This document shows, piece after piece, positions 1 to 64,000 of a DNA stretch of 64,000 nt (position 1 is its first letter; every line of letters begins with the position of its first letter). The stretch is from Argopecten irradians (taxonomy: Eukaryota > Mollusca > Bivalvia > Pectinida > Pectinidae). The stretch is taken from contig NC_091137.1 of the NCBI RefSeq assembly GCF_041381155.1, forward strand, positions 20,195,655 through 20,259,654, read 5' to 3'. The position numbers were made by a program, and so were the translations under genes. Under the pieces are notes generated by a model, which worked only from the letters and a program-made list of their open reading frames with translations, was not told the DNA's origin and searched no databases.

Positions 1-241
1 GACACAACATCTTTTACTTTATCGTATTTTGAAGTTGTAGGATGATCAGTTAAAATTGTATAGTCACTTGCATTGTTTTGAAACTGGCGATGTATAGTTG
101 CTTGCGAGGCCACTTGTATAGTCGCTTGCTATAAAGAGGAAATATATTCAGTGATAAAAGGCTTTGAAGCTAACAAATTAACAGAATTCTCAAATACACT
201 ATCAATTTAAACGTTTAGTCAACTTTGTTGCACAGATCATA

Positions 242-1504
242 TACTGAGCGCCGATAGAAACGCAACACTCTTGGTCAGGATATCTGTTAATACGACGTTT
301 TGCCTATGTATATATATTTATAATATGCAAAATTTAATGGTAACAAAAATTTTACAGAAAAAATCTTTATTTCATTACAAAGGTATACATTTCGAGAGTC
401 GTTTCCTGCCAGTGAGTTAGTCAAAGATTGCCCGTGAATGGGGAAGAGACAAACGTTTCAACGCCCCCCCCCCCCCCCCCAAAATTCATTTTCACACTTT
501 CAATATCTGATATGGCCACCATTTGCCTCCACACAAGCACGACAATTTCAAGTTCACGTCGATTTTGCGGTTGTGGCTGACGTCGTTTCACAGCTTGACC
601 TAACTGGTCCCACAAGTGTTCAATCGGACTGAGGTCAGGGGAGAAGGCAGGCCAGGGCAGTGTTTGAACGTTCTGTTGATTAAGGAAGTCTGTGGTCAAC
701 CTTGCACGAGCATTGTCTTGCTGCAGAATGTCGACGTCGGGTTGATTACGAAAGAATTGTACAACAGTAGTTTGTAGCACTTCGTCGATGTAACGCCGTG
801 CCGTCAGATTACCGTCCACGATAACAAGGGGCGTTCTGCGGTCGAAGGATATCCCTCCCCACACCATGACACTGCCACCACCCCAACGGTCACATTCGCG
901 GACGCACGAATCGACGCAACGCTCTCCCCGTCGTCTCTACACGCGAATTCTACCGTCACTATTACGGAAATGGAAGCGGGATTTATCCGTGAACAGTAAG
1001 CGTCTCCATTGGCGCATGAGCCAACGTCGATGCCTCCGGGTCCACGTCAGGCGATTTTGTTGTCGACGTTGTGTCAACATGTTCCCACGGAAGGGTCTAC
1101 GGGCTTTCAAACCGGCGCTACGCAAACGTCGGCGGACAGTAGAAACCGAAATTCGTCTTCCATTGATATCTGTCGTTGTTCTGGCTGTTTGGGAGGCAGT
1201 TTGGAAGCGGTCACGGAGATGGGTGACCTAAATATGAATGTGGAAAACAGTCTTCCTATCCGCAAGGAATATACAAATGTAATGGGTAGACCAAGCGCGC
1301 ATTGATAGCGAGTGCACGTGCAGATAGGTACTTTTTCAACAATCGACCGCTTCACGACCCTAGAGCAAGTTCAGTCATGCGAATCATTATTGTATACAAA
1401 GGTAAGGAGCTCAAAGTTTTACATTATCAATTTTTTGATGTGAACAAAAAATTTAATTGAAAATATTCAATTAAAAAGAGTTGCGTTTTCATCAGCGCTC
1501 AGTA
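242..1504 (-). mobile_element. Tc1/mariner-family DNA transposon, degenerate copy
   Basis: About 1.26 kb, the usual Tc1-like length. The left end starts TACTGAGCGCCGAT and the right end finishes ATCAGCGCTCAGTA, an imperfect terminal inverted repeat of about 25 bp (shared core ends in cgcaac). Both ends abut TA (240-241 and 1505-1506), the expected target duplication. The interior encodes a Tc1-type DDE transposase on the minus strand. A C homopolymer at 463-480 falls in the transposase 3' region. The copy is decayed (see the pseudogene entry) and presumably immobile. Confidence 0.88.
421..1230 (-). pseudogene. Tc1-like DDE transposase, broken
   Basis: Reading the minus strand down from about 1230, the remnants are a helix-turn-helix-like segment (RRLRSAGLKARRPFRG), a first catalytic Asp in LLFTDKSRFHF, the VMVWGGIS motif, a second Asp in DILQQDNAR and the Glu in SPDLSPIEHLWD. 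The frame is interrupted at 937-939 by TAG where Tc1 relatives have Trp (RIRV-stop-RRRGER). The reading frame is the same on both sides, so this is a nonsense change and not a frameshift. Between the second Asp and the Glu there are 31 residues instead of the family's usual 34; the PH-containing step after DNAR is missing. The C-terminus runs into a poly-Gly stretch made by the C tract. The N-terminal part is in a different frame from the catalytic core. Not functional. Confidence 0.85.
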
Positions 1505-1505
1505 T

Positions 1506-2370
1506 ATACAGTCATTCACAATTTAGATCGAGTAAATGCAACAAAAATGCAATAGAATGTGCCACGTTGATACTTCAGCTATAACTTGGATTTCCATGTA
1601 CCAGTCATCACTTTACAAAATGTCAAAATTACGGAGAAAACAAATTCTTCTAGAATCATAAACGAAAATTACTTACGTCATTTCCATATTTCTTACGCTG
1701 GAAATGGCTGTTCACTAACAAAATTATTTTCATATTTTCGTGTCTAACGTTATTCCATGGGGATTCAATTTCGTGATTTAAACCTTTGTTAACGTAATGC
1801 CATTGTTGCGGCGATTGATTTTCACAATTTCTTGTCGCCAGCGAAATAAGTAAATTCTAATCGCACGCGTAAATATATGTCAGGTTCAAATATACCTTAT
1901 AGGGAAAAGAATAATTCCATTAGTATGGACAAAAATAACGTCAAATTTTCGAGGCGATCTGTCCCATTATCTAGACACAAAAAAAACAAACAAAATTTCA
2001 TGTTACTGACGTCTTGGTCAAAAATTCACACATACTCACATATTAAAAAAAATAACACATATAGGCTTAAGGATTAATATTAGTGATGATAGAGATGAGC
2101 ATCTAATCTGTCCTTGTGCGTCTGTATCGATTGGTATGTACATGTACATATTTTATATCGTTGTCGCCCGGGAATCACGTGATAAAAAAGGTGAGCTTTC
2201 CATGAATCAAATCATAAAAAAACTAGATTTATGCAACTTTCCACTTTTTGTTTATATGTTTCCCAATGCTGAACACATCCTGTGGCCTAAACGAAATCAT
2301 AATGTAAGTTCCTTTAACTTGAAAATTGCTGAATTAAAAAATTAGAAATATGAACGATTTGCAATGCGAT
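1506..2370. other. AT-rich non-coding stretch
   Basis: No gene is supported. Short open frames here have no recognisable motif. It lies inside the interval bracketed by the 15-bp inverted motif clusters and may be the body of a non-autonomous element. Confidence 0.4.
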
Positions 2371-3137
2371 TTTTGCGCAAGTGACTATACAATATTTTTT
2401 TTTAAATTAAAACAAGTGACTATACAATAAAGTGACAAGCGACAATACAAAACTATTTCATGTATGCATATTTTAAGATATGTTTTAGCTGCTTTCTAAT
2501 TAAGAATGGTGTAGAATAAAGAAATTGTAAATAAATAGATAATCAAATTACTCATATAAGTTACAATTATAACATATATTTCAGGAAAACGGGAGAAAAC
2601 GCAATTTCCTCCGAAAACACATTGCAGTTTTTATCGTAATTCAGTGATTACACATATATTCTTATCTTTTGCTAACATTCTTTTCAAAATCATGTTCATG
2701 AATTTGTTAATACATGTTATGAGGACGTCTATAATGTTAAACATATTTATACTTAAGGATAATGCCGATATTTGGTGTTTTACCGACCTGCATAGCATGT
2801 CTGTTTTCATTCATCCCGCTTCGATACTCACAAGTGACCATACAAAAAGCAACTAATGATTATGCTATACACTTCCGTTCATACACTGTGCATACGAAGC
2901 GACGGATCTTAATGTAAAGAATAAATATTTTGTTTGAACGATAGGTAAACAAAAGTAAATTAGGTTTTAAGTTTTAAAATTATTTCGTGCTAACAAAACT
3001 TATTGTGCTTATAAGAAAGACGTTAACGACGTTATATTATCTTAATTAACGGAAGTAGCCGTCTCCATAATGACATTCATGCGCAGAAATGATGCGGACT
3101 CAGAATGAGCGAACGCAAAGGAGGTAACTGAGGCGGG

Positions 3138-3335
3138 AACCAGTCTTTGCGTAATAACGCCAAAAGTTTCGCGTAATAATGCCAAAAGTTTGTCATAATA
3201 TTGCGATAGTTTCGCGTAATAACGTCAAAAGTTTGTCGTGATATATCGCGACAGTTTCGCGTAATAACGTCAAAGTTCGTGATATCGCGACAGTTTCGCG
3301 TAATATCGCTATAGTTTCGCGTTATAACGCGATTT
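3138..3335. repeat. CpG-containing minisatellite (GTTTCGCGTAATAACG units)
   Basis: At least six imperfect units based on agtttcgcgtaataacg alternate with gtttgtcgtgatatcgcgac. The repeat retains many CG dinucleotides although the surrounding DNA is AT-rich. It ends in a T run at 3332. No coding potential. Confidence 0.75.
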
Positions 3336-3399
3336 TTTTTTCTTCTACCAAAATGAGCCTAATCGGTTTTCGTACTTAAAAGCCGTATGGCTGACGGAA

Positions 3400-5000
3400 A
3401 TAAAAAATTGAATTGAATTCACAGCCGAGGTTCTAGAGGAAGAAAATCTAAAATACGCATGCCCAGATTGAGTTGAAATACAATTTATATGTGAAAAGTA
3501 TTGCCTGTGTCTGATGACCCGTGACTGAGACCTATGGGTTCATGAAGTAGCCCCTGAGGCGTACACATACCTAGCAGTATTAATGCTTGTGATGATATCA
3601 GATTATAAATCAAATCGCCCTAGAGGAACCATCGGCCTATCAGATTGAGGATGTCATCGGCTTACACATATGTAAAAGGATTACAAATATCCATTGAACA
3701 GTCTGTTATGACATCACGATTGCATAACCATTTGTTGAAATGGCGTTTCTTTAAACATGAGTTCGTCTGGTATCGTACGGGTATAACGAAGCGGTTAATG
3801 TCTATTATTATGATGAGAGTACACTCAGAATTTTGTCATAGCTCCATAAAAATATTCAAAGGCTCATGTAGATTTGGACCCTTTTTGCCCACAAAATCCA
3901 TCAAATTTTCAAAACTGTTTTTAGTGATTAATTTGTTGTATTTTTAATAGTTAGTACATTCCTGATTCGACTATGACGACTGTTTTATAATTTTGCAGCT
4001 TTGGTTGCCATGATAATTATCCAAATATGCATAAATTACGAAAATGTATAAATGTTGACACTTTTGCCCTTTTTGCTTAGTTTTTGTCTATGAAACTATA
4101 GAGAGCATCTTTGAACATATTTACATAGAATATGTATGTTCTTGTACTTCCAATACATCGTGATGAGAAATATATACAGTTTGTTCAATGATGCACTCTA
4201 TGGTTTTTAAAACAAAAACCAAGCATAATTGTAAATAATTTATGCATATTTCGAGTGGTAACAATGGCAATATTGAAGCTGAAAAAATAGAAAACTATCA
4301 TTATACAATTAAATTAGGGATGTATTAAATATGTAAAATCCAACAATTTATAATTAAATACTAAATAATAAGGCCCAAACCATACATAGTCTCATAGTAT
4401 CATAATCTCTGCAAAGTTTCAGATTCATTTTGAAGCTCTTTTTCTCTTTGAAATATGCCGTCAAACTTAATTGTTATCCCAGCCAATCAGACGCCGCGAC
4501 CTTACACGGCGGCGCCATTTTTTCCCTTTATGAGATGATTAGAGTAAATTTTAAAACCAATGGAAATGCTCGCTACAAGCAAAATTGAATTATTATTATT
4601 AAAATCAGAGATTTACATTTTAATTATATTTAAATATCTGTTTATTAAAGTAGATATTACTTTATCGTGTGTTTGATCAGAAACATATTGACCCATCCAC
4701 ATCGTTTTATTATCTTCGTGCATTCTTTCAGTGATGATTAATTTTAAGTTTTCTATTTAAGATGTTTGAATTATGTTTATGGTCATTAAAATCATTATTA
4801 AATTTTAGCAGAAACATATATACATATTATATATATTTCTACAACAAGAAGTCAAAAAGACGAAGGGAAATAACTCCATAATTAATTCAATATTAGTAAT
4901 AAAATATATTATATTGACATTGAACACTACGAATAGAAGAACCGTTAAATGTTAACTTCAATGTAAGAAGTACTGCGAACAGGTCGGTTAAGTGTGCAAA
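3400..5000. other. AT-rich intergenic DNA
   Basis: No recognisable gene, RNA or element. The longest open frame (100 codons at 3645) has no identifiable motif and unremarkable composition. I see nothing firm here. Confidence 0.4.
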
Positions 5001-5149
5001 TGTTTGTGAAGTATATTGATTTTGCCACTACAGAGAAAAGGCCGCGCTTCATTCTCGCCTGGGGTTATTTTGCTAATGAGGTAAACGACCCGTGACATGA
5101 CCTAGAATCTCACAGCCACGCTTTCGGTGTAAACAAAGATGACTACTTT

Positions 5150-5400
5150 TGGCACATATTAATCGACCAATGAGATTTGATGTCAAAGGGCGTGTCAGAA
5201 CGTGCGCGTCTTCCGAAATACTATAACGGTATACTTGATTGGCTGGAAACATTTAACAAAATGTTACAGGTTTGTTGATTGGTTGAATTTAAGGTGCGCG
5301 GCTTTCATTCTCTGTCATAGTCAGAACCGTTAGCGTCACTTGAAAAAATACTCCCGGGGTTGTAGTGTACATTTGCACAAACAAGTCTTTTTGGTACGTA
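5150..5400 (+). promoter_or_regulatory. Candidate promoter and non-coding first exon of the H1-like gene
   Basis: Several CCAAT-type boxes in either orientation lie close together (ccaatgag at 5168, gattggctgg near 5237, gattggttg near 5277), followed by a GC-richer stretch around 5290-5340. A donor-like TTTTTG|GTACGT near 5390 and an acceptor AATTTCAG at 5871-5878 just before the ATG suggest a non-coding exon 1. This is inference from motifs; no transcript evidence is available. Confidence 0.35.
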
Positions 5401-5903
5401 TTGGACATTTTCCTGACTGAATATACATAAATGCTGGTGCAAACAAATCATTCTCTTGTATGGTTTCAGTTTTGCTGCACCGATCGCAAGTTTTACCTTT
5501 GTTCTTTTTTAATAACGGTTGGTTAATTTCTGGGGGTCATGTCGGGTTGTGTTGTCTATGAATCTCGAGCCTTAAGTAAAAGCACAGGGTAAAAACTTTG
5601 CCGTATGTTGTTATATTGTTGCATATTTTTACAATGTTGTCAGTTAATAGGCATATAATTTTGTTGATTTTCAGCTAGCATGAAATTATCGTTAAATAAT
5701 TTTGATACAGGCCTAGCACATTCATGATAGGCCTATTGAAAAAAACAACACTAGGAGGCTATAAGCGAATAATCACAACAAACATGGCTGCTTTTATATT
5801 GACGTTATGCTTTTAACTTTGTCTTTATCGTTTATCCACAAGTCTACTATAAGTTATTTCTGTACGTTTTAATTTCAGCAACTTGTGATTTTAAAGGCTC
5901 AGC

Positions 5904-8508
5904 ATGGCAGCAAGGAAAGGTAAGTGGATATTAGGTCAACTTAGCTCGTAGTCGTAGCGGCATGTGTCACTCGCGTTTCAACAATAACGTTGCTTTGTAT
6001 CTCGAATGCTCTCGATTGGTTGGTTAATCAATCTTTCTTTCGTTCGTTTGGAATTCCTTATCAGTTATACAGTATGGAACTGGAAATATTTCTAGAAAAT
6101 ATTTATGCTGTTTCAGTACAGCTGTAAGCTTTTAGTTAGCACTGATCCAAATTTCGCAAAAATGAAACGATGAAAGAGTTAATACATAATTATCTATAAG
6201 AAAGTGAATGTTCTTGTTAGTTGTTGGGATCGTTGTGTAAGTGAATTTCCATTTCTTGCATATGTATGTTTTCCCTTTCAACATCAGCGGCAAAGTCTCC
6301 AGCTAAGAAGGCAGCAGCAAAGCCTAAAAAGGGTGTGAAGAAAGGAGGTTTGTATATCTTTAATGTTGTAAAACTAGGGGGAAGAGAAAATGTAGCAGTT
6401 AGACCGAGGGATTCAAACCCAAAACCTTTGATTTACCTGATGATAGACCCAGACAAATAGTATTTTATGTACCACTTCAGTCTTGATACCAATTCTGCTT
6501 TTGCATATCTTCAGTGGTGATGGACGTTATCAGTTATCCCATGGTACTTGAATTAGTCCCATTCAGCAACACTCCTTGCTCCTTTTCTTAAGTCTTCATC
6601 ACAGAGGACACAACTTGTAAGGTAGCATTTCCCCTATGGCCTAAGTGTACCCACAGGGTTTGTTTGGTTATAGGGTTCAAGCAATATAAGGGTTCAAGCA
6701 AGATCCTTTAGGAACTACATCTACTTTTCTGTATATACAACTACTAAATTACAGCAGCATGATGGAATCGATGGTAAGCATGGATGAAGTCTCAATTCAC
6801 TGTCAGAACTCAGTGGTTTAGTTAAACATTGGTGAAATATAGCTGCTGTTTTATTATTGTGGTAACAGGTTGCCAAACCAACTGGACTAAAAATTGACAA
6901 TGGGATGGGCTATTGGTCTTTCATATTTCATATCATCTGTCCTTGTGGTGGGGTAATGATTGTTATGCGTCATTTTCAGTTGAAAATTGGGCCTTTTTTT
7001 GCTGATGTGTTTTGACATGCGTACAAAAACATAAATACCTGCAAGGGCGTAGAACATCCAGCTAGTGGTAGGAGCGCCTGGGTTCAAGTTCTCTTATAAG
7101 GAGAGGACTAAGATAGGCCATGCCTGATGTTCAATTCTATTATTGACAGTATGCTTTATGTCAATAAAACACTTTGAGGAATATTGTAACAGTAGTTGAA
7201 CCCCACACTCTAGCCACTACATTTTCTCCTACCTTTTCTACTTTCCCACATGCAAAAGGCAGTGACAAGAGGTTTCTGGGGAAATCATATTCCATTTTCT
7301 GTAATTAAAAGTACAAAGTTTGTTATCTTATTAGGATGGCCACCAAAATGCCTTTCCATGTTGTATGTAACCCTGGTCAACACTAGCTGCAATATATCGC
7401 TCAGTTAGGAAGTACTTCTCTTTAGCTTGATCGTAGCTTGAGCATAGCCAGACTAGTAATCCAGAGGTTCCAGTTTGAACCCTGGAAGAGGCAGGTATTT
7501 AAGTGAATAGTCGGGCAAATAAAAGCAGTCTAAATGCGTTCATTGGCCTTCCAAAAGTTCTCGCATATTAATACGACGGCCAAGTTCTGCTTACGTTTCC
7601 CAGTTCTGACCATTAAAGTAAAGGAAAGTTGAAAGCATTGAAAGCGAGGCTGCATGTAAATGTAACCACGGACATAGTCAGCCGGGAGGACATTTTAGGA
7701 TTCCTATACTTTAAATTAATTTCTTCGTACGCAGACAGATTTTGGCGAGAGATTTTATTTTTCTATTTCATAAGAAATTATACTGGATACATTCACACCA
7801 TTTTTACCGATTTTAGCCATCCTTGCCCGACTGTTCACTTTAAATTTATTGTAAATCCTGCACCCTGTTGCATTTAGAATGATGTTGCATAGGTGCTGAT
7901 AATGTAGAGTGCACATTTACATACTAGTGCAGGGGTTTCATTATCTCTCAGGAGAGGCGCAATGTCAATTTCAGGGGGTACTTTTTTATACCATCTGTAT
8001 GCTATCTAATGTAATTTAGCCCAAATCAGGCGGTATCACAGCCTTGGTTCAACAGACAAAAAGTACTGGGTACTGCCTGATATTGAAACCCTTGCTAATG
8101 TTGCATAAAATTTTAATTAATATACCATATTCGATCCAATATAATGCGCCCTTCCCCATTTTTTAGGTTTCAATTGCCCAGGCATAAATACAGACCAAAA
8201 CTACACCAAACAATAGACTTGCAATATTTTCTTTATATTAGCACCTTTTTATTTTTCTAATTTTTTTTAAACGCCTTGTGTGATTAATGGGTCGAATATG
8301 GTATGTGGCATTAGGAAAATTTCTGCTTTTATTTTGAACTTTTCCATATTTCCATTTATGTCCATGTATAGCTGCATTTAAAACCATGTTGAACTTCAAT
8401 TTCACAGGCGTAAAGAAAGCAAAGAAGGCAGCACCTGCAAAGAAAGCAGCAAAGAAAGGAGCAAAGAAGGCAACAGGAAAGGGAAAGAAAGCAGCAGCAA
8501 AGAAGTAA
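5904..8508 (+). CDS. Small Lys/Ala-rich protein resembling a histone H1 tail (3 coding exons)
   Basis: Coding exons are 5904-5919, 6288-6347 and 8408-8508. Junctions are AAAG|GTAAGT, CATCAG|CGGC, GGAG|GTTTGT and TTCACAG|GCGT, with phases 1 and 1 that join cleanly to a TAA at 8506. The product is 58 residues with about 24 Lys and about 20 Ala, built from AKK/AAKK/PAKK steps (starts MAARKAAKSPAKK, ends KGKKAAAKK). There is no globular winged-helix domain, so it corresponds only to the tail type of H1 or to a small protamine-like/chromatin-condensing protein. It is expected to bind DNA in the nucleus by charge. Unlike replication histones it is intron-containing and followed by a polyadenylation signal. 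Low complexity means homology cannot be assigned; it could be another small lysine-rich nuclear protein. Confidence 0.75.
6348..8407 (+). other. Intron 2 of the H1-like gene
   Basis: A 2.06-kb intron. Two places have tRNA-like promoter boxes of SINE type: near 7040-7090 (agctagtggtaggagcgc, then gggttcaagttc) and near 7455-7490 (agtttgaaccctgg). These are fragments at best. Nothing else is identifiable. Confidence 0.4.
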
Positions 8509-8862
8509 TGCGAGCTCCATTTCACCTGAATGCCTTGTCATCATCCAGCCATTACTGTTCATTCATCTGTTGTCTTTCTTGTTGACCGAGGCGGGTGTTT
8601 TATAATGAACTTATATATGTTTTATTGACTGTAGATAATTTATGAAATGTAGATTTTTTTTATTCTTTTAAAAAATATAGATCTGGATATAAACATGCAT
8701 CTTTCATGAATACTTGTTAACATGTATTGAAAATTTGAAGTCATGAGCATGAAGTAGCTGCAAAAAAAAAATCATCTTCATATATTTATCAACGGAATCC
8801 GTTGCTGAAATACTCCTATCTTAGGATGACATATTGTCAAAACTAAGAATTCAAATGTGTGT

Positions 8863-8868
8863 AATAAA
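8863..8868 (+). terminator. Polyadenylation signal AATAAA of the H1-like gene
   Basis: AATAAA occurs about 355 bp after the stop codon, in an AT-rich 3' UTR, on the coding strand. Confidence 0.55.
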
Positions 8869-9189
8869 ACTAAACTAACAAATGTGTCTGTGTATATTTT
8901 CCTAAAGTTTTGAACTGTATGGCAAAAACATAGTGGAATTCATTCTTTCTCAAGAAGGTATTTTTGCAAGCTGTACACTATTCCGTCTTTGCATGTTACA
9001 GAGTTAGTTCCCTTGCAGGTAGGTATCAATTGTTTCGTCATTATTTCGTGAGCACAATTTACGTTGTTTCTCTGAAAAGTATGATGTTATGCTCGCAAGC
9101 ACATGACATAATAATCAATACCTACCCACAAGGGAAGATAACTTGGTACTATGCAATTATTTTTTTTTTTGCAGAATAGGATTTTATGA

Positions 9190-9338
9190 CTCTTTCATAT
9201 GTACATATGTAGGATAGTACTATTCCACCCGAGGGTACAGAATTTTGGGTCAGAACCGAGGCTTGTAGAGGTTTCTGACCCAAAATTCTGTACCCGAGGG
9301 TGGAATAGTTCTATCCTACATAATTTACATATGAAAGA
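9190..9338. repeat. Long foldback (inverted repeat, ~66-bp arms)
   Basis: The left arm 9190-9255 and right arm 9272-9338 are near-perfect reverse complements (ctctttcatatgta... to ...ttttgggtcagaa) around a ~16-bp loop. A few mismatches and a short indel lie in the outer part. This is consistent with a foldback MITE; no target duplication was identified. Confidence 0.8.
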
Positions 9339-9339
9339 G

Positions 9340-10072
9340 TTATTTTCTCACATTGCTTGTCGAGTTACTTGCACGAAAGTTGAGGCAGCCATTTTGTGAC
9401 AAAATCTTAACTTCTTAAATAATTGATCGATTTTAAAAATAAGAACGCCATTCGAAACAGCTCATCAAAGTTTGGTTTATATTAATAAATATAAACAAGA
9501 AATCTTAAGTAAAACGGTTTGAAATGCAAATTAATCAACTGAAATGGTAAACAAATCCGGCAAATCAATTGAAATAGAAGAAAAATGATGTCAACTTTGG
9601 CTGATATGACGTCATCTAATTGTTTGGCAATTGTGACGTCACAGCTATGTAAGATAGATTTATCTTATATAGCTGTCTTTCATGGGACAACTCTATCTTA
9701 CATGGCTAGCTATGTGAGAAATAGCCAGTCTTGCTGGTATCCTGGCTTTTAAAGGACGTACACCTCTGAGAAGTCAACATTTTCTTGTATTAAACTTTTT
9801 TTCTCGCATATATTTTGGGAAATAGGAGTTCATACTATACAAGAAAATGGAAGAAAAAACATATGTTGGTGCGCTTGATTTTGAGCTATTGTCACTCAAA
9901 GATACCAAGTTGACAAAATCTTAGATTTTTTGTGGTTTTGACCATATACACAAGAGTTTAAAGCCATAATTTCCTAATGAGATGTTTGATATGTATGGAG
10001 GTTTGAAGAATCTATTTTCCTGTAGTCTTCTTTAAAAATATACAAGTTTTGATTGATAAGACTCATATTTTT
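9340..10072. other. Non-coding DNA with short inverted segments
   Basis: No gene is seen. Around 9640-9715 the motif tctatcttacat and its complement (atgtaagataga) occur close together, probably a small degraded inverted-repeat element. The rest is AT-rich. Confidence 0.35.
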
Positions 10073-11236
10073 AGCCCACCATCATCAGATGGTGGGCTAT
10101 TAAAATCGCTTTTCGTCCGTGGTCCGTCCGTCCGTTAACATTTCTTGTTACCGCTATTTCTCCAAATAGGCTGAAGGGATCGTTTTCAAATTTCATATGT
10201 AGGTTCCTCTAGGGCCCTTGTTGTGCATATTGCATTTTGGGACCGATCGGTGAACAAGATGGCCGCCAGGCCGCCATCTTGGATTTTGACAATTGAAGTT
10301 TGTTACCGCTATTTCTCAGAAAGTACTGAAGGGATCTGTCTCAAATTTCATATGTAGGTTTCCTTAGGGCTCAAGTTGTGCATATTGCATTTTGGGACCG
10401 ATAGGTGAACAAGATGGCCGCCAGGCGGCCATCTTGGATTTTGATAGTTAAAGTTTGTTACCGCTATTTCTCGGAAAGTACTGAAGGGATCTCTCTCAAA
10501 TTTTATATGTAGGTTCCCCTAGGGCCCTAGTTGTGCATATTGCATTTTGGGACGGTTCGGTCAACAAGATGGCCGCCAGGCAGCCATCTTGGATTTTGAC
10601 AATTGAAGTTTGTTACCGCTATTTCTCAGAAAGTACTGAAGCAATCTCTCTCAAATTTCATATGTAGGTTCCCCTAGGGCCCAAGTTGTGCATATTGCAT
10701 TTTGGGACCGATTGGTCAACAAGATGGCCGATAGGTAGCCATCTTGGATTTTGATAGTTTAAAGTTTGTTACCGCTATTTCTCAGAAAGTACTGAAGGGA
10801 TCTCTTTCAAATTTCATTTGTAGGTTCCCCTAGGGCCTTAGTTGCGCATAATGTATTTTGGGACGGATCGGTCAACAAGCTGGCCGCCAGGCCACCATCT
10901 TGGATCTTGATAGTTAAAGTTTGTTACCGCTATTTCTCAGAAAGTACTGAAGCGATCTCTCTCAAATTTTATGTTTGTTTCCCTAGGACCTTAGTTGTGC
11001 ATATTGCATTTTAGGACCGATCGGTCAACAAGATGGCCGACAGGTAGCCATATTGGATTTTGATAGTTGAAGGTTGTTACTGCTATTTCTAAAAAAGTAA
11101 TGAAGTGATCTGTTTCATATTTCATATATGTTGTATCTTTGAAAAAGTTTGAAAAGCAGAGAAAAGATCCCTCTTTCCATTGTCAGACGTAGATCATACT
11201 TTGGTGGGTGCCAAGATCCCTCTTGGATCTCTTGTT
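10073..11236 (-). mobile_element. Hairpin-ended tandem-repeat element, copy A (pearl/Helitron-like?)
   Basis: It begins with the hairpin agcccaccat...atggtgggct (10073-10098), continues through a tccgtggtccgtccgtccg tract, holds about six to seven ~150-155 bp tandem units (each with ttgttaccgctatttctc and a GGCCGCC-rich aagatggccgcc core), and ends near 11236 with ccaagatccctcttggatct. Relative to copies B and C it is inverted. No coding capacity. The architecture (tandem core, short conserved head, terminal hairpin, no clear target duplication) recalls Helitron/Helentron-derived pearl elements of bivalves; that assignment is inference. Confidence 0.75.
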
Positions 11237-11239
11237 TCT

Positions 11240-12090
11240 CATAGTAACAATATATGCTACCCCTTAATTTTGAGCTACAAAATACACCATTTTCAGCCAT
11301 TTTTGCCAAATTTAACCCTCTGTAGAAACAGTTGTGGTATTAAACTTTTGTTAATATTTTGCATATCAATAGGGAATGGGTTGTTCTTTCTAAATTAGGC
11401 AGAAAAATGGGGGGTCAGTGTGCTTACTTTTTGCCCCATTTGAATGTGTTATTTTTCAGAGTAAAAAATTTAAAAATAAAGTGACAAAAGCGTATCACGT
11501 CGTGCAATAATGCTCAATATTTTAATAACCGCGAACCTAGTAAAGATTAACAGCAAAAATTAGCTCGTTACAGATAAAAATGCTGGTGCAGTGATGATTT
11601 AAGTAAAAACAATTTCAGTAAAAAATGGTTAAACTATGCCTCTACTCAAAGAGGAAAAAGACACAATTTCAAAATGGCCGTCAAATGGGCCATTTCTTAA
11701 AATCCCTGTATAAACAAATTTGCTGAAAATAGAAATGTAATTTTTTGACAAAATTTGCATCTGGCAACTTGCTACAGATATTGATAAAATATATTTGAAA
11801 ATCTCATAACTTTTTTGATCTTTGTCGAAACGAGACTTCAACGGGACTGAAACCTCAGAAGAATACATCCTTAAAACATCTTGCTGTGAATTTCTGAATA
11901 GAATTGTGAATTCCATTTTTGGCTCAATAGTCATACCCAAAGGTGTAATATTGCCAGAGGGGAAATATTACATCCAAGGTATCGCTGTTATTCACTCGGA
12001 TTGTATTGACACTGTCACTTGGGAATTGTTTATTATACTGAAAATTCTTGATTTGCTATTTGAGTAAAAAAATTTACAATTGGAAGCAAG
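11240..12090. other. AT-rich non-coding DNA between repeat elements
   Basis: No supported gene. Open frames around 11629-12067 lie on both strands, are AT-rich and lack motifs. It probably belongs to older repeat material that hosts the insertions. Confidence 0.35.
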
Positions 12091-14092
12091 GGGAAAGATT
12101 TGAGGGCATGTATCCCATGGAAATAAAATATTTATTTCCCCCAAGGGAATATGTTAGTTTTCCTGTCTACAGTCATAGAAGTTTTTCGACTACTTGCAGA
12201 CACATGTTAAAAAATAACAGGCATGATTTTGTGTGCTTATTCTTTGGTCATCTGACCTTATTTGGTCATTTGTAATAGGAAATTAGTCAATTGTAGTCAG
12301 AATTATCCCTATGCAATGGCCATTGAATCTTATTAACAAATTTTCTATGACTGACCTCCATAAAAAAATCTTCTTCTGAAATCTGGAACTGGTAGAGTCA
12401 AATACTCTTCATAGATGGAAAGGTCTTAAGTTCTTTACAAAAATTGTGAATCATATGACCCTGGGGTCTCCAGTTTCTCCCTGGGGAGGGGGTCAAGTTT
12501 ACTATAGTTAATAGAGGAAAAACACATTTATGAACTTGATTTGCTTAGTTTTCATAGGAAATTAGTCAAACTGGGTTAGAATTATTAACCTGAAATAGAA
12601 TTTTAACGTCATATCTATATTGGTCCTGGCCGACGCCTAGGGGCCAAAAGGGGTAAAAATGGCTTAAGTTTCAAAAATCTTCTTCTGAATTCCTAGATTT
12701 GATGGAAACAGGTACTCTTCATATATTAAAATGTTTATAGGCTCTTTACAAGAATTGTGAATTTCATGGCCCTGTGGTCTCAGGTTTCCCCCTGGGGAGG
12801 GGGTTAATTTTACTATAGTTTATATAGGGAAAACACATTTTTAAGCATTATTTGGTCATTTGTAATAGGAAATTAGTCAAACGTCGTCCGAATTATCTGT
12901 ATGAAATGGCCATTAAATCCTATTAACAAATTTTCCATGACTGACCCCAAGGGGCCATAAGGGGTCAAATAGGCTAAAACTTCTGAAATTCTGGAACTGG
13001 TAGAATCAAATACTCTTCACAGATGGAAAGATCTTAAGGTCCTTTTCAAAAATTGTTAATTATATGACTCTGGGGTCTCAAGTTTCTCCCTGGGGAGGGG
13101 GTCAAGTTTACTATAGTTTATAGAGGAACAAGAGATCCCAGAGGGATCTTGGCGCCCACCTAAGAATGATCTTTGTTTGACAAAGGAAAGAGGGATCTTT
13201 TCTCTTCTTTTCAAGCTTTTACTACATATTACTACACATGAAATTTGAGAAAGATCCCTTGACTACTTTCTGAGATATATAACAGTAACAAACTTCAATA
13301 ATTAAAATCCAAGATGGCTACCTGTCTGCCATCTTGTTCACCGATTGGTCCTAAAATGCAATATGCACAACTAGGGCCCTAAAGGAACCTGTACATGAAA
13401 TTTAAGAAGAATTCTTTTGGTACTGTTTGAGAAATGGCGGTAACAGACTTTAAACTATCAAAATCCAAGATGGCGGTGTGTCGGCCATCTTGTTAACTGA
13501 TTGGTCCCAATATGCAATATGCACAACTAGGCCCCTAGGGGAACTTACATGTGAAATTTGAGAAAGATTCCTTCAGTACATTCTGAGAAATAGCGGGAAA
13601 AAAAAACTTCAATTGTCAAAATCCAAGATGGCGTCCTGTTGGCTACCTGTCGGCCATCTTGTTCACTGATCGGTCCTAAAATGCAATATGCACAACTACA
13701 CTGTGGGTATCCGTACACCGGATATTGGTATCGACGAGGCGAGGCCTGTTGCAACAAGGATAAGTTTTACAATATTTGCACAATTCTAATGTAATTAATG
13801 TTTCTGTAACTATTGTCCAGTTCAAGCTTATTAGATATCGCGTCCGTATACGATCTGTCAACCCCCAGCGTCATATATTTATTGAGGAATAGACAGGAAT
13901 CCAGGATCACATGTAGGGGGTACCGCAGTGAAAAAGACGGTTTAAAATAAATCACTGATATAGATATTTAAAGCTTTCCTGATAACGGAATTCATTTTCT
14001 ATGGCTAATTCACGTCATATGAAAGCATCTCACGCCCCAATGACAAATTTGAGGTCATGAAGATTACGAAATAAATAAGTGAAAATCACGTT

Positions 14093-15512
14093 GTGTACGG
14101 AGGCTTGCTTGCTGTTAAAAATCAAGTGTACGGGGGGCTTGGATGTTGATTGTACGGCAGCTTGGTTGACGATTGTACGGAAAATTGATTGATGAGTTGA
14201 GAAACGCAGCTTTTTAAGTCAAATATTTCTTTCTAAATAGCAATATATAACGTTCTATATGATTAATCAAATTACTGATTGAAACGATACGCAATGTAGA
14301 ATGATTATTCATTTTGATTTTGATCAATTCAGGCAAAAAACTGTTCTTTTCAATTAATTTAAGCCTGGGCAACAAAAAGTATTAAAGTATTTATATGCTC
14401 CACCGCCGACAGAGCATAAATGACATTCATCATTTGAACAATAACTGGTATTTAATCGTGTTTATATATGCCTAATTAACACAAAAAATAATATAAAATA
14501 ATTTATTTCGCCTTTGGTGCATACGCAATCAGTACTTCATTCCATATAGAATATAGTGTCACGGATTTTTTTTTCGGGAAACAATTAATTATTTTTCATA
14601 TTTTTAACTTGAAGTAAAATTAAAAGCTCAGACTTTTCAATGGTGGTAATGGTGTAAAGTAAGTAACTTTTATAACTGAAGAAAAATACTAAATCGTCTG
14701 CTCCCGATTTTCATAGTGAAAAATATACCACTTGTCAGCGGTGGAGCATCTTTAAACATTATCTTTAGATATCTTTCTTGAATGGGCTATCTTTCGGTAC
14801 AACATCTCTCCTAGAAATGTGGATTTTTCCGACCTTGTCAATAACAGGTATTGTTTTGTCCTCCTCTCTACAGAGCTCGGGTGTGATGAGTATGCACGCG
14901 CTTCTTATTATTTTCCCGTCGACGTAGCTCTAATGTCAAGTCACTATGACATTCAATCAGGTGGCAGGTAGCCATACGGAACGTATCGAAATTTTCCGGA
15001 CAGTAAAAACAAATGTAAACGGCCAGCACCTGTAAACGAAAAGAAAAAAAAAGAAAAAATGGAAATACGTATTCTTAGCCATGGTTTACAATTTGATAGT
15101 AAAATTTATTATTACTATTACATTATGACATTTCCACCAGGTGAAGTTGTATTTCTTATTGCGCTACATGGTTAATACGAGTACATTCCTCCCTCAAAAT
15201 GATCCCCACCGTTAAAGAACTTAACAAAATTGCCAGCAAACAAACAAACTGATATTGTATACAAAATCTACAGACTAACCAACATTCATCATCTTCGTCT
15301 GGTAGGCCTACTGTTCCATTGGCATCTTTACACGAGATCTACGAACACATAGACGTCAAAGGAAAACTTTACATCTGTCTTTTGGACGACTAGACGCTAT
15401 CTGTTTTAAACATATTGTTAAGTTTGTCATTTTAGTTATGCCAAGCCCCCGTACACCATTTTTATCACATAAACCAAGCCCCCGTACACTAGTTTAACAA
15501 GCCCCCGTACAC
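14093..15512. repeat. Facing clusters of CAAGCCCCCGTACAC motif inside the TIR element
   Basis: The left cluster, in reverse orientation, is gtgtacggaggcttg at 14093-14107, gtgtacggggggcttg near 14126, tgtacggcagcttgg near 14151 and a partial copy near 14174. The right cluster, in forward orientation, is CAAGCCCCCGTACAC at 15442, 15475 and 15498. The spacing of about 23-33 bp and inward-facing arrangement suggest subterminal transposase-binding sites. Confidence 0.7.
14200..15430. other. Interior of the TIR element, no gene
   Basis: AT-rich. No open frame of transposase length and no RAG1/Transib-like motif was recognised on either strand. Confidence 0.5.
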
Positions 15513-15940
15513 AAGCTAAATTTTGAGTCGTCTTGTTGAAACATCCGTGGCCACGACAGTACGAAATTGGCCTCAACATGAACTCCCATCATAACCCGTC
15601 TATACAACCCAAAAATTGTAACCTGGAACAAGCTAGTTATTCAATATCACGAACAATAGTTCACAGTCGATTTCATTGCGGTACCCCCGTACAGGTGACC
15701 CTGGATTCCTGTCTATTCCTCAATAAATATATGACGCTGGGGGTAGACAGATCGCGTACGGACGCGATATATAATAAGCTTGAACTGGACAATAGTTACA
15801 GATACATTAATTACATTGAATTGTGCAAATATTGTAAAACGTATCCTTGTTGCGACAGGCCTCGCCTCGTCGATACCAATATCCGGTGTACGGATACCCA
15901 CAGTGAACTAGACCCCTAGAAGAACCTGCACATACAATTT

Positions 15941-16080
15941 TAGTCCGCTAAACCTGCCTATATTATTAGGCTTTTTTTTATTATTTTTTTTTGCCTAATA
16001 TATAGTCTATATATTAGGCAAAAAAAAAAAAAAAAAAAAATAAAAAAAAGCCTAATAATATAGGCAGGTTTAGCGGACTA
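15941..16080. mobile_element. 140-bp foldback MITE with 9-bp target duplication (Mutator-like)
   Basis: It starts TAGTCCGCTAAACCTGCC and ends GGCAGGTTTAGCGGACTA, arms of ~35 bp that are perfect complements apart from poly-T/poly-A lengths, with a second small palindrome (gcctaatatat..atatattaggc) in the middle. Both sides are flanked by ATACAATTT (15932-15940 and 16081-16089). Related units of the host repeat show the uninterrupted sequence. A 9-bp duplication points to the MULE superfamily. Confidence 0.85.
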
Positions 16081-17563
16081 ATACAATTTGAGCCAGATCC
16101 CTTCAGTACATTCTTAGACATAGCGGAAAAAACTTCAATTGTCAAAATCCAAGATGGCGTCCTGTTGGCAATCTTGTTCACCGATCAGTACCAAAATGCA
16201 ATTTGCATAACCAGGGACCTATGGGAACCTGCACATGAAATTTGAGACAGATCCCTTCAGTACTTTCTAAGAAATAGTGGTAACAAGCTTCAACTATCAA
16301 AATCCAAGATGGCGTCCTGTCGGCCATCTTGTTCACTGATCTGTCCGAAAATGCAATATGCACAACTAGACCCCTAGGGGAACCTGCACATGCAATTTGA
16401 TACAGATCCTTGGAGTACTTTCTGAGAAATAGTGGTTACAAGCTTTAACTATCAAAATCCAAGATGGCGGCCTGTCGGCCATCTTGTTCATCAATCGGTC
16501 CCAAAATGAAATATGCACAACTAGGCCCCTAGGGGAACCTGCACATGCAATTTGGGACAGATCCCTTCAGTACTTTCTGAGAAATAGCTGTAACAAACTT
16601 CAATTGTCAAAATCCAAGATGGCGGCCTGTCGGCTATCTTGTTCATCGATCGGTCCCAAAATGCAATATGCACAACTAGGGCCCTAAAGGAAACTGTACA
16701 ATAAATTTGAGAAGAATTCTTTTGGTACTTTTTGAGAAATAGCGGTAACAAACTTTAACTATCAAAATCCAAGATGGCTGCCCGGCGGCCATTTTGTTGA
16801 CCGATTGGTCCCAAAATACAATATGCACAATTAGGGCCCTAGGGGAACCTACATATGAAATTTGAGAAAGATCCCTTCAGTACTTTCTGAGAAATAGCGG
16901 TAACAAGAATTGTTAACGACGGACGGACGGACCACGGACAAAAAGCGATTTGAATAGCCCACCATCTGTTGATGGTGAGATAAAAACACATTTATGAACT
17001 TTATTTGCTTAATTTTCAATGGAAATTAGTCAAACTTGGTTAGAATTATTAGCCTGAGATAGCATTTTACACTTATCAATGTTGGTCCTAGCTGACCTTT
17101 AGGGCCAGAGGGGTTCAACATGATTGAAATTTCAAAAATCTTCCAAATTCACAGATTTGATAGAACCAAAAAATTTTCATAGATTAAAAAGTCAAATTTA
17201 TAAAATCACTGACTGACTTCAAGGGTCTGGTGGGCCAATATATAGTGTTTATATGTCTTTGTTTCATTCTGTTTCCGAACTCAGGTGACCGTTAAGGCCC
17301 ATGGCCTCTTGTTCAATTATGAAGAAAAGATTTAGGAACTAATATGTATCCACTGCCTTGTATGTTGTTTAGTGTATATATACATACTGGTTAGCGTTTT
17401 CGCATGCGTAATTTAGAAAATGTAGTTATAACAGTAAAATACAACAAAAAAAACTACCTAATCATTGAAATCTGTGACGAATCAAGTTTTATCTCTGGTT
17501 CTCGTTTAGATATATATCTGTTTCAATTTATAACAAAAATCAGACTTTTGGACCATGATATGA

Positions 17564-17669
17564 CAATCTGATTAAAATCATATCTTCGATTACGCTCTGA
17601 TACTCTACGCTCCAGTACTGGAGCGTAGAGTATCAGAGCGTAATCGAAGATATGATTTTAATCAGATTG
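17564..17669. mobile_element. Perfect 106-bp palindrome with 9-bp target duplication
   Basis: The 53-bp arms are exact reverse complements with no loop (centre CCAGT|ACTGG at 17616/17617). ATGATATGA flanks both ends (17555-17563 and 17670-17678). The lack of any mismatch suggests recent insertion or gene-conversion-like maintenance. The 9-bp duplication suggests a Mutator-type origin. Confidence 0.9.
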
Positions 17670-17679
17670 ATGATATGAC

Positions 17680-18430
17680 ACCCCTCTATACTGTGCGCGA
17701 AATACATGACAAGGTATAAAACAATAAAACCTCAATTTTGCTTCTACGCATTGGTGAAACATTCTACTGTTCCGTGGGCAACTTGTATTTTTGGTTATTG
17801 GCCGTGAGTTGAATACCGAGCAAATATTTATCACGTACGCTCCCCAGACGACAGTTTTCTATGGAAAAGAAGCGTTTCTACGAGCGTAAATAGCGTAGCC
17901 CGGTTTGTACGATTAGCCCGGTGATAATACTATACACGTATTCTACTTAGTATGTAAATAGTACTGTGTAGAATACGAATTTTAACTATTTTTTATCTAG
18001 ACCCTAAATCATCAAAAACTGGTCTATGAATACTCTAGTGGATCCATGTTGATACAGTATTTAAGCCAACTTTTTCTCAGATCCCTGTGCTACAGGTGAC
18101 TGACGGAGAGATAATTATGGATATTTAAAAAAGTAGAACGGAAATGACAACCCCTTCAGAGTCAGAAACAAAGCAATTATTTGTTTGGTTGATTAAAAAA
18201 CGTCCTACTAACAGTTGGGTCATGTAAGAACGGCCTCCCATGTATGATAGTGTAACTCCTTTCCTTTTATAGTGTTATATATCACTGAAGCGTGCTGACG
18301 AATACATCAAGCAACACACCTCACCCGCTTACATTGTATATTGACAACGGGCGAACCAGTCGTCCCACTCCCTTTATGCTGATTGCTAAGCGAGAGCAAA
18401 AACTAGCACATGTATCGACTATGGTGTGTT
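17680..18430. other. Non-coding DNA
   Basis: No gene or element is recognised between the palindrome and the next TIR element. Confidence 0.35.
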
Positions 18431-18434
18431 TCGG

Positions 18435-18647
18435 CCACAGGGGGCCAACTCAATGAAAAAGGATGTTGTCATACAATTTGTTTTTTTGGTATAGTAGGCC
18501 TAAATATCCCGATTTTTTTAATAATTTTTCAAATCTCGTATTTTTTGAAAAAAAATCACATGACTGTCATATATACTCATCAGTCCATCCTCCAAATACA
18601 AAAAAATGTATGACAACATCCATTTTCATTGAGTTGCCCCCCTGTGG
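18435..18647. mobile_element. 213-bp MITE with CCACAGGGGG termini
   Basis: The left end ccacaggggg..caactcaatg and the right end cattgagttg..cccctgtgg are inverted over about 40 bp, continuing into ggatgttgtcatac / gtatgacaacatcc. TTTCGG flanks both sides (18429-18434 and 18648-18653); allowing the shared CC the duplication could be 8 bp (TTTCGGCC), as in hAT elements. The interior is T/A-rich. Confidence 0.75.
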
Positions 18648-18888
18648 TTTCGGCCAGGGGACTCTAACCCAAAGCCTTCCTGACACGGGCGAGCGGTCTA
18701 CAGAAGGCTAAAAGTGTGGTGTCAAGGGAGACGTCTAGGAAGAAGAGAAAAGATAAGATCCTAAATGTAGTCGCCTTTCATCATGCAAGAAGGTATCCCA
18801 CCTGCAGGGCCAAAATTGAAGGTAATAAATTGACATCAATACACGCTGTAAATTATTTGCCATAGACATTCTGAAGATAATAAACCAG

Positions 18889-19023
18889 GGTCCAGTTTCA
18901 TGAAGATTCCTTAACTTCCATAGGAAAGCAGCACAGATTTAAAGAAGATTGCTTGACTTCTGTAATGCTTTCCTCTGGGTGAGTCTAAATTAAGGAATTC
19001 CTTATATGTGAAACTGGACTCGG
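18889..19023. mobile_element. Short MITE-like inverted repeat (gtccagtttca ends)
   Basis: gggtccagtttcatgaag...ttccttaa at the left is mirrored by ttaaggaattcctta...gtgaaactggactc at the right. The target duplication is not clear. Confidence 0.5.
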
Positions 19024-19024
19024 A

Positions 19025-19825
19025 CATGTCCGATAACAAGGCGGTACTTGTGATGTTATATATATATATAATCAGTAAAGCCATTTACTACTAAGGCTAA
19101 AATTTCACATAACTTTAATACATGTACTTGACAAAGCTTCAAATTCAAGAACTTTTAGTTTCAGCTCATCTGCATATTATACATGTATCTATAGTTCGTT
19201 TTAAAGTAACACGTTGCCCGTGCTATACGATTTCGACTTCGAACGATGTACATCACAATTATTGCTATTATTTGGGTAGTTTGCATATCCGTAAAATGCC
19301 TGCTTGACGACGTTCGAACATCTGGTGTGATATATATCACAATAATTATACCATAATTCTACCTGTTTATAATGAATAATTAACCTTACGGGACACAAAC
19401 CTCTCTGCTCTTTGGGTCCAACGAACAAACACTAAATAATTTAGCAGTACCTGATACACCTAATGCCCTGACACACGTTTGGGGTGAATCGATGATCTAC
19501 AATATAATGAATTAAAAAGATGTCTCATGTGGTTAGGAAATGAAGTAAATCAGTGACATCAGTCTCTTACATTGTCCAAACAATAACAATATGTCGCCAT
19601 CAGGTAATACTTCTTTGAAACATTTCTGCGTTAATTAGTGACATCCATATTCTTTGATTACACTTTAGCAAGTTAAAAATGTGAAAGTTGCCCATCTGTA
19701 TCACGTTTTGTTATGAGACAATGAGTAGATTTCATTTGTTTTCAAAATTTGAGAAATCAATCAATCAATTGTTTATTAAAATGTCAAACATCTTGCAACA
19801 TTCCATAAGAGTAGTATAAGATATG
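19025..19825. other. AT-rich DNA upstream of the LINE
   Basis: Contains a short TA microsatellite near 19059-19069. No gene is supported. Confidence 0.35.
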
Positions 19826-19827
19826 TC

Positions 19828-22800
19828 CAGCCAATGATGGCAGTATACAGACCTCCAAATTGCATACACGCTTTTTGGAATTCCTTCCGGTTCTTCCTTG
19901 AATCAGCATTTAACGAAAATTCTCATATACTCATTGTAGGCGATATCAATGTAGACCTTCTTACAGCAGACAGAAATCATCCTTTCATAAGCATAATAAA
20001 TCACTTTCACCTCACCAATGTAATAGACCGACCGACTAGAATCGGGCGCACGTGCGACACACTCCTTGACGTTATTCTTCTATCTGACACGTGTAGTCAC
20101 ACCTTTGCGGACACTATTGATATAGATCGTGATATCTCTGATCATCAGGCGACTTGTGTCGAATTGACTGTAGGCACAACGATAACTAAAAACTTTAAGC
20201 GTAAAATTTGGTGTTATAATGATGCAAATTTTGATCTTTTTAACAATAAATTAGAGACGACTGACTGGACTGAACTTTTTTCTCAAACAGGTAATGTAGA
20301 TGACATGTGTCAAGTTTTTTCAGATAAATATTTAGGCATAGCAGACACGTGCATTCCTTCCAAAATTGTAACCATTAGGCCAAATGATAAACCATGGTTT
20401 GACTCGGACATAAGACGAGAAATTAGGAAACGAGATAGACTACTTCATAAATATAAATCTAATCGCACTCCGTTAAATTTAAATAACTTTAGAAACCAGC
20501 GCAATAAAGTTAACAATCAAAAGAAAAAAAAAAAAAAGAATTGTTTTATGCGGACATTAATGGTCTCCTCGATAACTTTAGTAATTCAAATCCCAGAAAT
20601 TTTTGGAAACTTGTCCGCAGACTTATTAAAAATTCTGATGTATCTAACTGTATACCTCCTTTGCGGAGTGCGACTGGAATTATTGAAATTGATGACTACA
20701 CAAAGGCAAATATTTTAAAAGACTACTTTATATCAATATCCAATATTGATGACAGGGGGGTGGAAGTTCCTATTGCTGAACCTAGAACTGACTCTATAAT
20801 ATCTGACGTACCAGTTACCGTAAATGCCATAATTGACATCCTCAAATCATTAAAAAGTGGGAAAGCAGTAGGACACGATTCAATTAGTCACATTATGCTA
20901 AAAAAAACACTGCAAGTGCAGTAGCATACCCTCTTTCCATTATCTTTCGTACCTCATTAGAGACTGGATCCTTTCCTACACAATGGAAACGTGCATTAGT
21001 TATTCCTATATTTAAAAAAAGGTGACAAACAAGATCCTTCAAACTATAGACCCATTTCATTATTATGTACAATTGGTAAAGTATTTGAGAGACTAATCGC
21101 AAAGTACATACATAATTATTTGTTAGATAATTCGCATATTTATAAATATCAGTCTGGTTTTCAACCTGGACATTCTACTACTCATCAACTCATAGAAATC
21201 TTTCAAAATATATGTGATAATTTGGAAAAAAGACAACCAACCTGTTTAGTGTTCTGTGATATCTCTAAGGCGTTCGACAGAGTGTGGCACAGGGGATTGG
21301 AAAAAAAAAATTAACTAGCTATGGTATATCGGGGAAATTATTGATATGGTTAACTGATTATGTTAAGAATAGGTCGCAACAAGTATGTTTGGGGAATGCT
21401 AAATCTAATGTTAAAATTACTAAGGCAGGGGTGCCTCAAGGGTCTGTCTTAGGTCCCCTTTTATTTATTCTTTATATTAATGATATTACTGATAATTTAG
21501 ACAGCCTATCTAAGCTGTTCGCTGATGATACTTCTCATCTATGCACTGACAAATCTCCACAAGTTATAGAACAAAAAATAAATAACGATCTTTCGAATAT
21601 CCAATCTTGGGCCGATAAATGGTTAGTGAAATTTAATCCAGTAAAAACACAGGCTATCCTCATTTCGAATATTGACCTTAATTATGTAATTGATATTGTT
21701 TTTAATAATGTAAATATCGACTTTGTTGATAGCCACCGACATCTTGGAGTGTATATTGATTCTGAGTGTAAGTGGGGCAGACATATAGACCATATCAGGA
21801 AAACTGTCACGAAACAATTAGGTGTTCTACGGAAATTAAAATTCATTCTCTCTAGACAAACGTTAAGCAAAATTTATAGAACTTTTATTCTTCCTATATT
21901 GGAATATTGTTGTGAGTTGTGGGACGGTTGTACGGTCGCTGAAGCTGAAATCTTAGAAAAATTACAATTAGAGGCAGGTCGCATTGTTACGGGATTACCA
22001 TCGTTCTCAAGCAGAAACTCTATATACTGTGAAACTGGGTGGGAGCCCTTATCTAACAGACGGTCTCGCAGAAAACTCCAACTCTTTTATAAAATACATC
22101 ATGGGCTAACCCCAACCTATCTACAAACACTCCTTCCTTCTATAGTTGCTGATAACACCCAACACCTTCTTCGTAATGCAGAAAATTACACACTTCCTAA
22201 TAATAGACTTGAATCTTCAAATATATCTTTTTTCCCGTCTACCGTTCGTTTATGGAACCAGTTACCTATAAACACAAGACATAGCGAGTCATTCTCTAAT
22301 TTTAAACATGCTATCCAGAACAAAGACGTACCTGTAATACCCAACTTTTTTTATTTTGGAGACCGTAAATTAAACATTATACATACAAACTTAAGAAATC
22401 GTTCAAGTTCATTACGTAGCCATTTATTCAGAGCCAATATTGTAACAGATCAAAAATGTCATTGCGGTTTCCCAGTTGAAGATCCACAGCATTTCTTTTT
22501 TAATTGTAATTCATATAGTGACCAAAGAATCATTCTATTTCGACAGCTAAACTCATTTATTCCACTCTCTGTCAATTTATTACTTTTTGGAAATATGAAC
22601 TTAAGTACACAAGAAAATGAATTAATCTTCATGCACACTCAGCAATATATCAAAGATACTCATAGATTTTAACTTCGTCCTTCTATTAATATCAAATATT
22701 CCCATATCTGCCTTACTCCCAACATCTTACTGGTTTTGTATTTACACTTAAATTATATTTGTATAACCCTCCGATACTGACGACAAAAGAGAAACGAATA

Positions 22801-23215
22801 TTCAAAGAAAGCCTAGAGTGACCAGGAGAAAGACAAACCGAAGACAGGATGATATGAACATTGAGAAGTCGAAAGTTAAGAAAAGTGGTTTAGAACTTCT
22901 GTCGTCTTTATCGGAGGGGTAGATTTTAGATTTTAAAATAATAGTATATTACGAGTTGAAACTTGAGGAGCATACTGGTTATACAATAGCTCTCTCCCTC
23001 CCCCACCTCTCTCTTTCTCGTTCTTCCCTCACTCTCTCCCTCTCTCTCTATCTCAAATACAACTTTATATATTATGTATATATTCTCTTGTAAATGCCAT
23101 CTTGTCTGTAATTTGAATGTTTTATTATTTTTGGGAACGGGCTTTATATAAATTGTATAACTTGTGCCCAATCCCATTGCACATTTTGCAATAAAATATG
23201 TTTAAATCAATGATG
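19828..23215 (+). mobile_element. 5'-truncated non-LTR retrotransposon (jockey/CR1-like LINE)
   Basis: It encodes the C-terminal half of an apurinic-type endonuclease followed by reverse transcriptase and a Cys-His tail. After the last stop at 22672 there is a ~540-bp 3' UTR with a CT-rich stretch (22990-23055), ending near aataaaatatgtttaaatc (about 23190-23210). The endonuclease begins abruptly at MMAVYRPPN, so its N-terminus and any ORF1 are missing, the usual 5' truncation. Confidence 0.85.
19834..22672 (+). pseudogene. LINE ORF2: endonuclease (partial) plus reverse transcriptase, frameshifted
   Basis: 19834-20520 carries endonuclease motifs: VYRPPN, the metal-binding step in LIVGDINVDL, RPTRIG and SDHQATC (catalytic His). 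From about 20541 the RT region follows in three overlapping frames: SGKAVGHDSI, GFQPGHSTTHQ, CDISKAFDRVWH (motif A), GVPQGSVLGPLLF (motif B) and LFADDTS (motif C, catalytic DD intact near 21522-21530). The tail contains a Cys/His cluster, CHCGFPVEDPQHFFFNC, common in this LINE group. Frame changes fall at or beside A-runs near 20523-20538, 20901-20908, 21012-21019 and 21300-21310. Apart from those the frame is open to 22672. The function would be target-primed reverse transcription; this copy lacks a full endonuclease. Confidence 0.85.
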
Positions 23216-23559
23216 GCTTACTTAGACACTTTGTGCGATGTATACACGTTATCACATAAAACAGACTAGTCTAAAATGTTACATTCTTAAAGATAACAAG
23301 GTAAGGCTGTCCCATGCTATTAAAAATGGTAAGTAATATAGCCACGTTGTGTTACAGGATTTAAAATTTACAAAATGTTACTTCTCTACATTGCATAAAG
23401 TTGATTTGATAGTAGATTTGGAGGAACTATCAGGAAATTGAAATGGTTAAATTATCCATGCTAATAAAATCAACGTATTTCTGAGCATCAATTAAAGGAG
23501 GCCACCGTAAGTCGTGCTAAAAGGTGGACTTCGTCCTCAACTGTCATGTAAGTCAAACA

Positions 23560-24150
23560 CAGCAAGGTTATACATGGCGGATAGTGTTCATCTTGCTAGT
23601 CCATTGGTACCCATCAAATTGGTTCCTATTCAGTGAAGGATCCTTTCACTCTTACACCAGATGGGTTTTAAATTCCCTATTGAATCTCACCCTTCCGGTT
23701 AGGGGCCCAAATTGGTTCCCTTTCAGTAAGAGATGCTATAAACTAAATATGAGCCAAATACGGTACTTTACTTCTTTGAGCAGAACTTCAAGGAGTTTAC
23801 AAGGCGTTGTGTACTGCACTACTTTGGTCCATGGAGATCCATACCCTTAGTGTATACACGTACGTGTACAGCATTGGTCCCCTAAAAACTAGGAACAAAA
23901 TATTTTCATTTCTACAGCAGAAGATTTGAAAGAATTTGATAAGCTGCCCATATTGGACCACACCCATTCGGCCCATGGGGACCGAGACCCTTTCAGTCAA
24001 GGAAGCTGCTGCTTAAATATGAACCAAATCCTTCCATTTCAACAGCATAATGATTTTAAAAAAATTGCAACATTTCTCCTATTGGACTGGCCCTTGGTGA
24101 CGAAGACACGGTTTATACAAAATTGAAATCCTTTCAGTCCTTCCAAAACA
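23560..24150 (+). repeat. Degenerate repeat with ccctttcagt...taaatatga units
   Basis: The segment ccctttcagtaagagatgc..taaatatgagccaaat at about 23720 recurs at about 23988 (ccctttcagtcaaggaagc..taaatatgaaccaaat), with partial echoes near 23626 and 24132. Units are diverged. No coding potential. Confidence 0.45.
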
Positions 24151-24608
24151 GCAGATTTTGACCAAATTTACACTGCGTTCAAGCGTCCGGATTAGACTCC
24201 TCCCTCAAATGTTGTAACATTTTGTTACGACAGCCAATGAAAACTCCAGGAAGTTGCCTCGATTGGTTAGACTGCATGTGGTGTAGCGCAAACAATGTTG
24301 ACTACTGATTTGACTTGGTTATACCTTTGTACCAAAGATTTGTTAGCACGCACTAAGATATAAACAGGTTTCAAACATGTTTCTTTATTCAATCGTACCA
24401 TATAATCAATCATAGAAAGACAAAAGCATTATATCTTGATAGCTTCGTAAAACGTTCCCTGGAACATACACGGTTGTAGTTGTAAGGCCAAAAATGTCTA
24501 TTTAGGGTTACATTGGTGAAAAATAGGGTCTGTAGTTACGGATATTTTTTCAAGTTCATATGCAATAGCGGGCTGTTTACTAAACAGATTTATAGCTCCT
24601 ATTTATCA

Positions 24609-26222
24609 ACAAGAGATCCCAGAGGGATCTTGGCGCCCACCAAAGAATGATCTATGTCTGACAATAGAAAGACGGATCTTTTCTCTGCTTTTCAACTTTT
24701 TAATACATATTACTACATATGAAATTTGAGAAAGATCCTTTCAGTACTTTCTAAGATATATAACACTGACAAACTTCAATAATCAAAATCAAAGATGTTG
24801 TTGACCGATCAGTCCCAATATGCAATATGCAGGTCCTAGGAGTACCTACATATAAAATTTGAGACAGATCACTTCAGTACTTTCTGAGAAATAGCGGTAA
24901 AAAACTTCAATTATCAAAATTCAAAATGGTGGCCTGTCGGCCATCTTGTTGACCGTTCGGACCCAAAATGTAATTAGGGACCTAAGGGAACCTGCACATG
25001 AAATTTGAGACATATCCCTTCAGTACTTTCTGAGAAATAGCGGTAACAAACTTCAACTATCAAAATCCAAGATGGCGGCCTGGCGGCCATCTTGTTGACC
25101 GATCGGTCCCAAAATGAAATATGCACAACAAGGGCCCTAGGGGAACCTACATGTGAAATTTGGGAGAGATCCCTTCAGTACTTTCTGAGAAATAGCTGTA
25201 ACAAACTTTAACTATCAAAATCCAAGATGGCAGCTTAAAGGCCATCTTGTCAACCGATCAGTTCAAAAATGAAATATAAACAACTAGGGCTCTAGGGGAA
25301 CCTACATGTGAAATTTGAGAGAGATCCCTTCAGTACTTTCTGAGAAATAGCGGTAACAAACTTTAACTATCAAAATCCAAGATGGCGGCCTGGCGGCCAT
25401 CTTGTTAACCGATCAGTCCTAAAATGCAATATGCACAACTAGGGCCCTAGGGGAACCTACATGTAAAATTTGAGAGAGATCCCTTCAGTACTTTCTGAGA
25501 AATAGCGGTAACAAACTTTAACTATCAAAATCCAAGATGGCGGCCTGGCGGCCATCTTGTTGACCGATCGGTCCTAAAATGCAATATGCACAACAAGGGC
25601 CCTAGGGGAACCTACATGTGAAATTTGAGAGAGATCCCTTCAGTACTTTCTGAAAAATAGCGGTAACAAACTTTAACAATCAAAATCCAAGATGGCGGCC
25701 TGGCGGCCATTTTGTTAACCGATCGGTCCTAAAATGCAATATGCACAACTAGGGCCCTAGGGGAACCTACATGTGAAATTTGAGAGAGATCCCTTCAGTA
25801 CTTTCTGAGAAATAGCGGTAACAAACTTTAACAATCAAAATCCAAGATGGCGGCCTGGCGGCCATTTTGTTAACCGATCGGTCCTAAAATGCAATATGCA
25901 CAACTAGGGCCCTAGGGGAACCTACATGTGAAATTTGAGAGAGATCCCTTCAGTACTTTCTGAGAAATAGCGGTAACAAACTTTAACTATCAAAATCCAA
26001 GATGGCGGCCTGGCGGCCATCTTGTTAACCGATCGGTCCTAAAATGCAATATGCACAACTAGGGCCCTAGGGGAACCTACATATGAAATTTGAGAAAGAT
26101 CCCTTCAGCCCTTTCCAAGAAATAGCGGTAACAAGAAATGTTAACGGACGGAAGGACGGACCACGGACCACGGACAAAAAGCGATTTGAATACGGTAGCC
26201 CACCATCTGATGATGGTGGGCT
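24609..26222 (+). mobile_element. Hairpin-ended tandem-repeat element, copy C (most regular)
   Basis: It starts acaagagatcccagaggg, then about ten units of 155 bp. From 25441 onward agggccctag recurs at exactly 155-bp steps (25441, 25596, 25751, 25906, 26061) with very few differences, while the first units are diverged. The core of each unit is a GC palindrome, aagatggcggcctggcggcc. The 3' module is a ggacggaaggacggaccacgg tract, a spacer, and hairpin tagcccaccatc..gatggtgggcta (about 26196-26222). Non-coding. Confidence 0.85.
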
Positions 26223-26225
26223 AAT

Positions 26226-29200
26226 AAAATGATTACACATTTTCTCTCTTGACTCTTTATTTAACAATGAATACATGTAGATTTTGACTAAGAAAGGTAT
26301 CAACAGATTAGATTGGCCTAGAGTAAAACTATCAATAGGATCCTTTTAGGTACAGAAAAATTAAGTGTGGGGCGGGGGGCGGGGGGGGGGGGGTTAAAAA
26401 AATTGGTAAAAAAATTAGTGTCATCCGGCAGCAGACATCCCACCTCTTAATGTTAGTTGTGTGAACTGTAATAGTAATGCTTAAAAGTATGCTTGTAAAT
26501 ATGTAGATTTCTATTCAAACCTGGATAAGTTGTGCTAAAAGTACTCTATTGTAGTTCAAGGAAGCATAATAAGTAACGACTCTCTAACTCATGTGATTTC
26601 AAATAAAATACTATGGTAAAGTTAAGATACCAAATACTAAATTTCCACTCACTTTAACACTTTAACCTGTAACTCTAGCTACATGCATATGTATGTATAT
26701 ACATTGTACATGCATGTAATTCTGTTTTTATTGAACGATTTCGTATGCTAACTTGTTGCGGTATTAATTGTGTAACAGCTATAATAGGTAAACTGGGCCC
26801 TCAGTTAGATTACTGCTGTTACTAAACTCCGCCCACAGTTTGACTGACGCCATTCCCGAGCCGACAAACGCGCATACGACTGGTTGAAACGTGGTTTGAA
26901 CGATCCGAAAGGCAATTCCGGATGCTTGAACGCATTTCACTGTAGTTAAAATCCATGCAAAATCACAGGGACCTGGAACCAATTTCTAACCAACAGTAGT
27001 TATATATGTTTATATAATATAGTAATGTATCTGTAAGTGCCAGGTTCCTGTGTGCAAAACTAAGACTGGTGTTAATTTAAAAGAATTACCCCTATTTCCC
27101 CAATTCTTAGCTCCCGCCCTGCCACAGGTGATCATACTGTTCCCATATAATTCAGGGTTATTGGAATAAATTTGGTTAAAACTCCATGTAGAACTTCAGT
27201 AAGTGAGAATGTATTATAGCATTATTCATAATTGAAATAATTTGTAATCCATACATTCTTTATGCAGTTATTTTTTTGCAAATGTCGACAAATAACATTA
27301 ATCTTAATATGGCTTGCAAGTGAATGATTTTTCTGGGAAAACCGGGTCACCTGACTCGAGGTAATTGATTATGGAATTTATTTAACACTTTTAAGCTAGA
27401 CAGTAACTTATAAAATGTAATTCACAAGTGTGAAATACATTTTATATCCAACCGCCGCTCGCTTTGTAACCTCTATAACAGAATGAGAAAGACGTAAATA
27501 AAAAACAAGATGATACTTTAATGCACTGCGAGCTAGTCGGTGAAAACTGTACAATAGTATGATACACAAATGGATATTACAGAACATCAACACCCCCCCC
27601 CCCTCCAAAAAAAAAAAGACATGAAGTGCCTTTCTTGCACTAAAATAATTAAGCCAATATTTTTGACAGTAATACATGTACAACCATTAGACATTAATGT
27701 ATTGGGAGCACTATCTACACCTATTGTTCAATACTCCCAGTATGGGATTACCATAGTAACCATTTGTATCTGAAGAACATATCAAACCCATTAACATAAT
27801 GCTACTGATATTAAAACTTAAAAGAATGGTTTCTTACCAAGTAACCTATGGTACCTGCTAGAAAATTATTTTATGCTCATTTTTAACATGCATGAAAAGC
27901 ATAAAACATAAAAGATATAAATAATATGTCCTCGCCTTCCTATGACAGACATTATATGCTCCCAATTTTATGATGGGGCATAATGATTTTCTTCTTTTTT
28001 CCTTTTATACAAATGAGTGTATGATGAAATATGGCCACAGGTAACAGAGACAATATCACATCTATGTCAATATGTCATACAGTTGACTTCCTTACATTAT
28101 TTTTTTTATCAAGATTCTTGTTTATAATATTGGTTAAGTACTACATAAGGGCAAAATCGTCTAATTACCGCGCCGACGAACAAATAAACATCCTCAATAA
28201 TCCAGGAGATACTATCACTGCTGGAATATGTCATATGAAAACTGAAGGCTCGGTGTGCAATAGCACATGAGCAGACAGTTTGGTCCTTTAATGTATATCG
28301 AACATCCAATAACAGTATATTATACGGATTTGAAATGGAGCATTGTTCTCTGTAAATCATCAAAGAAAGTCCTTCAGGCCTGTGATTGGCCATATTTTTC
28401 TCCTGAATTGCTCAAGTTTTGCAATGACATTTTCCGGGGTTGCATATTCTGACGGTGATAGTAACCCCTGGAGTATCAAGGATGACAAATAAAAGGTTTA
28501 GAAAGATTGACTTGTCAATGTCATACAAGACAAGACTTTTATCACTTAAAATAAACCAATATTTTAAAATAGATTCAACAGCATGGCATGTAATTCAAAA
28601 ATTAAATAAACAGCATAATACTCACAAGTATTCATCATTCAACCAAACATACATGCATCATTCACCCTGGAAACACACATACATACATACACTAAAAGAT
28701 TTAAGTTGTCTGATTGATGTCAACAAATCAAGTTTGTTAACTGTTATATTTCATATAGTCAAACTTAATATTTGTAACTCTGGTAAATAAGGCTAGCTTG
28801 AAGTAAACAGCAAATTATTGAAGCTTTGTGCTGCCATTTTGACGGAGATCAAAAAGTCAGTCTTAAAAACATAAAACATGAGAGCTAACTTGGCTTCCAA
28901 TGAAATAATTTGATTAAGATTATACATAGTTAAAGAATGGCCAGACTCATCTAACTGCCATAGTATTCCTTAAAACTGGGTTTAAAGGTAGATTAACATA
29001 TGATACAATAGATTAAACTACCAGTAAAAATGTATCTTTGATTCTAACCATGACCTGGTTGACATCAGACAATCTGCTATCTTGGATGTCTACTAAAATA
29101 TAAACTATTGTAATATAGACCTAAATTACCTCTGACTGAGGTGTAGTGGTAGAGTGTGGCTTCATCTAACCCAGTTTTTACATGGTCACGGTCACTCCAT

Positions 29201-29713
29201 TTATGGAAGGAGACCTTATGCCAGATAATATAATAAAGGCAAACCAAACATTTGACATATATCAATACATTTTATGTATATCTACTTGATCTGCAAATTG
29301 TTCAGCATATCTAAGTAAAGTACTTATTCTGTCTGTTAATGGAGTGATTTGGACTCGTGAGCTTACACCAACTGTTAAATCCTTGATTTCTGAGAACTAG
29401 AAAATAATGTTCTCATTAACATTAATGATGTATTGAAGTTAACACTCAGTATGGGCTCAAAGGACTGATAACTCCAGTGTCCTGAGTAGACTGTTTAGTC
29501 AAGTCTGTATATTTGTAATCCAGAAAGTATTTCCCCTCACCTCCTCAACAAACATAGAATGAAGTGATATTTATGGCAAAACACAAAGAAATCAAATGTT
29601 TCTGATAAAAGTATGTCATAATTAATATTATAACTGTGATATATATCATCGACACTATGACAGCAATGGTAAATATCTCAATGATATGAAATGTCACTAA
29701 ATAATCCTGAAGA
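26226..29713. other. Non-coding DNA downstream of PRPF38B
   Basis: G run at about 26371-26392 and C run at 27588-27602. Open frames here (for example 28109-28393 minus and 28440-28790 plus) lack motifs. The minus-strand part nearest 29714 should hold the PRPF38B 3' UTR; I could not place its polyadenylation site with confidence. Confidence 0.4.
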
Positions 29714-30146
29714 TCAATGATCACCATTTCGATGTTTTTCACGCCCATGTCGATCTCTGTGTCGTTCTTTACTTCGTGATCTTGATCTCCTATCTCGATG
29801 TGAGTGTTTGGAACTCTTTTTAAGGTGTCGTTCTCTACTGTGTGACCGTTTACGCTCGCAACTCCTGGGTCGACTATCTTTATCCTTGGTTCTTTTTTGG
29901 CGGTCACGTTCCCTTTGTAGATCACGTGCAAAGTCACCACTACTTGATTGTCCTGATCTCCTTGGAGGTGAAGGTCGCCTGCCACGTGAACGATAATGAT
30001 CTGGTGAATGTCTGCGATGGTCGGGTGATGATCTGTAGTGAGGTGATCGGCGTCTGTCAGGGGAACGTCTGTGCGGTGACCGTCTGCCAGGAGATCGGCG
30101 TGGAGAACGTCGTGAATATTGTGGAGATGTTCCTTTATCAGGTGAC
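29714..30146 (-). CDS. PRPF38B: PRPF38B exon 6, RS domain and stop
   Basis: Acceptor GTTTAAAG|G; 143 codons then TGA (complement of 29714-29716). Rich in RS/RD/RR steps: SPDKG, SRRSPRRSPGRRSPHRR, DFARDLQRERDRQKR, SCERKRSHSRERH, RDRRSRSRSKERHRDRHG. No frame errors, unlike exons 1-5. RS domains mediate protein-protein contacts during spliceosome assembly and are normally phosphorylated. The longer open frame in another phase over this stretch is a shadow. Confidence 0.9.
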
Positions 30147-33100
30147 CTTTAAACAAAGAGAGTGTAAATTTGATGTCAATAATGAGTGATGAGTGTTGTA
30201 TTTGTATGGGTATCTTTTAGTACTTCGCCTGATAAATTTCCATCTCACAACATATCATCTTACTAGTTTATCAGTAACACACATTACAGATATTTAATTA
30301 TGGTATAAGTAATGTTAATAATACATACATGAAACATTGTATGCTATGAAAGTATGTGGTTTTACACTGTAGCAGGAAAAACATTAATCACTAAACACAT
30401 ATACTGTAAGTAATATATATTAAAAAGAGAAATGAAAAGGAAGATACAAAGTTCATGTCAGATATCATATAGCCTCCCACATTCAGTGAATATGATATCT
30501 ACCTATGTCTATATAAAGTTCCTGATGTTGTTGAACCTCCCACATTCAGTGAACATGATATCTACCTATGTCTATACAAAGTTCCTGATGTATGTGTAAC
30601 CTCCCACATTCAGTGAACATGATATCTACCTATGTCTATACAAAGTTCCTGATGTATGTGTAACCTCCCACATTCAGTGAACATGATATCTACCTATGTC
30701 TATACAAAGTTCCTGATGTATGTGTAACCTCCCACATTCAGTGAACATGATATCTACCTATGTCATACAAAGTCCTGAGGTTTTCCACATCCTACTATGT
30801 CTATACAAAGTTCCTGATGTCGTTTTGCCTCCCACATTCAGTGAACATGATATCTACCTATGTCTATACAAAGTTCCTGATGTCGTTTTGCCTCCCACAT
30901 TCAGTGAACATGATATCTACCTATGTCTATACAAAGTTCCTGATGTGTTTTGAACCTCCCACATTCAGTGAACATGATATCTACCTATGTCTATACAAAG
31001 TTCCTGATGTATGTTGTAACCTCCCACATTCAGTGAACATGATATCTACCTATGTCTATACAAAGTTCCTGATGTATGTTTTGCCTCCCACATTCAGTGA
31101 ACATGATATCTACCTGTGTCTATACAAAGTTCCTGATGTTGTTGAACCTCCCACATTCAGTGAACATGATATCTACCTATGTCTATACAAAGTTCCTGAT
31201 GTTGTTGAACCTCCCACATTCAGTGAACATGATATCTACCTATGTCTATACAAAGTTCCTGATGTTGTTTAACCTCCCACATTCAGTGAACATGATATCT
31301 ACCTATGTCTATACAAAGTTCCTGATGTATGTGTAACCTCCCACATTCAGTGAACATGATATCTACCTATGTCTATACAAAGTTCCTGATGTTGTTGAAC
31401 CTCCCACATTCAGTGAACATGATATCTACCTATGTCTATACAAAGTTCCTGATGTATGTGTAACCTCCCACATTCAGTGAACATGATATCTACCTATGTC
31501 TATACAAAGTTCCTGATGTATGTTTTGCCTCCCACATTCAGTGAACATGATATCTACCTATGTCTATACAAAGTTCCTGATGTATGTGTAACCTCCCACA
31601 TTCAGTGAACATGATATCTACCTATGTCTATACAAAGTTCCTGATGTTGTTGAACCTCCCACATTCAGTGAACATGATATCTACCTATGTCTATACAAAG
31701 TTCCTGATGTATGTGTAACCTCCCACATTCAGTGAACATGATATCTACCTATGTCTATACAAAGTTCCTGATGTATGTTGTAACCTCCCACATTCAGTGA
31801 ACATGATATCTACCTATGTCTATACAAAGTTCCTGATGTATGTGTAACCTCCCACATTCAGTGAACATGATATCTACCTGTGTCTATACAAAGTTCCTGA
31901 TGTATGTGTAACCTCCCACATTCAGTGAACATGATATCTACCTGTGTCTATACAAAGTTCCTGATGTATGTGTAACCTCCCACATTCAGTGAACATGATA
32001 TCTACCTATGTCTATACAAAGTTCCTGATGTATGTGTAACCTCCCACATTCAGTGAACATGATATCTACCTATGTCTATACAAAGTTCCTGATGTATGTG
32101 TAACCTCCCACATTCAGTGAACATGATATCTACCTGTGTCTATACAAAGTTCCTGATGTATGTGTAAACTCCCACATTCAGTGAACATGATATCTACCTG
32201 TGTCTATACAAAGTTCCTGGATGTATGTTGAACCTCCCACATTCAGTGAACATGATATCTACCTGTGTCTATACAAAGTTCCTGATGTATGTGTAACCTC
32301 CCACATTCAGTGAACATGATATCTACCTATGTCTATACAAAGTTCCTGATGTATGTTTGCCTCCCACATTCAGTGAACATGATATCTACCTATGTCTATA
32401 CAAAGTTCCTGATGTTGTTTTGCCTCCCACATTCAGTGAACATGATATCTACCTATGTCTATACAAAGTTCCTGATGTAGTTTGAACCTCCCACATTCAG
32501 TGAACATGATATCTACCTGTGTCTATACAAAGTTCCTGATGTCATGTGTAACTCCCACATTCAGTGAACATGATATCTACCTATGTCTATACAAAGTTCC
32601 TGATGTTGTTTAACCTCCCACATTCAGTGAACATGATATCTACCTATGTCTATACAAAGTTCCTGATGTATGTGTAACCTCCCACATTCAGTGAACATGA
32701 TATCTACCTATGTCTATACAAAGTTCCTGATGTTTTAACCTCCCACATTCAGTGAACATGATATCTACCTATGTCTATACAAAGTTCCTGATGTTGTTAA
32801 CCTCCCACATTCAGTGAACATGATATCTACCTATGTCTATACAAAGTTCCTGATGTTGTTTTGCCTCCCACATTCAGTGAACATGATATCTACCTATGTC
32901 TATACAAAGTTCCTGATGTTGTTGAACCTCCCACATTCAGTGAACATGATATCTACCTATGTCTATACAAAGTTCCTGATGTTGTTGAACCTCCCACATT
33001 CAGTGAACATGATATCTACCTATGTCTATACAAAGTTCCTGATGTTGTTGAACCTCCCACATTCAGTGAACATGATATCTACCTGTGTCTATACAAAGTT

Positions 33101-36100
33101 CCATGTATGTTGAACCTCCCACATTCAGTGAACATGATATCTACCTATGTCTATACAAAGTTCCTGATGTATGTGTAACCTCCCACATTCAGTGAACATG
33201 ATATCTACCTGTGTCTATACAAAGTTCCTGATGTCGTTTAGCCTCCCACATTCAGTGAACATGATATCTACCTATGTCTATACAAAGTTCCTGATGTATG
33301 TGTAACCTCCCACATTCAGTGAACATGATATCTACCTATGTCTATACAAAGTTCCTGATGTTGTTGAACCTCCCACATTCAGTGAACATGATATCTACCT
33401 ATGTCTATACAAAGTTCCTGATGTTGTTGAACCTCCCACATTCAGTGAACATGATATCTACCTATGTCTATACAAAGTTCCTGATGTTGTTGAACCTCCC
33501 ACATTCAGTGAACATGATATCTACCTATGTCTATACAAAGTTCCTGATGTTGTTGAACCTCCCACATTCAGTGAACATGATATCAACCTATGTCTATACA
33601 AAGTTCCTGATGTATGTGTAACCTCCCCCACATTCAGTGAACATGATATCTACCTATGTCTATACAAAGTTCCTGATGTATGTGTAACCTCCCACATTCA
33701 GTGAACATGATATCTACCTATGTCTATACAAAGTTCCTGATGTTGTTGAACCTCCCACATTCAGTGAACATGATATCTACCTATGTCTATACAAAGTTCC
33801 TGATGTCGTTTTGCCTCCCACATTCAGTGAACATGATATCTACCTGTGTCTATACAAAGTTCCTGATGTTGTTTTGAACCTCCCACATTCAGTGAACATG
33901 ATATCTACCTATGTCTATACAAAGTTCCTGATGTATGTTTTGCCTCCCACATTCAGTGAACATGATATCTACCTATGTCTATACAAAGTTCCTGATGTAT
34001 GTGTAAACTCCCACATTCAGTGAACATGATATCTACCTATGTCTATACAAAGTTCCTGATGTATGTGTAACCTCCCACATTCAGTGAACATGATATCTAC
34101 CTATGTCTATACAAAGTTCCTGATGTTGTTTTGCCTCCCACATTCAGTGAACATGATATCTACCTATGTCTATACAAAGTTCCTGATGTATGTGTAACCT
34201 CCCACATTCAGTGAACATGATATCTACCTATGTCTATACAAAGTTCCTGATGTATGTGTAACCTCCCACATTCAGTGAACATGATATCTACCTATGTCTA
34301 TACAAAGTTCCTGATGTTGTTTTGCCTCCCACATTCAGTGAACATGATATCTACCTATGTCTATACAAAGTTCCTGATGTCGTTTTGCCTCCCACATTCA
34401 GTGAACATGATATCTACCTATGTCTATACAAAGTTCCTGATGTTGTTTTGCCTCCCACATTCAGTGAACATGATATCTACCTATGTCTATACAAAGTTCC
34501 TGATGTATGTTTTGCCTCCCACATTCAGTGAACATGATATCTACCTATGTCTATACAAAGTTCCTGATGTCGTTTTGCCTCCCACATTCAGTGAACATGA
34601 TATCTACCTGTGTCTATACAAAGTTCCTGATGTATGTTGTAACCTCCCACATTCAGTGAACATGATATCTACCTATGTCTATACAAAGTTCCTGATGTTG
34701 TTTAACCTCCCACATTCAGTGAACATGATATCTACCTATGTCTATACAAAGTTCCTGATGTATGTTAACCTCCCACATTCAGTGAACATGATATCTACCT
34801 GTGTCTATACAAAGTTCCTGATGTCGTTTTGCCTCCCACATTCAGTGAACATGATATCTACCTATGTCTATACAAAGTTCCTGATGTATGTTTTGCCTCC
34901 CACATTCAGTGAACATGATATCTACCTATGTCTATACAAAGTTCCTGATGTATGTGTAACCTCCCACATTCAGTGAACATGATATCTACCTATGTCTATA
35001 CAAAGTTCCTGATGTATGTGTAACCTCCCACATTCAGTGAACATGATATCTACCTATGTCTATACAAAGTTCCTGATGTATGTGTAACCTCCCACATTCA
35101 GTGAACATGATATCTACCTATGTCTATACAAAGTTCCTGATGTATGTTTAGCCTCCCACATTCAGTGAACATGATATCTACCTATGTCTATACAAAGTTC
35201 CTGATGTTGTTGAACCTCCCACATTCAGTGAACATGATATCTACCTATGTCTATACAAAGTTCCTGATGTATGTGTAACCTCCCACATTCAGTGAACATG
35301 ATATCTACCTATGTCTATACAAAGTTCCTGATGTATGTGTAACCTCCCACATTCAGTGAACATGATATCTACCTATGTCTATACAAAGTTCCTGATGTAT
35401 GTGTAACCTCCCACATTCAGTGAACATGATATCTACCTATGTCTATACAAAAGTTCCTGATGTTGTTGCCTCCCACATTCAGTGAACATGATATCTACCT
35501 ATGTCTATACAAAGTTCCTGATGTATGTTTAACCTCCCACATTCAGTGAACATGATATCTACCTGTGTCTATACAAAGTTCCTGATGTATGTGTAACCTC
35601 CCACATTCAGTGAACATGATATCTACCTATGTCTATACAAAGTTCCTGATGTATGTGTAACCTCCCACATTCAGTGAACATGATATCTACCTGTGTCTAT
35701 ACAAAGTTCCTGATGTCGTTTTGCCTCCCACATTCAGTGAACATGATATCTACCTATGTCTATACAAAGTTCCTGATGTATGTGTAACCTCCCACATTCA
35801 GTGAACATGATATCTACCTATGTCTATACAAAGTTCCTGATGTATGTGTAACCTCCCACATTCAGTGAACATGATATCTACCTATGTCTATACAAAGTTC
35901 CTGATGTCGTTTTGCCTCCCACATTCAGTGAAGATGATATCTACCTATGTCTATACAAAGTTCCTGATGTATGTGTAAACTCCCACATTCAGTGAACATG
36001 ATATCTACCTATGTCTATACAAAGTTCCTGATGTATGTTTAGCCTCCCACATTCAGTGAACATGATATCTACCTATGTCTATACAAAGTTCCTGATGTCG

Positions 36101-39100
36101 TTTTGCCTCCCACATTCAGTGAACATGATATCTACCTATGTCTATACAAAGTTCCTGATGTATGTTTTGCCTCCCACATTCAGTGAACATGATATCTACC
36201 TATGTCTATACAAAGTTCCTGATGTATGTTGAACCTCCCACATTCAGTGAACATGATATCTACCTATGACCTATACAAAGTTCCTGATGTCGTTTTGCCT
36301 CCCACATTCAGTGAACATGATATCTACCTATGTCTATACAAAGTTCCTGATGTATGTTTAACCTCCCACATTCAGTGAACATGATATCTACCTATGTCTA
36401 TACAAAGTTCCTGATGTCGTTTTGCCTCCCACATTCAGTGAACATGATATCTACCTATGTCTATACAAAGTTCCTGATGTCGTTTTGCCTCCCACATTCA
36501 GTGAACATGATATCTACCTATGTCTATACAAAGTTCCTGATGTATGTTTTGAACCTCCCACATTCATTCAGTGAACATGATATCTACCTATGTCTATTAT
36601 CTATAGTTCCTGATCTATACAAAGTTCCTGAGTATGTGTAACCTCCCACATTCAGTGAACATGATATCTACCTGTGTCTATACAAAGTTCCTGTGTCACA
36701 TTACAAAGTTCCTGTGTCTATGTATGTCGTTTTGCCTCCCACATTCAGTGAACATGATATCTACCTATGTCTATACAAAGTTCCTGATGTCGTTTTGCCT
36801 CCCACATTCAGTGAACATGATATCTACCTATGTCTATACAAAGTTCCTGATGTATGTGTAACCTCCCACATTCAGTGAACATGATATCTACCTATGTCTA
36901 TACAAAGTTCCTGATGTCGTTTTGCCTCCCACATTCAGTGAACATGATATCTACCTATGTCTATACAAAGTTCCTGATGTCGTTTGCCTCCCACATTCAG
37001 TGAACATGATATCTACCTATGTCTATACAAAGTTCCTGATGTATGTGTAACCTCCCACATTCAGTGAACATGATATCTACCTATGTCTATACAAAGTTCC
37101 TGATGTATGTTTAGCCTCCCACATTCAGTGAACATGATATCTACCTATGTCTATACAAAGTTCCTGATGTATGTGTAACCTCCCACATTCAGTGAACATG
37201 ATATCTACCTATGTCTATACAAAGTTCCTGATGTCGTTTGCCTCCCACATTCAGTGAACATGATATCTACCTATGTCTATACAAAGTTCCTGATGTTGTT
37301 GAACCTCCCACATTCAGTGAACATGATATCTACCTGTGTCTATACAAAGTTCCTGATGTCGTTTTTGCCTCCCACATTCAGTGACATGATATCTACCTAT
37401 GTCTATACAAAGTTCCTGATGTCGTTGTTTGCCTCCCACATTCAGTGAACATGATTATCTACCTATGTCTATACAAAGTTCCTGATGTCGTTTTGCCTCC
37501 CACATTCAGTGAACATGATATCTACCTACCTATGTCTATACAAAGTTCCTGATGTAATGTTGTAACCTCCCACATTCAGTGAACATGATATCTACCTGTG
37601 TCTATACAAAGTTCCTGATGTATGTGTTAAACTCCCACATTCAGTGAATATGATATCTACCTATGTCTAAACAAAGTTCCTGATGTCGTTTTGCCTCCCA
37701 CATTCAGTGAACATGATATCTACCTATGTCTATACAAAGTTCCTGATGTTATGTGTAACCTCCCACATTCAGTGAACATGATATCTACCTATGTCTATAC
37801 AAAGTTCCTGATGTCGTTTTGCCTCCCACATTCAGTGAACATGATATCTACCTATGTCTATACAAAGTTCCTGATGTCGTTTAGCCTCCCACATTCAGTG
37901 AACATGATATCTACCTGCGCTTGTATGCCATCCTCTCAGCCTCGCCGAAGCTGACCTCCTCGTCTCAGGATATATGTTGTGGTTGATTGGATGCTGCTAT
38001 TGGCTCCTCCTCTGGTTCTGGGCGGGACCAGTTGTGATTCTTCAGTTTCTGCATCAGATCTTTCTGCACCGGTACAGGGATGCGAGGAAACAATGTTGAG
38101 TACCACTCTAGTTTGGTCATCCACTGACGAAATCATTTCTCCGATTGGCATCACATGTCCTCCACCCGGCCTTTAACATCTATTTCCTGTAACGATAGAG
38201 TCGTAAACCAGTAACAATATGAAACCAGGAGACTATTTTAGAGACATGTCAATAGTACGGGTTTGCTCTAGTGTCCCCCTGTGGGCTGAAACATAAGTAA
38301 TTTACTAGGAACATTGGGGCTAGAAATGCAGTAAATTGTCTGATCACCAGAAAGGTCATTAATGTTCTAAATCCATACACATCAATTTGCTAAAGTAGAA
38401 CTCAGTCATATAAAGATGAAATGCTATATCTGTCCAAAAACTGTTTTCCATTTTTATTTTACATATGACATAAATACTTCAATCAGCACTCTGACGTTAT
38501 ATAACATATCATATAACGTTAATAAAGTTAAGTATAACTGGGTTTAACTTTTATCAGCAAAAACAAAACCATTGAGAAGTTTTTTGTCCATTCCCGACTT
38601 ATGTTATGGTTTTATTATTTAATGACCATGCTAATTTGTTGTGAATATAAAGATAAAGATATACTTGCTGTCAAGTTGAAATGACACTCAGCTTATGATA
38701 CATATGAACATCCATTGACAAGAAATTCTTTAACTTAACAAAAAAGAGTTCACTGGGCACAGACAGTAGTTATACCCTTTTTAATGCCGATGTCAGTCAT
38801 TTTGTTATCAAAATATTTCTCCAAATCTTTGCATTTACTTTATTAATTTTATCTTACTAGACTTTGTGTGAAAATGTGTTTCAATTCAAATAAAATTTCC
38901 AAGGATAGTTTTTTTGAATCAAAATATGCCGTATTTAAAAAACCAACCAGAATAATTCCTTTAAGTTTTTTTTAGTAAAAAATTTTGTGTTGCCTGCAGA
39001 AAGAGAAGCATAGGAATGGTGTGTGTGTTATTATAACCTCATGCCAGAGGTCAAAGGTCATTCCACGGAGGAGGCCGACTTGCTATCATGAGACCAGCCC

Positions 39101-42100
39101 TCAGCGGGATCTAGAGCAACACCCTGCAGTAATACAAAACACAGTCTATAGTGATAGTGACAAAATCAACAATATAATCTCAACACAAAATAATGTAATA
39201 ACGTAATATTATCAAATCATGCTTTAACCAAAACTTTGTATTACATTCAAAACATTTAAAAAATTAATATGATCACTAGATCATAACTTATGTTAAAATA
39301 ATTTGTATTTTCAGATTTTAAATATCAAAATAATAACTAATTAAGGAATGAAATTGAATTAGAAGATTAGCAATAGACAGGTGTGAAAACAGTATGTATT
39401 ACTAATAGAAAAACAACATGTTATAAGTATAGTGTTTGCTATACTCACCACTTAACAATGTTAGAGTCCAGTCAGTCAGAGGATCTCCACAGGATGGGGG
39501 AGGGGGAGGGGCACTTCTAATTATTTATGATATCACACACAATTACAAATTGTTTCTTATATATATATATCAATAACACATCTCTAAGCACAATTAAATT
39601 CGTATTAAAAAGTGTTTTCTTTAACTAGAAACAACTGAACCTTCTGTTCTTTTTCTTTAACTGTATTATATCAATCAGATATAGATGGCCTGTGTGAGTA
39701 GCCCGGGGTACAGGGCTTAGTGTTTATTGCAAACATACCTCCTCATCTTCCAGATAGGGTTCATACCAGTCCCATAGCTCCTTAGGGTCCTGTGTGGTAT
39801 CTGTAATGGACATGGTTACAACATAATTAACAGACATGCACTTAAAAAGATGGTAAAATTTGGTTTGTTTGTTTTAGTTTTTACGTCCTATTAACAGCCA
39901 AGATAATGTAAGAATGTGCCAGGTTTTACAATGGAGGAAAACTGGAGTAAACCCTGAGAAAAACCATCGACCAAGTGGTCAGTATCTGGCAATTGCCCCC
40001 ACATAGAATTCGCACTTGCGACTCAGAGGTGGACCACTTGTGGTAATATGTCGGGACATCTTAACCACTTAGGGCATTGCGGTCCCTAGATGGTGAGAAC
40101 CTTAGATTATATACATGTATAATGTGACTTACAAAACTCACAAGGAAGAAGTGTTAAAGCAGTCTATAATTTAAATAGAATATGAAGAATAAAGATTTCA
40201 AAATGATATCAATAAGTTTGGACCTGCTTTTCCTACCTGATATACATAAATCCGAGTCCACGGATAAATGGGGAGTCCTGGTGAGTAATCAATCCAGTGA
40301 GCTGTGTTTCCGTGTCAGTCTCAGTGTGAACAGTTTATACAGTAGACAGTAGGCACTAGAGACAAATCCCCTCCGGCTCCTACACCTCGTACGCTACACA
40401 GGGAGAATGTCACATTGTTTAACACTCTCTCATACTCGTACATACGGGCTCCTACAACCTCGTACCTACACAGGCAGTCACATTGTTAAACACTCTCTCA
40501 TACTCGTAACATACGGCTCCTACACTCGTACCTACACAGACAGATGACACATTGTTAACACTCTCTCATACTCGTACATACAGCTCCTACATCTCGTACC
40601 TACACAGGCAGTCACATTGTTAAACACTCTCTCATACTCGTGACATTACAAACGGCTCCTACCAAAAACCTCGTACCTACACAGGCAGATGGTCACATTG
40701 TTAACACTACTCTCATCTCGAAACATACCACCTACACCTCATACCGTACACAACAGTCACATTGATAAGCACCTCTCTCATACTCACTATACAAACGGCT
40801 CCTACACCTCTACCTACACAGGCAGATGTCACATTGTTAACACTCTCTCATACTCGTACATACACCTACACCTCATACCTACACAGACAGTCACATTGTT
40901 AACACTCTCTCATACTCGTACATACAGCTCCTACACCTCGTACTTACACAGGCAGTCACATTGTTAACACACTCTCATAACTCGTACATTACAGCTCCTA
41001 CAGCCCCTTGTACCTACACAGGCAGTCACATTGTTAACACTCTCTCATACTCGTACATAACGGACGAGCTCCTACACCCTCGTACCTACACAGGCAGTCA
41101 CATTGTTAACACTCTCTCATACTCGTTACAAACAGCTCCTACACCTCGTACCTACACAGGCAGTCACATTGTTAACACTCTCTCATACTCGTGACATACA
41201 GCTCCAACACCTCGTACCTACACAGGCAAATGTCACATTGTTGACACTCTCTCATACACCCGCTACACTTACAACAGCTACCTACACCTTGTACACTACA
41301 CAGGCAGTCACATTGTTAACACTCTCTCATACTCGTACATACGCTCCTACACCTCGTACGCTCTACACAGGCAGTCACATTGTTTAACACTCTCTCATAT
41401 ACTCGTACAAACAGCTCCTACACCTCGTAACCTACACAGGCAGATGGTCACATTGTTAACACTCTCTCATACTCCCTACAAACGGCTCCTACACCTTGTA
41501 CCTACACAGGCAGTCAGAATTGTTAACACTCACTGTCATACTCGAACAAACGGCTTTCTACACCTCGTACCTACACAGGCAGTCACATTGTTAACACTCT
41601 CGTCATACTCGTACATACGGCTCCTACACCTCGTACCATACACAGGCAGTCACATTGTTTAACACTCTCTCATACTCGAACAACAAACGGCTGCCCCCCT
41701 ACACCTCGTACCTACACAGGGCAGATCACATTGTTAACACTCTCTCATACTCGTACAAACGGCTTCCTACCACCTTGTACCTACACAGCAGTCACATTGT
41801 TAACACTCTTCTCATACTCGTACATACACCTACACCTCGTACCTACACAGACAGTCACATTGTAACACTCTCTCATACTCGTACAAACGGCTCCTACACC
41901 TCGTACCTACACAGGCAGTCACATTGTTAACACTCTCTCATACTCGTACATACGGCTTCCTGCCCCCCCCGACAACCCCACACCTCGTACCTACACATGC
42001 AGTCACATTGTTAACACTCTCTCATACTCTTCAACAAACGGCTCCTACACCTTTTGTACCTACACAGGCAGTGACATTGTTAACAACTCTCTCATACTCG

Positions 42101-45100
42101 TACAAACTGGGCTCCTACACCTCGTAACCTACACAGGCAGTCACATTGTTAACACTCTCTCATACTCGTACATACGGCTCCTACACCTCGTAACCTACAC
42201 AGGCATGTCACACATTGGTTAACACTCTCTCATACTCGTGACACAAACCGGCTCCCTACACCTCGTACCTACACATGGAGATTGTCACATTATTAACACT
42301 CTCTCATAACTTCGTACATACGGCTCCTACAACTCGTACCTACACAGGAAGATGTAGTGTTTCCCACAGCCCCGATTAGCATGGCGCCGCGCCGTGCCCT
42401 TTTTACTACCTGACGCCATGCCCCTATAACCTAAACGCCCTGCCCCTGTTTTGTCCTCAGTACACGTTTACTAAACTACCAAAATACCATGCAGCAGTGA
42501 CTTGATAATTAAGTAAACAAAAGAGGTGTGACCACTTCCTGACCCCATGACCAACACCCCAGTGGCCCTATTTAGCAGCCTTGGGCTATTTCCACTTGGC
42601 TTGTGGTGTCACTTTCACGTCTGTGTATTAGGCCTAACAGTTACGTAAAAGCTGAAGTCAAGCAGCCGATCGGCAGCCTAGAAAACAATCAGCTTGCCTT
42701 TCATTAAGTTTTATGACTACAGCTAGTGAGCACTACAACAAAAACAAATACTGCTTTTAACTGTAAATGATTTACTCACGTTTTTAATGTTTAATAGGCA
42801 TAACTATACTGATGAATGTCACAAGCTTTGCAATCGTAATGGCCGCCATTTTGGGTATATTGCAATAGTCGATCCGGATTCAGGATTTACTAATATTCAT
42901 GTTTTTAAAAATGAAAATGGTATATTTTTTTTAGAATTTCGGTGTGAATTTATTTTCGGACAAAATAAATTAATAATAATAAAATAATTAATAGCAAATT
43001 AATTAAAACAAATCAAATTAAAAAGAAATTTACCTTTTTCTCTCTCAGGATAAATTACATTTTGAATACTACTACATTAACAATGATCTGTATTATCTTA
43101 ATTTAGTGCTTGTAAATTTAAGAACATTATTTCAATTTATTATCCATTATTTTGAAACATTAGTAAACTTATTCAATTAAATTATACAGTATTTTTAATA
43201 TTTCAATAAAGATATATAAAATAAAGATAATAGGATTGAAATAAAGGCATTATTCCCAATCTTTAATTAATATAAATGAAATATAGATATTTCTTGTGAA
43301 TCAATTATTGTCATGATCATATGATCGATAGATTCCAATTTCCAAAATCATTATTTTTACCCAGAATAATTAAATAAATGTCCTGATATTACTTAGAAAC
43401 TCAGACAGAATTAAATAAACAAGACATTTTAAAAGATTTTCCCTTGTATTGGAAGTCGTCGATAACTTTTGTGCCCCTCTGATGGTTATTTATCGCGGGT
43501 CAAGGTGCCCTTTTTCAAAACCTAGGCCACCATGCCCTTTTTTTTTTTTCCTGTCGGGCAACACTAAGTTAATTCACTCTCCATTACTTACACTTACGGG
43601 CTCCTACAACCACGTACATACACAGGACCAGATGTCACATTGTTAACACTCACTCTCTCATCACATCTTCGTTTACCACTTACCTACACAGACAGCTCCT
43701 AACACTCATACTCGTACATACCTATACTACACAGGCAGTCACCATTGTTAACACTCTCTCATTCCTCGTAACATACGGCTTCCTACACACTCGTACCTAC
43801 ACAGACAGATTGTCCACATTGTTAAAAAACCACTCTCTCTTACTCGTAACATACGGCCTCCTTACAACCTCGTTACCTACACAGGCAGTTCACATTGTTA
43901 AGCACTCTCTCATTACGTCGTAACATACCGGGTGCTCCTAACACCTCGTACCTACACCAGGACCAGATGGTCCACCATAGTTAAAACACTATCTCATACT
44001 TACGGAGTCCTACACCTAGTCCCTACAAAGGCCGTCCACCATTGTTAACACTCTTATCTCTTATCATACAAAAGGAGACACTGACCCACACAGCAAGTTG
44101 AATCAAATTGACCCAATTTCTATCCCCTATAAACTTATCAAGGAGGACCCAAAGTTTTATCTTCCTGTACCCCACTGTTTTGTATTAAAACACAAATATG
44201 ATATTTATATCCCCAATGCTTAAATCTGTAAGAGTTTTAAATCTTGATATGACAACAAAAGGCACAATCAGGGCACTTACCCAAATATACAGGAAATTTT
44301 GGTTTTTTATTAGTTTTTAACGTTCCTATTAAACAGCCACAGTCCCATGTAAGGACGTGCCAGGTTTGTTGGTGTGAAGGAAGTATTCGCAGAAAAACCA
44401 GGCAACTGCCCCCCATGGGATTCGAACCCGCATGCCAGAGGTGGAGGGCTTGTGGTAATATGTCGGGGGAACATCTTAACCACTTTGCCCAGCAGGGCCC
44501 CCTAAAATATACAGAATTTCATTTTGGGAAGTTGTTTTTTTTAAATGGTTTTGATGTTTGTAGTCCAAAAATAGGAAACAGTAATTTTGTGTTTTTGACT
44601 ACAGGTATATATATGCTTATATTATAAGTTTACATTAGTAAAAAGTGCCACAACACTAACCTAATATACATCTAAATAGAAACTTGAGAAAGCTTTGTGG
44701 CATTATGTCAAACGGTTTTGAAGTTGAAGCCTAGAAAAACATCTTTTGAAACGAATGCACAAAACAAAGCTCAATAATCAGTATCTCAAGAGGGAAGGAT
44801 GGATATATGAACAAATATGTAATGCTACTGTATGTATACATTACCCCGCCACACATTCCAGTTTGCCCAGCTGTTTTTCCGACTTCCTCTTTCCAAAGGT
44901 TCTAAATGTTCTACTACCTGAAACAAAAACAAACAAAAAACATCTTATTTTGTCTTACAGGTTTATCTGTGTAAACTTGAATATAATTGCTTAAGTGGTT
45001 ACAGTGTCAGTATTTACAAAAGTATGACTAAAAAAAATCTTCAAACTGAAGAAAAAAATACCTTTTAACAAAATGAAGATCTTTAGAGAAGAGAAACTGA

Positions 45101-45432
45101 CTTCAGCTTTTTTGATTGTCATATTTAAAATGATAACATAAGCTAATACTGAAATTACACATGTAATGTCAGGATATAGGAAATAAGATGAAGTTGTTGA
45201 ACCTGGTTGTCACAAATCAAAGTATAAATTATACATATACATGCAGAAATCATTCAGTCAAACAGAACTTACTCATGTAGTAAATTTCATCAATAACTTT
45301 CATGATATGTTTTTCAGCTCATACAAGTTGACCTTGAAGTAAGGTGGATGACTGTATATTTGTCAGTATCAGTGGATTCATGTTCATAGGTTTTCTCATT
45401 ACCCCAGAGATTGGTAATGGATTGTTTGGCAT
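29714..45432 (-). CDS. PRPF38B: Pre-mRNA-splicing factor 38B (PRPF38B), six exons
   Basis: The minus-strand exons, in order, are 45432-45273, 44917-44845, 40392-40237, 39800-39739, 38186-37915 and 30146-29714. Diagnostic peptides are NMNPLILTNIQSS, RGSRK and TGMCGG in appropriate frames, ITHQDSPFIRGLGFMYIR, ELWDWYEPYLEDEE, EWYSTLFPRIPVPVQKD, then an RS-rich tail with SRRSPRRSPGRRSP and FARDLQRERDRQKR. This order matches the conserved PRP38 domain plus RS domain of animal PRPF38B, a nuclear spliceosome-associated protein. Splice phases agree where checkable (E3 to E4: AG|A; E5 to E6: AG|G). The first five exons contain several 1-2 bp insertions and one in-frame TGA; their pattern in homopolymers or repeated bases and the noisy flanking DNA suggest sequence error, and the RS exon is clean. 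Introns 2 and 5 are filled with minisatellites that repeat the adjacent splice sites. The start ATG at 45432 is the best seen, but an upstream exon is possible. Confidence 0.85.
30474..37914 (-). repeat. ~63-bp minisatellite (about 118 units) filling PRPF38B intron 5
   Basis: The conserved + strand core is cctcccacattcagtgaaca then tgatatctacctatgtctat and acaaagttcctgatgt, followed by a variable 6-9 base linker (ttgttgaa, atgtgtaa, cgttttg, atgttttg and others); the period is 62-65 bp. Most units from 30.5 to 36.5 kb differ only in the linker and in an A/G at cctatgtc/cctgtgtc; from about 36.55 kb indels become common. On the gene's strand each unit reads ACAYAG|GTAGATATC, the same donor sequence as at the end of exon 5. 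The array makes up about 96% of the intron. Open frames through it are by-products of a period close to 21 codons. Confidence 0.95.
37915..38186 (-). CDS. PRPF38B: PRPF38B exon 5, donor merges into minisatellite
   Basis: Acceptor CGTTACAG. It encodes EIDVKAGG-like residues, HVMPIGEMI, WMTKLEWYSTLFPRIPVPVQ, KDLMQKLKNHNWSRPEPEEE and, beyond an in-frame TGA, DEEVSFGEAERMAYKR, ending GCGCAG|GTAGATATC. The leftover AG plus the G of the next exon gives Arg before SPDKG. Small insertions lie near the exon start and in GATTTCG. The donor sequence continues directly into the 63-bp array. Confidence 0.82.
38187..39738 (-). other. PRPF38B intron 4
   Basis: AT-rich, with no further exon or element recognised. 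Confidence 0.45.
39739..39800 (-). CDS. PRPF38B: PRPF38B exon 4
   Basis: Acceptor CCATTACAG, donor GAGGAG|GTATGT. It encodes YTQDPKELWDWYEPYLEDEE after removing one extra C near the start. Matches the conserved YTQ..LWDWF segment of PRP38-family proteins. Confidence 0.85.
39863..40092 (-). mobile_element. tRNA-derived SINE, copy 1 (PRPF38B intron 3)
   Basis: On the minus strand the head is gggaccgcaatgccctaagtg with an A-box-like gtggttaagatgtcc and a degraded B-box (gtgcgaattct), followed by a body containing ttactccagttttcctccat and a tail tgttaataggacgtaaaaac. Similar in order and sequence to the copy at 44295-44505. Confidence 0.65.
40237..40392 (-). CDS. PRPF38B: PRPF38B exon 3, fused to a minisatellite at its 5' edge
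   Basis: The 5' edge reads CTGTGTAG then GTACGAGGTGTAGGAGCC (VRGVGA), followed by GGAGGG (GG), SAYCLLYKLFTLRLTRK and LTGLITHQDSPFIRGLGFMYI, ending ATATCAG|GTAGG. A few 1-2 bp insertions break the literal frame. The first 18 nt of this exon and its acceptor are the same sequence as the 65-bp array units that fill the preceding intron. Confidence 0.82.
40393..42354 (-). repeat. 65-bp minisatellite (about 30 units) containing the exon 3 acceptor
   Basis: The + strand unit is ctcctacacctcgtaccta, cacaggcagtcacattgtt, aacactctctcatactcgta, catacgg. On the gene's strand each unit runs CTGCCTGTGTAG, GTACGAGGTGTAGGAGCC, GTATGTACGAG. The middle 18 nt are identical to the first 18 nt of exon 3, and the array merges into that exon at 40392. 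Indel noise between units is high. Confidence 0.92.
42355..43566. mobile_element. Possible hAT-like insertion splitting the 65-bp array
   Basis: About 1.2 kb of non-array DNA between two parts of the array. The left end is tagtgtttccc and the right end gggcaacacta, an imperfect ~11-bp inverted repeat resembling hAT termini. Several ccatgccc/gtgcccttt motifs lie near both ends; the interior is AT-rich with no transposase. The target duplication is not resolved, perhaps because of sequence noise. Confidence 0.4.
43585..44060 (-). repeat. Second part of the 65-bp array (about 7 noisy units)
   Basis: Same unit as at 40393-42354 (ggctcctacacctcgtacct..cacattgttaacactctctc) but with many insertions. 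It lies in the same PRPF38B intron, beyond the putative inserted element. Confidence 0.8.
44295..44505 (-). mobile_element. tRNA-derived SINE, copy 2 (PRPF38B intron 2)
   Basis: The minus strand starts ggggccctgctgggcaaagtg, with gtggttaagatgt (A box) and gcgggttcgaatccc (good B box), then tgtaagg-type body and a ttaataggaacgttaaaaac tail. Same orientation as copy 1. Confidence 0.7.
44845..44917 (-). CDS. PRPF38B: PRPF38B exon 2
   Basis: Acceptor TTGTTTCAG, donor GGCGGG|GTAATG. It encodes VEHLEPLERGSRK then TAGQTGMCGG after one extra A in an AAAAA run. The next exon begins VRGVGAGG, continuing the family's CGGVRGVG motif. Confidence 0.8.
45273..45432 (-). CDS. PRPF38B: PRPF38B exon 1 (with small insertions)
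   Basis: It encodes MPNNPLPI, then (across shifts) WGNEKT, MNMNPLILTNIQSS, PYFKVNLYELKTYHE and VIDEIYYM, and ends at a GTAAGT donor. Extra bases relative to the expected frame occur after CCAATC, before the second ATG, within TCATCCACC and in an A run. Each is tiny, and the downstream frame resumes every time. Confidence 0.8.
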
Positions 45433-45439
45433 GGCATTG

Positions 45440-46560
45440 TGTAGTCTCTCACCAATTCTCTTGAAACAAGAAAAACTTTTTTTACCTGTAAAAAAGTACT
45501 TCATGTTCAGTTTCATGTCAGATTGTGAGTACTGTCTGTAGTAGAAGAAATTAAGTGACACTTTTGTGTGCGTAATTTGAAAATTAAGATTTTAAAAAGA
45601 AACAAATGCTTTTTCCAGGTGTACATACAGCATTTGACAAAAGCCAATTGTGCACTTTGGTAATTATACCTTCTTTGTAATCTGAAATGAGTTGAATCAG
45701 TATGTAAAAATTTCAAATAATTTTACTTAAGATGGGACAAGTATAAAATATTTAAACTCTGACTTTTTTATATATTAATCCTTTTTTTCGATATTTGGAA
45801 CAAGTCAAACAATGAAACGCAACAATAGAGATTTTTCATCCAACAAAATTGTTACGATGATTGGTCCCCAAAAGATAGATAGAGAACATATATAACAAAG
45901 GATGATTATGGAATAAGGAATTTACTGATACGTTAGAATGGCTTTATGCCATCTGCATGGTAAATTATTGGTAATAAAACCGACTTTTTTTCCAATTTCA
46001 AATCTGATAATTCCACCGTTTCGTTTTTTACCCGAAGAGCATTATATTGGATCATTTAAGATTTGTGAGTATCGTGTGCTGACTTCGGAAGTATGACCAT
46101 TTACTTATAATGTACAGATAAAATTTAAAGATTTGAAGAAAAGTTTGAAGACTGATATCAAAATATTTTTCAGACATTTAATGTTTTAAAACATCCAAAT
46201 TTTGTTAAGAAAATTAACCTCTATTGGAATTATTCAGGAATTTCAAAGACATATTTGAAAATTACTGTCAAAAATGGACTACAATTTAGCCCCAAATCAG
46301 AATAACTAAAAGAAGAGGTGTTTTTGAGGGAAAGGTTTTATTAAGGATTAATAGATTTGAAATATCTACAGTACCTCTATTGGTCTCAACCAGTTACCAT
46401 GATGTACCAGTTACTGTGGTATTTCTGCTCACTTTGCTCTATCTCTCGCACAATTTTTTTTTTTAGATTTTTTTAGCAGCACAAAAATGAAGGTAGCCAT
46501 GCAAGTGTTTTTCATTCAACAAAAAGAATGTGCCCAGATGGCCAGTTATCGCTCACTTCT
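45440..46560. other. AT-rich DNA upstream of PRPF38B exon 1
   Basis: It would include the 5' UTR or promoter if the ATG at 45432 is the true start. No CpG-rich promoter or upstream coding exon was recognised. Confidence 0.35.
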
Positions 46561-46571
46561 GGATATTTTAA

Positions 46572-46690
46572 TGCCCCCCCCACGCCCCCCCGCCACAGAC
46601 CCCCACCCCCCCCCCCCCCCCCCCTCCGCCCAACCCCCCCCCCGCCCCCCCCCCCCCCCCACCCCCCCCCCCCCACCCAACCACCCCCCG

Positions 46691-46722
<32 letters not shown>

Positions 46723-46852
46723 ACCACCCCCCCCCCCCCCCCCCCACCCCCCCACGCCCCCCCCCCCCCACCACCCCCCCCCCCCCAACCCACCCCTCAC
46801 CCCACCACCCCCCCACCCCCCCACCCCCCAGACCCCCCCCCCCCACCCCCAA
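46572..46852. repeat. Low-complexity C-rich (C)n(A) tract
   Basis: About 280 bp, almost all C with interspersed A on the + strand. The Pro-rich and Gly-rich open frames in several phases are artefacts of composition. Homopolymer lengths here are probably unreliable. Confidence 0.9.
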
Positions 46853-46909
46853 GTAATGTTCTAATACAGGTTCATTGTTATACATTTCATGAAGTGAAGT
46901 TATTTATAT

Positions 46910-48430
46910 CTCACCTCTAAATCCCCTATTGGCCCCACCGCCTTCCTGCCCCCGCAAGGTGGGTCAGAGCCAAAATTTATACAAGTTTCGAGTACTCCTT
47001 TCTTCCAATGATGTTTATTAATGGCCAAATCTTGGGTAGCAAAACCCAAACAAAAACTCAAGGTACAAGAAAGAGCTTTATACGGATTTACCTCTAATTC
47101 CCCTAGTTGGGCCTCTTCCCGACCTGCCCTCAGTGGGGGCCAGAGTCAAAATTTATACGACTTTCTGTTCACCCTTACCCCCCAAGAATGTGTGTAGTTG
47201 CCTAACTTTGCGGTAACAACCAAAGCATTAACTCTATGACAAGTAGCGACTTTAAGAGGATTTACCGTCTATAACACCCTATTGTGGCCCGAGCCCCATC
47301 TCTGCCCCTGGGAGGTCCAGAGCCAAAATTTATACAAGTTCTGTTCCCCCATCCCCAAGGATGTTATGTTGTCCACATTTAGTTACCAATCTCCATTCAA
47401 GAACATCTATGGACAACGTAGACGATTGTTAAAGATTTACCTCTATTTTCCAACTATTAGGGCCCCGCGCCCCTCCCTGCCGCCCGGATGAGACAGATCC
47501 AAATTATCTACAAGTTCTTATACCCGCATTCCCCAAGGTACTGTTTGTGGCCAAATTTTGTGAGGTGTTAGCATTCCAGTCAGAGATCTAATTACAAGTA
47601 GCGATTTAAAGGAATTACATCTATTACCCCTATTGAGTCCAGCCGCCCTCACCTGCCGCGCCCTGGGTGTCAAGAGCCAAAGATCATTATATCAATTTCT
47701 TGTTCCCCTTCCCCCAAGGATGTTTCCCTTGCCAACCATTTTGGTTTAGCAAATCCATGCAGAACTCTAGGATCAAGATAGAGCGATTTATAGGAATTAT
47801 AACCTCTATTAATCCCCTATGTGGTCCGCTCCGATCCTTGCCCACCTGGTGATGGGTCCAGAGCCAAAATTTATAAAAGTTCTGTTCCCCTTCCCCCAAG
47901 GATTGTTACAGCCAAATTTGTAGTTACAGGATCCATGCAGAATTCTATAGACAAAGTAGCAGATTTATACGGATTTACCTTCTATTACCCCTATTGGGGG
48001 GGTCCCGCTCCTCCGTGGCCGCCTAGGGGTACAGAGCCCAAAATTATACAAGGTCTGTTTCCCCTTCCCCCAAGGATGTTTCGTGGTGCCATGTTGGGAT
48101 ACAATGCCCTTCATGAACACTAAGGTCAAGTAAGCGATTTAATAGTATCTTACCTCAATTACCCCTTATTGGGTGGCCCCCGCCCTCCTGCCCCCCCCCT
48201 GGGGGGGGGTCAGTGAGCCAAAAATGATACAAGAGTTCTGATCCCGCTTCCCCAATGAGTATTGTATATCTGGCCAAATTTGGATACAATCCAACCATAA
48301 CACTATGACTATTTACGTTTTAAAAGGAAATGTAGAACGGACGGACGACGGACCGTACGGAACAACGGAACCGACGGACGCCGAGCAATGAACATAAGTC
48401 TCAACTGCCCTTCGGTGCCGGAGTGAAAGC
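46910..48430 (+). mobile_element. Hairpin-ended tandem-repeat element, second family (~175-bp units)
   Basis: About eight noisy units start with acctctaa.ccccctattgg and contain cagagccaaaatttatacaa, gttctgttcccc and ccccaaggatg. They end in aaaaggaaatgtagaacggacgg, further cggac repeats near 48360 and an imperfect hairpin in ataagtctcaactgcccttcggtgccggagtga (about 48389-48426). Layout matches the 155-bp family though the unit sequence is unrelated. Non-coding. Confidence 0.7.
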
Positions 48431-48439
48431 TAAAAATTG

Positions 48440-51400
48440 GTCATTTGTAACCGATATGCTAAACAAATCTATGTTTCCATTTGAAATATCCAGGTTTGCA
48501 AACACTTAAACACACAGCGGGGGATAGCTTGAAATCATTACTTACTACTATGCATAATAATGACAATCATCGTTTTATATTGTTTTGTCCACCAGTTTTT
48601 CCAAAAATCTGTCTGCACTCAAAGTATAGGTCAAAAGTATGCAAAATCATGAGTATACGGCAAGTTACCGCTCAGGCATGATTGGACAAAAGATAGTAAA
48701 ACAGAAGGTAGATTTATAAACCTGGTCAATACTCGTAGTGTTTACTTTTTATTCAAAACAAATGAAATGAATTTATAAATGAATAATATTACTTAATGAA
48801 TTTCTGTAAAGATTTTTATGGTCTATCTACAAAGAACATTTTTTTATTTGTTTTCTATTTTAACTCCTGCCCAGATCTGGACCTCCCTGCATTTAGGTGA
48901 TTTCCCACTATCGAACACATCCATTAGACAGTCCATTTTTTCCGTTACTCTTGTCGAGATCATCCAGTCCACAGTTATTCAAAAATAACCATGCAATAAT
49001 CGAATATATTATCGCTCCCACTTCAAGATATATCAAATATATTTTGGTCACAGGTAATGAAACACAAGAAAAGTTTTTGGTGCAATAATCAACTAATATT
49101 TTGTTGTGTGTCCAGAGTTGGAAATACAAGTTATAATTAGTCTTTATCACACCCACCCCTACATCCCCACTGCCCCCAGACCGCCCAGTCTCCACGGGCG
49201 TCAAATGACTCAGCAGTAAATGAGTCAATTAGTTAAAGGTACTCCGACAACGTATGTGAATTTCCATATGGCATTTGCGGTCATTGGCCCCATGCTGAAT
49301 AGATGTAACAGAGCAGGATGGAGCACAAGTTAACTTTAGTTTGCAAATATACCGAATATATCAACTATAATAGCTATTTAATAGGCTATAGCAAAAATGA
49401 CGATAACTAACATTTTTCTAGAAGATAAAAATTGCTTGCCGCGATCAAAAACCAGAACTTTCTGAAAACTTTGCGAGTGGTTGGTAAATGACCAGACCAA
49501 TACAAACATAATTGAAAGCAAGTTATTGATGAGGTACTATATGTACAGCTAATTAGGTATTTATTGCTCTATGTTTTTTCAGAACGAAAAGTGGTTGCAT
49601 AATTTTCCAAATTATCCTTATACACCATTCCCTGCAAAGTTCTAGGTGTCGGTTTTTTTGTACCACAAGCAGTGTTATCACAATGAAAAAGATGTTTTTT
49701 CGCTAGTTTAGTATAGCTAATAAATAAGTCTATTATAGTCTATATATCGCTATAATAGCATATCATAAGAAGATACATGTTTCCCGGAACCTGACAAGTA
49801 CAATTTGTGGCTGGCCATGTTCTAAACGCCTAATTTATTTAAATTCGACGATTTACATAGTGATGTCAAAAGGTAAAAAAAATTTTGTTTAAACGCGTTT
49901 TGTTACTCAGTTTTTCGTGATTTCGTTGTTTAATCTAAAACTCAATACTTGCACGCTTTCATTGTCAAATTTCGATTTAGAGATTTTGTCAGTGATTCAT
50001 CCATTAACACCCTATTTACAATAGATTACGATCGAGTCGGTACAAATCAGGCGGTTTGGTTACTGGAACACCTTCTGATTCTATTCCTTTACCACATACG
50101 TTGTTATTGTTTTCCTTCTCGCAGCTGGTCCTAGTCTCAATTATTGACTTCCATCAAGTTTCCCCTTCACTTTTCGTTGTTTATTCGTCAGGATAGCCTA
50201 GTGGAAACGTTTTTTTCACACTGAAGTTGGGAAATGCTACCAAACGCGGCTATGAAAGTCAAATATCAAGGGAGACAACTTCGTATGCAAACTCGTCATT
50301 CCGCAAAATGTAACATTTTTTTTTATCATTATTAATTGAAATATTGCGTGACATGGATTATTTTTCATGCATTTTCATTATTTGCAGAAATTTACTATAC
50401 TGTCCACAGAGACCTGGCTAACGATTTTTATTTGGACTACTGTAACATTACTAGTACGTCCAGTCTGATCTAACAGTTAACAGTTACATATATGTCCTGT
50501 CAACACGAGCACCTCCGCAAATTCTGCACAGTCACAAGACTGAAAATAAACGGTTACATCAAGTATTTGAAAGTAACGTTACATCAAGGTCGTATAATAA
50601 GAATGGATAATGTCACAATGGGGTTTTTTTTGGGTGAGTACAAGGCAGGAGCTGATGTGTTTGTTGCACTGACCGTGACGTTGAGCGAACGAACTGATTT
50701 TTCTTCTTTGAGATCCGACGGCTACAGCCTTTTTATGAAGCTTTGCTGTTGCGAGGGATACCTTCTTACTTTTCGAAGCGGGGCCGACAATTTCATGACC
50801 TGTCCCTATATTTTTTAAACGAAAATTATTAAGACATTACTCGAGATAAATATATCGTCCTTAGAAACAAATTTACAAACGTATGTGAAAGTTTGTAATA
50901 ACACTTACATTGTTACCTCCCTTTGTTCAGCTTTTTCATATCAATCTGGTATTACAGTTATCTCCCTCAGTCTGCACATTATGATTGCCAGAACACCCCC
51001 CCCCCCCCCCCCCCCCCAACTGTATGAGATTTTTAAAAATGTATTTTCATTTTTTTTTCATCTCTTGTAAGATTTTTTTTATATAGATAGTCAAAGGACA
51101 TATAATGTTAAGTAATATGTCACCGTCATTATTTCCTTTTTGTAACACATGCATTTTCACATTTTTGTCATTCTGGCTTTATTATCTAAGCTACAGCTAA
51201 TTATTGAAAATTTCCACACTTAAGTGACTAATGATGGTTTATCTGTTATTTGCTTTGACAAAATTTCACAATTTATGCTTATTTACCCAAATCCTAAATT
51301 TCAAGCTATTTTTTTGGTTAGGCTCAATTAAGTGTTTATGAAAGTGAATTAAAAAAAAACCTAACAGACAATTGTGAAAATGCCGTCCTAGATAATTTTC

Positions 51401-51630
51401 TTTCAGTATCCGAAAATTCATCATTTGATAGGAAAAAGATTAAAGTACTTAAAAAATGTCGAAAACACATGAAAAACAGTTTAAAAAAACCAACAGAGAT
51501 GAATATTTGTGTTACAAATGTCCCTTGACTCCACAGGTTCATGATATTTTAATGAAAAACAAAACAAAGTAATTTGCATGAGAATTATCTTTATTGATCT
51601 ATCTGTAATTATATTATACAAACTTTAATT
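48440..51630. other. Non-coding DNA between repeat blocks
   Basis: No supported gene. A C homopolymer of about 22 bases at 50996-51017. Open frames such as 50492-50818 (+) have no recognisable motif. Confidence 0.4.
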
Positions 51631-51644
51631 CTATCACATTAACT

Positions 51645-54600
51645 GTTACACAGACCATTGGTTACCTCAGACTGGTACCACATAACACAGACCTGTGTTT
51701 ACCTCAGACTGGTACCACATAACACAGACCTGTGTTTACCTCAGACTGGTATCACATAACACAGACCAATTGTAACCTCAGACTGGTATCACATAACACA
51801 TATATATGGTTACCTCAGACTGGTATCACATAACACAGACCTGTGGTTACCTCAGACTGGTATCACATAACACAGACCAGTGGTTACCTCAGACTGGTAT
51901 CACATAACACAGACCTGTGGTTACCTCAGACTGGTATCACATAACACAGACCTGTGGTTACCTCAGACCTGTATAACATAACACAGACCTGTGGTTACCT
52001 CAGACCTGTATCACATTACACAGACCAGTGGTTACTTCAGACTGGTATCACATAACACAGATCTGTGGTTACCTCAGACTGGTACCACATAACACAGACA
52101 TGTGGTTACCTCAGACTGGTATCACATAACACAGACCAATGGTTACGTCAGACTGGCACCACATAACACAGACCTGTGGTTACCTCAGACTGGTATCACA
52201 TAACACAGACCTGTGGTTACCTTAGACTGGTATCACATAACACAGACCTGTGGTGACCTCAAACTGGTATCACATAACACAGATCTGTGGTTACCTCAGA
52301 CTGGTATCACATAACACAGACCTTTGTTTACCTCAGACCTGTATCACATAACACAGACCTGTGGTTACCTCAGACTGGTAACACATAACACATATCTATG
52401 GTTACCTCAGACTGATCAAAAACAGCTCAGACTGTATCACATAACACAGACATTGTGGTTACCTCAGACTGGTATCACATAACACAGACCTGTGGTTACC
52501 TCAGACCTGTATCACATAACACAGACCTGTGGTTACCTCAGACTGGTATCACATAACACAGACCTGTGGTTACCTCAGACTGGTATCACATAACACAGAC
52601 CTGTGGTTACCTCAGACTGGTATCACATAACACAGACCTGTGGTTACCTCAGACTGGTATCACATAACACATATCAATGGTTACCTCAGACTGGTATCAC
52701 ATAACACAGACCTGTGGTTACCTCAGACTGGTATCACATAACACAGACCTGTGGTTACCTCAGACTGGTATCACATAACACATATCTATGGTTACCTCAG
52801 ACTGGTATCACATAACACATATCTATGGTTACCTCAGACTGGTATCACATAACACATATCAGTGGATACCTCAGACTGGTATCACATAACACAGACCTGT
52901 GGTTACCTCAGACTGGTATCACATAATACACAGACCTGTGGTTACCTCAGACTGGTATCACATAACACATATCTATGGTTACCTCAGACTGGTATCACAT
53001 AACACATATCTATTGTTACCTCAGACTGGTATCACATAACACATATTTATGGTAACCTTAGACTGGTATCATAAAACACATATATATGGTTACCTCAGAC
53101 TGGTATCACATAACACAGACCTGTGGTTACCTCAGACTGGTATCACATAACACAGACCTGTGGTTACCTCAGACTGGTATCACATAACACAGACCAATTG
53201 TAACCTCAGACTGGTATCACATAACACATATCTATGGTTACCTCAGACTGTATCACATAACACAGACCTGTGGTTACCTCTGACTGGTATCACATAACAC
53301 AGACCAGTGGTTATCTCAGACTGGTATCACATAAACACATGGTTACCTCAGACTGGTATCACATAACACAGACTTTGTTACCTCAGACTGGTATCACATA
53401 ACACAGACCTGTGGTTACCTCAGACTGGTATCACATAACACAACACAGACCTGTGGTTACCTCAGACAGATATCACATAACACAGACCTGTGGTTACCTC
53501 AGACTGGTATCACATAACACAGACCAATGGTTACCTCAGACTGGTATCACATAACACAGATCTATGGTTACCTCAGACTGGTATCACATAACACATATCT
53601 ATGGTTACCTCAGACTGGTATCACATAACACATATCTATGGTAACCTTCAGACTGGTATCACAAAACACATATATATGGTTACCTCAGACTGGTATCACA
53701 TAACACTGAACTGTGGTTACCTCAGACTGGTATCACATAACACAAACCTGTGGTTACCTCAGACTGGTATCACATAACACATATCTATGGTTACCTCAGA
53801 CTGGTATCACATAACACAGACCAGTGGTTACCTCAGACTGGTATCACATAACACAGACCTGTGGTTACCTCAGACTGGTATCACATAATACAGACCTGTG
53901 GTTACCTCAGACTGGTACCACATAACAAAGACCTGTGTTTACCTCAGACTGGTATCACATAACACAGACCTGTGGTTACCTCAGACTGGTATCACATAAC
54001 ACAAACCAGTTGTTACCTCAGACTGGTATCACAACATAGACCTGTGGCAACCTCAGAGTGGTATCACAAAATACAGATCTGTGGTTACCTCAGACTGGTA
54101 TCCCATAATACAGACATGTGGTTACCTCAGACTGGTATCACATAACACAAACCAGTGGTTACCTCAGACTTCTACCACATAATGCAGACCTGTGGTTACC
54201 TTAGACTGGTATCACATAACACAGATCTGTGTTTACCTCAGACTGGTATCACATAACACAGACCTGTGGTTACCTCAGACTGGTATCCCATAATACAGAC
54301 ATGTGGTTACCTCAGACTGGTATCACATAACACAGACCTGTGGTTACCTCAGACTGGTATCACATAACACAGACCTGTGGTTACCTCAGACTGGTATCAC
54401 ATAACACAGACCTGTGGTTACCTCAGACTGGTATCACATAACACAGACCTGTGGTTACCTCAGACTGGTATCACATAACACAGACCTGTGGTTACCTCAG
54501 ACTGGTATCACATAACACAGACCTGTGGTTACCTCAGACTGGTATCACATAACACAGACCTGTGGTTACCTCAGACTGGTATCACATAACACAGACCTGT

Positions 54601-54740
54601 GGTTACCTCAGACTGGTATCACATAACACAGACCTGTGGTTACCTCAGACTAATATCACATAACACAGACCTGTGTTTACTTCAGACTGGTATCACATAA
54701 CACAGACCTATGGTTACCTCAGACTGGTATCACATAACAA
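51645..54740. repeat. 37-bp minisatellite (about 84 units)
   Basis: The + strand unit is ggttacctcagactggta, tcacataacacagacctgt. Variants include acatatctat and acagaccaat linkers. A highly regular block of ~10 units lies at about 54310-54650. On the minus strand units read gtctgag|gtaacc and ccacag|gtctg, resembling splice donors and acceptors, but no exon abuts the array, so this may be chance. Confidence 0.92.
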
Positions 54741-54744
54741 ATAT

Positions 54745-56744
54745 GTACACATTATCTAAAGCTACTTAATCATTATCTCACCGAATGACCTAACAACCAT
54801 TCATTATTGCATCTTAGGCCCCATGCAGTATTTATTAACACCAACATATACAGGTTATCAAGATTATAAATATCAGTAATTGAATGGTAATGCCTATAGA
54901 TCACATTATATTTACATGTTATATTGTACAGAGCAATTTTATTATAATGCAATGTAATCATACAATATAATCACACAATATATTACAGTATCATACAATA
55001 TAACAGTCTATTGCAGCATAATTTATTATCACTCAATATTATAATTATAACAATATAAAATAACAAAATACAAAACTGCACCATAACCAACTGAAGCTTG
55101 CCTAACTAACAAAGACATTTTGTTAAACATGTACTAACATGACACCTGACAGTAACTGTGCCTTCTGATTGTTATACCAATGTATAACTGAACTGAAAAA
55201 TAACTTCAGCTTCCGAACTTAAACAATATCAACGGTAACTTGGAAGCATGAATAACATTACAGTGTCACTTAATCATCACATTTATATTTTAAAATGTCA
55301 ACAAAATATAAACTTCAATAAATCATTCAAATAGTTTTATTGACTTGAGACAATATTTAATAGATCTATAAACATGAAATATATTAGAGATCCGAAACCT
55401 CCATAGCATTTGCATCATATTAAGTTTGGCAATATATGGTATGTGGTATACGACATCGTCAGAAACATGAAACTTAACAAATTATCACTATGATATGTGC
55501 ACTGTCATAAATCCATATAGTTAATGTTAACGGTACCAATACATTGTAACGTACACTTTTGTATTCTGTATTTACATTTCACAGAGTTATCTGCCCCTGC
55601 AGATTGGTACTGATTCAATATCATCTTAATTATCTAAATGCCATGTCAATAATGTGTATAACTACAATGCCAACATTGCCTCAATGTAATGTCAAATTGT
55701 CTTAATTGAATGGAAACATTGCCTCAATGCAATGTTAAAATTTTCTGAATGTAATAATTAATGTAAAAAATGTCAATATTGTCCAGCTGTTACAAAGGGT
55801 GATAATTTGTTCTGTTGATCTGTTATATAGTAATATACAAACATAATATGACAAGTCATACACAAAGATAACAATATGTCATCACATCTGACTAGAAAAT
55901 AACACACGTAAATACCGTATTCGCCGTAATTAGCGCCCAGGGCACTTTAATAATTGGGAACAAAGGGGGCACTTATTAATGAAGCAAAATGAAGTTGAAG
56001 ACATAAAAAGTCAGCCATATTTTAAATCTTTAACAGTAAACATGCCCTTTGTCCTGTGAGACGCATTATTATGTGGTGATTCACATGTAAAAGACTCGCA
56101 AGTTCATGTAATAAAGGACACAATACTGATGGTAGAGCCATCACATGTTGTAAAACATTGTTAAATCCATGAGATGGGGGCGTTCATACAACTTCAACTC
56201 TTCCTTAGAAACGGGGAAGGGGCACTAATTTTGGCAAATACAGTAAATATAGCTGTGTATTAATTGTTGTGAAGGATATTTAAATCCTAGAATATTCCAT
56301 TTTATATCACATAAGGTTCCATTATCTGTATTAAGGTTTTTTTTGTGACTTTGTCTGGAAAAAGAACCTGAGTAAGTTGCTCACATTTAATTTGTGAGAA
56401 TTAATTGATAACAATTTTTTCTATGTTTTAATTAAGTCTAATTTATATTTGTGAATTAAAAGTTCGATAATTGGAGGGTTGTGAGAATACCATTTACACC
56501 ATACATTCTGATAAATGTAAAAGATGGTTTGGTTTATCTTATCTCACCTCATCACAACACATTGATCCAGTTTGTAAAAGGCTCTGCACTAAATATGACC
56601 TTGACCTTAGCTATGAGGTCAAGAAAAGGCACAATTAGGTGTGGCCTTGTCCTTGGGTATAAAACATATTGATGGCTTGGATGGCCTGACTTTGACCTCA
56701 GGTAGAAACCCTATAGGGATGCTGTAGATGGTGTGACCTTGACC
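54745..56744 (-). other. 3' flank or UTR of the WD40 gene
   Basis: AT-rich DNA downstream of the WD40 gene's stop codon. TTTATT on the + strand at about 55337 gives an AATAAA on the gene's strand and could be a polyadenylation signal. Nothing else is identified. Confidence 0.35.
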
Positions 56745-56903
56745 TTAGGTGTGAGGTCGTGAGGAGGCACTGTGGAAGGAGAAATTGCTGCTCTGACTAT
56801 TATGTGAGGAGGTGGAGGATAGCCTTCCTCTCATGTAGGATGGTAAGCGTGTCAGTTTGGTCTTAGGACATATCTCAACTATCGGCTCATTGGTCCACAG
56901 GCG
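56745..56903 (-). CDS. Last exon of the WD40 protein
   Basis: Acceptor TTGATTTTCAG|CGCCTG. Encodes RLWTNEPIVEICPKTK, LTRLPSYMRGRLSS, then a Ser-rich end (HNSQSSNFSFHSASSRPHT) and TAA, 52 codons plus stop. Confidence 0.85.
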   Translation of the reverse strand, partial: RLWTNEPIVEICPKTKLTRLPSYMRGRLSSTSSHNSQSSNFSFHSASSRPHT

Positions 56904-59900
56904 CTGAAAATCAACCAATAGAAATTATTCATACATTAACAGCTCGTACATTTTGATAAGGAAGAGGAGTATTCAACATAATATCTTTAGTCCTATTTAG
57001 ACAACAGATACCCATTCCACTTTTGAAAATAACACGGACACTTTCAAATTTCACAACTCATTCTCCTTGTTATAAGAGAATGAAGATCTTACTACTGATG
57101 CCTTTACCTCATTGGGATCCTGTCTCCATTTTAATACAGCTTCATCATCACCATAGCAGCCAGAAAAGCTCAGCAACACTGGGGAACCATTACAGCTATA
57201 AAACATTAGCAGTGAAATATAAATCAATCAATCAAGAAAGTAGAAGATATAACAATGAATGGAGGAGAGGAGGAAGGAAGAATAGGAGGCAAGGAAACAG
57301 AGGAAGAGGAGAATAACTGTGTGAGTACATTCTGAAGAATGGTATTACTACAAAATAACATAATCATTTCAAAACTAAATATTTCACATTTCGAACTTAG
57401 TGAATTAAAAAAAAAAAGATAACTCCATTCTTTATAGAAAACACAGATTTCAAGAAAACATGAAATATTACCTTGTTTTTAGGAAGCTTCTAACTGGTTT
57501 ATCAGCTATCTTAACCTTCATCTGTAGAGAGAGTTCTGTGGTGAAGAACACATCTGGTGTGGTACTACAGAGGGAGGCTGAACTGGCCGAGTGACTGATG
57601 ATACTCCGTACTCTGTGTTTACCTACACTGTCTGTATCCTCATCACCCTGCGACGGTGTTGAGATGTTCTCATAACTTGACCACAGTGAACTTGGTCGAC
57701 TACTGATACTTGGTGTTCGTAGGAAATCCTGAACTTTCTGGTCAACTGAACTCATCATGCTTCCTGATGAGTGTTTACCTGTGGTATAGAGGTCACCCCA
57801 GTCCAGTATCTCTCGCCTCTTACCACACAAGGACAGCTTCCGACTCACCAATGTGTGGGTCTGCATCTGGTCTAGGAGTCGCGGTTCGGAGGACGCCGGA
57901 CTACCACTTACAGATACCGACCAATTGTCCATTCGGACCAGATCTGCCTGGCAGACTTTGCTGGTGTCCATTCCATGAAATAGCACTCCATCTAAACTGT
58001 TATGTCTGCTGTCAATACTCTGTAATCTTGACCCAAACTCACTCAAGCTGATTTGTCTTCCATCCAGACTGTTCTGTCGAGAGTTAAAATAACTCATTTC
58101 ACTGATGGAACCACATCTGGAGTTGTGTTTGGACATGTCCAGTTCACTGTCTGTTTCTATATGTAGACCAGAGAAGTCCAGACGATACTTCACCGATGGG
58201 TTACTAGAGTTAAGATGGTCATCGATCACTTTGTCACCAATGCTACTGACTCCTTCAGACTCCACAGAGTCACAGTGAAACATTTGTTTTACCGACTCGT
58301 ATCCAGGACTGGGATTTGTAGCCCCACATGCCTCACTATGGTCCTCTTCCTCCCCTAGAGACATGGCCTGGTCTGAGGATGGGGACACATCCTCATCAGC
58401 AATATAAAACACCTCCTCAGTAGAACCTGACTTCTTGCAAAAAACAACATTCTCCTCCACAGCTGAATGTACAGATATACCCTCCACAGTGTCCTCTTTT
58501 GTCTCGTTATGGTCAGTGACAGGGTTAGACTGGTCACAGGACTGGTCATTAACTTCGTAAGGCTGGTCAGTTAACTGGTCAGATGGACCTTCTAGAGAAG
58601 ACAACCACTTATTAACTTTGTGATGACGGGACATTACCCTATTGAAATTCAGAGAATGGCCAATGTCGTTCAAGGTCAGAGCGTCAGAGGTGATATGGAT
58701 ATCCTCTGTGTGCTCTACAACAGGTCCATTCTCACATGGAAATAAATTATCTCTGGCTTCATTGTCATGGCAACCATTGTGTTTAGATATGGACAACTGA
58801 TGGTCACACTTAGTGTCCTTTACGTCACACTGATCCCCAGATTTAATATCTTCTCCATGACTCGTATCATTATTGATCAAGGGAGTATGAAGTGGTGCCA
58901 CACCTACCTTCCTTTGTCTGTTCTGAGAATCTGTATTTGTTGTCTCTTCTGATGTCTTTTTCACAGATTCTAAATCTTTTTCTGTTTTTGAATCTGTGTT
59001 TTCGGTAGTATCCAAACATTTCACAGATTCTATTGTGTCTGCTGATTCAGTCATTGTATCTGTTGGTTTATCAGATAATTCTAGTTTTGAGACAGTTGTG
59101 TGACCTACAACCTCTTGTGCAGAACTGTTTTTTTGGTGCACTTTATGGCTGTCCTTGCGAGATCTGTGCTTTGTTTTTGAGTTGTTTCTACGAACACTCT
59201 CATCACTTGATGAGCGTTCCATGGCCATTAGAGGTTTCTCAGCCTCAATGTTCCTCAACTCCTGGCTATTATCACGACTTCCTTTCGAGACATCTGCTCG
59301 ATGTTCAGAGCTGGTGCGTTCTTTACTACCATCACTTCCTTTTGCTCGGCGTGCTTTAGCTCGGGGAGATAACATTCTTGGTGTACTAGTCCCTGTAGAA
59401 GCAGCATCTGATGTTGTAGTGGTACTAATCTGATTGGATGAGGAAACAACCAATGACTGATTAGTATTAAATGCCAAATCTCTACCAAGTTTCTCCTTTG
59501 TTCGACAGTCACCATTAAACCGAGGATCGTTAGCACCACGGAGAATTTTCTTCTTTGGACTAAAGGGTGCCACAGAACTGCTGATGATACTGGACATTGT
59601 CTCTGTGGAAGGAGACTGATCTGTCGGCGTTTTTATATTGGCTTGCTCCGACACTTCGTAGATGATGAGGTTACCCTCGCCGGTCCCCACCCAGACACAC
59701 TGTCCTATATCAGCTACGGCCGTTATACGAGCTCGGTTAAAGTAGGTCTCATCCTCCTACAACAACACATAAAAATGTTCCTGCTTAAGTGTTAGATAAA
59801 AAATATCCCTGCTTTTATCTGAAATCATTGTAATACAAACAAGGACATAGTCATTCAGATCCCCCGCCAATGGAGATATCAAAGCTGAAGTAAGTTTGAT

Positions 59901-62900
59901 TGTGGAGACTTATGTGTATGAAAAAAAAACAGGAAAAATTGCAAAAAATGAAAACCTAAAAATAGCAAAAGGTACTACTAGACCATAAAATGAATGTGTC
60001 TATGAAGTGGAAATATCTCTGCTGGTTTTAGAGTTATGCTCCGGAAATGAACCTGCTACAAAAATATGATATTTTCAGCAATGTTTCTATGGTTTACAGA
60101 CCATAATGTGTCTATGAAGTTTCATGGAAATATCTCTGCTGGTTTTAGAAAAACGATTCTTACACAAAAATCTGCCATTTTCAGCAATGTTTCCATGGTT
60201 ACAGAAAACAGTACAAAAAGTGAAAACCTTGAAATAGCAAAAGGCACTACTAGACCATAAGAACTAATGTGTCTATGGAGTTCCGTGCATATACCTCAAC
60301 CAGTTTTCCAGTTATGCTGGGGAAACGATCCTGTACAAAAATTGATATTTTAGATGTTTCCATGGCTCCGAAAGGTACAAAAAATGAAAACCTAAAAATA
60401 GCAAAAGGCACTACTAGACCATCTATGAAGTTTCATGGAAATATCCTGCTTGTTTTAGAGTTGTGCTCCGGAAACGATTCTTACACAAAAATCTGCCATT
60501 TTCCATGGTTACAATGTTTCCATGGTTACAGAAAAAGTACAAAAAGTGCAAACCTTAAAATAGCAAAAGGCACTACTAGACCATAAGGCCAATGTGTCTA
60601 TGAAGTTTTGTGTGGAAATATCTTTTCTGGTTTTAGAGTTATGCTCCGGAAACGAACCTGGTACAAAAATATGATATTTTCAGCAATATTTCCATGGTTA
60701 CGGAAAAAATGCAAAAAATGAAAACCTAAAAATAGCAAAAGGCACTACTAGACTATAAGACCAATGTGTCTATGAAGTTTCATGGAAATATCTCTACTGG
60801 TTTTAGAGTTATGCTCCGGAAACCATTCGTACGGACGGACGGACGGACGGACGGACGGACGGAACCCATTTGTATATCCCCCGCCAACTTCGTTGGGCGG
60901 GGGATAATTAAAACTGGGGCAATATTCAAAATTCTTCCAAACAGAAATACAGATAAAGAATCAATTTTGATTTGCATTATATTGCCATACTAAATGAAAG
61001 TATAACAGCTAATTAACTTATGTTATGATGAGAACTTAGTGCATTCATTATACGTTTATAGCAAATCTTCCTTAGTTAATTAGTGTTGAGATGAGAAATA
61101 ACTTTTCGATATTAAAGGTTATGATCAGAGATTACATAAATAATGATATTTAGTACATCACTTGATAATAACTAGGAACGCGATTGGAAAACAGCCATGG
61201 TCTATTTTGCGACAGTTCCCTGTCCTTCTTGACTAGAGAAGACTATACCTGACTACAAGAGCTATAGCAAAGTATATTCCCACGGGAATGAGCACGCGAC
61301 CAAATATATGACGTCATAATAATGTCATGTGACGTATTATTATGGCCCTTTCTCGGGAACTGTTCTACTATATAGTGTTGTCTGGCAATGTATTTTGACA
61401 AGGGGACTATACCTTGCCAGACAACACTATAGGAAAAATGTTCCCGAGGGAAAGGGCTTTAATAGAATGATAGATTTGTGTATACCGTATGTAGCTATTG
61501 TAGCTGTTTTATTACGTAGTATCATTTGAGTCTGCCATTTCTCAGTTGATAGTTTGATTTAAATGTACCTTTCTCAATTGAGGATAGCGGTCAGTTCGTG
61601 TATCATACAACATCTTGCAGTTGAGTGTCTTTGCATCCCAAAGTTCCAAGATGGAGGACCCGCGTAAGATGATCCAAACACCGAACTGTCCCTCTATTAG
61701 GGACAAGATGTGGTCATATGGGTTGACAGATACTGTGAAATTGTCCATCGTGTCCAAAGTCCTGTAAAATACAATAGTTTGACCTCATGTTTTAAAAAAT
61801 GTCCATCACAAGTTATCCCCCCTTACATACTTTTGCATCACCTTGCTATATAGAATTTTCTGTATGTACCAATTGACCCTATAAGCAACAGGATACTTAG
61901 AAAATAAAGAGGACTGTTCAGGGGACCAGGGATATTATTTTGGTATAACCATAGTTTGTACATTGTCTACACACATTACAAACAACTATAAGAACCTTGA
62001 TAGAGAATGAAAAGTACAACCATATTCAACTCAATAAGCACCTCCATTCCTGTAAATGCCCCACTATCTTTTTGAGGCCCCAATTTCCCTGAATTCGAAC
62101 TAAATGCAGAGTGAAAATATGAAAACCTTAGGTTCTTTATTTGATTTCTTTTTGCAAATCAATTTATAGCATATTTTGTGCACTAATTTTTTTTAAAGGC
62201 TTGTGTTTGCGCTTCCTTATATTTTTTCCTTTTTTTAAGTGCACGGGGCACTTATTGGATTTAATATGGTATGTGCATTATAACTTATGAATTGGTCAAT
62301 ACCTGGCATGTATGATGCTCACTGTGTTACCACTGGCTGTCCACAAGTGGTCTCCTAGCAACAGAAGACAAGAGATGGGAGCTTGACCAATCGGGATGTA
62401 CATGATATCACTGTCAGGGATCGTCTTCTCCAGGTTACTTTGCTACTCAACAAATAACAAAGATAAACAGTGAATTAACATTTAATATGATCAATTAAAT
62501 TAAAAACAAATTATTATAATCCATTCTAATTACTCTATTCCAACCAGTACATATGACACATACACACTCAATGTAAGAAAAGATAATGAGGTCAACTAAT
62601 ATTTAAGCCAAATAAAAACTCTAATTAATGGCGAGAATTTCACAAAAGTACCTCAAACTTTAGTTACCACACATAAACAACTTATATGTTTTGTTATTCA
62701 GTAATGCTGAGCTTGACTTTGACCTTTGAAATCAGACCTAAAAAGTAATCTTTTTTAAAAGGATATTCAAGAAAGGTTAAAAGTCTTAGCTTAATTAGCC
62801 AAAGAGAACTTGAAATGGAAATTAAAGCTTTACTTGAAGTTATAGTAACCATGGCCTGCGACCTTAAGCTCAAAAGTAAATTGCAAGCAATTATGACCGG

Positions 62901-63719
62901 CCCTCGTGGCTGGTCATAGCACTTGCATAATCATACATAATGATTATGCTTAGTTTACACTAAAAATATAATGTCCAATCCGTACTGTCCAGTTCCTCAT
63001 GATTTAATACTTATGGTTCCACAATTTTATAATCATCAGCATCTCCACATTCACCAATTGCACTCCATGTTTATATATATATATATTCCAATGGTCTTAC
63101 TAAAAACCTTTTGTCACTTCTAGAACTTCTCAAACTACTAGTCTCTCTGGTAACTGTATTTTGGCTCTAAGACTTACTATACAAGTCCCTGCAACACCTG
63201 GTAGAAGACACCCTAATCAGACTCCCTAATGATCTCTAGGTTTTTGCCTGACAGGCCTAGTCTGGTGTTTTCTGATACATACTTTATCCTAATTATATTA
63301 ATGAAACACATACAGTACACAAACCTAAATAAAGGTTGCAAATTAAAAGATTAACTTAATCTTCTTTCTTATGATGTAGAAAAATATATAGAACTATTAT
63401 TAATTACAAATGTTTACATTAGAAATACCTGACTTTCACACACTAAACATTACTGTAAAAGCTATACAGCTTCCAAAAAACTATACTGCCTATAGGAATT
63501 GTAACGTCAGTATATCAAAAATACACATCTTGCTGTAATCCAATGCTTAAGTAAATTACAGTTATTCACTATTATAATTCTGTTACTTAATACTTGTTTT
63601 AAATATAAAACAAACACATTTATTTTAGCTCTTACTGAGAACACTGCTATCATGTGGTCACCACGGGGGTCAACCCTTCCCTTCAGCCAGGGGGGGTCAC
63701 TGACACAGCATGGTCCCCT
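56745..63719 (-). CDS. C-terminal part of a large WD40/beta-propeller protein with Ser-rich insertion (partial)
   Basis: The minus-strand exons are 63719-63636 (tentative), 62442-62303, 61761-61569, 59756-57472, 57195-57108 and 56903-56745 (TAA). Phases join cleanly (0, 2, 0, 2, 0). Propeller-type strands include ISCLLLLGDHLWTASGNTV, GVWIILRGSSILELWDAKT and CVWVGTGEGNLIIYEV. A polar, Ser-rich stretch of ~700 residues follows with repeated RxNSLDG and RRxS-like sites, then VLLSFSGCYGDDEAVLKW, which looks like a final propeller strand, and a Ser-rich C-terminus. This blade style (VW(V)xxRxxSxxxLxDAxT...VWVGTGxG) is known from JIP3/4, ARHGEF10/17 and LRRK-type propellers; I cannot decide among these. 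The 5' part of the gene is outside the window. Confidence 0.75.
57108..57195 (-). CDS. Penultimate exon of the WD40 protein
   Basis: Acceptor GTTTTATAG|CTGTAATGG, donor CAATGAG|GTAAAG, 88 bp. Encodes (S)CNGSPVLLSFSGCYGDDE, AVLKWRQDPNE, in phase with both neighbours. Confidence 0.85.
57472..59756 (-). CDS. Large exon of the WD40 protein (propeller edge plus Ser-rich region)
   Basis: Acceptor TTGTTGTAG|GAGGATGAG; starts EDETYFNRARITAVADIG, then CVWVGTGEGNLIIYEV, then ~700 residues of low-complexity polar sequence (SPKKKILRG, RRNNSKTKHRSRKDSHK, SRQNSLDGRQISLSEFG). Ends KPVRSFLKT plus AG at the donor AACAAG|GTAATA. The open frame runs only three bases past this donor to a TAA at 57468-57470, which I interpret as intronic because two good coding exons follow in phase. 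Confidence 0.9.
59860..60910 (+). mobile_element. Hairpin-ended tandem-repeat element, third family (~165-bp units), intronic
   Basis: About five units carry gtctatgaagtttcatgg, aaatatctctgctggtttta, atgctccggaaacga, catggttacagaaaa and atagcaaaaggcactacta. They end in (ACGG)n at 60834-60863, a short spacer and a strong hairpin TATCCCCCGCCAAC-TTC-GTTGGGCGGGGGATA at 60875-60906. The left edge near 59860 has a matching gatcccccgcca. Lies in the intron upstream of the large WD40 exon. Non-coding. Confidence 0.8.
61345..61457. mobile_element. Foldback element in a WD40 gene intron
   Basis: gccctttctcgggaac...tatagtgttgtctggcaa (61345-61387) is mirrored by ttgccagacaacactata...gttcccgagggaaagggc (61413-61457) around a ~25-bp loop, with a few mismatches. 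MITE-like; no clear target duplication. Confidence 0.75.
61569..61761 (-). CDS. Propeller exon of the WD40 protein
   Basis: Acceptor TATTTTACAG|GACTTTGG, donor TTGAGAAAG|GTACAT. Encodes TLDTMDNFTVSVNPYDHI, GVWIILRGSSILELWDAKT and YDTRTDRYPQLRK, joining EDETYFN of the next exon. Confidence 0.85.
62303..62442 (-). CDS. Propeller exon of the WD40 protein
   Basis: Acceptor TTGAGTAG|CAAAGT, donor CATGCCAG|GTATTG. Encodes QSNLEKTIPDSDIMYIPIG, ISCLLLLGDHLWTASGNTV, SIIHA plus a split Arg codon. Confidence 0.82.
62443..63635. other. Intron of the WD40 gene
   Basis: AT-rich; short TA microsatellite near 63073-63084. No further exon recognised. Confidence 0.4.
63636..63719 (-). CDS. Possible further upstream exon of the WD40 protein
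   Basis: An 84-bp, 28-codon open segment (CCVSDPPWLKGRVDPRGDH, MIAVFS) with donor TTCTCA|GTAAGA and a weak acceptor AGGATAG. It joins the next exon in phase. No recognisable motif, so tentative. Confidence 0.4.
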
Positions 63720-64000
63720 CTATCCTGACACTACACAGTGGACAGTCTAACCACTCTTTATCTATATGTATAGATATAATTACTGTGTCCTAATTTAACC
63801 TAATGCTATCTGGTCATATACGCCATTACACCATTTAAATTTGTTCCACAAATTTGCTTTATATGTACATAATATTTGTAAAATATCATTTCTATTTTAT
63901 CTGTTTCTCACTCTTGCATTCCAATTCTCAACATAATATATAATCATGTATAATAATTTCATAAGTATATTGTATAGACATGCAAAAATTAACTCATTTT

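Follow-up and report, generated by a model that had tools for sequence, protein, structure and literature searches.

Tandem repeats at exon-intron boundaries of PRPF38B in the scallop Argopecten irradians, probably silent in splicing

The window, which is the whole 64,000-nt stretch of the Argopecten irradians genome analysed here, carries on its minus strand a gene with six coding exons. The protein joined from these exons is 94% identical to the Pecten maximus PRPF38B-like protein over 100% coverage and contains a PRP38 domain (PF03371, E = 3.9e-49); a search of solved structures returned five weak matches, to PRPF38A and Prp38. The sixth coding exon joins the fifth in frame (KRR/SPDKG, where the slash marks the exon border). 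The full-length similarity and the domain match bear out the gene name proposed in the initial annotation, and a single PRPF38B, whose predicted product is an RS-tailed splicing factor of the PRP38 family, is supported as the host gene.

Table 1. Features of the PRPF38B locus in window coordinates, with their counterparts on contig C6.
Feature	Window positions	Strand	Details
First coding exon (MPPNNPLPIWGNEKTMN...YYR)	45273..45437	-	156 nt on C6; 9 inserted bases in window
Second coding exon (VEHLEPWERGSRKTAGQTGMCGG)	44845..44914	-	69 nt on C6; 1 inserted base and 1 mismatch in window
Acceptor-side array, exon-distal block	43557..44069	-	7.6 units in window (very noisy), 9.2 on C6 (cyclic alignment)
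Element inside the array	42352..43556	-	1,188 bp on C6; 15-bp terminal inverted repeats
Acceptor-side array, exon-proximal block	40374..42351	-	28.5 units of 65 bp in window, 11.5 on C6 (cyclic alignment)
Third coding exon (VRGVGAGGIV...FMYI)	40237..40392	-	152 nt, C6:29837550-29837701; 4 inserted bases and 1 mismatch in window
Fourth coding exon (YTQDPKELWDW...)	39739..39800	-	61 nt on C6; 1 inserted base in window
Fifth coding exon (EIDVKAGGG...AYKR)	37915..38186	-	266 nt on C6; 6 inserted bases in window
Second array	30444..37916	-	unit 63-64 bp; about 118 units in window, 145.5 on C6
Sixth and last coding exon, RS-rich tail	29714..30146	-	open frame, error-free
Error-rich stretch	30444..50600		insertion-dominated; overlaps C6:29830667-29849145; aligned to 50439, by eye to about 50600

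The assembly divides PRPF38B between two contigs. The RS-tail exon has one match in the genome, on C4, the contig of the window, and the other clean exons lie on C6; clean PRP38-domain exons were found solely there, the error-rich window giving a single weak match. Comparison of 2.4 kb of the window (37917-40370) with C6 gave 49 insertions, no deletions and 13 mismatches, and the five coding exons in the error-rich stretch (704 nt) hold 21 inserted bases, two mismatches and no deletions. A further 1.9 kb of the window copy is absent from C6. Insertion events in successive unique pieces of the window, from 37917 to 50439, number about 21, 14, 47, 72 and 78 per kb. On C6, the indel density of the second array is 4 per kb beside the exon and reaches 63 per kb toward the opposite end. 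An error density of this kind is expected where contig ends overlap. However, both series are non-smooth, and the bin of the window's second array nearest to the RS exon, with 81 per kb, mostly deletions, runs against a simple gradient. We also considered whether the window holds a pseudogene or a second copy of the gene, and rejected both: the RS-tail exon matches once, the clean PRP38-domain exons are found only on C6, and insertions account for most differences between the copies, in contrast to the 107 mismatches and six gap openings that separate another repeat pair of the genome.

The intron ahead of the third coding exon, C6:29834326-29837549 in the clean copy, holds a minisatellite whose 65-bp unit, read on the minus strand, consists of the intron end with the acceptor CTGTGTAG followed by GTACGAGGTGTAGGAGCC, the first 18 coding nucleotides of that exon. 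The final copy continues unbroken into the exon, the real exon being the last copy. Cyclic alignment counted about 36 units in the window, close to the 37 or so first claimed. These had been described as a single array from 40237 to 44060; the units are present, but they form two blocks separated by the 1,188-bp element, which is flanked on both sides by CATCT in the C6 copy. The clean copy (C6:29835032-29837567) holds 9 + 11 = 20 units, followed by the real exon, and the unit numbers of the two assembled copies differ in each block (Table 1), reflecting either alleles or assembly collapse.

The 20 clean units of C6 are spaced at 62-68 bp, so that no unit without CTGTGTAG is hidden among them. 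The acceptor is intact in all 20, whereas the 18-mer is exact in only nine; thus the earlier description of each unit as an exact copy of the acceptor and exon edge holds for the acceptor and fails for much of the coding part. Twelve units encode VRGVGA and eight do not, two of the latter with an in-frame TGA. A GTATGT donor, previously attributed to many units, directly follows the 18 nt in 11/20, with the weaker GTTTGT in another six and no GT in three. Where GT is present, position -1 is C or T rather than G, and the donors match 4-5 of nine consensus positions, against 6-7 for three real PRPF38B donors.

Across the clean units we counted 34 substitutions, 14 of which are CpG transitions even though CpG covers only 6 of the 65 positions. 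The exon copies include two with a stop, three R-to-Q and three G-to-V changes, and no coding constraint was seen in the 20 units, a weak test given the few independent changes. The invariance of the acceptor octamer could hint at selection, at a level that is not significant (P = 0.07 for no change). When decoy acceptors were computationally read through, a premature stop was met in 20/20 cases, after 76-89 residues, and none from the real acceptor; decoy use without a second cut meets a stop within 14 codons at most.

The condition of the assembly raises the question of whether the array, or the window copy of the gene, is real as drawn. An artefact of this kind would fit the insertion-dominated window copy, its 1.9 kb without a C6 counterpart and the division of the clean exons between C4 and C6, but it is very improbable, given that a clean in-frame gene copy with the array is present on C6. 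Because of that copy, we place the fault in base quality and placement, and not in the array; the identity between the units and the exon edge, whose loss in cleaner sequence would have told against the initial annotation, persists there. The surroundings could also suggest an ordinary dispersed satellite that came to lie next to the exon and whose likeness to it is due to chance or convergence, as the 130-kb C6 neighbourhood contains 34 tandem arrays making up 44% of its sequence. Such an origin is extremely unlikely. When the 65-bp unit was searched against the genome, by a method that skips very common words, it gave 55 matches, all within the two assembled copies of the PRPF38B locus; the 26-mer of acceptor and exon start is 26/26 identical at the exon edge, whereas its best match outside the array in the 130 kb has nine mismatches (17/26 identical); and the array runs without a break into the exon. 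The clean copy, this unbroken run and the absence of the unit elsewhere in the genome searched support the proposed origin as a tandemly expanded exon-intron boundary.

Repeats at exon edges are a known, little-described kind of sequence, termed mirages. In PMC3087553 and PMC3902484, they are described from the lancelet genes Adh3, TnC and the globins BflGb6 and BflGb9, with similar duplications in PGBD5; their splicing is reported as regular, and PMC3087553 mentions that the AG/GT copies could serve as cryptic sites. The scallop unit likewise covers both the intron side and the exon side of a single boundary, its array is local to the gene with no dispersed family in the genome search, and its units carry AG/GT signals (acceptor in 20/20, GT in 17/20). 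The scallop array most likely belongs to this kind. We infer, with a probability of roughly 0.78, that it is a silent mirage, a minisatellite over an exon-intron boundary that is removed with the intron.

In our model, the array would have started from an early local duplication of this boundary and grown by unequal exchange or slippage. Splicing from the second coding exon would reach the last of the acceptors, since no other is followed by a full-length exon (152 nt) with a donor. Each decoy, offering 18 nt and a weak donor, would be too small for exon definition, and any transcripts that used one would be cleared by nonsense-mediated decay. The array would then be mostly silent baggage in a minisatellite-filled region. 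Of 1106 homologues found, 120 were examined; none of these has a VRGVGA insertion, and all hold GMCGG[VIM]RGVGxGG without repeat; as these are representatives of 90% clusters with one named scallop among them, isoforms of the scallop gene could be hidden.

The initial annotation had read the units as potential in-frame micro-exons and competing acceptors. Some units would then be spliced in as 18-nt exons, adding VRGVGA to the glycine-rich stretch; an insert of 18 nt preserves the frame, 12/20 clean units give VRGVGA without a stop, and a GT directly follows in 17/20. Neither role gained positive support, and micro-exon use is highly unlikely, in view of the stops, the lost or poorly matching donors with C or T before the GT, the lack of coding constraint in the exon copies and the absence of the insertion from the homologues examined. 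Exons of 18 nt and introns of 47 nt are, in addition, too short for ordinary splicing. The decoys may instead serve regulation, as a bank of poison acceptors: inefficient splicing or abundant PRPF38B would lead to decoy use, transcript decay and thereby feedback. SR-protein genes are subject to feedback through poison exons, PRPF38B is itself predicted to encode a splicing factor with an RS tail, every decoy acceptor is intact and every one would lead to an early stop if read through. We nevertheless regard such regulation as unlikely, as the invariance of the acceptors is not significant and lancelet mirages are reported, in PMC3087553 and PMC3902484, with regular splicing.

A second array, on the donor side and missing from the initial annotation, occupies the intron before the last coding exon. 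The donor of the fifth coding exon, CAG/GTAGATATC, is precisely where it begins, and most of its units end in AG; AG/GTAGATATC occurs at 137 places, including the exon's own donor. The share of the exon in the repeat is about CAG at most. Its unit number also differs between the C4 and C6 copies, through alleles or assembly collapse. A common origin of the two arrays is unsupported, their alignment score being equalled by 24% of shuffles. From the array density, about 0.2 boundary arrays would be expected by a rough chance estimate, and two in one gene exceed this. Among the best 30 of 142 protein-kinase matches, an array of period at least 10 overlaps the match in none, and a 12-bp-period tract lies within 80 bp of one; this survey is weak because many kinase matches are long exons. 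The other PRP38-family gene of the genome, presumably PRPF38A, has no such array at any of four loci.

Together, the arrays could be imagined as two opposite decoy banks, with 20-36 acceptors and about 118-145 donor-like units, which would restrain PRPF38B output or feed back on it to a degree set by the variable number of units. Both repeats read GT...AG/GT...AG, so that a miscut would either rebuild a donor, giving recursive, self-correcting splicing, or meet a stop and lead to decay. We consider this decidedly unlikely, and in open-licence papers we found none joining PRPF38B, poison exons and nonsense-mediated decay. Poison exons are single, conserved exons whose use has been demonstrated. 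As in those cases, the scallop arrays place in the gene of a splicing factor splice sites whose use would result in decay; in contrast, they are variable repeats and candidate decoys. Tandem duplication of AGGT segments has reportedly given rise to introns, an idea attributed to Rogers in 1989 and to Gao and Lynch in 2009, both cited in PMC3087553. Here too, a duplicated AG/GT segment supplies copies with their own splice signals, but the scallop arrays sit within introns, whereas that duplication makes a new one. If the mirage reading is true, such arrays would be raw material for new introns and micro-exons.

Returning to that reading, the closest known counterparts are the lancelet mirages as described in PMC3087553 and PMC3902484. 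Both systems have tandem units over an exon-intron boundary, many with AG/GT; lancelets have acceptor-side (BflGb6) and donor-side (BflGb9) cases, to which the first scallop array and, as a candidate, the second correspond; and unit length falls in a range similar to that of Adh3 (10-72 bp). Lancelet unit number varies between haplotypes, whereas scallop unit number varies between assembled copies, as alleles or collapse. In contrast to the lancelet cases, the scallop gene is a mollusc gene with acceptor and donor arrays together, its units number 20-36 and 118-145 against 6 and 3 in BflGb6 haplotypes, a transposon-like element lies within one array, and its regular splicing is a prediction. 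Among the matches listed in open-licence papers, no mollusc mirage was found. If our reading is true, mirages extend beyond lancelets to at least one mollusc, where the units are numerous and a single gene has them at an acceptor as well as at a donor, and the locus would show the extent to which the gene of a splicing factor can tolerate duplicated splice sites. It would also offer a natural experiment, in which some twenty near-identical acceptors before one exon differ mainly in what lies downstream, and could separate exon definition from first-AG or last-AG models. As a minor observation, the 65-bp unit can be read, weakly, as a dimer of related halves (10/11 identical positions, equalled by 5% of shuffles).

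A 22-mer genome search matched both the window (on contig C4) and a second contig, C6 (C6:29835032-29837563), where a clean copy of the locus lies. In this copy, 9 + 11 units of the 65-bp repeat are followed by the real third coding exon of PRPF38B, confirming that the exon-edge minisatellite proposed in the initial annotation is real (we number coding exons, following that count). The array was detected by direct reading of the sequence and with Tandem Repeats Finder, and cyclic alignment gave the number of units. Each unit comprises the intron end, the acceptor and the first 18 coding nucleotides (VRGVGA). The acceptor is indeed repeated throughout, with CTGTGTAG present in 20/20 clean units, but the exact 18-mer, described for each unit, occurs in only 9 of the 20. 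Likewise, the idea that every unit is a potential in-frame six-codon micro-exon holds in part: 12 of the 20 units encode VRGVGA, but two carry an in-frame TGA. As had been noted for many units, GTATGT follows the 18-mer (11 of 20); six units have GTTTGT and three no GT. Since 14 of the 34 substitutions in the clean units are CpG transitions (two hinging on gap placement), while CpG makes up 6 of the 65 unit positions, the exon copies vary largely by CpG decay and bear no sign of coding constraint, the number of independent changes being small. On C6, the element inserted inside the array is 1,188 bp long and has CATCT flanking both ends.

Features of the PRPF38B locus in the window
Feature	Position	Strand	Description
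RS-tail exon	29714-30146		open reading frame
Second array, 63-64 bp units	30444-37916		starts exactly at the fifth coding exon donor of PRPF38B
Acceptor array block, 28.5 units	40374-42351	minus	cyclic alignment to unit
Element of ~1.2 kb between the two blocks	42352-43556		inserted inside array; 15-bp terminal inverted repeats (TAGTGTTTCCCACAG)
Acceptor array block, 7.6 units	43557-44069	minus	cyclic alignment to unit

C6:29830667-29849145 corresponds to window positions 30444-50439, and by eye up to ~50600. In unique pieces, the window differs from C6 mainly by insertions: 49 insertion events, 13 mismatches and no deletions in 37917-40370; 17-104 insertion events, 6-68 mismatches and 2-12 deletion events in four others; and 21 inserted bases, two mismatches and no deletions in the five coding exons (704 nt on C6). 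This pattern points to unpolished long reads rather than a decayed gene copy. Window 46526-48432 (~1.9 kb), which holds a 277-nt C-rich tract, lacks a counterpart on C6 and would be either an allele-specific insertion or sequencing noise; by eye it contains degenerate GC-rich repeats of ~160 bp each. The C6-like stretch ends at approximately 50600, running into the following C4 sequence without N, and this junction is possibly a false join.

The noisy stretch bridges two halves of the gene, because the clean coding exons (MPPNN...YYR, VEHLE...CGG, VRGVGA...YI, YTQD...EE and EIDVK...KR) are on C6 and the RS-tail exon is in the window only, with one match in the whole genome search and none within 130 kb of C6. 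Joined, the exons encode a protein with a PRP38 domain and 94% identity, over its full length, to Pecten maximus PRPF38B-like. Thus, this is one PRPF38B gene split by the assembly, most likely through two overlapping contig ends, perhaps two haplotypes, placed on different scaffolds.

On C6, the exon 2 donor lies 714 nt from the first array copy of the acceptor (decoy) and 3,224 nt from the true acceptor. Decoys are probably rarely used, and their products would decay, because reading through any of the 20 is computed to give a stop after 76-89 residues (none with the true acceptor), the 17 decoy donors having GT match 4-5 of 9 consensus positions against 6, 6 and 7 for the real donors of exons 1, 2 and 3, and, among 1106 homologues found, the 120 that were inspected (cluster representatives, only one a named scallop) all lack the VRGVGA insertion. 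Silent units are the most likely reading; poison or self-correcting decoys are possible, and a micro-exon function is unlikely.

Tandem repeats spanning an exon-intron boundary were called mirages in lancelet Adh3, according to PMC3087553, which also describes mirages in two lancelet globin genes, one at an acceptor and one at a donor, with six versus three units in the two haplotypes of one gene and RT-PCR suggesting regular splicing. PMC3902484 cites TnC as another case and PGBD5 as having similar duplications. The scallop acceptor array shares the anatomical features tested with the lancelet mirages, and is a repeat of this known kind; our search of open-licence papers found no mollusc mirage, so the phylum is new as far as that literature shows.

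The gene carries a second array on the donor side. The intron after exon 5 opens with CAG|GTAGATATC, and C6 has 137 occurrences of AG|GTAGATATC, one of them the donor of exon 5 itself, mostly 63-64 bp apart (~145 units on C6, 118 in the window). AG|GT bounds most units, whose exon part is at most ~CAG; comparison with the acceptor-array unit revealed no recognisable kinship.

Both contigs are minisatellite-rich here: arrays with a period of at least 20 and at least three copies, this locus counted, occupy 57.6 of 130 kb (44%) in C6:29778000-29907999 and 17.0 of 64 kb (27%) in the window. At this density, the chance that any one splice junction falls within a 65-bp seed is estimated at ~1.7%, or ~0.2 per ten-junction gene, which makes two boundary arrays in one gene unusual without being astonishing. 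A small survey covering the best 30 of 142 kinase matches turned up no boundary array. A dispersed 155-bp tandem satellite occurs in both orientations at 10145-11127, 16085-16906, 24835-26134 and C6:29889451-29890886, and an array of more than 80 copies of a 37-bp unit at 51648-54739.
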